From positions 1 through 33,698 of the IMG/VR virus record IMGVR_UViG_3300049491_000822: a stretch of 33,698 bases of DNA; one strand, written 5' to 3'. Made by a program: the position numbers and the translations under genes. This stretch comes from a virus. Within the stretch, counting starts at the first letter, position 1; the number at the start of each line of letters is the position of its first letter. Positions 1 through 33,698 of the stretch are shown piece by piece. Below the pieces are notes generated by a model. The model saw only the letters and a program-made list of their open reading frames with translations, did no database searches and was not told where the DNA came from.

Positions 1-330
1 GCCCGATCCGCGCAACCTTCCCGGGTCACCCGACCTACCCGGAAACGCGCCACGGCCGCCGTGGGTGCGACCCTGAAGACACCCGCCGCCTCCCCCCCGG
101 TGGCGGCGGGTCCGGCCACCGGCGAGCACCGGGTGGCGCCGGGTCGGCCGGCCTCCCTCACCGCGACGGACCGGAAGCATCTACCCGCCGCCGAGCAAGC
201 TGCCGCGGAGCTGGTCGGCCGCGGGGAGCGGGTCACCCGCGACGGTCTCGTCGCGGAGATGCGCACCGCCGGGCGGGGTGTCGGCGCGGACCGTGCGGGC
301 CGGTTATTGACCGCGATCCGGGACCGTTGA
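1..330 (+). CDS. C-terminal part of an unidentified, possibly Spd-type transfer protein (5' end outside window)
   Basis: The reading frame is open from base 1, so the gene starts left of the window. A GTG at 61 is only one of several internal candidates. What can be seen is a low-complexity Ala/Pro/Arg linker, then a compact helical tail of about 55 residues (from SLTATDRKHLP to the end) whose spacing suggests a small helix-turn-helix or winged-helix domain. The stop (328-330) overlaps the ATG of the translocase gene, so the two are translationally coupled. In AICEs, a DUF2637/Spd membrane protein with a DNA-binding-like tail commonly precedes the TraB/TraSA translocase, and this fragment fits that position. 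That identity is inferred from position and general character; the diagnostic N-terminal membrane part is not in the window. Confidence 0.55.
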   Translation, partial: ARSAQPSRVTRPTRKRATAAVGATLKTPAASPPVAAGPATGEHRVAPGRPASLTATDRKHLPAAEQAAAELVGRGERVTRDGLVAEMRTAGRGVGADRAGRLLTAIRDR

Positions 331-2711
331 TGGCTGCGCGGACCGGGCAGAACCGACGGATGAAGTCGCCCCCCGCCGGGAAGACGACCGTTGCGGCGTC
401 GCGGAAGCGGCGCCCGGAACCGGTGGCACCCAGCTCGGGGAGCCCGCGCGCCACCGAAGTGTTCAGGCTGCTGGATGGCGCCTTGTATGCAGCGCCGTGG
501 CTGATCGGGTGGCTCGTCATCCCCGCGCTCGCGCTGACCGTGCGGCGGTTCCTCGGCGGTTCCCCGTGGGGTCGCGCCGGGACCACTGCCGTCCTCGTCG
601 CGGGTGCCGCGCTGATCCTCCCCGCCGTCTGGGATGAGGGGCGGGCCCGCCTGAACCGGTGGGAGCCGCTGCGGGTGCAGGTGTCAGCCGGATGGCTGGT
701 GGTGTGCCTGGTCGTCACCTTGTGGATGCCGGACCCGTCTGTGCTCGGCCTGCCACCGGCGCCGTGGTGCGCGCTGGTCCTGCTCGTCGGTGGCCTGCTC
801 GCACTGTGGTGGACGCTCGCCGCGCTCCCCGCGGTCCGGGGCAGGGGGGAGGACCAGCACGGGGCGGACACGTTCGGCGACGCCATCGGCGTCGGCCGGG
901 TCGAGGTTTCCGACGTGTCGGACGACGGGGTCCGGCGGGTCATCCGGGGCCGTCTGACGTCGGCGACGCGTCCGGCGTTGCAGGCCGCCCGCGGGTTGGT
1001 CGCGGTCCGGGCGGGCGCCCCGGAGACCGGTGTCGTGGTGACCGCGGACCCCGAGCATCTGGATGACGCGTCCCGTTTCCGCATGACGATCACCCGGAGC
1101 GACGTGTTGCGCACCCTGGGGGGGTGGCCTGGCCCGTCGCATCCCGGGGAGTCGATCACTTTGCCGCTGCACACGGGGCTCCGCGAGGACGGCACCGTCG
1201 TCACGTCGCGGCGGACCAACAACAACCGCCTGGTCGGTGGGGTGACGGGCGCGGGGAAGACGGAGGGCATGCTGACGGAGCTGGCCGACGCGATCACCCG
1301 CAGGGACGCATTCTTCCTGTGGGGGGACCCGATCAAGGCAGAACAGGCGCTCCCCGACATTGCGCCCGCCCTGTGGCTGGTCGCGACCACGGAAATGGAG
1401 ATCGCCCGCCTGTTGAAAGCGGTCCTGGCGGTGGTGTCGTACCGCGCGGGGATCGTGAAAGGCCGGTCATTCAGGCCGACCATCGCCGTGCCTTTCCTCG
1501 ATTTGACGATCGATGAGGCCGCGGGAATGGACGCCCTCGGGGAGGATCTCCGGCAGGTCGTGTCCACGGTCCGGTCCATCGGCGGCAGGGTGACCCTCGG
1601 CCTGCAGCGCCCGGCAGGTGACCTGCTGGACACCACGACCCGTTCGCAGTTCACCGACCGTGTCGCATTCGCCGTGACCCGGGTCGAGGACACCGACATG
1701 GTGTTGTCGGATCAGACGATCGAGGCGGGTGCCCGCCCGGAGACGTGGGGGGGGTCTCTGGAGGAGGGCGACCCGCGGCGGAAGGTCGGCTACCACTATC
1801 GGGAGTCGGGGCCGGCGGACCGGCATGCGATGCCGGCGCGGACGTGGCTGATTGATCCGGCCCGCCTGCGGGCGCATGTCGCGGAATGGGCGCCCCGCCT
1901 TGCGCAGCCGGATGAGGGGACGGCGCGCCTGTTGGCGGCGGCGGAGTTGACGTCGGGTGCGTCGTGGGCACTGGCGCACGGGTGGGCGAGGACGGCGGCG
2001 GGTGCGTGGATATCGCCGGATGTGGAAGGCGAGACGGCGGGCACCGCGGAGACGGCGGGGCTCGTCCCGATGTGGGGGACCGCCGAGACGAGGGACGGGA
2101 CGGGAGACGAGGTGACCGATTCGCTGTCCGGGGACGACCCGGACCTGACCGAGGAGGAGCGGGTGATGATCCGACGGGACGACGAGACGGCGCGGGCCGA
2201 GGCAGAGGAGTTGGTCGAGCGGGCCCTTGCGCAGGATGAGGCAGACGACGCGGCGGAGGGGGACGACGGTCCGGTGCCCCCGGCGACGGAGTTGGAGCCG
2301 GGCGAGGAGTGGGTGCTCGGTGCGCCGGACGACGGGACGGAGCGCCTGTCGTACGAGCAGCGGATCGGTGCGATCGCGGATGTCCTCGATCAGCTGCTCG
2401 GCGAGGGCGGGACGGGAGTCGTGAGCACGCGGGCGCTGATCACCCGGTTGGTGGATGTGCCGGGGTGGTCGACCGCGGACCGGCCCGCCACCTATCGGGT
2501 GTTGGAGCTGCTCAGCGATGCCGGGTACGTGCGGCATCTGGAGCGGGGCCGGTGGCAGGTCGACGGCCCCGCTCCGGGGTGGCTGCGTGAGCACGTGGCA
2601 AGCGTGGTCGTGGAGATGCAGACCCAGGAGGACGCCGAGGACGTCGCCGAATGGTCCGGGGACTCCGACGCGAATACGGACGGTGACGGGGGGGTGCCCG
2701 CGGGTGGGTAG
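330..2711 (+). CDS. FtsK/SpoIIIE (TraB-like) membrane-anchored DNA translocase
   Basis: This is a 793-residue ATPase that should pump double-stranded DNA across a septum or between mycelial cells. Residues 52-75, 86-101, 119-135 and 145-165 form four hydrophobic segments near the N terminus. The motor follows: Walker A GVTGAGKT at about 304-311, Walker B FLDLTIDEAA at about 389-398, and the RSIGGRVTLGLQRP segment at about 416-428, typical of FtsK-family motors. An acidic linker (about 590-660) leads to a C-terminal winged-helix-like domain at about 690-750, the position of the sequence-reading gamma or TraB DNA-binding domain. The start was set at ATG 330, overlapping the upstream stop; a TTG at 327 is also in frame. 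The spacer just downstream carries phased repeats that could be its recognition sites. FtsK-like genes also occur in phages, so conjugative use is inferred. Confidence 0.88.
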   Translation: MAARTGQNRRMKSPPAGKTTVAASRKRRPEPVAPSSGSPRATEVFRLLDGALYAAPWLIGWLVIPALALTVRRFLGGSPWGRAGTTAVLVAGAALILPAVWDEGRARLNRWEPLRVQVSAGWLVVCLVVTLWMPDPSVLGLPPAPWCALVLLVGGLLALWWTLAALPAVRGRGEDQHGADTFGDAIGVGRVEVSDVSDDGVRRVIRGRLTSATRPALQAARGLVAVRAGAPETGVVVTADPEHLDDASRFRMTITRSDVLRTLGGWPGPSHPGESITLPLHTGLREDGTVVTSRRTNNNRLVGGVTGAGKTEGMLTELADAITRRDAFFLWGDPIKAEQALPDIAPALWLVATTEMEIARLLKAVLAVVSYRAGIVKGRSFRPTIAVPFLDLTIDEAAGMDALGEDLRQVVSTVRSIGGRVTLGLQRPAGDLLDTTTRSQFTDRVAFAVTRVEDTDMVLSDQTIEAGARPETWGGSLEEGDPRRKVGYHYRESGPADRHAMPARTWLIDPARLRAHVAEWAPRLAQPDEGTARLLAAAELTSGASWALAHGWARTAAGAWISPDVEGETAGTAETAGLVPMWGTAETRDGTGDEVTDSLSGDDPDLTEEERVMIRRDDETARAEAEELVERALAQDEADDAAEGDDGPVPPATELEPGEEWVLGAPDDGTERLSYEQRIGAIADVLDQLLGEGGTGVVSTRALITRLVDVPGWSTADRPATYRVLELLSDAGYVRHLERGRWQVDGPAPGWLREHVASVVVEMQTQEDAEDVAEWSGDSDANTDGDGGVPAGG

Positions 2712-2894
2712 CGGACAAGTGGTTGACGTGCCCGCGTGGCGGGATCTTCTACGTGACCTGCGAGGACGTGTCTCGGGGGGGGTCGTGGACAAGCGTGGAC
2801 AAGTTGCCCGGGATCACCCCCTTGATCATGATTCATCCCATGAATGGACAATCCGATGATCCGGCGTGGACAAGCGTGGACAACGGCGGACAAG
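2711..2894 (+). repeat. Seven GGACAA units including phased 10-bp CGTGGACAAG tandem repeats
   Basis: GGACAA occurs at 2713, 2787, 2797, 2846, 2868, 2878 and 2888, all on the plus strand. Two exact tandem CGTGGACAAG units lie at 2784-2803. Three tandem units (CGTGGACAAG, CGTGGACAAC, GGCGGACAAG) lie at 2865-2894. The 10-bp period puts copies on the same face of the helix, as expected for cooperative protein binding. The spacer also holds an ATTCAT-CCC-ATGAAT inverted repeat (2831-2845), a GATCA/TGATC pair (2812-2827) and a small CCCGC-GTG-GCGGG hairpin (2731-2743). Possible roles are translocase recognition (clt/TRS-like), an operator for the downstream operon, or replication/partition iterons. 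Confidence 0.85.
2731..2743 (+). terminator. Small hairpin downstream of the translocase gene, possible weak terminator
   Basis: CCCGC-GTG-GCGGG lies 20 bp after the translocase stop and is followed by ATCTTCT. The stem is only 5 bp and the U-tract is poor, so at best it would be a weak terminator. Confidence 0.25.
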
Positions 2895-2913
2895 TAACGG
2901 AGAGTGAACACTG

Positions 2914-3279
2914 ATGGCTACTGCAACGAAAGCGCGCACCACACAGGCACCCACCCAACGCGCGCACCCCGCGACCCGCGGCGACTGGAAAACCGCCACC
3001 GACGTCATCGCCTGGGCGCAGGCCTGCGCCAGGGACAGCGGCCGCGGTGCCGCAGCCACCGACGAGGCCGCCGTGAAGCTGTACTTCGAGATCAAGAAGT
3101 CCTCGAAGGTCCCCGCCGGGCTCAACAAGCTGACCGTCGCGATCGCCGCCCGCCGAGAGCTACGCCGCTGCGCCCGCCACCTCGAGGCGGCGGAGAAGTC
3201 GTACCGCCGGATCGAGGGGATCATGCGCGCCCAGAGCGGCACCGCCCGCGCGAAGGCCGGACTGGACATGACGAAATGA
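2914..3279 (+). CDS. Unknown 121-aa basic helical protein
   Basis: I do not recognise this protein. It has a disordered Thr/Ala-rich N terminus (about 1-22), then a largely helical, Arg/Lys-rich body with one long heptad-like stretch (about 75-110, RRELRRCARHLEAAEKSYRRIEGIMRAQ). There is no signal peptide or membrane segment. The ATG at 2914 is preceded by GGAGAG (2899-2904) at normal spacing, so the start is well supported. It is the first gene after the repeat-bearing spacer, so its promoter probably lies inside that spacer and may be controlled through the GGACAA repeats. Its charge and position suggest a small nucleic-acid-associated or transfer-accessory protein, but this is only a guess. 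Confidence 0.75.
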   Translation: MATATKARTTQAPTQRAHPATRGDWKTATDVIAWAQACARDSGRGAAATDEAAVKLYFEIKKSSKVPAGLNKLTVAIAARRELRRCARHLEAAEKSYRRIEGIMRAQSGTARAKAGLDMTK

Positions 3280-3299
3280 CGGGGCCGCGGGTTACCGTA

Positions 3300-3318
3300 G
3301 AGGCCAGGAGGTGGCCTC
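3300..3318 (+). promoter_or_regulatory. Hairpin presenting the Shine-Dalgarno in its loop
   Basis: GAGGCC (3300-3305) and GGCCTC (3313-3318) form a perfect 6-bp stem. The 7-nt loop is AGGAGGT, a consensus Shine-Dalgarno, and the stem ends at the base before ATG 3319. This could act as a translational switch or as a binding site for an RNA-binding regulator. The pairing is read directly; the regulatory role is inferred. Confidence 0.6.
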
Positions 3319-3630
3319 ATGGACGCGACGACGAAACGGGCCCGCCGGCTCGCCGCACACACGAAGTTGGCGACGGATCGTCCCCTGTGGGAGTTGTGGG
3401 GCCGTCCCCTCGTCGTCCCGGTCGTCTTGGCGGTCGTGGTGGGTGGCGCATTCTGGGGGGTGTGGCTGCTCGTCTCGGCGTCGGCGGGTCGTCTCGGGTC
3501 GGTCGTCTCCGACGTCGGGTCGGCTCTGGGTGGGGTCACAGTCCCGGGACGGTGGCTGCTGGTCGCGTTCGGCGTCGTCCTCATCGTGTGGGGGGTCCGC
3601 CGATGGTTGGATCCCGGGCCGCGGCGGTAG
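3319..3630 (+). CDS. Small two-TM membrane protein
   Basis: This 103-residue protein has a basic N terminus (about 1-27), a strongly hydrophobic segment at about 31-54 (VVPVVLAVVVGGAFWGVWLL), a short polar loop, and a second membrane segment at about 77-94 (WLLVAFGVVLIVWGV). It ends in a basic tail. The ATG at 3319 follows AGGAGG in the hairpin loop described separately. Its last 28 bp overlap the next gene in another frame, so the two are probably co-translated. Small polytopic proteins of this kind often accompany TraB in AICEs (Spd, spread proteins), but I see no diagnostic motif, so its function is unassigned. Confidence 0.75.
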   Translation: MDATTKRARRLAAHTKLATDRPLWELWGRPLVVPVVLAVVVGGAFWGVWLLVSASAGRLGSVVSDVGSALGGVTVPGRWLLVAFGVVLIVWGVRRWLDPGPRR

Positions 3631-4259
3631 CGGCCGTCCTCGCGGTCGTCTCGCTGACGTTCGCGGCCACTCCCGCGCAGGCCGCGGACACGACGACCGG
3701 TAAGGCCCTGCTCGGGAAACTGACGGTCAAGGCGGAGTCCCACAACTCGACGTACGACCGGGCGAAGTTCCCCCACTGGATCGACGCCGACTCCGACGGG
3801 TGTGACACCCGCTCCGAAGTCCTCACCGCCGAATCCAGCAAGCCCGTCACCTATGGCAGCGGCTGCACCGTGAAGACCGGCCGGTGGGTGTCCTGGTACG
3901 ACGAGGAGACCTGGACCCGGGCATCGGACGTCGACATCGATCACGTCGTGGCCCTGGCGGAGGCGTGGGGTTCCGGGGCGTGGGCCTGGTCGACCGGGCA
4001 TCGGCGACGGTTCGCGAACGACCTCGACCACCCCTGGACGCTGGACGCCATCACCGACAACGTCAACCAGTCCAAGTCCGACCGGGACCCCGCCGACTGG
4101 CTGCCCGACAATCACCGCTGCAAGTACGCCCGCCATTGGGTGACCATCAAGTACCGGTGGGGTCTCAAAGTGAACACGGCGGAGAAGGCGGCGCTGTCGG
4201 GGATCCTCACCGGCGACTGCGGGAAACTCCCCCTCAAGGTCCCGGGGAAGGCATCATGA
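3603..4259 (+). CDS. Secreted DUF1524 (GmrSD C-terminal-type) HNH nuclease
   Basis: This is a 218-residue predicted extracellular DNase. ATG 3603 was chosen because it gives a clean Sec signal peptide: basic start, hydrophobic core 6-22, likely cleavage after TPAQA at 27. The mature part holds the HNH-type core of the DUF1524 family: DIDHVVALAEAW with D113-H114, then AITDNVNQSKSDRDPADWLP (N153, N155, K158, D160), the usual HNH asparagine and metal-site region. Cysteines at 67 and 88 may form a disulfide. Homologues are widespread as secreted nucleases in actinobacteria. It overlaps the upstream gene by 28 bp and the next start by ATGA. Possible roles are cell-wall-zone DNA clearance, competition with other elements, or nutrient DNase activity. 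The family call is firm; the role here is open. Confidence 0.9.
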   Translation: MVGSRAAAVAAVLAVVSLTFAATPAQAADTTTGKALLGKLTVKAESHNSTYDRAKFPHWIDADSDGCDTRSEVLTAESSKPVTYGSGCTVKTGRWVSWYDEETWTRASDVDIDHVVALAEAWGSGAWAWSTGHRRRFANDLDHPWTLDAITDNVNQSKSDRDPADWLPDNHRCKYARHWVTIKYRWGLKVNTAEKAALSGILTGDCGKLPLKVPGKAS

Positions 4260-4480
4260 ACGGCCGACACGCGATCCGAGACATCTGGCGCGGATTCTGG
4301 GCCGGTATCAGATATCTGACGTCTTGGAAGTACGTTCAGAACGTCGCAATAGTTGTGTCCGGACTTCTGATAGCCGACGTGTTCCTCAAAGATGAATACG
4401 ATCGGGCTCTCGTGGTCATGATGGGCCTCTTGATCGGCAACGTGGCGATCCTGATGATCCGATACGTGAGCGACTCATGA
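4256..4480 (+). CDS. Small two-TM protein with lower GC content
   Basis: The ATG at 4256 overlaps the nuclease stop as ATGA and gives 74 residues. An amphipathic, Trp/Arg-rich N terminus (about 1-26) is followed by membrane segments at about 28-44 (NVAIVVSGLLIADVFL) and about 51-69 (ALVVMMGLLIGNVAILMI). Base composition drops visibly in 4310-4480, to roughly 50-55% GC in some lines, against about 70% around it. That suggests a recent or separate acquisition. Its tight coupling to the secreted nuclease would allow a role in export, anchoring or immunity for that nuclease, but no sequence motif supports a specific choice. Confidence 0.75.
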   Translation: MNGRHAIRDIWRGFWAGIRYLTSWKYVQNVAIVVSGLLIADVFLKDEYDRALVVMMGLLIGNVAILMIRYVSDS

Positions 4481-5082
4481 ACGGCCAGCCCGCCGCGGCC
4501 ACTCACACCCTGCCGGCACGGTTCGCCCATCTCCGCCGCGACCGGCGTGGGCTACCCGTCCCGTACATCAACCGGTGGGGCATCGAAGAAGACGCCACCC
4601 GCCTCTCGATTCGACGTGACCCGTGGGTCGGGGAACCCGGCATCTACATGGACGACGAAGGGCAAGACGTCCCGGACTTCACCCGCCAGAACATGGGTCG
4701 GCAACGGGAATGCATGGCCCGCGGCCTATGCCAGGTGTGCGGGAGACCGGTGCCGTGGTCTCGGCGGGTCCTGGTCATATCGGACATGTCGATGTCGTAT
4801 GTGACCGTCGACGGCATCCCGGGGCCGGTGCCGGTGGTGACGGAGCCGTGGTTGGACGACGAGTGCGCGGACTTCGCGGTGTCGCGGTGCCCGGCGTTGA
4901 TCCGTCGTCGTCGAGACGAGAACCTGCACACGGTGCGGGTGACGTCGCCGCGGGACGTGGAACTGGTCGTGTCCCGGGGGTGGGTGGACGGCCCGCTGGA
5001 GGTGGAGACGCGGCGGGTGATGCCCGCGATGTGGGTGAAGCTCCTGCTCGTCGGCGATCAACGCGCCAGGCGCTGGGCATGA
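4477..5082 (+). CDS. Four-cysteine, probably zinc-binding protein of actinophage/AICE type
   Basis: This 201-residue cytoplasmic protein starts at ATG 4477, overlapping the previous stop. The layout resembles a protein family common in actinobacterial phages and integrative elements: an opening ARFAHLRRDRRGLPVPY, a CQVCGRPVPW knuckle (C85, C88), then DDECADFAVSRCPAL (C130, C138) near the middle. The four cysteines could bind one zinc. The family has no established function that I know of. Its presence links this plus-strand block to phage-like elements as well as AICEs. Family resemblance is from memory of the motif pattern. Confidence 0.8.
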   Translation: MNGQPAAATHTLPARFAHLRRDRRGLPVPYINRWGIEEDATRLSIRRDPWVGEPGIYMDDEGQDVPDFTRQNMGRQRECMARGLCQVCGRPVPWSRRVLVISDMSMSYVTVDGIPGPVPVVTEPWLDDECADFAVSRCPALIRRRRDENLHTVRVTSPRDVELVVSRGWVDGPLEVETRRVMPAMWVKLLLVGDQRARRWA

Positions 5083-5618
5083 ACGGGCCCACCCACTACC
5101 TGATGGGCGTCTACGCCGGAGCCGGGACCGGCGTCGCCGCCAGCTGGCCGCTGTGGCAGACCGCCACCGCCGCCGTCATCGCCACCAGCGTGGCGCACGG
5201 CCCCACCTCCCCCGACGGGGACCAGACGTGGCTGTCCTGGACGGGCCGGCACCGCGGCGTCACCCACTGGTGGGGGTGGGCCCTCCTGTTGGCCGCCGCA
5301 GGGCAAGGGTTGGGCCCGCCTGGGTGGCCACTGGTCGCGCTCGCCGCCGGTGTCGCGTCCCACCTCGTCGGGGACGCCCTGTACGGGTCACCCGGCGTCC
5401 CCCTGCTCCCGTGCAAGCCGTGGGGTTTCGTCGGACTCCGGTGGCGGGTAGCGGGCCGTGTTCGAGGCCCGCAGCCGCCGCTCAGCCGGATCCCGGTCGT
5501 CCGGCAGGTGCAACGCTGGCGGCGGCAGGTCGGGCACTCCGAGCTGGCCGTGCGGTGGCTACTCAGGTGGGGCCTCATTCCCCTCGCGGCGGCCGTGGTG
5601 TGGCAGGCGGCAGCATGA
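5079..5618 (+). CDS. YdjM-like membrane-bound metal-dependent hydrolase
   Basis: This 179-residue integral membrane protein resembles the YdjM/DUF457 family. Potential metal ligands are H6 in NGPTHYLMG, H58 and H63 in the HRGVTH signature, and H95/D99 in SHLVGDAL. Hydrophobic segments lie at about 9-40, 64-76, 82-98 and 158-176. These positions match the family pattern of an HR.xTHS-like motif followed by H..GD. ATG 5079 overlaps the upstream stop by ATGA. In Enterobacteria YdjM is LexA-regulated, and related proteins are often carried by actinobacterial mobile elements, where the substrate is unknown. The protein ends in a basic loop and a final TM helix. Confidence 0.85.
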   Translation: MNGPTHYLMGVYAGAGTGVAASWPLWQTATAAVIATSVAHGPTSPDGDQTWLSWTGRHRGVTHWWGWALLLAAAGQGLGPPGWPLVALAAGVASHLVGDALYGSPGVPLLPCKPWGFVGLRWRVAGRVRGPQPPLSRIPVVRQVQRWRRQVGHSELAVRWLLRWGLIPLAAAVVWQAAA

Positions 5619-5731
5619 GCCGCGGACGCGGCTACGTGAACTGGACGGAGTGGGCCGCGAGCATGGTCAACCGGGGCGCGCAGCAGGTGCGGTGCCCCGG
5701 TTGCGGCCTCTTCGCGATCTGGGTTGGCTAG
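5615..5731 (+). CDS. 38-aa CxxC micro-protein
   Basis: ATG 5615 overlaps the hydrolase stop as ATGA. The product has a CPGCG knuckle near its C terminus (VRCPGCGLFAIWVG), which would be half of a zinc site unless it dimerises. Its stop (5729-5731) overlaps the stop of the converging HTH gene by four bases. Short zinc-ribbon micro-proteins are common at the ends of phage and AICE operons. Translation coupling supports it being real, but its size keeps confidence moderate. Confidence 0.55.
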   Translation: MSRGRGYVNWTEWAASMVNRGAQQVRCPGCGLFAIWVG

Positions 5732-5994
5732 CTCTCCCCGGATGGCGCATCCACAACCCGCCGGCCGGTGCGAGCCTCGAAGCGTTCCACGTCGCCCTGG
5801 TCGAACACGAGCGTGAATCGACCACCGTCGGCGCGGATCCGGTATGCCTTCGCCGCGAACCGCGGGTCGGCGGCGAGCACCTTATGCACCGCCTGGCGGC
5901 TGATCCCCCATCGGAGGGTGAGGTCGTACGTCGACAGGAGACGGAGTCGGCGCGGGCTCATCCGCCGCAGCGTAGCCGCGACTCCACCCACCAT
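5728..5994 (-). CDS. Small HTH DNA-binding protein (regulator or excisionase-like)
   Basis: This 88-residue protein has a helix-turn-helix at about 21-40 (LSTYDLTLRWGISRQAVHKVLA). A short beta-rich wing follows (AYRIRADGGRFTLVFDQGDVERF), typical of MerR/AlpA/excisionase-style domains where the last segment reads a cofactor-free wing. ATG 5994 has GGAG upstream and is preferred; ATG 5961 (MSPRRLR) is an alternative start. It is transcribed towards the plus-strand operon. A TGACAGCTGTCA palindrome lies 36 bp upstream of its start, and two more lie before the secreted-protein gene, so it is the obvious local candidate to bind them. Excisionase is an equal alternative given the tRNA-like att candidate 60 bp away. 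No integrase is adjacent. Confidence 0.75.
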   Translation of the reverse strand: MVGGVAATLRRMSPRRLRLLSTYDLTLRWGISRQAVHKVLAADPRFAAKAYRIRADGGRFTLVFDQGDVERFEARTGRRVVDAPSGES

Positions 5995-6000
5995 TTGAGG

Positions 6001-6021
6001 CGTCTCCGCAGGTCAGAGACG
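6001..6021. promoter_or_regulatory. 6-bp inverted repeat in the leader of the HTH gene
   Basis: CGTCTC (6001-6006) and GAGACG (6016-6021) are separated by 9 bp and lie 7-27 bp before the HTH start codon. It could be an operator half-site pair or an RNA hairpin covering the translation start region. It is short, so chance is possible. Confidence 0.35.
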
Positions 6022-6027
6022 ACATGG

Positions 6028-6043
6028 GTTGACAGCTGTCATC
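6028..6043. promoter_or_regulatory. Operator-like palindrome, copy 3 of TGACrGCyGTCA
   Basis: A perfect 12-bp palindrome TGACAGCTGTCA sits at 6030-6041 inside GGTTGACAGCTGTCATCC. It shares core and flanks with two copies at 6674-6713. It is 36 bp upstream of the HTH gene start, where an autoregulatory operator or an excisionase site would lie. The palindrome is read directly; the protein that binds it is inferred. Confidence 0.65.
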
Positions 6044-6053
6044 CGCGAGGTGT

Positions 6054-6096
6054 GCCCCCGGCCCGACTCGAACGGGCCGCATTCTTTGGCGGGGGC
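6054..6096 (-). other. tRNA acceptor/T-arm-like minihelix; candidate attachment-site core
   Basis: Read on the minus strand, GCCCCCG (6096-6090) pairs with CGGGGGC (6060-6054) to give a perfect 7-bp acceptor-like stem. Between them, after a 12-nt linker, is a canonical T arm: GCCCG - TTCGAGT - CGGGC (6077-6061), with the conserved G53/C61 and TTCGA loop. A discriminator-like A follows at 6053. D and anticodon arms are absent, so it is not a working tRNA. The 3' half (6077-6053) is what an integrating element leaves as a direct repeat of a tRNA 3' end. The re-created 5' acceptor strand is unexpected for a simple att scar. It is also placed to end the secreted-protein transcript, 10 nt after its stop. 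Confidence 0.5.
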
Positions 6097-6105
6097 GGTT
6101 CGGGG

Positions 6106-6609
6106 TCAGAGGCCGTACGGGTTGATGTTCGTGAGATCGGTTCCGGTATCCCCGCCCGGGCCGTCAGATACCACGCTCACCCGGACCCTTCGGACGTAGT
6201 CGGCGTTCGGGTCGGCCCGGTAGTAGACCTTTCCGCTCGTGGTGCCCTGATAAACCCAGGTCACCGACGCGCTCTCGGTGTAATCAGACGTCCCATCACC
6301 CCAGTGGTCGATATGGATGTCGTCCCAGGTGACGTTCTTCACGTCGTACGGCGCGCTCTGGTCGTACTTCAAGGTGATGTAGTCGATCTTGGCGCCGTTC
6401 GCACCGGAGCAGTTGCTCATCGAGTGGGCGTCGCAGTTGGTGTTATCAAAGTTGATCGACACGTCGATGCGGCCCATTCCGACGTTGGTGCAGGCGCTCT
6501 GGCACCAGTCGCCATCAACGACGTTGTCCACAGCCTGGGCGTTGCTGACGCCGAGGCCGAGGACCAGCGCGAGTGACGCCAGGACGGCGCCGATGGTCTT
6601 GCGGATCAT
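6106..6609 (-). CDS. Secreted small cysteine-containing protein (likely lysogenic-conversion gene)
   Basis: This 167-residue protein has a clear Sec signal peptide: MIRK start, hydrophobic core 6-20, predicted cleavage after SNAQA at 26. The mature part is beta-strand-like, rich in Asp/Asn/Thr, with four cysteines close together (WCQSAC and NCDAHSMSNC) that could make two disulfides. I know no family for it. ATG 6609 is supported by AAGGA upstream. Composition is near 55% GC in places, clearly below the flanking phage genes. It stands alone between the late-operon terminator and the tRNA-like element, with its own promoter and operators. That is the usual place and character of a phage moron expressed in the lysogen. 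Its function is unknown. Confidence 0.8.
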   Translation of the reverse strand: MIRKTIGAVLASLALVLGLGVSNAQAVDNVVDGDWCQSACTNVGMGRIDVSINFDNTNCDAHSMSNCSGANGAKIDYITLKYDQSAPYDVKNVTWDDIHIDHWGDGTSDYTESASVTWVYQGTTSGKVYYRADPNADYVRRVRVSVVSDGPGGDTGTDLTNINPYGL

Positions 6610-6659
6610 GTGGAAGTCCTTCAGATGGGGATACGCCGCCCGGGCGGGCGACGCCCCAG

Positions 6660-6689
6660 ATCCTCCGACCCACGGTTGACGGCTGTCAA
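6660..6689 (-). promoter_or_regulatory. Predicted promoter of the secreted-protein gene
   Basis: On the minus strand, TTGACA (6689-6684) is separated by 18 bp from GAGGAT (6665-6660), a reasonable actinobacterial -35/-10 pair. The -10 is about 50 nt before ATG 6609. The -35 hexamer lies inside an operator-like palindrome, which would make binding there repressive. Confidence 0.5.
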
Positions 6690-6713
6690 CCGTTTCGAGG
6701 TGACAGCCGTCAA
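6674..6713. promoter_or_regulatory. Pair of operator-like palindromes over and upstream of the promoter
   Basis: GGTTGAC-GGCT-GTCAACC at 6674-6691 is a palindrome with 7-bp arms; TGAC-AGCC-GTCA at 6701-6712 is a second. Centres are 24 bp apart, and the two are themselves arranged as a 13-bp inverted repeat (TTGACGGCTGTCA and TGACAGCCGTCAA). The first overlaps the predicted -35 of the secreted-protein gene. With the copy at 6030-6041, they define a consensus TGACrGCyGTCA found three times within 700 bp. Confidence 0.7.
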
Positions 6714-6736
6714 TCTGGTAGGGCCCGCAAACTGAC

Positions 6737-6772
6737 GAACCCGCCCCGCCCGGCGAGGGGCGGGGCGGGTTC
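6737..6772. terminator. Strong 14-bp-stem hairpin, terminator of the late operon
   Basis: GAACCCGCCCCGCC (6737-6750) pairs perfectly with GGCGGGGCGGGTTC (6759-6772) around an 8-nt loop. It lies 17 bp beyond the last late-operon stop (6789) and upstream of the secreted-protein promoter, so it would insulate the moron from late transcription. There is no good U-tract, as is common for actinobacterial terminators. Confidence 0.75.
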
Positions 6773-6788
6773 GGTGGCAGGCCGGGAC

Positions 6789-6980
6789 TCAGTGGCCCCG
6801 GCGCGGATGGGACGTCAACAGGTGATCGGTGAGGCGTTGCAGGGGCGGCGCGCCGCGGACGATCGGCACCGCCGTCCACCCGGGCCGCCACGAATGCCCG
6901 AGGTGGGACACGAACGGCGTCGACCACTCGCACCCGGCATGCGGGCAGTGAATGTGGCCGGTGACCGCCGGTTGGGTCAT
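6789..6980 (-). CDS. 63-aa C2H2-zinc-finger-like protein at the end of the late operon
   Basis: ATG 6980 overlaps the holin stop as ATGA. The sequence has a C12-x4-C17 pair (CPHAGCEW) and an H53-x4-H58 pair (LTDHLLTSH), the ligand pattern of a C2H2 finger with an unusually long 35-residue spacer. Such single-finger proteins are frequent in actinophages, and their role is not established. It is the last gene before the strong terminator. The coupling and ligand pattern support a real gene. Confidence 0.65.
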   Translation of the reverse strand: MTQPAVTGHIHCPHAGCEWSTPFVSHLGHSWRPGWTAVPIVRGAPPLQRLTDHLLTSHPRRGH

Positions 6981-7342
6981 CAGCCCTTCTTGAGCACCGG
7001 TCGCAGCTCGGGCGCCGACTCGTTCGGTACGGTGCCCGCCGCGACGAACGCGACGACGGCCAGCAGGATCGAAACGCCTTCGGCGCTGGTGATCCGGTCA
7101 TCGGTGAGTGCCGCAGCCACGGTCGATCCGATTGCGCCGACGAGGGCGGCGGCCAGCTTCGCGGGCACCTGGCGCGGGAAGTAGATGCCCGCCGCGGTGG
7201 CGAGGGCGACGGCGACGCTCCACCAGGTGAGCCCGCCCAACGGCGTGCCGGCGGTGAGGGCGTCGGAGACAACGGCCAGCCCGGCATAGAGCACGCTGGC
7301 GAGGGCGACGATCAGCTTGCGGTACTGGTACAGGGCGTCCAT
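6980..7342 (-). CDS. Phage holin, three membrane segments
   Basis: This 120-residue protein has hydrophobic segments at about 8-29, 36-54 and 62-84, a further weaker one near 88-104, and a short basic C terminus (RPVLKKG). Size, topology and placement downstream of two cell-wall hydrolases fit an actinophage holin that forms pores in the cytoplasmic membrane at the time of lysis. ATG 7342 begins MDALYQYRKL, a start seen in related actinophage holins by general character rather than by alignment. There are other small membrane proteins in this cassette, so one of them could be the holin and this one an antiholin. Confidence 0.75.
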   Translation of the reverse strand: MDALYQYRKLIVALASVLYAGLAVVSDALTAGTPLGGLTWWSVAVALATAAGIYFPRQVPAKLAAALVGAIGSTVAAALTDDRITSAEGVSILLAVVAFVAAGTVPNESAPELRPVLKKG

Positions 7343-7378
7343 CGGGTCAGAGGTCCTTTCGGAGAAGCGGCGTGCGGG

Positions 7379-7987
7379 TCACAGGGCGTCGCAGACGTAG
7401 GTCGGTGCGGCCGGGTCGAAGTCGTCGGCACGGCGGCACAGGTAGGTGCCGGTGCCCGCTTGGAACGTCCAGGAGACGGGCGGCCTGCCGTCGGCCCCGT
7501 CGGTGCCATCAGTGCCCGCCCGGCCGTCCGCGCCGGCCGGGCCGGGGTCGCCTTGCGGTCCGGCCGGGCCCGCCCCGCCCGAGGCCCCCGCAGTGCCGTC
7601 CGAGCCGTCGGCACCCGCGGGCCCGTCGTTCCCCGTCGCACCCGGCTCCCCGGTCCCGCCATTCTCCCCGGCCGGTCCCGCCGCGCCGTCACGACCGTCA
7701 CGGCCGGGCTGGCCCTGCGATCCCGCCGGGCCAGGTGAGGGCACCGGCACCGGCGCCTCACCGACCTTCACGAGCCGATCGTTCGCCTCGGCGACCGCGG
7801 CGGCGTTCGCGGCCGCCGCTTCCTCACCGGTGGTCGCACGCTCCCGCAGGTCCGCGATGCCATCCTGCGCCCGCCACACCCCGACAAGGGCGAGCACGGC
7901 GACCAGGGCGACCAGGGCGACGGCCCCGGCGATCAGCCACGTCCCGACAATCCGCCGGCCGGGAAGATGATCGGGGCGGCGGATCAT
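7379..7987 (-). CDS. Membrane-anchored collagen-like protein in the lysis cassette
   Basis: This 202-residue protein has a basic N terminus and one TM helix (about 14-38), then an Ala/Glu coiled-coil-like stretch (about 39-75). An uninterrupted run of 28 Gly-X-Y triplets follows (about 86-169), mostly GPA, GAD, GRD and GTD types. It ends in a 33-residue tail with two cysteines (YLCRRADD, TYVCDAL). Collagen-like domains normally trimerise, here probably nucleated by the coiled coil. ATG 7987 overlaps the upstream stop by ATGA, which selects it over GTG 8005. Collagen-like repeats are common in phage tail fibres, but one tied to the membrane and encoded between endolysins and holin is unusual. 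Possible roles are lysis regulation, a spanin-like connector, or a surface protein of the lysogen. Confidence 0.8.
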   Translation of the reverse strand: MIRRPDHLPGRRIVGTWLIAGAVALVALVAVLALVGVWRAQDGIADLRERATTGEEAAAANAAAVAEANDRLVKVGEAPVPVPSPGPAGSQGQPGRDGRDGAAGPAGENGGTGEPGATGNDGPAGADGSDGTAGASGGAGPAGPQGDPGPAGADGRAGTDGTDGADGRPPVSWTFQAGTGTYLCRRADDFDPAAPTYVCDAL

Positions 7988-8292
7988 GCGTCCACGTCCG
8001 ACCACCGGCGGTGCGGCATCCCGAGGTCGTGCTCAAGGCCGCGGGCGTACTCTTCGACCCTCACCCGCAGCTGCATCTCCCGCGCCAACGCCAACTCCGC
8101 GGCACCCGCCCGGGTCTCGGCGCGATCCCGCTCGGCGACATGCCGGGCATTGAGTGCCTCCAGTCCGGCACGATGCGCGTCGTCGCCTTTGTCGACGCGG
8201 CGCATCGCCCACCCGACGACGGCGACGAACAGTGAGGCGAGCAGCGCGTATGCGCCGCCCTGCGCGGTGACGCCGGGGACCAGGTCACCCAA
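7984..8292 (-). CDS. Small TM plus coiled-coil protein of the lysis cassette
   Basis: This 102-residue protein starts at TTG 8292, directly after the upstream stop (8296-8298), with no better start before the membrane segment. One TM helix (about 12-28) is followed by a charged helical domain (about 34-90, rich in Glu, Arg and Ala with heptad spacing). Single-TM proteins with a coiled coil are common next to holins in Gram-positive phages; they can act as second holins or lysis timers. Its stop overlaps the start of the collagen-like gene. Confidence 0.65.
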   Translation of the reverse strand: MGDLVPGVTAQGGAYALLASLFVAVVGWAMRRVDKGDDAHRAGLEALNARHVAERDRAETRAGAAELALAREMQLRVRVEEYARGLEHDLGMPHRRWSDVDA

Positions 8293-8295
8293 GGT

Positions 8296-8586
8296 TCACC
8301 TGTGCTCGATCCGGGCCAGCAGGACCAGCCAGAGGGCTGCGAGGGCGGTGATGAGGGCGACGAAGGCCCACGGCCACCCCGGGTGCACCGACCCGACGAT
8401 GGCTAACAGCACGGCGGTGAGCGCCCAGAACGCGGCGACCGCCGTTACCAGGCCGACGAGGGCGACGCGGTGAGCCCGGGCCTGCGCGGCCTGCCGGGCG
8501 GAGGCCCGGGCCGCCTCGCGGGTCACCTGGTCCGCCGACACCGACGAGGGTGTCCGGTGGGCGTCCGTCCATGGCCAGTGCAGCAT
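8296..8586 (-). CDS. Small two-TM protein (96 aa)
   Basis: ATG 8586 gives a polar, Ala/Arg-rich N-terminal helix (about 17-40) and two membrane segments at about 42-64 (LVGLVTAVAAFWALTAVLLAIV) and 72-92 (PWAFVALITALAALWLVLLA). Its position, directly after the M15 peptidase, makes a holin/antiholin role plausible. The frame extends well upstream without a stop, but that part overlaps the peptidase gene antiparallel-frame style and is not credible. Function is unassigned. Confidence 0.65.
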   Translation of the reverse strand: MLHWPWTDAHRTPSSVSADQVTREAARASARQAAQARAHRVALVGLVTAVAAFWALTAVLLAIVGSVHPGWPWAFVALITALAALWLVLLARIEHR

Positions 8587-8606
8587 GCTTGGATGCCCGA
8601 GGGTGC

Positions 8607-9164
8607 TCACGACCCGTACCGCCACACCCGGGGCCGTCCGCCATCCCCGTGCCGCACCAAGCCTGACGGGTTGTACCCGAGTCCGGCGAATGTGCGCAGT
8701 TTCCGATGCCAGCCGACCGGTTTCGCGGGCGGGAAGTCGAGGCCGTCGCCGGCCAGGTGGCGGGACTGTTCGGCGCCGTGAACGGCGGCGTTGTGGCCGG
8801 GGCAGCGGCACCCGGACACGATGGGCACGCCGTGGCCGAGGACCCGCCGGTAGCGCTCCGCGCGGAGGATCGTGGCCCGGGTGATCCAGATCCGGGCACA
8901 GCTGGAGTACCGGCCGCCGCACTTGCAGCGGAACTCGACGAACGAGAAGTGCGCCGAGGCGGTGGGCAGACCGCGCTTGCGGCGGCCGTCGGCGCGGCGC
9001 AGCGCGGCCATCGTCTTCGGCCCGGCGATCCCGTCGTCGACGAGGGGACGGCCGAGGGTGTTGGCGCGCTGGAACAGTGCGACGACCTGGCAGGCTTCGC
9101 CGGTGGTGCGGACCCGCCAACCCAACCGCCGCAGGATGGCGATCGCCTCAAGGTTCGGGGCCAT
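8607..9164 (-). CDS. Endolysin: M15-type zinc peptidase with N-terminal peptidoglycan-binding domain
   Basis: This 185-residue cell-wall hydrolase has an N-terminal peptidoglycan-binding fold (about 22-57; VVALFQRANTL and DDGIAGPKTMAAL). The C-terminal domain is of the M15A D-Ala-D-Ala carboxypeptidase type. The signature S-x-H-x-x-G-x-A-x-D appears as SRHLAGDGLD, with zinc ligands H136 and D143, and the third ligand likely in VRHGDGG (H172, with D174). A CxC and further cysteines (RCKCGGRYSSC) match actinophage members of the family. It has no signal peptide, so it depends on a holin to reach the wall. It would cleave the peptide stems. ATG 9164 overlaps the preceding stop. Confidence 0.9.
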   Translation of the reverse strand: MAPNLEAIAILRRLGWRVRTTGEACQVVALFQRANTLGRPLVDDGIAGPKTMAALRRADGRRKRGLPTASAHFSFVEFRCKCGGRYSSCARIWITRATILRAERYRRVLGHGVPIVSGCRCPGHNAAVHGAEQSRHLAGDGLDFPPAKPVGWHRKLRTFAGLGYNPSGLVRHGDGGRPRVWRYGS

Positions 9165-9349
9165 CAGACGTCCTCGCTTCCGGGGATCGGGTCGCCGGTG
9201 ACGTCGGCGAGGATGAGGGCCAGGGGGCCGCCGTCATGCTCGGGCTCGGCGTCGTCGTGGCCAGCCGGTTCGGGTTCCAGGTCCATCGGCACCAGCGACC
9301 TGCGAAGACGGTTCTCCCGCCAGCCGTTGACCCGGATGAGCGGGTTCAC
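9164..9349 (-). CDS. Small acidic 61-aa protein between the two endolysin genes
   Basis: The GTG at 9349 overlaps the transglycosylase stop (GTGA), and its own stop overlaps the M15 peptidase start, so it is translationally coupled on both sides. The protein has a basic first third (NPLIRVNGWRENRLRRSLV) and an acidic rest. It has no TM or cysteines, and I do not recognise a family. Its position suggests a lysis-cassette accessory or simply a linker gene. Confidence 0.55.
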   Translation of the reverse strand: MNPLIRVNGWRENRLRRSLVPMDLEPEPAGHDDAEPEHDGGPLALILADVTGDPIPGSEDV

Positions 9350-10113
9350 GGGGTCTCCGTCCAGGCCGCGAGCACCGCGGTCACGTACTCGTCGATCTGC
9401 GGCCATCCGTGGTCGGCGCGGTTCTGGGAGAACGGCGGCTCGCCGGTGTCCGCCCACCGCTGCGCCGACCGGGGGCTGTTGTGGTTCGCCACCATGATCT
9501 TGATGATGGGGACGCCGTGAGTGTGCCCCTCCCAGCGGGTCCGGGCTTTCGCCAATTCGGTGCCCGTCCAGTTCAGCGCGATCAGCGGGGAGACCGCGTT
9601 CTCGGGGGTCAGTGACGCCGCTCCGGCGGCGCCGAGGTTGATCTGACACAACCCCGTGTCGACGCCGTTGGCGACGCCGACGGCGGCCAGGTCCAGTCTG
9701 GATTCGTGCGCGGCGATCCCGCCCAGCGCGGACACCGGGACATCCCAGTGCAGGGCCCGCCGGCCGATCAGTCCGGCCAGCAGGGCTCGCATCGTCACCG
9801 GCCCCACGACGCCGTCCACGGTGAGCCCGGCGGCGGCCTGCGCCTCGCAGATCTTCCCCGCCGTTTTCGGGCCCAGCACGCCGTCTGGGACTGCGCCGAC
9901 GAGGAGCTGCAGCTCTCGGACGGCGGCGTGCACGACCCGCTGCGAATGGGTCCGCGTCGCCGTGTCGAGTCCGGCGCGGCCGACCTGCTGCTCGCCGTCG
10001 CGGGCCAGCCGGTAGTAGCCGGCCGGGTTGGCGTGCCCGGGGCGGAGGCGGAGCAGGCCGCCGGCGAGGGTCCACGCGCCGCGCCCGGGCACGTCGGGGG
10101 TGAAGCTGACCAT
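9346..10113 (-). CDS. Endolysin: lytic transglycosylase-like enzyme with two peptidoglycan-binding repeats
   Basis: In this 255-residue protein, residues 62-112 contain two short peptidoglycan-binding repeats with matching DGVLGPKT and DGVVGPVT turns. The C-terminal domain shows the SLT/goose-lysozyme pattern: catalytic Glu in GIAAHESRLDL (E137), then GVDTGLCQINL, then a helical remainder with AVANHNSPRSAQRW. It should cut the glycan backbone, complementing the peptide-cleaving M15 enzyme. Start ATG 10113 has GGAG upstream. There is no signal peptide, so access again requires a holin. Having both a glycosidase and a peptidase in one cassette is common in actinophages. Confidence 0.85.
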   Translation of the reverse strand: MVSFTPDVPGRGAWTLAGGLLRLRPGHANPAGYYRLARDGEQQVGRAGLDTATRTHSQRVVHAAVRELQLLVGAVPDGVLGPKTAGKICEAQAAAGLTVDGVVGPVTMRALLAGLIGRRALHWDVPVSALGGIAAHESRLDLAAVGVANGVDTGLCQINLGAAGAASLTPENAVSPLIALNWTGTELAKARTRWEGHTHGVPIIKIMVANHNSPRSAQRWADTGEPPFSQNRADHGWPQIDEYVTAVLAAWTETP

Positions 10114-10140
10114 CAGGTCTCCAAAGGGGTGTGCGGGGGG

Positions 10141-10344
10141 TCAGGAGAGGGCGATCCAGACGATGGACCAGGCGGCGATAAGCACCGCGGACCAGGCGAG
10201 GACGCCGAGGCCGAGCATCACCGCGAGCTTCCGCAGCGTGCCGCGATCGACGCGCTGGATGAGCCCCGGCTTGCGCGCCGGCACCGCGGCACGATCCGCC
10301 TCGAAGATGACCATGGGTTGGGACGGTGCCTCCGGGTCGCTCAC
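10141..10344 (-). CDS. Small single-TM protein at the tail/lysis boundary
   Basis: The GTG at 10344 overlaps the tail-protein stop (GTGA) and gives 67 residues. A polar N terminus (SDPEAPSQP) and a basic stretch precede one membrane segment at about 45-66 (VMLGLGVLAWSAVLIAAWSIVWIAL). The start codon was chosen for the coupling; the longer frame reaching 10548 overlaps the tail gene and lacks support. It could be a pinholin-like or auxiliary lysis protein. Confidence 0.6.
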   Translation of the reverse strand: MSDPEAPSQPMVIFEADRAAVPARKPGLIQRVDRGTLRKLAVMLGLGVLAWSAVLIAAWSIVWIALS

Positions 10345-12215
10345 CAGTACCCCTTGATCAGCAGGACGGCTTTCGGGTTCGTCTGCGCCACCGACGCCGG
10401 GGTGATGGTGAGCGTCGCCTTCGCGGCGGTCGAACAGTCGAACGGCGTCGCCGGGGTCGCGGCGACCGAGAACCCCGCGGACATGGCGCCGGCCACGCTC
10501 GCCGTCGCCACCGTCACGGGGCTGCCGTCGGTGGTGGCGAGTGTCCATGACCCGCCGTCCGCCTCGCCGACCGCGCCGGCCGGGGAGAGGGCCTCGAAGC
10601 TGGTGATCATCGCGCCGATCGGGAGGCGGACTTTTAGGACGTCACCGGTGTTCGGCGTGCCGAACGCGTCCCGGACGGACAGCACCCGCGGCTCCAGTGC
10701 CTGCACGGAGTCGCCCCGCCAGCCGATCGTGCAATCCCAGGTCGGCGTGCCGTTGTTGACGTTCGGGGCCTCATCGGCCCGACAGCGGCGGAACTCCACC
10801 GGCGGGGTGGTGAGGGTGACACCGCCGGAGGCGGAACTGTCGTAGACGACGACGGCGTCCGGGGTCGTCTGCTGCATCCAGTCGCAGTCCTCGAAGAGGA
10901 TCCGATGCTGGCGTGCCCACCCGTTCGGTCCCCACAGCACGCGGACTTTCCCGGCGAGGAAGCTGTCGCGGAACGCGATGTGCGGCCCGGTGTCGTTGCC
11001 GTACGTGACTTTGATGATGTCGTCATAGGTGACACCGGACCCGGGGTACGCCTGCGAGGACATGTCCAGACCGGTGAAGCTGATGTTCCCGTAACCCCAT
11101 TCGGATTCCAGGAGGGCGCAGAAGTTGGACTTCGCCTCCCACCGCATCCCGTCGACGTGCAGCGAGCACACCCCGGCCGCGTGAATGTTCCCTTTGACGC
11201 GGAAGACGTATGCGGTGGCGGCGAGGCCTACGCCGAAGTCGGAGACGTCCAGGCCGTAGAACTTGAAGTGTCCGCCCTTGTCGGCCCAGACGATCGGCGC
11301 TGACGTCGACCAGTGCTTGAATCCGTAGAACCAGTAGTTCAGGAACTGGTCGGACCCCGTCGACGGGATGCGCAGGAACGCGCCGTCCGCCTGCGTCTCA
11401 TAGTCGGAGCAGCCGAAGAACTTATATTCACTGTTGTTGTTGTTGCCCTCGAGATAGAAGACGAACTTCCACTTGTACCATTCGCAGTTGTAGAACGAGT
11501 ATTCCTGCGCGGCGTGCGTCGTGTTCGTATGAAAGAACGTGCACCCGGCGGTCGCGGCATAGAACGACATGTCGTCGAACTGGATGGACCGCCAATAGTC
11601 GTTGAACCCGAAGTCACCCGCCGCGGTCGGCTTGAAGATGAGTCGCGTGATCCCCTGACCCCGACCCCGGAAGCGGAGCCCCGCCCCCCGCGACGTCGGC
11701 GCCTCCTGCCCGAGCAGGGCCTGCACGTCGTCGAACATGATGTCCCCGGCGGGCAGGTCGATGCAGACGTTGCCCCGGAAGTCGACGTCCACGCCGTACG
11801 GCATCGTGCTCGTCGAATCCCGGGCCACCGCTAGGGCCGCGCCGAACGTCGCACTGTTGTCGACCAGGCCGGTGCGGATGAACGACGGATTCACCTCGCC
11901 GCCACCGGCGACCGCCTGCTGCAACGCCGTCGTCATCACCACCCGCGACGTGGTCGTCCAGTTGTCGGCGGAAATGTCGACGACCTGCACATCGGTCACG
12001 CCGAAGCAGACGTACCCGTCGATCAGGGTGGCGACGCTGGCGACCGGCGCGCCGGAGACGTTGAAGAACGCCGACAGCTCGACCCCGGTGAGCGCGTTTT
12101 TCACCCGGATCGGAGTGCCGGCGGCGGGCCGGGCCGGCGGGTTCGCGCCCGTCACCTCCACGAAAGCGGCAGGATTCAGAATGCCCGGTCCGCCGCCGGT
12201 CCAATAGACGGTCAC
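10341..12215 (-). CDS. Minor tail protein / tail-spike with beta-helix (pectate-lyase-like) fold
   Basis: This 624-residue virion protein starts at GTG 12215 with GGAGGGG just upstream. The N-terminal 90 residues look like a tail-attachment module. From about 120 to 500 there are repeated short strands with Asn/Asp turns (ADGIxFDD, FYNCEWYKWKF, NNNNSEYKFFGCSDYE, HFKFYGLDVSDFG) and stacked aromatic/Asn positions, the texture of a right-handed parallel beta-helix. It ends in a small beta-rich domain (about 545-624). It is probably the receptor-binding or wall-polysaccharide-degrading spike at the tail tip. No catalytic residues can be assigned with confidence. Composition is lower in GC around 11330-11560, typical of a horizontally exchanged tail-tip gene. 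Confidence 0.8.
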   Translation of the reverse strand: MTVYWTGGGPGILNPAAFVEVTGANPPARPAAGTPIRVKNALTGVELSAFFNVSGAPVASVATLIDGYVCFGVTDVQVVDISADNWTTTSRVVMTTALQQAVAGGGEVNPSFIRTGLVDNSATFGAALAVARDSTSTMPYGVDVDFRGNVCIDLPAGDIMFDDVQALLGQEAPTSRGAGLRFRGRGQGITRLIFKPTAAGDFGFNDYWRSIQFDDMSFYAATAGCTFFHTNTTHAAQEYSFYNCEWYKWKFVFYLEGNNNNSEYKFFGCSDYETQADGAFLRIPSTGSDQFLNYWFYGFKHWSTSAPIVWADKGGHFKFYGLDVSDFGVGLAATAYVFRVKGNIHAAGVCSLHVDGMRWEAKSNFCALLESEWGYGNISFTGLDMSSQAYPGSGVTYDDIIKVTYGNDTGPHIAFRDSFLAGKVRVLWGPNGWARQHRILFEDCDWMQQTTPDAVVVYDSSASGGVTLTTPPVEFRRCRADEAPNVNNGTPTWDCTIGWRGDSVQALEPRVLSVRDAFGTPNTGDVLKVRLPIGAMITSFEALSPAGAVGEADGGSWTLATTDGSPVTVATASVAGAMSAGFSVAATPATPFDCSTAAKATLTITPASVAQTNPKAVLLIKGYW

Positions 12216-12216
12216 G

Positions 12217-13179
12217 TCACACCCCTCCGGTGATCGTCGCGTCAGTTGCCGGGAACCGGACACCGTTGAAGGCGATCCACAGGTGCGCGTAAGCCACCGG
12301 CACGAACGACCGGATCTCACCCGCCGAGTTGATCTCCACCCGAGCCGCCACCGACTCATCGGTCCGGGACGCAGCGACCGCGAACGGCACCGTTCGGGTC
12401 GGCCGGAACCCGGCCGGCAGAGTGGCGATCACGACACCGTTGGTGCCGGCGCCGAACGCGGCACCGGTTGACAACTCGATCGACCCGGACAGCTCCGTCG
12501 ACCCGAGGACCCGCCGATACTGCGGCGTCTGGATGCCCGACAGGTACCCGGACGGCGTGAACCCGCCCGACAGGGACATCGGGATCCACTGCGAGGATGA
12601 GATCGGCACCCACGTGAGCACCGATGCGACGAGCAGGCGATGCCAGAACGCCCCGTCGTCGATGGTGATGGCCATCGACCCGTACGGCGCCGACGCCGGC
12701 AGAGCGTTCTTGTCCGGGTAGCTGCGGACCTTCCCCGCCCAGCCTCGAAGGTCCTGCACCTCCTGTGCGGCCGTCGATCCGGCGATGAACCGGGCCAGCG
12801 CCAACGGCTGATCCGCGAGGGTCCCCGGGGTGACGTTCAGCCCGGCGGCGAGGGCCTTGCTGGACCCCCCGGCGACCAGCACCACCGACGATGTCCCGCC
12901 GGTGCCCGACCAGGACCGGCGCAATGCGACCGTGTCCCAGCGGGTGCCGGACCCGACGGCCCCGCCGTTCAGGTTCACGGTCGCGTTGGAGACGTCGGCG
13001 ACGCCGTGCCCGGCCGCGGTGCCCGCCGCGACGGTGAGTGCCCGGTCCCCGGACCCGCCGATGGTGGTGGCGAAGTCGGCGGCGCCGAAGACGCATTGAT
13101 CGACACCCAGGTGCTGCGCCAGGACCGCCCAGCCGGTCTCCGACAGCGACCCGTCATAGCCGTAGCTGGTGAATGTCAC
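12217..13179 (-). CDS. Minor tail / baseplate protein (320 aa)
   Basis: This beta-rich protein opens MTFTSYGYDGSLSETGWAVL and has a typical minor-tail N-terminal attachment domain, followed by Gly/Ser/Ala-rich strands. Start GTG 13179 is preceded by TAGGAG, which overlaps the upstream stop (13187-13189), so it is coupled to the gene before it. It sits between the Gp37-like tail protein and the spike, consistent with an upper baseplate or collar protein. I cannot assign a specific activity. Confidence 0.75.
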   Translation of the reverse strand: MTFTSYGYDGSLSETGWAVLAQHLGVDQCVFGAADFATTIGGSGDRALTVAAGTAAGHGVADVSNATVNLNGGAVGSGTRWDTVALRRSWSGTGGTSSVVLVAGGSSKALAAGLNVTPGTLADQPLALARFIAGSTAAQEVQDLRGWAGKVRSYPDKNALPASAPYGSMAITIDDGAFWHRLLVASVLTWVPISSSQWIPMSLSGGFTPSGYLSGIQTPQYRRVLGSTELSGSIELSTGAAFGAGTNGVVIATLPAGFRPTRTVPFAVAASRTDESVAARVEINSAGEIRSFVPVAYAHLWIAFNGVRFPATDATITGGV

Positions 13180-13186
13180 CGTGCTC

Positions 13187-14347
13187 CTATCGTCCGGCTC
13201 GAAGTGAACGGATCCCGGCCAGCGCGCGGCCGAGGATCTTCGCGAAAGCGGCGTCCGGCGACTCCGTCAGACTCGAATCACCGACCTGCGGTTCGACGCT
13301 CACGCCCTGCTCGGCCGACCAGGTGAGCGTTGCGGCCTGCAACACGTCGGTGACCAGCAGCGTCGGGGTGATCTGCACGGCCACCAGGTCCCCGACCTGA
13401 TAGGTGCGCCCGTACCGCACCACGTCGGTCTCTGCGGCGGTGACGGCGATCCCGGCGGCCGGCGCGGCGTCCGCGAGCGCCGCATTACCGGCCTGGTCCA
13501 GTTCGGTGGACGTCGTGGTCCCGGAAGAGTCGACGAAGATCTCCGCTTTCGTGCCCCACAGGGTCTCCGCGGACGGCTTCGTGACGGCCCGGAAGGTACG
13601 GGACGCGCCGTCACCCTGACCGCCGATGACGGCCCGGGTGCCGGTGGGGCCGACGGTGACGAACGCCCAGTCCAAGATCGTCCCGGCGGACTCGGACAGC
13701 ACGCGGGCGCTCCGATCCACCGGCTGGTAGACGTCCAGCACCAGGCCGAAGCCGACCTGCCGGACGGTAACGCCGAGGCCGCCGAGCCGCGCCAATGGGG
13801 GCAGCACGTCGGCCAGGTGGTCGAACCGTACCCGGCCCTCCACGGAGGTGCCGCGGGCCAGGTTCGTGGCCGTCGTGAGCGGCAGGGCGAGCCGGCTGGC
13901 GTTCGCCGACACGTACCCCTTGATCACCGTCTCGGCGGGGCCGGTGCGGACGTCGTGCACCGACGTCTGATTGTTGATCGCGTTCCCCGGGACCGGCCAG
14001 CCCAGGATCTGCGACAGGACCCGGTAGTCGTCCTCGACCGTGAAGGTGACCAGGCCGTCGGAGATCGGGCCCTGCGCCTCCCGCCGCCAGACCGGCCCGG
14101 TGAGCAGGGTCAGCCAGTTCGCCGGGTCCGTCCACGAGTCTCCCGGCCGGCCCGTCCAGTACTCGATCACGCAGCGGACCCCGGGAGCCATCAGGGCGGG
14201 CACCCGGTGATGCTCGATGGGCAGGACGATCGTGGCGGTGCCCTTGTCGAGGTGCCGGACGGTGACGGTGAGGCTCTGCGGGTCGCCGAGCACGAACAGC
14301 GCCGCGAACGCCTTGCTGTAACAGGTGATCCGGATCGGGGCGGGCAC
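13187..14347 (-). CDS. Tail protein of Gp37-like/tail-associated type (386 aa)
   Basis: This 386-residue protein has a start typical of actinophage Gp37-like (ReqiPepy6-type) tail proteins: IRITCYSKAFAALFVLGDPQSLTVTVRHLDKGTATIVLP, then LMAPGVRCVIEYW. The order, distal tail protein then this gene then baseplate and spike, matches the Dit-Tal layout of siphophages. It would form the hub under the distal tail protein. The GTG at 14347 is four bases after the upstream stop, with only a weak Shine-Dalgarno, suggesting coupling. Confidence 0.8.
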   Translation of the reverse strand: MPAPIRITCYSKAFAALFVLGDPQSLTVTVRHLDKGTATIVLPIEHHRVPALMAPGVRCVIEYWTGRPGDSWTDPANWLTLLTGPVWRREAQGPISDGLVTFTVEDDYRVLSQILGWPVPGNAINNQTSVHDVRTGPAETVIKGYVSANASRLALPLTTATNLARGTSVEGRVRFDHLADVLPPLARLGGLGVTVRQVGFGLVLDVYQPVDRSARVLSESAGTILDWAFVTVGPTGTRAVIGGQGDGASRTFRAVTKPSAETLWGTKAEIFVDSSGTTTSTELDQAGNAALADAAPAAGIAVTAAETDVVRYGRTYQVGDLVAVQITPTLLVTDVLQAATLTWSAEQGVSVEPQVGDSSLTESPDAAFAKILGRALAGIRSLRAGR

Positions 14348-14350
14348 GGC

Positions 14351-15271
14351 CTACCAGGCCCGGTAGTGCAGCGGCGTGAACGACAGGCCGGCCCGCGTGC
14401 CGGCGCCCGTCCCGGTCAGGGTGATCGCCGCGGGCACCCCGACGGCAGGCGGGACGGGCAGCGGCGCCCAGATGACCGAGGCGGAGATGTCGGCGCCCAG
14501 GTCCGTCGTCGCGGTCATCCGGTCCGGGCGGGTATCGATGACGACGGACGCACCCCCGGCCACCGCGGCGCCCAACGCGACGTGACCGCCGCCGATGCCG
14601 AGGTCTGCGGTGCTGCACGGGCCGGTGACCGTCCAGATCGGCCACGCCTCCACATCGCCCGGGTTGTCGATCGTCGCGGTGTCGACGGTGTTGCCCGGCG
14701 AGATGGTGACCACGCCGCCCGCGCCGGAGAACCACGGCGACGTGCTAGCGGTCTCCCAGGTGCGGGCGACCGCCTCGCCCTCCCAATATGGCTGCTCGGC
14801 GACCAAGGTGAGGCCGTAGACGTACCAGCCGGCCACCGACGGGTCGACGTCGAAACTCGGGTCGCCGTCCTCGACGTAGCGCAGCGACAGGCGGCGGCGT
14901 TGTCCGTCCGGCGTGCCGATCGACCAGACACCCAAGCCGTCGGGTCGCAGGCCCCGCCACCACGCCCGGTCCCGGGCCAGCCACTCATCGGAGGTGTCGC
15001 CCCAGACGAACAGCGGCCAGAACGCCTCCCGCTCGGCCACCCGATGACCCCGCCAACGGCTCCCCGGCAAGGCGGGGGCCTGCGTGTTGTACCGGGTGAT
15101 CGGCGGCATCCCGAGACCCCGGACGCCCCCCTGGTGCAGGATCACGCCGTCGTCGGGGGAGTTCAGATCCCATGTCCGGCCGGTGACGTCCGTCCAGAGG
15201 ACTTCCAGGCCCGCCCACTGCTCGGCGGTGTCGACGGGCGGTTCGGTCCCGGGACTAGCGAGAATCGGCAT
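14351..15271 (-). CDS. Distal tail protein (Dit-like), 306 aa
   Basis: In this protein, an N-terminal LEVLWTDVTGRTWDLNSPDDGVIL strand pattern leads to a Trp-rich middle (RYNTQAPALPGSRWRGHRV, WLARDRAWWRGLRPDGLGVW). A beta-sandwich half follows (WPIWTVTGPCSTADLGIGGG). This layout resembles actinophage distal tail proteins that join the tail tube to the tip. It directly follows the tape measure gene: the TMP stop (15274-15276) is 2 bp before ATG 15271. Family assignment is by pattern and gene order. Confidence 0.8.
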   Translation of the reverse strand: MPILASPGTEPPVDTAEQWAGLEVLWTDVTGRTWDLNSPDDGVILHQGGVRGLGMPPITRYNTQAPALPGSRWRGHRVAEREAFWPLFVWGDTSDEWLARDRAWWRGLRPDGLGVWSIGTPDGQRRRLSLRYVEDGDPSFDVDPSVAGWYVYGLTLVAEQPYWEGEAVARTWETASTSPWFSGAGGVVTISPGNTVDTATIDNPGDVEAWPIWTVTGPCSTADLGIGGGHVALGAAVAGGASVVIDTRPDRMTATTDLGADISASVIWAPLPVPPAVGVPAAITLTGTGAGTRAGLSFTPLHYRAW

Positions 15272-15273
15272 CG

Positions 15274-18200
15274 CTACACCGCCAGGGCGAGGTTGTGGAC
15301 GGCGATCGCGTCGCGCTTCCGCTTGTCGATCTGTCGGGCCAGCTCGGCCGGGTCGTAGCCGACGTTCCCGTTGATGACCACCTGCGACCCTCCACCCACC
15401 TGGTCGGCCCCCGGCGCTGCGAAGTCGACGCCGCGGGGGCGAGGCAGGCGGACCATCCCGGCGATCGCGGCGTCCAGGTTGCGCTGCTCGGCGCTCACCC
15501 CGTCGATGACGCCGCGGGGAATCCAGCGGCCCACCTCGTCGGCGGCCAACTTCGACGGCGAGCCGATCTTGAGCGCCTTCCGCAATTCGGCGATCAGCTG
15601 GCGGGCCACCCGCTTCGCGGCCTTCGCGAGCACGGAGGCCTGTGACTCGAAGCCCTTCACGAGGCCGCGCGCCGTGTCCACGCCGCCCTGATACAGCGCG
15701 CTGGCGCCGAGCCGGCCGACGCTGCCGGCGGCTTTCGCGAGCTGTCCGGCGAGGTCGTTGACGGTGCGGATCGCACCCTTCCCGCCGGTCAGGAGGGACT
15801 GTGCGGTCGCCGACCCGGCATCCACCCCGGCTTCGATGATCTGTTGGAGGCTCTGCTTGTTGAGGCCCGCCGCGCGCAGTGCTTTCAGCTGGGCGGCGAA
15901 TGCTCGGGTGTTCTTCACCTGGGCGCGGAGCCGGTTCGCGATCGTCGCGGCGTCCGCGTCGGTCTGGCCGGTGATGTTCCCGGCGGAGAGGATCCCGGAG
16001 GCCACCGACTTCGCGAAGTCGTCACGAAGTTTCACCGCGGCTTCCAGCTTGTCGCGGGCCGCCTTCAACTTCTCGGCGAGCGCGGCGCGCTGAGCGGCGA
16101 GACCTTTCAAGGCTGCCACTTCATTGCGGGCGGCTTTCGCGATGGGGCGGGACACGTTGGAAGCGATCCGCTCGGCGGCGGCTTTCACCTGGGCGACACT
16201 GCCGAGCAGACCGTCACGGAGACCGTCGCCGACCCAACGACCGAATCTCGCCATCAACTTCGACGGGGACCCGATCTGCAACAGCTTCTGGATCGGGCCG
16301 GGAATGTTGTTCGCCAAGGCTTTCGCGGCGGCGACCACGCGCCCGGCGGAGCTCTTGATGCCGTTGACGAATCCGTCGACCACGGACCGACCGGCGGCCA
16401 ACAGGAGATTCTTCAAGCCGGACAACGCGGACTTGATCTTCCCGGGGATCGCCTTCACGGCGTTCAGGACGGCGGACGCACCCTTAACGACGATGTTCTT
16501 GATCGCCGTCCAGGCGGCCGAGATGATCGACTTGACGCCGTTCCACGCCGCGGACGACGCCGACCGGATCCCCCCGCCGAGCGTCGTAAACAGGGCACGG
16601 ATGATCCGGAATCCGAGACGGAGGATCTTGAGAATCCCGACGTTCAGGAAAACCTGAATGATCCCCTTGATTGCCGTCCAGGCGCCGGAGACGATCTGCT
16701 TTGCACCCTTCCACAGTCGCGACCAGTCCCCGGAGAACAGTCCGGCGAACACGTTCAAGATCCCGGCGATGATGACGAGGGCGCCCTTGATGACATTCAC
16801 GGCGCCCTTGAGCGCCCCGACGACGGCGCCACCGATGAACTTCACGATGAAATTCGCGACCGGGGTGATGGCGGGCAGGAAAGCCGCGAACGCGGGCGCC
16901 ACCTGCGTGGAGATGATCGTGCCGATCTGCGACAGGGCCGGACCGATCACGGAAAGGATCTGCCGCCCGAGCTCCTTCAACGTCGGCAGCACCGCTGCGA
17001 CGAAATTTGATATCGCGGGAGCGACGATCGCGAACGCCGTCTGAATGGACCCGGCGAAACTCGACAGCCCCGCCGTCACCCCCGAGAAGGCGTCGCCGAG
17101 GCCACTCTTGCCGGTGAACAGGTCGGTGATGGCCTGTGCGAACGGCCGGACCGCCGTCAATGCGGTCGTGATCGCCCTACCGATCGCACCGAACACCACC
17201 GATGCCGCCGGAGCGATGTCGTTGAGGAAGGTGAACAGGCTCTTGAGGACGTTGAACAGGCCCGACGTGAACGCAATCACCGTCTTCACACTGTTACTGA
17301 TCGTCTTCGTCAGATCACCGGACTTCGTGCCCTCCTTCACCCACGCGGCGAAACGGGTCGCGGCATTCCCGAGCGACGTCGTCAGAATCGTCAGGCCCGG
17401 CAATGCCGCATTCGTTAGACCGAGAAGGCCCTTCACGAACGGCACCAGCGCGTTACCGAGCGGGGTGAGTGCCGTCTTCAACCCCGCAAACAGGTCGCGG
17501 ACCAGCTTCAGCCCGGCGGAGGATGATGCGAACTTGAGAAGCCCCTTCAACACGTCATTGACCAGCGACCCGATGCCCGTCAACCCCGTCTTGAGGACGG
17601 GAACCAGTTTCGTCGCCAACTCCGACGCGAGCGGACGGATACCGGCCGTGACCACCTTCGTGATCGGGGCCTGCAATTTCTTCACCGAATCCGTGAAAGG
17701 ATCGAAAGCCTTCTTCAGGCCCTTTGCGGAGATCGCGATCACACCGACCGCGGCGCCCACCCCGAACAACAACGGCAGCATCGTCACCGCGGACGCCAGC
17801 ATCGCCGCCAACCCCCCGGCGGCCAACAGGATCGGCGGACCCCACGTGATCAGCTTCGCGCCGACGTTCGCCACCGATACCGACAGCTGCCCGGAGATCG
17901 TCGTCAACGCCGACCCGGCATCAGTGGCCCGCTTCAACCCGCCCGCTGCGAGCGCGGACGCGACACCGATCTTCGAGACGTCCACGTCGACTTCGATCGT
18001 CGGGTGCGCGGCCTTCGCCAACGCCTCGATCTCGGCGACCTGGGCGAGCACCTGCTGACGGAACGCCGTCGCGTTCTCCACCCCTACCGGCACGCCGATG
18101 GACAGCGCCGCCTCCAGGCCCGCGACCTGCCGGGTCAGGTCCTGGCGGAGCTTCTCGCCGTCCGCGGTGACCGGGATGTCAACTTCGACCTGCCGGGCCA

Positions 18201-18468
18201 ACTTCCGGACATCCGAACGGATCCGGCGCGCGAAGTCGTCGGCGTCCGGCGCCACCGGCAACGTGACCGGCGCCTGCCGCTCCGTCTGCCGGCGCACCCG
18301 CTCCACGTCACCGGCGATGCCATCGACGTTGAGCACCGTCGGGATCTCAACCCGGAGCGTCCGCTCCACCCGCTGCAGATACCGCAACAGGCTCCGACCG
18401 AATGCGCTGGTGTCCGGCAACACCCGGACCGAGGCCCGCCCCGCCTCCACCCCCCCGGGACCGGCCAC
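15274..18468 (-). CDS. Tape measure protein (1064 aa)
   Basis: This is the longest gene of the tail region. Its length sets tail length; by the usual 1.5 angstrom per residue rule, about 1060 residues would give a tail of roughly 150-160 nm. It is mainly helical, with an Arg/Val-rich N-terminal third, hydrophobic segments around 190-245 (GPPILLAAGGLAAMLASAVTML...) and long Ala/Lys-rich helices. The C-terminal GSPSKL motif is present twice (LLQIGSPSKLMARFGRWVGDGL and ALKIGSPSKLAADEVGRWI), as in many actinophage tape measures. I see no lysozyme or peptidase domain. Start GTG 18468 has a strong AGGAGGTG Shine-Dalgarno. It follows the frameshifted chaperone pair directly. Confidence 0.95.
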   Translation of the reverse strand: MAGPGGVEAGRASVRVLPDTSAFGRSLLRYLQRVERTLRVEIPTVLNVDGIAGDVERVRRQTERQAPVTLPVAPDADDFARRIRSDVRKLARQVEVDIPVTADGEKLRQDLTRQVAGLEAALSIGVPVGVENATAFRQQVLAQVAEIEALAKAAHPTIEVDVDVSKIGVASALAAGGLKRATDAGSALTTISGQLSVSVANVGAKLITWGPPILLAAGGLAAMLASAVTMLPLLFGVGAAVGVIAISAKGLKKAFDPFTDSVKKLQAPITKVVTAGIRPLASELATKLVPVLKTGLTGIGSLVNDVLKGLLKFASSSAGLKLVRDLFAGLKTALTPLGNALVPFVKGLLGLTNAALPGLTILTTSLGNAATRFAAWVKEGTKSGDLTKTISNSVKTVIAFTSGLFNVLKSLFTFLNDIAPAASVVFGAIGRAITTALTAVRPFAQAITDLFTGKSGLGDAFSGVTAGLSSFAGSIQTAFAIVAPAISNFVAAVLPTLKELGRQILSVIGPALSQIGTIISTQVAPAFAAFLPAITPVANFIVKFIGGAVVGALKGAVNVIKGALVIIAGILNVFAGLFSGDWSRLWKGAKQIVSGAWTAIKGIIQVFLNVGILKILRLGFRIIRALFTTLGGGIRSASSAAWNGVKSIISAAWTAIKNIVVKGASAVLNAVKAIPGKIKSALSGLKNLLLAAGRSVVDGFVNGIKSSAGRVVAAAKALANNIPGPIQKLLQIGSPSKLMARFGRWVGDGLRDGLLGSVAQVKAAAERIASNVSRPIAKAARNEVAALKGLAAQRAALAEKLKAARDKLEAAVKLRDDFAKSVASGILSAGNITGQTDADAATIANRLRAQVKNTRAFAAQLKALRAAGLNKQSLQQIIEAGVDAGSATAQSLLTGGKGAIRTVNDLAGQLAKAAGSVGRLGASALYQGGVDTARGLVKGFESQASVLAKAAKRVARQLIAELRKALKIGSPSKLAADEVGRWIPRGVIDGVSAEQRNLDAAIAGMVRLPRPRGVDFAAPGADQVGGGSQVVINGNVGYDPAELARQIDKRKRDAIAVHNLALAV

Positions 18469-18471
18469 AGA

Positions 18472-18888
18472 TCACACCTCCTGGGCTGCGCGGGGACGTT
18501 GACGGACCTGCCGGGCCGAGGGCCTCGGATACGTGGGTGGCTTCTTCTTGCTCCCGGCCATCGCCGCGGTCACCGCGAGATCCCAGGAGTCGACCGCGAT
18601 GGTGCGGTCCTGGCCCCACCCCAGCCACGGCCGGCCACCCCGGACGGACGCCGCGAATGCGCCGTCGTCCGGCAGCCACGCCAGCCAACGCAACACTTTC
18701 CGCGGATGCAGCCGCCCCCGGTAGACGTCCAGGAGGTCAGCGCCGTAGAACCGTTGCAGGTCCGCTTCGATGGCCCCGCCGTGCTCGTCGATCAGCTCGG
18801 CGAGGCTGACGCTTCCCCCAGCGGCGAAACCTGCTGGTACCAGGTCCAGCCCTGCTGGAGGTCGGCGTCCGAGGCGGCCAGGCACCAT
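18472..18888 (-). CDS. Tail assembly chaperone, frameshift-expressed C-terminal part (gpT-like)
   Basis: This frame overlaps the end of the preceding gene by 97 bp and lies in the -1 frame relative to it. Its useful part begins near the slip site at 18815-18819 and runs LAELIDEHGGAIEADLQRFYGADLLDVYRGRLHPRKVLRWLAWLPDDG. It ends in a basic Pro/Arg-rich tail. An ATG at 18888 exists but lacks a Shine-Dalgarno, so expression as a gpG-T fusion is more likely than independent initiation. This is the usual siphophage arrangement just before the tape measure. The fused protein would coat the tape measure during tail assembly. The boundaries given are those of the open frame. Confidence 0.75.
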   Translation of the reverse strand: MVPGRLGRRPPAGLDLVPAGFAAGGSVSLAELIDEHGGAIEADLQRFYGADLLDVYRGRLHPRKVLRWLAWLPDDGAFAASVRGGRPWLGWGQDRTIAVDSWDLAVTAAMAGSKKKPPTYPRPSARQVRQRPRAAQEV

Positions 18889-19361
18889 GCGGTCATCGCC
18901 TCGGCGTCGACCGCGACGGCCAGGAGGATCTCCTCCATGTCGCCGAGGATGTCCATCATGTCCGCGGCAGCCAGGAACGTGGACCCGTCCGAACGCCCCA
19001 GAGCGGCGAGCGCAGCGGCCGAGTCGACCTCCTCATCGCCCGTCGGAGCGCTCAACGCCTCCGGCTTGATCGTGGACACCCGGGTGAGCAGCCGCTCGAA
19101 GATCCGGAACACGTCGGCGCGCCGGGCCCGGGGCATCGCCGTGATCGGCCGGCAGTCGGGGAATGCGGCGGGGCGCTCCACCGGGGCCGCCTCGGCGGCC
19201 AAGTCCTCCGACGTCGGGCCCGTCGCGACGGCCTCCGTGGCCTTCAATGCCGCTGCGGATGCGGCGCGGGCCCGGCTCGCCGGAGCCGTCTTGCGGGGCG
19301 GCGCTGTGGCCTTCTTGGCGGGCTGATGGTCCTGCGGTGCCCGGGGCGTGCGGGTGGCCAT
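18792..19361 (-). CDS. Tail assembly chaperone (gpG-like)
   Basis: This 189-residue protein has a basic, Ala/Pro/Lys-rich N terminus (1-35) and a helical body ending SDADLQQGWTWYQQVSPLGEASASPS. The zero-frame stop (18792-18794) is about 8 codons after the candidate slip site CTGGGGGAAGC. Start ATG 19361 has AGGAAGG upstream. Position between tail tube and tape measure, size and -1-frame partner all match the lambda G/GT system. Evidence for the family is positional and structural rather than a strong motif. Confidence 0.8.
   Translation of the reverse strand: MATRTPRAPQDHQPAKKATAPPRKTAPASRARAASAAALKATEAVATGPTSEDLAAEAAPVERPAAFPDCRPITAMPRARRADVFRIFERLLTRVSTIKPEALSAPTGDEEVDSAAALAALGRSDGSTFLAAADMMDILGDMEEILLAVAVDAEAMTAWCLAASDADLQQGWTWYQQVSPLGEASASPS
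18815..18819 (-). promoter_or_regulatory. Candidate -1 frameshift slip site (five G run)
   Basis: On the minus strand the zero frame reads CTG GGG GAA GCG. The five G residues let the P-site glycine tRNA re-pair one base back on GGG. The A-site codon does not fit a classical X XXY YYZ heptamer. The downstream -1 frame continues for over 110 codons to 18472, while the zero frame stops within about 8 codons. The frame relation is certain; the exact slip point is inferred. Confidence 0.55.
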
Positions 19362-19440
19362 GTGCGGGGGCCTTCCTGGCGACGAACGGAGTGTGCGGGG
19401 GCCTGTCCGACCGCCCGTCCCGGTCCCGCACGGTCCCGCA
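19361..19440. repeat. Short direct repeats in the spacer upstream of the tail chaperone
   Basis: TGTGCGGGGGCCT occurs at 19361-19373 and 19392-19404. CGGTCCCGCA is tandem at 19421-19440. The first motif's core (TGTGCGGGGG) recurs in the spacer at 10130-10139. Apart from these repeats, the 103-bp spacer between tail tube and chaperone shows no gene. Confidence 0.5.
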
Positions 19441-19464
19441 CGGCCCGGGGCGGGCGGCGGTCTG

Positions 19465-20043
19465 CTATGGGGCCAACTTGGTGTTGATCCACACGCCGAG
19501 GGGCTGGCCGGCCGCCTTCAACAGGGTGAGGCGCAGCGGCACCGTCATGAACTCGCCGGTCTCCACCTCCAGCGAATCCGACCGGTACAGGCTCATCTTC
19601 GGCGCGAAGAACGCCAGCGGGGTCGTCCCGTCGACCATCACGATGGTGACGGCCTTCTCCAGTGGGGCCGGGTTGTCCGGCTGGATCCACCGACCCGACG
19701 CCGCCGCACCGGGGGTGCCGCCGCCGAAGTAGTAGCCGAGCACCGCCGGGTCGAGGATCTGAAGACTCTTGATGTCCCAGAAGTCGGTGGGCTTCTCGGT
19801 GATCACGGTGCGCAGCGGCTTGGACTGCCAGGAGTTCTTCGTCTCCGTGTCCCCGCCGTCCTGGCCGGGCGTCGGGAGGTCGTCCTCCGATGTGTGACCG
19901 AGGTTCGTCCACCCGGACGGCACGGTGCCGGCGGACACGAACGTGGCCAGCTGGGCGAGGGTCGGCTCCACGGCGGTCCCGACGACGCCCGTCCAGATGG
20001 ACCCGGTCCCGGGGATGAGTACAGCGTTGTCGTCCTGGGCCAC
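19465..20043 (-). CDS. Major tail tube protein
   Basis: This 192-residue protein begins AQDDNAVLIPGTGSIWTGVVGTAVEPTLAQLATF. A beta-rich core follows (GWTNLGHTSEDD, RTVITEKPTDFWDIKSLQILDPAVLGYYFGGG), ending in MTVPLRLTLLKAAGQPLGVW. This is the character of actinophage major tail tube subunits: an opening that states insertion of a ring with Gly/Thr turns and a repeated beta-sandwich. GTG 20043 has GGAGGAG upstream. Position between tail terminator and chaperones is canonical. The tube polymerises around the tape measure. Confidence 0.85.
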   Translation of the reverse strand: MAQDDNAVLIPGTGSIWTGVVGTAVEPTLAQLATFVSAGTVPSGWTNLGHTSEDDLPTPGQDGGDTETKNSWQSKPLRTVITEKPTDFWDIKSLQILDPAVLGYYFGGGTPGAAASGRWIQPDNPAPLEKAVTIVMVDGTTPLAFFAPKMSLYRSDSLEVETGEFMTVPLRLTLLKAAGQPLGVWINTKLAP

Positions 20044-20116
20044 GAGGGGCTCCTCCAGTCAGGTCATGCGGAAACACCGGACCGGAAGAGTTCCGGACCG
20101 GGTCGAGAGGATCGGA

Positions 20117-20524
20117 TCAGGGGCGAAGGGTGAGATTCAGGGTCGCCACGTACCGGCGCAGCGCGTCCGGCTGGCCCGGCTCGTGGATCTCGGACGGCGG
20201 ACTCACCGCACCGATCGTGGTGATCGCGCCGTGCGCGGTCACCGTGTGCGCCCGCCACGCCGCGACCAACGCGCCGAGAGCCTGCGAACACAGCAGCTGC
20301 GCGGCGTGCCGGGTCGCGGCGTACGCGTCGACCTGCACGGGCCGGTCCGTCACCGTGTCCCGGTGCGGCCCGATGACCCGCCCGCCCGGCACCGACCGGG
20401 CCACCACGTACGGCAATATCCCCAGCAGCCGTGCCGGGTTCTCACTACCCACCTGCACGGGCGCCAGGGCGGGCCGCAGGACGTCCAGGAGCAGCGGTTC
20501 GACGTCCCGGACCAGGCCGGCCAT
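20117..20524 (-). CDS. Tail terminator-type protein
   Basis: This 135-residue protein has an alpha/beta layout: an N-terminal helix (AGLVRDVEPLLLDVLRPAL), strand pairs (VVARSVPGGRVIGP, RPVQVDAYAAT), a helix (HAAQLLCSQALGALVAAW) and a final strand (RRYVATLNLTLRP). This matches the gpU/tail-terminator fold and gene position between the HK97 gp10-like gene and the tail tube. It would cap the tube and join it to the head. ATG 20524 overlaps the upstream stop. Confidence 0.7.
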   Translation of the reverse strand: MAGLVRDVEPLLLDVLRPALAPVQVGSENPARLLGILPYVVARSVPGGRVIGPHRDTVTDRPVQVDAYAATRHAAQLLCSQALGALVAAWRAHTVTAHGAITTIGAVSPPSEIHEPGQPDALRRYVATLNLTLRP

Positions 20525-20817
20525 CAGATCGCCCCCCGCAGGATCGACAGGGGCTCCGCGGCGCCCACCTCGACCCCGTCGTCCCGGGTGTAGGCGGACC
20601 GGCCGAACTCGATGGACAGGGCCGCGTCGTCCACCAGCTCGATGACGTAGTCGGTGTCCTCGCGGTGCGCCTCGATCCGGGCCGCACCGGTGCGGCGGTG
20701 CCCTGCGAGCCGGGCCCGGGCTCGCGCCTCGACGGCCCGGCCGACGGCGAGCACGGCGCGCTTCACCTCAGGCGCGTGGGCGATCGCCCTGTCCAGATTC
20801 TTCGCGACGTCCGCCAT
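20524..20817 (-). CDS. HK97 gp10-like tail-completion/connector protein (97 aa)
   Basis: ATG 20817 overlaps the upstream stop. The short Arg/Ala-rich helical protein carries the pattern AVEARARARLAGHRRTGAARIEAHREDTDYVIELVDDAALSIEFGRS, close to the gp10 family signature in which a basic helix leads to RTGxL and then a strand ending in EFGT. It is shorter than typical members, so the C-terminal part is trimmed. It functions in joining tail to connector. Confidence 0.7.
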   Translation of the reverse strand: MADVAKNLDRAIAHAPEVKRAVLAVGRAVEARARARLAGHRRTGAARIEAHREDTDYVIELVDDAALSIEFGRSAYTRDDGVEVGAAEPLSILRGAI

Positions 20818-21146
20818 CAGGTTGACTCCGGGAGCCTGGCGCGGATCAGCATCGTGTCGTTGCCCGCCGGGCCGCCGGAGCGGCGCTGCGGCTCCCCCAC
20901 GACATCCCAGTCCCGCCCCTGCCACCGGACCCGGCCGAACGCCCCGACCGGCAGGGCGGCGGCATACACCCGGTACAGGGTGGTGAAGCCTTGGCCGAGC
21001 TGCGCGGATTCCGTCGCACTCACCGGCTGCACCGAACACCGCACGGTGACACCGACGTCACCCGGGACGATCACCGGGTTGCCGTCGCCGTCGGTGCCTG
21101 CGACCTCCGGCCAGACGGTGATGCCGTCGGCGTCGATCAGCCCCAC
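20817..21146 (-). CDS. Head-tail stopper-like protein (109 aa)
   Basis: This is a short beta-rich protein: MGLIDADGITVWPEVAGTDGDGNPVIVPGDVGVTVRCSVQPVSATES, then FGRVRWQGRDWDVVGEPQRRSGG. The RVRWQGRDWDVVGEP segment resembles head-closure/stopper proteins (SPP1 gp16/HK97 gp9 class). Order after the adaptor fits. Start GTG 21146 lies inside the end of the preceding gene (10-bp overlap). Confidence 0.7.
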   Translation of the reverse strand: MGLIDADGITVWPEVAGTDGDGNPVIVPGDVGVTVRCSVQPVSATESAQLGQGFTTLYRVYAAALPVGAFGRVRWQGRDWDVVGEPQRRSGGPAGNDTMLIRARLPEST

Positions 21147-21550
21147 GGCGCGTCCGGGGTCCGGTCATAGCCCCCCGGCGGGAGCCCGACCGGGATCGAC
21201 CCGACCCCCGTCGGGCGCTTCAACCCCAGGTCGGCGAGGTCGCCGCGGGTGAAGCCGAGCTGCCCGGGGACGGCCTCGCTGGTGCCGTAGTAGTAGCCAC
21301 GCTCGCCCACGTGCTCACCGCGGTAGCCCTGCGGGTTGTCGAGCACCCGAATGATCGAGCGACAGATGACGATCCTCAGCATCGGCGCGGTCGTGGTGCC
21401 CGCGGCGAGACGGTCGGCCAAGTCGGGAACCCGCCCGCCGAGGATGGCGTGCGCGTCGTCCAGCAAAGTCGCCGCCCGCAGCGACGAATCCTCCGGCAGG
21501 CTGCCGTGCCAGCGGTCGGCGACGTCGTGCACGGTCGCGTACGGCGGCAC
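21137..21550 (-). CDS. Head-tail adaptor protein (137 aa)
   Basis: This helical protein opens MPPYATVHDVADRWHGSLPEDSSLRAATLLDDAHAILGGRVPDLADRL. It continues with PMLRIVICRSIIRVLDNPQGYRGEHVGERGYYYG, the common layout of SPP1 gp15/HK97 gp6 adaptors in actinophages: short helices then a conserved arm with YG-rich tail. Start GTG 21550 has GGGAGGTGAGCC upstream. It is the first gene after the large hairpin at 21575-21620. Confidence 0.8.
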   Translation of the reverse strand: MPPYATVHDVADRWHGSLPEDSSLRAATLLDDAHAILGGRVPDLADRLAAGTTTAPMLRIVICRSIIRVLDNPQGYRGEHVGERGYYYGTSEAVPGQLGFTRGDLADLGLKRPTGVGSIPVGLPPGGYDRTPDAPWG

Positions 21551-21574
21551 GGCTCACCTCCCGGCATGGTGGGG

Positions 21575-21620
21575 CTTTCCGGCCGGACCGGCCCTCAGGA
21601 AGGGCGGTCCGGCCGGAAAG
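21575..21620 (-). terminator. Strong hairpin between head and connector genes
   Basis: CTTTCCGGCCGGACCG (21575-21590) pairs perfectly with CGGTCCGGCCGGAAAG (21605-21620). An inner CCCT/AGGG pair surrounds a 5-nt loop CAGGA, with one bulged G. The total is about 20 bp. There is no U-tract. It stands in the 76-bp spacer between the 111-aa gene and the adaptor, so it may partly terminate, stabilise the 3' end of the abundant head mRNA, or be a processing site. Confidence 0.65.
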
Positions 21621-21626
21621 GTGCTG

Positions 21627-21962
21627 CTACTGGTCGACCTGGACGCCCGCGGCGCGCAGCAAATCGAACACGTCGGAACGGCTCGCGCCATCCGGCACCT
21701 CCACCCCGACGGAGACGGCGTACGCCGCCCACGCCTCGGTCGACGATCCGGGCCCGGAGGTCGGCGGCGCCACCGACGGCTCCGGCGAACCGCCCGGCTC
21801 ACCCTCGCCGTCCGGCTCCGGATCGGGCACGCCGTCCCGGACGCCGTCCACCCACGCGTGCTCACCGATCTGCACGGCGACCTCCGGCGGCACCGGGACG
21901 TCCGGGTAGGCCGGCCCGTACCAGACGCCGTCGATGGCCACATTCCCGGCCAACGGCGGCAT
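21627..21962 (-). CDS. Head-connector-region protein with C-terminal Rho-N/HeH-like motif
   Basis: ATG 21962 overlaps the capsid-gene stop and gives 111 residues. The N-terminal part (NVAIDGVWYGPAYPDVPVPPEVAVQIG) forms short strands as in actinophage proteins next to the major capsid gene. A Pro/Gly/Ser-rich linker (about 47-72) leads to AWAAYAVSVGVEVPDGASRSDVFDLLRAAGV, similar to small HeH/LEM or Rho-N-type helical modules found at this position. Function is probably structural; the exact role is unassigned. Confidence 0.65.
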   Translation of the reverse strand: MPPLAGNVAIDGVWYGPAYPDVPVPPEVAVQIGEHAWVDGVRDGVPDPEPDGEGEPGGSPEPSVAPPTSGPGSSTEAWAAYAVSVGVEVPDGASRSDVFDLLRAAGVQVDQ

Positions 21963-22999
21963 CAGGAGACCGTCGCAACCATGAGCGCCTTCGGGTTGGA
22001 CAGCACCGGCAGCGCGGTGGCGTCCGCGAAGCAGTCCTCCCGGTACGGCGGGGACACGTTCTTGTCGATCACCCCGACAATGCCGGGGGCCTCCGCGAAC
22101 GTCAGCTGCCCGGCGTTCGCCAGCTCCAACCCCGTCGCCGACAGACCCCACGCGGTGTACCCGAGTTCGATGCCCGCCGGAGGAACGAAGATCACCTTGT
22201 TGACGGGCAGGATCGACGTGGACGTGCCATCCACATCGACTTGCGAGTCATAAGTGTTGATCAGGCCGGGCAGCCGCATCCGGCGCAGCAGCCCCGACAG
22301 CTGGTCGAAGTCCACCTGGCTCGGGACCGCCCCGTTGGCGCCGAACAGCGCGCGGATCCCCGCGTTCTGCGCCATCAGCCACACGACGTCCTCGGAGCAC
22401 CAGAACCCGCCCGGCGCGTACCCGTTCAGGGCCCGGTAGTAGTTCGTCCAGGTCCGCAGGTTGCCCAGCACGTCCGCCGTGGCGATCGTCGACCACAGGG
22501 TGCCGGCGGTCACCAGGTTGCCGCCCGGCACCCCGAAGTCAGCCTGCAACTGGTTCTCACCGGTGCGCGTCAGATCGACGATGCCGTCGGTGAGCATGTC
22601 GCCGCGGGCCAGCTCCACGCGGGCCTGGATGGACCGCACGTTCACCTCGGTGTCGTCATACATGGCCGCCTCGATGGCCGGGGTGGAACCGCCCGCGTTG
22701 CGGGCCCGCTCCAGCTGGAGGCGTTCCAGCTCACCGCGGCCCAGGACCTGGGAGACCGGCGGGAGGCTGACCCGACGGGTCACCATGCCGTCCCGCTTGC
22801 CGCGCTGCGGCGGCGCGTCGAAGCTGCGGTACTTCGCGATCCGGGTGGTGACGGTGACCTCGTCGACCCCGACCGTCAGGTCCTGCACGGTCCGGTCGGG
22901 GAGGATCTGGTTCAGCACGAAATCCTGCCGGACGGGGACCTGACGCGCGAACGCGGTCAGAGCGGCCGGGGGGACGATGGAATCCCACACAATGGGCAT
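21962..22999 (-). CDS. Major capsid protein, E-type
   Basis: This 345-residue protein resembles the lambda-gpE-type family used by many actinophages. It opens PIVWDSIVPPAALTAFARQVPVRQDFVLNQILPD and has the conserved EVTVTTRIAKYRSFDAPPQRGKRDGMVTRRVSLPPVSQVLGRGELERLQLERARN stretch. The ending LSNPKALMVATVS is usual. It forms the HK97-fold shell. It is preceded by scaffold and decoration genes, as in lambda. ATG 22999 has GGAGAAACC upstream. Confidence 0.92.
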   Translation of the reverse strand: MPIVWDSIVPPAALTAFARQVPVRQDFVLNQILPDRTVQDLTVGVDEVTVTTRIAKYRSFDAPPQRGKRDGMVTRRVSLPPVSQVLGRGELERLQLERARNAGGSTPAIEAAMYDDTEVNVRSIQARVELARGDMLTDGIVDLTRTGENQLQADFGVPGGNLVTAGTLWSTIATADVLGNLRTWTNYYRALNGYAPGGFWCSEDVVWLMAQNAGIRALFGANGAVPSQVDFDQLSGLLRRMRLPGLINTYDSQVDVDGTSTSILPVNKVIFVPPAGIELGYTAWGLSATGLELANAGQLTFAEAPGIVGVIDKNVSPPYREDCFADATALPVLSNPKALMVATVS

Positions 23000-23045
23000 G
23001 ATCGGGTTTCTCCGTTCCTGATCTGAGAGTCGTCCGGCGCTGAGA

Positions 23046-23444
23046 TCAGGCCCGGAAGTCGAGCAGCTTGAGGTCGACCTGACCGGCCGCGTCCAGGCCG
23101 TTGCCGGTCGCCAGCTTCGCCACGGAGATCGCGGCGAAGCTCCGGACGTAGGCGACAGACACCCGGCGGGTCAGCAGGGTGGGCACCTTCGTAGCGTTGT
23201 ACAGGATCCCGACGGCCGTCTGCCGGCCGTCCGAGGCGCCGTCGTTGTACGGGCCGAGCAGGCCGCCCGTGGTGACCTTGCCAAGCACGATGCCGGAGAA
23301 CAGGAACCCGTTCGGGTAGTGGGTGCCGGCGGTGAACAGGGCGAAGTCGAGCCGGCCGAACTCGGTCGACCAGGGCAGGGAGTCGATGAGCCAGGACCGG
23401 TCCTCGGTCAGGTAGCTGGTGGTTTCGACCGCGATGTCGGTCAT
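23046..23444 (-). CDS. Capsid decoration protein (lambda gpD-like)
   Basis: This 132-residue protein has ETTSYLTEDRSWLIDSLPW, then ALFTAGTHYPNGFLFSGIVLGKVT, AVGILYNATKVP and RRVSVAYVRSFAAISVAKL. This is the recognisable pattern of head-decoration proteins in actinophages: a bulk of beta strands with Gly at turns and a gpD-like length. It would bind trimeric sites on the expanded capsid. ATG 23444 has GAGAGGTG upstream. Its neighbours are scaffold and major capsid. Confidence 0.85.
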   Translation of the reverse strand: MTDIAVETTSYLTEDRSWLIDSLPWSTEFGRLDFALFTAGTHYPNGFLFSGIVLGKVTTGGLLGPYNDGASDGRQTAVGILYNATKVPTLLTRRVSVAYVRSFAAISVAKLATGNGLDAAGQVDLKLLDFRA

Positions 23445-23485
23445 GGGTCACCTCTCGGTGCGGTGGTGCACGGGTGGGGGGACGT

Positions 23486-24271
23486 TCAGTTGCCCGTGGC
23501 GGGCTTGGCGAATCGGCGTGCAGCTTCGGCGCGGCCCGCCTCGGCGGCGGACGCGGGAGCCGGGGGGGCCTGACCTTGACCGAACGAGGGCCACCCGGGC
23601 GCCGGGCGACCCGGGATCCCCGGCTGGCCAGGAAGCCCCGGGGTGCCGGCGGTCACCTTCGGGGCGATCGTGTCCGCCCACACGCCCAGCGCGTCGGCTT
23701 TCACGGTGCCGTCCGGGTTCAGGTACGTGCCCGTGCTCAGACCGTCGATGAGCGCCTGACGGCGCGCCAGGTCCGCCACACCACGGGCCGGGTCGGTGAG
23801 CAACGCACCGAATTGGGTGCGCACCAGCTCCGTGCCGTACCGGGCGACCGCTTCAGCCCTGGCGGCCTCCGCGCCCTCCTGGCGGGCCCTCTCCAACGCC
23901 TGCTGCTCCGGCGGCAGGCTCGCCGCCTTCAGCTGGTCCCGCTCGGCCTTGATCGCCTCATAGTCGGCGCGACCCTTCGCGGACGCCTCGTGCTGACGGG
24001 CGTGGTGCTTCCAGTAGGCGGCCTGGAACTCCGGGGTCATGTCGGCCACCGGGGTGTTGACCGGGTACCCGCCGGGGGTGAGCTGCGGCGCCTGCTGCCC
24101 CGGCGGTGCGGGCGGTGCGGGTGCCGAAACCTGGCCTGCCGGCGGTGCAGATGGTGCCGCCGGTGCTCCGCCGCCCGCGCCCTGGCCCAGGTCGGGCAGG
24201 AGCGGTGACGAGCCGTGCGGCATCGCATGGTGCGAGTCGGGCAGGTGGGTGCGGGCGTAACGCAGACTCAC
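23486..24271 (-). CDS. Capsid scaffolding protein (261 aa)
   Basis: A disordered Pro/Ala/Gly-rich N terminus (about 20-70) is followed by an extended helical, charged region (about 84-160; KHHARQHEASAKGRADYEAIKAERDQLKAASLPPEQQALERARQEG and the RQEGAEAARAEAVARYG stretch). A Gly/Pro linker leads to a basic C terminus ending RRFAKPATGN. This is the build of a scaffold: helical rod plus capsid-binding basic tail. Start GTG 24271 has GGGAGACC upstream. No protease gene is visible, so scaffold may leave intact or be cut by another phage protein. Confidence 0.8.
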   Translation of the reverse strand: MSLRYARTHLPDSHHAMPHGSSPLLPDLGQGAGGGAPAAPSAPPAGQVSAPAPPAPPGQQAPQLTPGGYPVNTPVADMTPEFQAAYWKHHARQHEASAKGRADYEAIKAERDQLKAASLPPEQQALERARQEGAEAARAEAVARYGTELVRTQFGALLTDPARGVADLARRQALIDGLSTGTYLNPDGTVKADALGVWADTIAPKVTAGTPGLPGQPGIPGRPAPGWPSFGQGQAPPAPASAAEAGRAEAARRFAKPATGN

Positions 24272-24300
24272 GGGGTCTCCCTGTCGGAGGTGACGATGAC

Positions 24301-24315
24301 GGCCCGTGGCGGGCC
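24301..24315. repeat. Small inverted repeat in the MuF-scaffold spacer
   Basis: GGCCCG-TGG-CGGGCC (24301-24315) forms a 6-bp stem in the 83-bp spacer between the MuF-like stop and the scaffold start. A run of five T on the minus strand (24346-24350) precedes it, rather than follows it, so it is not a good terminator in the late direction. Confidence 0.3.
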
Positions 24316-24354
24316 GATACTCCCCCCGGACCGGGACCCGGCCGGGGAAAAAGA

Positions 24355-25341
24355 TCAGGCGGACGCGAGACGCCCACGCATCCGCTCGGCCAGCTCCCGC
24401 TGGAAGGCGAGCGGCCCGGCGACCTGGTCGCCCGCGGCGGCCCGGGCCTCCAGCTCGACGATGGTGCGCTCCGCCGAGCTGAGGACCGACGGCGCATCTA
24501 CGTCGATGTCAGCGGCCGAAACAACCCGCCGAGCCGCCCCCCGGGGACCCGTCGGGTCCTGGCCGGCCGGATTCAACACCGGCCCCAGCTCGCCGTGCTC
24601 CGTCAACTGGTAGCGGGTCCGTTTCAACGCGGCGGCGGCCGTGGCCCCGGCGTCGACATACAACCGCCGCAGGTCCTCCCGGTTCAATGACCGTCCCGGG
24701 TCGCGGCCACCGGCGAGCACCGGAGCGACGACACATTTGCATCGGTCATGAATGGGCATCAGATGTTCGGCGCGGTAGATCCGGTCCGACGCGACGATGC
24801 ACAGCCCGCAGGTGCCGCCCTCGGACAGCTCCGGCCGGATGATGCGCCGGAAACCGACCACCTCATCGATGGGCGCCAACGTCTGCCGGGCGCCCTCACG
24901 CATCCCGATGGTCAGGTCCGTCTCGGCGACCAGCAGGGCCCGCCGCTCGGCGCGCTCGGCGGCCTCCAGGTCCTCCAGCCCCTGCAGGCGCAGCCGCCGA
25001 TAATCCTTCACCGGGCGTTCCGCGACCGCCTGCGGGTCGGTGCCGCGCGGGGCGTCCACGAGCCGGACCGGCACGAGCGGCGCCGAGACGTCGAACACGG
25101 CGAGGCTGCGGCGCAGCTGCGCGGCGACGAGGTTCGCCTCCCGCTGCTGCCCGGCAGCCACCGCCCGGGCCACCGCAGCCGTGTAGCCGGCCACCTGCTC
25201 GTCGTCGTACCGGTTGAGCAGGGCCGCCCAGAGGCGACGGATCTCGGCGAGCACCGCGGCCCGGATCGTCGTGCGTGCCCGGGCGTGCGCGTCGATGAGC
25301 AGGCCGACCCGGCGGGTCCGCTCCGTGGCCGACAGGGCCAT
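24355..25341 (-). CDS. MuF-like minor head protein (328 aa)
   Basis: A long helical N-terminal part (about 1-155) leads to the signature block GFRRIIRPELSEGGTCGLCIVASDRIYRAEHLMPIHDRCKC. This has a CxxC knuckle (C178, C181) and a His/Cys cluster (H193, H198, C201, C203), as in the actinophage MuF/VG15 family. It is bound near the portal and is thought to be injected or to help head completion. ATG 25341 overlaps the portal stop. The remaining C-terminal about 100 residues are helical and Arg/Ala-rich. Confidence 0.85.
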   Translation of the reverse strand: MALSATERTRRVGLLIDAHARARTTIRAAVLAEIRRLWAALLNRYDDEQVAGYTAAVARAVAAGQQREANLVAAQLRRSLAVFDVSAPLVPVRLVDAPRGTDPQAVAERPVKDYRRLRLQGLEDLEAAERAERRALLVAETDLTIGMREGARQTLAPIDEVVGFRRIIRPELSEGGTCGLCIVASDRIYRAEHLMPIHDRCKCVVAPVLAGGRDPGRSLNREDLRRLYVDAGATAAAALKRTRYQLTEHGELGPVLNPAGQDPTGPRGAARRVVSAADIDVDAPSVLSSAERTIVELEARAAAGDQVAGPLAFQRELAERMRGRLASA

Positions 25342-26795
25342 CAGGCGGCCGGCTGGTCCGGGACGGCCTGCGCCGGCTGCGCGGCAGGCTGGACAGCGAC
25401 CGACGCAGCAGCAGCGGGCTGCGGGGCGTTGAACAGCAGATCATCGGCGCGCTGCGCCTCGATCCGGGCGATGTCGTCCGGGGACAGCTGCAACACGTGC
25501 TGCGCGACCGCCGCCCACGGCATCCCTGACGCCTTTGCCTTCACCGCGGCATCGAAGCGTTCCGCGAGCGTGGAGCGCTCGGCGGACTGCCAGATCGTCA
25601 CGATCTCCGAAGGCTCCGCCCGGGGCGCGTCACCCTGGAACCGAAACGCGAGCGCCACCAGGCGGGCCAGACCCCGGCCGCCGCGCCGTCGCCGGTCCTC
25701 CACCTTCGTGGTCGCCGACTCCCGTTGCAGGCTCGCACCCTCCGCCGAGCCCTGCACGGCGTCCGGGGTCAGCCAGTGCAGCGGCGTCCGGGTCGCGGCG
25801 GCCAACGCTTTCACGTCATCCAGGACGGCCATCCGCAGCGGTCCCAGATCGATGGGCTGCGACTCCCAGAAATCCGTCTCTGACCCGACCTTCCAGAGCG
25901 CACCCGGGTCGTCGGTGAACATGTTCGTGTAGTCGATCCTGTTGCCGTCCTCGTCCTCATCAGGGAGGCCCTTCACGGCACGCTGCCGGTGCGCCTGATG
26001 TTTCCCGATGACGAGGCGGTCGAAGATGCCTTCGTTGATCCGGTCCAGGACCGCGAGATGCCCCTCGAACTCTCCGATGCCCCGCCGGTTCGAGACCCGC
26101 ACCACGGGCACGACGTCCTCGAAACCGGTCGGCAGGACACCGGACATCTCCGGATCCCAGTCCATGCCGGACGGATTCGAGGACGCATTCTTCCGGCGCG
26201 TCACCCAAATCTGGCCCGGCAGGTAGACGTAGATGAACTCCTCACCCGTCCACTCATCGCGCCGCACCTTCAACGCCGCCCGCGCCAGGCCCGTCACCGG
26301 GTCATCGGCGGTGATGACGTCCAGCGGGGACTCCGCGGTGATAGTCGACACGCCGTCGCCCGCCGGGGGGGCGGTGATGCCGTACCCGTCGCCGAGGCCC
26401 ACCTGATGGCCGAACAGGTCGGCGCACACCAGGTCCAGATCGTTGGCCCGGAAGATCCGGGCCGCCTCCGCGTCGCCCGTGAAATCAGAATCGACGGCGG
26501 TGCGGAAACCGAGCGGCACCATCCGCTCCACCACCGAATCCACCACGACCTCGGCGTAATTCATCCGCGCCTTACGCAAGAACTCTTTCATCTGGTCCGA
26601 CCAGCCGAACGCCGCCGACGAGATCGGCGGGTCCCCTCGCAGGTGCGCCGCCAACAAGGTCAACGGGGGCCGAACCGGCCGCGAATCCATCGCCGTCGCC
26701 GACCAGCCGACACCGGCGACTCGCGCCCGCCGCGCCGTGTCCAGCTTGTGCATCCACCACCCGGGGGAGCCCGGCGTTTCAACGTCGATCGGCAC
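25341..26795 (-). CDS. Portal protein (SPP1 gp6-like), 484 aa
   Basis: This protein has the portal layout: an N-terminal helical region (FLRKARMNYAEVVVDSVVERMVPLGFR), a beta-rich wing (EEFIYVYLPGQIWVTRRKN, VVPVVRVSNRRGIGEFEGHLAVLDRINEGIFDRLV), then long helices. A Pro/Ala/Gln-rich tail closes it (about 450-484). It forms the dodecameric ring at the packaging vertex, next to the MuF-like protein. GTG 26795 has GGAGG upstream. Unusually, it is separated from the terminase by four other virion genes. Confidence 0.9.
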   Translation of the reverse strand: MPIDVETPGSPGWWMHKLDTARRARVAGVGWSATAMDSRPVRPPLTLLAAHLRGDPPISSAAFGWSDQMKEFLRKARMNYAEVVVDSVVERMVPLGFRTAVDSDFTGDAEAARIFRANDLDLVCADLFGHQVGLGDGYGITAPPAGDGVSTITAESPLDVITADDPVTGLARAALKVRRDEWTGEEFIYVYLPGQIWVTRRKNASSNPSGMDWDPEMSGVLPTGFEDVVPVVRVSNRRGIGEFEGHLAVLDRINEGIFDRLVIGKHQAHRQRAVKGLPDEDEDGNRIDYTNMFTDDPGALWKVGSETDFWESQPIDLGPLRMAVLDDVKALAAATRTPLHWLTPDAVQGSAEGASLQRESATTKVEDRRRRGGRGLARLVALAFRFQGDAPRAEPSEIVTIWQSAERSTLAERFDAAVKAKASGMPWAAVAQHVLQLSPDDIARIEAQRADDLLFNAPQPAAAASVAVQPAAQPAQAVPDQPAA

Positions 26796-26813
26796 TCCGG
26801 AGCCTCCCTGCGG

Positions 26814-29504
26814 TCAGAACGGTATGCCGACGAGGCCGGACGGTGGACGCGGAGTGCCGATCAACCCGGCAGCCGAACGCGGCGTGCCGACCAGCCGCGG
26901 GAACACGTGCGGCGTGCCGATCTTCGGCGGGAACATCGGCCCCATGACTTCGAGGTCGGCCACCGCGAACACGACGACACCGCCACCGGCGACGACGAAC
27001 CGGACCGCAACCAGCCCGCCGACAGCCCCGACAGCCACCGGCGCCGAGCCGGCCAGCCCCCGACTCCCACCGAGCACCCCCGTCGCGCCCGCAGCGACCG
27101 GCGCGGACGCGAGAACACCTCGCGCGACGACCAGCGCGGCGCCGGCACCCGAAGTGGCCGAGGCGGACCCGGTGAGATCTTTCGCCGCACCCAACGTCGC
27201 GGCGGCCCCCGCGGCGGCCGGCGCCACCCCGACGACCGGCCGGGCGAGCCCGGCCGTGCCGCTACCCGCCGCCGAGGCGGTACCGGACCCGGCGACCGGC
27301 CGGGCGGCGACCAATGCACCCGAGGCGGAAGCAGAGATGGCGCCGACACCGGCGAGTGCCCGTTGACCCTGAATCGACAGGTCGCCCGTGGCGCCGCTGG
27401 TCGCCGCGCCGGAACCGGCGACCGGCCGAGCAACCCCGACAGCACCAGACCCGCCCGCTGAGGCCGACCCGGACCCGACCAGTGGCCGGGACGCCTCCGT
27501 CGCGCCGGTCCCGCCGGCCGCCGCCGGTCCAGTACCCGCGAACACCTTGGCAGCGACGGCCGCGCCGGATGCTCCCGCGGCGACCGCAGCAGACCCCGAA
27601 AAAACCCGTGCAGCAGCGACATCACCGGCGCCACCCCCGGCGACGGGAGCGACAGCGGTCAGCGGGCGGGCCGACTCCAACACTCCGCCGGCCGAGACGG
27701 CTACCGGGCCGACAGCACCCAACGGGCGAGCCAGCGAAGCGGACCCGCCGCTGCTGCCGGACGACGCGGCCGACCCGTCCAGGGCGACCAGATCCCCCGC
27801 CGTGGCGGGACCAATCTGGAAAGCGGTGTCCGTAATGCCCAGGCTGTCGCCGTATCGGGCGCCCATCGACGCCGCGAACGTACAACCCCACCAGAACTCG
27901 ACAGCCGAAACCGACGACTGAGCACCGACCAGATGCACCGTCGGAGTCGTCGACTCCCCCACATACAGATACACATCGGTCGCACCGGCATTGTAAGTAA
28001 CTTCAATGCGATAAGCAGTCCCGACCGCTATAGCACCGGAACCCGACTGATCCAACACGGAACCCGCATTATTGACGAGTTGCAGGACACCGGCGAACGT
28101 CACATCCAGCATCCACTGAACGGCGGACCCCGTCCACGCCAACGCCATCCGATATCCGCCGCCGAGAGAATCGACGGAATGATACCAGCGCCACGCGGCT
28201 TGCGAAACCGCAGAATGCGACCACACAATGTACGACGTGTCCGAGGCCGGCCATTTGACCTGCGGCGACCGAGCCCCGGACGCATCGACCGTCGGCGCGG
28301 TCCCCTGCACCGACGTCGGCGCCGGAATGTCGCCCGACCCTGTCGACCCGATTGTGAACGTCCCCGGAGACAGACCGTTGCCGGTCCACCGGACCAGAGT
28401 CGTGGCCAGCACCCCAGAAGCACCGGACGAAACCTGCCCGGCCGCTGCCGCCGTCCGGGAAACCTCAGTCGCACCGACGGCACCCGCTGCCACCGGCGCC
28501 GCACCGACGAAATCGACCACCCGTGCGAGCGGGCCGCCCGACGCGCTACCCGACGCCGCCGCCGAAGCGGCCACGGGCCGGGCGACTCCCACCGTCGCCA
28601 CGCCAGAAGCGCTGACCGGACCGAAACCCGCCGCCGAACGCTCCACCGCGGCGACGGCGGTCGCAGACGCGGCGATGACACCAGGAGCGGCGAGCGGACG
28701 ATCGCGAGCCACCGCGCCGGACGCCGACGCCGACGCCGACGCTGACGCCGCCAGGTCCCTGGCAATGCCAGCGCCGGACAGGCCGAAAATCTCGACAGCG
28801 ACAGCGGTCGGCTTCTGCCCCGCGGCCGTCAACTCACCGGTCGTCTTGGAACCGGCCGCACCGACATTCGGCCAATAGGCGGAGAAGACAGCCCAGTCGA
28901 ACGTGCCCGGATTCGACGAAGTGCCGAGCAGCTCATACCCGTTCTGCCGGGTCGGAGTTATCCCGTTGATCGTCTTCCAGGTGAGACCGGCGATCGGGAC
29001 CGCGTTCCAGTCCGCGAAGAACGCCGTGACCGCAGAATTGGCCGCAGTGGTGGTGACATTCAGGACCGGATCGGCGACCCCGGCATTGTCGACCCCGGCC
29101 GAAGCGCCGACACCGCCGCTGCCCCGCCACACCTCGACCGCGATCGCGGCCATCCGGTCGATACTGGACGTCAACGTCGACTGAACGACGAAAGTTGCAT
29201 CCGCGGACGCCACGGAAGTCCACAAGAAGACGTCACAAAGATTGGCGTCATCGGTGGTGTTCGGTTTCTGCTGCTGCGCGTACGTCAAGCCGCCGCCGGT
29301 GGGGACGCTCAACCCGGAGACGCCGTCCTCCACGGCACCGAAAACCACGAGCACGTCACCGGCCTTGACAGTCACCGGCGCCGAACACACCGTGCCGTTC
29401 GGCCGGACCACCGTCCACGGCTCCGGCCCCACGAACGCGACCAGCACCGGCGGCGCGACAGCAGCCTTCGACCCGCCCAGCGGGTACAACAGCGGAGACG
29501 TCAC
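26814..29504 (-). CDS. Large repeat-rich virion adhesin (896 aa) with LamG-like domain
   Basis: The N-terminal 240 residues form a beta-rich carbohydrate-binding-like domain (WTVVRPNGTVCSAPVTVKAGDVLVVFG and IAVEVWRGSGG). Residues 248-368 hold about six copies of an Ala/Gly/Ser/Val repeat of roughly 20 residues. Residues 369-590 form a LamG/concanavalin-like sandwich (VRWTGNGLSPGTF; SYIVWSHSAVSQAAWRWYHS; YRIEVTYNAGATDVYLYVGE). Residues 592-834 hold twelve tandem repeats starting ARP(V/L) every 20 residues (one unit is 22). The last 37 residues form four 10-residue repeats around I/V-GTP. GTG 29504 has GGGAGGG upstream. Likely a surface fibre or capsid-associated adhesin with repeats as an extended stalk. 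Function is inferred; nothing suggests an enzyme. Confidence 0.75.
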   Translation of the reverse strand: MTSPLLYPLGGSKAAVAPPVLVAFVGPEPWTVVRPNGTVCSAPVTVKAGDVLVVFGAVEDGVSGLSVPTGGGLTYAQQQKPNTTDDANLCDVFLWTSVASADATFVVQSTLTSSIDRMAAIAVEVWRGSGGVGASAGVDNAGVADPVLNVTTTAANSAVTAFFADWNAVPIAGLTWKTINGITPTRQNGYELLGTSSNPGTFDWAVFSAYWPNVGAAGSKTTGELTAAGQKPTAVAVEIFGLSGAGIARDLAASASASASASGAVARDRPLAAPGVIAASATAVAAVERSAAGFGPVSASGVATVGVARPVAASAAASGSASGGPLARVVDFVGAAPVAAGAVGATEVSRTAAAAGQVSSGASGVLATTLVRWTGNGLSPGTFTIGSTGSGDIPAPTSVQGTAPTVDASGARSPQVKWPASDTSYIVWSHSAVSQAAWRWYHSVDSLGGGYRMALAWTGSAVQWMLDVTFAGVLQLVNNAGSVLDQSGSGAIAVGTAYRIEVTYNAGATDVYLYVGESTTPTVHLVGAQSSVSAVEFWWGCTFAASMGARYGDSLGITDTAFQIGPATAGDLVALDGSAASSGSSGGSASLARPLGAVGPVAVSAGGVLESARPLTAVAPVAGGGAGDVAAARVFSGSAAVAAGASGAAVAAKVFAGTGPAAAGGTGATEASRPLVGSGSASAGGSGAVGVARPVAGSGAATSGATGDLSIQGQRALAGVGAISASASGALVAARPVAGSGTASAAGSGTAGLARPVVGVAPAAAGAAATLGAAKDLTGSASATSGAGAALVVARGVLASAPVAAGATGVLGGSRGLAGSAPVAVGAVGGLVAVRFVVAGGGVVVFAVADLEVMGPMFPPKIGTPHVFPRLVGTPRSAAGLIGTPRPPSGLVGIPF
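27005..27731 (-). repeat. Twelve-unit tandem array of 60-bp coding repeats
   Basis: Residues 592-834 of the adhesin start a new unit with an ARPx/AKxx/SRxx block at 592, 612, 632, 652, 672, 692, 714, 734, 754, 774, 794, 814, then a half unit at 834. Period is 20 residues except one 22. Consensus is approximately ARPVAGSGPAAAGASGALVA. Units differ at many positions, so the array is old rather than newly duplicated. Confidence 0.8.
28403..28763 (-). repeat. Six-unit array of about 60-bp coding repeats upstream of the LamG-like domain
   Basis: Residues 248-368 hold units starting ARDL, RDRPL, ERSA, ARPV, ARVV, SRTA with spacing near 20 residues. They share the composition and ARPV/GxxxAxASG texture of the second array but are more degenerate. 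Confidence 0.65.
28720..28749. repeat. GACGCC hexanucleotide microsatellite
   Basis: Five consecutive hexamers (GACGCC x3, GACGCT, GACGCC) occur here. On the coding (minus) strand they encode an (Ala-Ser)-type run at about residues 252-261 of the adhesin. Hexamer slippage would change repeat number without breaking frame. Confidence 0.75.
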
Positions 29505-29516
29505 GGCCCGCCCTCC

Positions 29517-30206
29517 CTACTGGAGGGCGAAGTTGACCTCGAAGCCCACCGACCCGACCGACGCCACCGACCCCTGCACCAGCCGCAGCCCCGAGTTCGC
29601 CGGGACCAGCATGTCCGACCCCTCCGAGCGGACGAACTCCGCGCCCTGTGCCGCGTTCACCGCGGCACCCGCCGACGTCTCCTCCGTGAAGACGTGCCGG
29701 AACGCGACATGCGCGCCCGCCGTCGCACCGCCGGACGGCGCCAGCCGCGCCGTCACCTGAGAGGGCAACGCGGCGAGCGCCGGATCCATTTTCGCGATCG
29801 TCGCGTTCGCCAAGTTCGTGTCATCCGTGGCGACCGTCGTACCACCCGTCCCGACCGCGCTCGTTCGGGTCAGGTGCAATCGGACACCCAGGACACCTGT
29901 CACGGCGACATCGATTGCCGGGAACGCCCACACCGACAGGACCCGCAGGCTCACCCCTGAACCGGTGGCGTTGAACAGGTCCGCGTACACCTTCGACGCG
30001 CCCACCGCCTGCGGCGGGATCACCAGCCGGTACACACCCACCGGCTGCACGTTCTTCACCGGCAGCGGATTCGACTCCGACGCGTCCGTTGCCGCACCGT
30101 CGACGCCATAAGTGACTTTCACCCGCTGATACTTCACGCCGCCGATGTCATCAGCGGCCGTCGTGTCCCCACCCGAACCCGCATTGAGGGTGATGTTGTC
30201 GGCCAT
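29517..30206 (-). CDS. Unknown virion protein (229 aa)
   Basis: This protein opens MADNITLNAGSGGDTTAADDIGGVKYQRVKVTYGVDGAATDASESNPLPV, the start of a family often seen next to adhesin or capsid genes in actinophages. The rest is beta-rich (VYRLVIPPQAVGASKVYADLFNATG and HVAFRHVFTEETSAG), suggesting a structural subunit. ATG 30206 has AAGGG upstream. No domain with a known activity is visible. It lies in the block between terminase and portal and probably works with the adhesin. Confidence 0.7.
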   Translation of the reverse strand: MADNITLNAGSGGDTTAADDIGGVKYQRVKVTYGVDGAATDASESNPLPVKNVQPVGVYRLVIPPQAVGASKVYADLFNATGSGVSLRVLSVWAFPAIDVAVTGVLGVRLHLTRTSAVGTGGTTVATDDTNLANATIAKMDPALAALPSQVTARLAPSGGATAGAHVAFRHVFTEETSAGAAVNAAQGAEFVRSEGSDMLVPANSGLRLVQGSVASVGSVGFEVNFALQ

Positions 30207-30259
30207 GTCATCACCCTTTCGTCAATAGAATTCCTACCGATACCGCCGGATTCAGCGGA

Positions 30260-30694
30260 TCAGTAGGTGTCGCTCGGGTCGCCCAGCTTGATGGACAGCG
30301 CGCCGATCGCGAACGACGCCGTGTCCCCGTTCAAGACCGGCTTCGGCACCGTCAAAGCACCCCAGATCTGCACGGTGCCGCCCGTGGATGCGATGAACAG
30401 CCCGAAATGCGTCAGGTTCGCGGCGGCCACCCAATCCGCCGTCGCCGTCGGGAAAGACTTCGCCACCCCGTTCGACTTCACCGCCGGGGCGGTGCCCGTC
30501 GCCGCCGCCCAATCCGCGGCGGCCGTGGAGATCCGCGCATACGCGCCCGCCGACGGCTCCGTGAAGTTACCGCCTGCCTCCGTCGGCGTCGTCGATGACA
30601 GACCGATGAACCAGTTCGTCGGCGGCGTGTACGCCCCATCGTTCAAAACGTGATCGAGGACCGCCTGCTCCAGCGTGTCGATGAAACCAGCCAC
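30260..30694 (-). CDS. Small tail-fibre-type virion protein (144 aa)
   Basis: The motif MAGFIDTLEQAVLDHVLNDGAYTPPTNWFIGLSSTTPTEAGGNFTEPSAGAYARI matches the opening of short actinophage tail-fibre/virion proteins. The body is beta-rich (NLTHFGLFIASTGGTVQIWGALTVPKPVLNGDTASFAIGALSIKL). GTG 30694 has GGAGG upstream. It lies between the terminase and the adhesin genes, unlike the usual downstream location of fibres. Confidence 0.75.
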   Translation of the reverse strand: MAGFIDTLEQAVLDHVLNDGAYTPPTNWFIGLSSTTPTEAGGNFTEPSAGAYARISTAAADWAAATGTAPAVKSNGVAKSFPTATADWVAAANLTHFGLFIASTGGTVQIWGALTVPKPVLNGDTASFAIGALSIKLGDPSDTY

Positions 30695-30756
30695 GACGAA
30701 TCAACCTCCACAGCATTTGGAATAGAGCCAGAGGACCGAGAAGGGTTGAATCCTTG

Positions 30757-31086
30757 CTACGGCTGCATTTCGATGACGACCGCGTACATGACGAGAACCT
30801 GCGCCTGCGTCAGAATCATTCGACCGTGAAAGGTCGCCCGGTCGGCCAGGACCGCCGCCATGGCGGGCGTCACCGTCCACGTCGTGCGACCCGGCACCGC
30901 GACCACCGTGCCCGCCCACGACACCGGGGCCGCCGCGTCGTCCAGCTCCACCACCGCGGCATAGCCGGACAGGTCCGCGGGCACGCCCGGACTGGACTCC
31001 CAGTCCACGCCGAACTGCTGCCACGACCCCCGCACCAGCCGGACATGCAGGCGATCCAGCACGGTGCCGGCGGTCAACAACGCCAC
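30757..31086 (-). CDS. Small beta-rich virion protein (109 aa), BppU-like in character
   Basis: This protein has alternating hydrophobic strands (RLHVRLVRGSWQQFGVDWESSPGVPADLSGYAAVVELDD; GRTTWTVTPAMAAVLADRATFHGRMILTQAQVLVMYAVVIEM). Its layout recalls the N-terminal domain of baseplate upper proteins or immunoglobulin-like virion modules. GTG 31086 has GGGAAGG upstream. I cannot assign it more closely. It follows the large terminase (stop 31103). Confidence 0.6.
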   Translation of the reverse strand: MALLTAGTVLDRLHVRLVRGSWQQFGVDWESSPGVPADLSGYAAVVELDDAAAPVSWAGTVVAVPGRTTWTVTPAMAAVLADRATFHGRMILTQAQVLVMYAVVIEMQP

Positions 31087-31102
31087 GATGACCGCCTTCC
31101 CG

Positions 31103-32707
31103 CTACCGCAGCCGCTGAGGGGTGGAACGCGGGACCGCGTGGCCCTGGGCGACCGCGTCGCACCGCGCCTCGTACGCCAAGACCATCGCCATCACCGCGT
31201 CGATCTTCCGTTCCGACTGCGGGAACTCCTTCCCGATCGTCACACCCGACCGGCCCACCCGACGCCGCGCATTCACCGCGTGTGCCGTCAGCGCCGAATC
31301 ACCGTCATGGGTGAGCGCCCGTCCCAACACCGCCGTGTGAGCCCGCTCCAACGCCGCGACCATCGCAGCCGGACGATTCGTCCACCATTCGATGGGCCGT
31401 TCCTTCGACGCCCGCACCTTCAACCGCCGGCCGTACTTGACGGTCCACGCGTCACAGGCGTCCTGGAAGAACGGCGGATCCGCATAGAACCCGATCACCG
31501 CGAAACGCCGGAACGCCAGATCGACGACCGCATGCACGGCCTTCACGTCGACCTGCCAGCCGTCGGGCGCCCGATGCGGCGCCTCCCAGACTCCCAACGG
31601 CTCACAATGCGCGTCCGACACCCGGCACGCCACCAGCGCCGTCGCGTCCGACCGCACCGACCCATCGAAACCCAACGTCACCACGTCACGATCGGCCAGA
31701 TGTCGCGTCAAATCGGCGCAGGCCGCCCACTCCGAATACGACAACCACGAATCCGCCGCGTGCGTAACGAGATTCAAGTAATACTGCCGGGCATCCGCCG
31801 GGTCCGTCGCCGGATCCCAGATATCGGCCACCAGGCGGGCCGAATCAACCCACCCGCCATTCAAGTCCAGCGCATCACCGTACGCCTCGGAAAGCCCCGC
31901 CAACAATGAGGCCCGATCATCCAAACGGGTACCCGGAGACGCCTCCATCGCATCCCAGAGAAGCCCGTCATCCCGGGCCCTACCCGCCGCGATCAGCTTC
32001 GCGTAATCATGCGAAGCCTGCGCCACCGAACCCAGACCCGGAACGTAGGCGTTCGGCGCCTCCACCGACACGCCATTCGTCTTCGCCAGGTTCCGGCGCG
32101 TCACCGCCGCCAGCCGCACCCCGCCATTGCTCGGCGTCCACGACTCCGTCTGATCCAACAGCGCCGCAACCGGGCGGTTCCCCTCGCGGGACGCCGCAGA
32201 CGCCGTCACCGCCTCCACGCGACCCTTCCCGCGCGGAAGGGCGATGAACGTGTCCATCGGATCCAGACCCGGATACAGCTCGCACGCCGGACCGTCCCGA
32301 AGCATCTCCAACATCGGCGACCAGGCGTTGCGCGTCTGATCCTCCGACACGGCCAACACCTGCACCCACGGGGTCCGCAGCTCCCGCCACGGCCGGCCCA
32401 CCGGCTGCCCGAACGCATCCCAGCCGTCCGGCACCACATCCGCCAGGGCCTCCGCCAACATCACCGCGCCCAGCAGCGGCGACTTCCCCGCCCCCTTCGG
32501 CCGGGAGTACACCGCCCGTCGCCAGCGCCGTCGACCCGTCGCCGGATGCAGCTCATACAGGCGAAGCAGGAATCGGCCCTGCTGCGGCGTCGGCGTGAAC
32601 GGCTCGAACTCGCTGCGGTCCGGCGCGGCCAACGTCGATCGCATCCAATCGATGACATGCCACCCCAGCGTCGGAACCTCACCAGGCACCGACGGACGCC
32701 ACGGCAC
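31103..32707 (-). CDS. Terminase large subunit
   Basis: This 534-residue DNA-packaging motor shows both halves. ATPase: Walker A SRPKGAGKS (68-76) and Walker B-like AALLDQTE (about 181-188). Nuclease: acidic residues D348 (LGFDGS), D410 (FYADPP) and D503 (KIDAVMAM), the expected RNase-H-type metal ligands. Size is normal. It cuts and pumps genomic DNA into the prohead through the portal. GTG 32707 is 9 bases after the preceding stop, with only a weak Shine-Dalgarno, suggesting coupling. The Walker B carries LDQTE rather than the usual DE-rich form. Confidence 0.93.
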   Translation of the reverse strand: MPWRPSVPGEVPTLGWHVIDWMRSTLAAPDRSEFEPFTPTPQQGRFLLRLYELHPATGRRRWRRAVYSRPKGAGKSPLLGAVMLAEALADVVPDGWDAFGQPVGRPWRELRTPWVQVLAVSEDQTRNAWSPMLEMLRDGPACELYPGLDPMDTFIALPRGKGRVEAVTASAASREGNRPVAALLDQTESWTPSNGGVRLAAVTRRNLAKTNGVSVEAPNAYVPGLGSVAQASHDYAKLIAAGRARDDGLLWDAMEASPGTRLDDRASLLAGLSEAYGDALDLNGGWVDSARLVADIWDPATDPADARQYYLNLVTHAADSWLSYSEWAACADLTRHLADRDVVTLGFDGSVRSDATALVACRVSDAHCEPLGVWEAPHRAPDGWQVDVKAVHAVVDLAFRRFAVIGFYADPPFFQDACDAWTVKYGRRLKVRASKERPIEWWTNRPAAMVAALERAHTAVLGRALTHDGDSALTAHAVNARRRVGRSGVTIGKEFPQSERKIDAVMAMVLAYEARCDAVAQGHAVPRSTPQRLR

Positions 32708-32716
32708 CGACCCGGC

Positions 32717-33217
32717 TCAGTCGTTCGTGCCGGTCTGACCCGGCCGATCCTTCGGCGGCGGCAGCGCTGTCAGAGTCCCGTATTTCGCCCGATCGGCCGA
32801 CGCCCCCGACGGGCGGTCGGGCGACCGCTGCGCGTCCTTCGCGTCCGCGTCCGCCCACTGGATCCGCAGCCGCAGCCGGTCCTCCGGGGTCGCCCCGAAC
32901 TTCGCCACCCGCAGCCGCAACTCCCCGGCCACACTGAAGTCACCGCGCCAATACCGACCATGCAACAACGCCGCTGCCATCAGCTCCGACCAGTCAACTT
33001 CAGTGAACTGCACCGACAACGGCGAACGACCCCACATCGCCCACCAGTCGACCGTCTGGCGCGGCCACACCCACTCGATCAACTTCCCGTCCCGGGACAA
33101 CTCCAGGTCCGGAAGCGGCGGCTGCACTGCCGGCTCGCACGCCAGAGTGCGCACCGCCACCGGGTCGGCATTGGTGCGGGCCCGAGAATTCCGGGGCTTC
33201 GGCGGCGGACCGGGCAT
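32717..33217 (-). CDS. Terminase small-subunit-type protein (166 aa)
   Basis: ATG 33217 with GGGAGG upstream was chosen over the longer in-frame reading, because it starts the well-known MPGPPPKPRN-S-R-A-R-T-NADP opening found before large terminases in actinophages. Trp-rich stretches follow (IEWVWPRQTVDWWAMWGRSP, FTEVDWSELMAAALLHGRYW) and then RLRVAKFGATPEDRLRLRIQ. It directly precedes the large terminase gene. It probably recognises the packaging site. Family call is from the conserved opening and the gene order. Confidence 0.85.
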   Translation of the reverse strand: MPGPPPKPRNSRARTNADPVAVRTLACEPAVQPPLPDLELSRDGKLIEWVWPRQTVDWWAMWGRSPLSVQFTEVDWSELMAAALLHGRYWRGDFSVAGELRLRVAKFGATPEDRLRLRIQWADADAKDAQRSPDRPSGASADRAKYGTLTALPPPKDRPGQTGTND

Positions 33218-33285
33218 GACGTTGCCTCCCGTGACGGGATGGGGAGCCCATGACGGGCGGGACTGAACTTGGAGTGCAGCAGTCC

Positions 33286-33627
33286 TCAGGTTCCCACTTT
33301 CGGCCACTGCTCCGGATGCTGGGGGTGCGCATAATCCGGCCAATGAAACTCGCCATTGAAACCGACAGGGCGATGCATACGACATGTCGCGCAGAACGTC
33401 GCACCATAAAAGAGCGGATTCCGGGCGTACGTCTCGGCGAGAGCCCGGCCCATTGTAGTGAATTCACGACAGGTCGAATGCCAATAAGTCTCGCGAACCG
33501 GTCGCACAAATCCCCTGGCGCGCTCCTCGGCCGAGAGCACGAGATACTTTTCGGCCTGTTCCACCGGTGCATCGTCGACACCATGCGTTAAACGCGAATC
33601 ATTCGGATCGTCAATGACGCCGGCCAC
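33286..33627 (-). CDS. Terminase-proximal zinc-binding protein of actinophage type
   Basis: GTG 33627 was chosen because of the AAAGGGGGG just upstream; the frame is open further, to the window edge. The product (113 aa) has SAEERARGFVRPVRETYWHSTCREFTTMGRALAETYARNPLFYGATFCATCRMHRPV. This is a pattern I know from actinophage proteins lying just before the small terminase, with a CxxC knuckle (CATC) and an upstream Cys. They are often annotated as HNH-like or hypothetical; no complete HNH motif is visible here. Its composition is AT-richer than its neighbours. Confidence 0.7.
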   Translation of the reverse strand: MAGVIDDPNDSRLTHGVDDAPVEQAEKYLVLSAEERARGFVRPVRETYWHSTCREFTTMGRALAETYARNPLFYGATFCATCRMHRPVGFNGEFHWPDYAHPQHPEQWPKVGT

Positions 33628-33698
33628 GAATCCCCCCTTTCCCCTGCCTGGAAGATCAACAACCCCCTGACCCGTAGCCACCCCTAGCACCAGTACGT

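Follow-up and report, generated by a model that had tools for sequence, protein, structure and literature searches.

A gap between genes in a phage genome, directly after the gene for a TraB-like DNA translocase, holds seven direct repeats with the core GGACAA. Comparison with related loci suggests that this array is most likely a clt locus with a new recognition repeat for the translocase (probability about 0.8). The window, meaning the whole stretch of DNA analysed, is a 33,698-base virus record, linear and incomplete. The general anatomy of a traB gene with an array downstream is known. New here are the repeat, the divergent lineage of the translocase, and the location in a phage. The features at the left end of the window are as follows.

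1–330, + strand: 3' end of the gene that precedes the translocase gene; the contig begins inside it (tblastn to a protein of locus L154)
360–2711, + strand: TraB-like FtsK/SpoIIIE-type DNA translocase, 783 aa (PHROG, plasmid TraB, and FtsK matches)
2289–2627, + strand: predicted C-terminal winged helix of the translocase (AlphaFold2 model, PDB winged-helix matches)
2712–2913, + strand: intergenic gap between the translocase and the next gene, candidate clt (non-coding; sited as in the proven clt loci of pJV1 and pWTY27)
2711–2720, + strand: repeat 1, GCGGACAAGT
2784–2803, + strand: repeats 2 and 3, tandem CGTGGACAAG CGTGGACAAG
2843–2852, + strand: repeat 4, AATGGACAAT, the weakest copy
2865–2894, + strand: repeats 5 to 7, tandem CGTGGACAAG CGTGGACAAC GGCGGACAAG
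2914–3279, + strand: 121-aa protein, the first gene past the array

A divergent translocase and the repeats that follow its gene

The translocase was found to be an FtsK/SpoIIIE-type RecA motor related to TraB. It matched phrog_24831 (E 2.6e-29) and the FtsK/SpoIIIE-like phrog_1358 (E 1e-9), as well as plasmid TraB proteins with E values down to 7e-26, and its profile A3 matched FtsK crystal chains (E 2e-14). The Walker A motif reads GVTGAGKT, hydrophobic stretches are visible within residues 1–155, and an alternative TTG start is possible at 327. A single-protein search recovered no close relatives from viral contigs or genome contigs, tblastn against phages gave weak motor matches only, and the best identity among everything found, including 390 class genomes, was about 33%. 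The translocase lineage is divergent and new here. Upstream, the C-terminal part of the product of 1–330 resembled a membrane-type protein of L154 (42% over 47 aa, E 7e-5, tblastn), the counterpart being an ORF at 51–965 just upstream of the L154 traB.

The C-terminal part of the translocase (residues 644–756) was modelled with AlphaFold2 from a 40-row alignment, at a mean pLDDT of 84. The order of predicted elements was helix, strand, helix, helix, and a two-strand wing (H-E-H-H-E-E), with the putative recognition helix at model residues 62–77. Winged-helix folds were the best PDB matches to the model (Z up to 9.3). No Foldseek match reached E≤0.001, generic winged helices ranking high among the matches listed, and the FtsK gamma domain was not among the listed structural matches. 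The model supports a predicted role of this part of the protein as a DNA-binding domain, and leaves its target sequence aside.

The array that follows is real and goes beyond chance. As the first-pass annotation had stated, seven copies of GGACAA in a single orientation lie directly after the FtsK/TraB-like gene, between 2713 and 2893 on the + strand (starts at 2713, 2787, 2797, 2846, 2868, 2878, and 2888). The first copy begins 2 nt past the stop codon at 2711, and 20 nt separate the last copy from the ATG at 2914. Only six further copies occur in the 33.7 kb, both strands counted. The densest 6-mer per 190 nt reached 4–5 copies in 60 dinucleotide shuffles of the contig, and 5 copies in the rest of the real contig, versus 7 for GGACAA, while 5000 local shuffles gave a mean of 0.15 copies of GGACAA and a maximum of 3. 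The repeat unit is approximately CGTGGACAAG, with GGACAA the core common to all seven copies; the final tandem unit reads CGGCGGACAAG instead of CGTGGACAAG. The exact double repeat was not found in other viral contigs. The earlier description of the repeats as helically phased at 10 bp held within the two tandem clusters, which contain five copies (2787/2797 and 2868/2878/2888), but not between them, as the remaining steps measure 74, 49, and 22 nt, with 81 nt between the clusters.

The most serious rival to a clt locus is a cluster of DnaA boxes or iterons, an origin at which host DnaA or a Rep protein would start replication, because the copies read on the − strand as TTGTCCACG, one base off the actinobacterial DnaA box TTGTCCACA. 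Four copies agree with TTGTCCACA at 8 of 9 bases, the array stretch is AT-richer than its surroundings (GC 0.594 versus 0.702), and plasmid iterons likewise sit in gaps. The high-affinity box of Streptomyces and Mycobacterium is TTGTCCACA, and its integral part is the final hexamer, TCCACA (PMC4285127). However, none of the seven copies is an exact TTGTCCACA, and none contains TCCACA (TCCACG in four, TCCGC in two, TCCATT in one), the shared core being GGACAA. Arrays at the same position in relatives are not DnaA boxes, and no replication gene was seen among the scanned genes of the contig, which is cut on its left. The DnaA-box reading was downgraded on the lack of TCCACA and on the common core, and with it the earlier suggestion of replication iterons, which is unlikely. 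A very doubtful variant is that the recognition repeat converged on the host DnaA box, the core GTGGACAA lying within the reverse complement of TTGTCCACA, such that the translocase could additionally load at the cluster of DnaA boxes in oriC. If so, it would push chromosomal DNA, origin first, into neighbouring cells, and the phage would mobilise the host chromosome from oriC.

Repeat arrays and winged helices among TraB-like loci

The wider occurrence of such arrays argues for the clt reading. The survey drew on viral contigs, genome contigs, plasmids, and genome sets. It yielded 130 non-redundant TraB-like genes, each of which was scored for a repeated 7-mer in the 300 nt around and after the stop codon against shuffles (p<0.01). 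A search of relatives, which the first-pass annotation had proposed, showed that arrays recur right after traB, with a significant array at 71 of the 130 loci. The remaining 59 were not significant at p<0.01, the most distant group being without arrays. Possession of the same type of translocase without an array, which had been named as evidence against the idea, was thus confined to a minority, although this includes the relative closest in the motor (L023, about 29%, a 97-kb virus record), where an array was absent both after the gene and across the 13.6-kb locus. The position of the arrays was sharply defined. At the stop codon, 36% of 300-nt windows had at least five copies, as against 0–2% over most of the gene and 1–2% from 200 nt on. 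The mean top 7-mer count likewise peaked at the stop, at 4.1, from about 2.2–2.4 through most of the gene, and was back to 2.4 by 300 nt.

The repeats themselves varied from clade to clade, and included CTGACACC, CCGCACA, CGGAACAG, CGTGGCACC, CGTGGCCCC, GTTGCACC, and TGTCACG. Six plasmid relatives, picked solely by their TraB match, all had a gap of 138–269 nt directly behind traB that contained short repeats, most of them facing the same way, of the type CTGACA(CC), GTGACACC, or CCGCACA(CC). Repeats of these types make up the proven clt loci of pWTY27 and pJV1. Copies in the other arrays were mostly spaced by 7–14 nt (235 of 371 steps), so that strict helical phasing does not hold across the family.

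In these relatives, as judged from sequence comparison, the type of repeat tracks the C-terminal winged helix. Among pairs with motor similarity above 0.6, the motif cosine was 0.57 where the winged helices were alike (252 pairs) and 0.08 where they were unlike (75 pairs); over all pairs it climbed steadily from 0.07 to 0.66 with winged-helix similarity. In partial Mantel tests the winged helix given the motor had r=0.158 and the motor given the winged helix 0.115 (both p=0.002), and shared ancestry is incompletely removed, since each keeps an effect. The co-variation of repeat and C-terminal domain that the first-pass annotation had looked to was therefore found, but it is shown for the relatives and not for the present protein, whose best identity to any of them is only about 33%. 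The annotation's suggestion of a new recognition sequence, read by the winged helix of the translocase, gains strong support from these comparisons.

Among the closest parallels are the clt loci of two Streptomyces plasmids. That of pJV1 comprises nine CCGCACA[CG][CG] repeats (PMC3583192). The pJV1 sequence, read directly and taken as a positive control for a short direct-repeat array adjoining a tra gene (an arrangement also found in the contig), has nine CCGCACA copies, all forward, 5–122 nt after the traB stop, and one forward copy elsewhere in the plasmid. Like the contig, it has short direct repeats in one orientation in the non-coding gap that follows a tra gene whose FtsK-like product carries a C-terminal winged helix, and many of its copies lie 8–13 nt apart. 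It differs in repeat sequence and in being a small plasmid without virion genes, and its TraB is about 30% identical over the motor. In pWTY27, the clt spans 16 bp of traA and 159 bp beyond, and TraA protects its TGACACC repeats in footprints (PMC3583192). The likeness to the contig lies in 7-bp direct repeats at the end of, or just past, the tra gene, which in pWTY27 are protected by Tra. The differences are its four TGACACC and additional CCCGCCC repeats, its nature as a theta plasmid, and a function proven by experiment (PMC3583192).

Some relatives also share a second element. A box, TGACCTGTAAC (≤1 mismatch), occurred within 570 nt after traB at 32 of 130 loci, versus 16 matches in the other 821,807 nt of these loci, and it sits amid repeats of differing types. 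Carriers include L106, L155, L158, L160, L114, L117, and L119, with the reverse complement in L029, L030, L035, L036, and L164. The box was absent from the contig, where the best match had 3 mismatches (near 2754), and the string did not occur in any relevant paper of the literature searched. In two comparisons, L155 versus L164 (89% over 145 nt) and L160 versus L030, the complete clt cassette of repeats and box was flipped relative to traB. The orientation of the cassette to the gene is not fixed, since it is inverted as a unit between related elements. The Streptosporangiales TraB elements L117 and L119 resemble the contig in having an array after traB, of GTCCAAACC/GTCCAGACC, with a common GTCCA/TGGAC core, but in the opposite orientation relative to traB, with other flanks, and with the TGACCTGTAAC box.

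These inversions bear on the earlier proposal that the array is an operator of the operon beginning at 2914. The bound protein would then be either the 121-aa protein or the translocase, the latter in the role of autorepressor. Only about 20 nt separate the array from the ATG of the 121-aa protein, and a promoter serving this gene would have to overlap the repeats. However, inversion of a whole repeat cassette relative to traB fits a cis-acting site better, no sigma-70-like promoter was detected in 2500–3400 (a search that actinobacterial promoters may escape), and the 121-aa protein matched no Pfam or PHROG family, had no relative in viral contigs, and gave only a low-confidence, helical single-sequence model (pLDDT 58.6). 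An operator is very unlikely, because in Streptosporangiales relatives the cassette is inverted as a whole relative to traB, and the proposal was weakened accordingly.

The phage setting

Past the array, a short run of genes leads to the virion genes. A small protein with a GmrSD C-terminal (HNH-type) domain is encoded at 3603–4259, the Pfam match having been obtained on a longer ORF in the same frame (2904–4259). It is followed by a 201-aa protein (4477–5082) with 31% identity over 156 aa to a protein encoded 3 kb upstream of traB in virus record L036, and by a YdjM-like membrane protein (5079–5618, Pfam E 1.5e-9). The remainder is largely a virion module on the opposite strand, assigned by PHROG matches.

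6106–33385, − strand: siphovirus lysis, tail, head, and packaging module, including an endolysin
15274–18468, − strand: tape measure
21962–22999, − strand: capsid
24355–25341, − strand: protease
25341–26795, − strand: portal
31103–32707, − strand: terminase

An 896-aa protein within the virion gene run (26814–29504) was without a PHROG or Pfam match, and strong AT skew extends over those coordinates. The terminase was at most 52% identical to those of known phages, and no near-identical phage was found for the first 20 kb of the contig. Among the scanned genes of the contig, which is cut at position 1, no replication, integrase, or partition gene was identified.

Virion genes and a putative transfer module are present on one replicon, as in a phage-plasmid. 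The circular, 84.8-kb pCQ4 has traA, traB, five CTGACA copies in the gap, and, further along, genes for terminase, portal, and capsid, all inside some 12 kb, along with a ParB-type partition gene and an adjoining AAA ATPase. Elements of the pCQ4/pZL12 kind and the contig share the order of traB, clt-like array, and virion genes, the last beginning 3–4 kb on in pCQ4 and after a few genes in the contig. pCQ4 differs in its repeat and its small genes, and the contig is an incomplete linear piece without identified replication, integrase, or partition genes.

Pumps of the FtsK family with polar recognition sites act in segregation too, and phage-plasmids need partition, as the ParB-type gene and adjoining ATPase of pCQ4 illustrate. 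The array could then be a partition or packaging site, either centromere-like or the place where the translocase loads for segregation instead of cell-to-cell transfer. However, no ParA- or ParB-like gene was identified among the scanned genes of the incomplete contig, and the nearest characterised members with the same anatomy function in transfer, making this role very unlikely.

TraB-like genes recur in phage-like contigs, pointing to a wider group of phages that carry a conjugation-type pump. The pairing of such a gene with an array is likewise seen in other phage contigs, as well as in pCQ4. Among 15 virus records with a TraB relative, eight had a terminase of the same family as that of the contig and five had a related portal. 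A TraB-like gene and a large terminase occurred together in the records of L025, L027, L028, L031, L032, L034, L035, and L036. The phages nearest by terminase (L004–L015) gave no TraB match, in a search without a positive control and with several of them fragments, and the described plasmid-phage phiNon1 had no TraB-profile match within its first 50 kb. Actinobacterial plasmid-phages of the pZL12 kind have already been described (cited in PMC3583192 and PMC5431353). Given these elements and pCQ4, conjugative phages and phage-plasmids are already a known kind.

Proposed mechanism and significance

If the array is a clt locus, its repeats (approximately CGTGGACAAG, core GGACAA) would be recognised by the C-terminal winged helix of the translocase, and several translocase subunits would gather there. 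A hexameric motor may then load on the array DNA and drive the element, as a double-stranded circle, into an adjacent cell or compartment of the hypha, as in the conjugation of Streptomyces plasmids. We infer the binding, the loading of the hexamer, and the transfer.

A new recognition sequence would thereby be added to TraB-type conjugation, in the genome of an actinobacterial phage. With both a repeat and a pump in a phage genome, the element may spread as virions and also by direct pumping of DNA between actinobacterial cells. Moreover, about 100 pairs of translocase and repeat, in which the repeat follows the winged helix, make the recognition rule open to direct testing.
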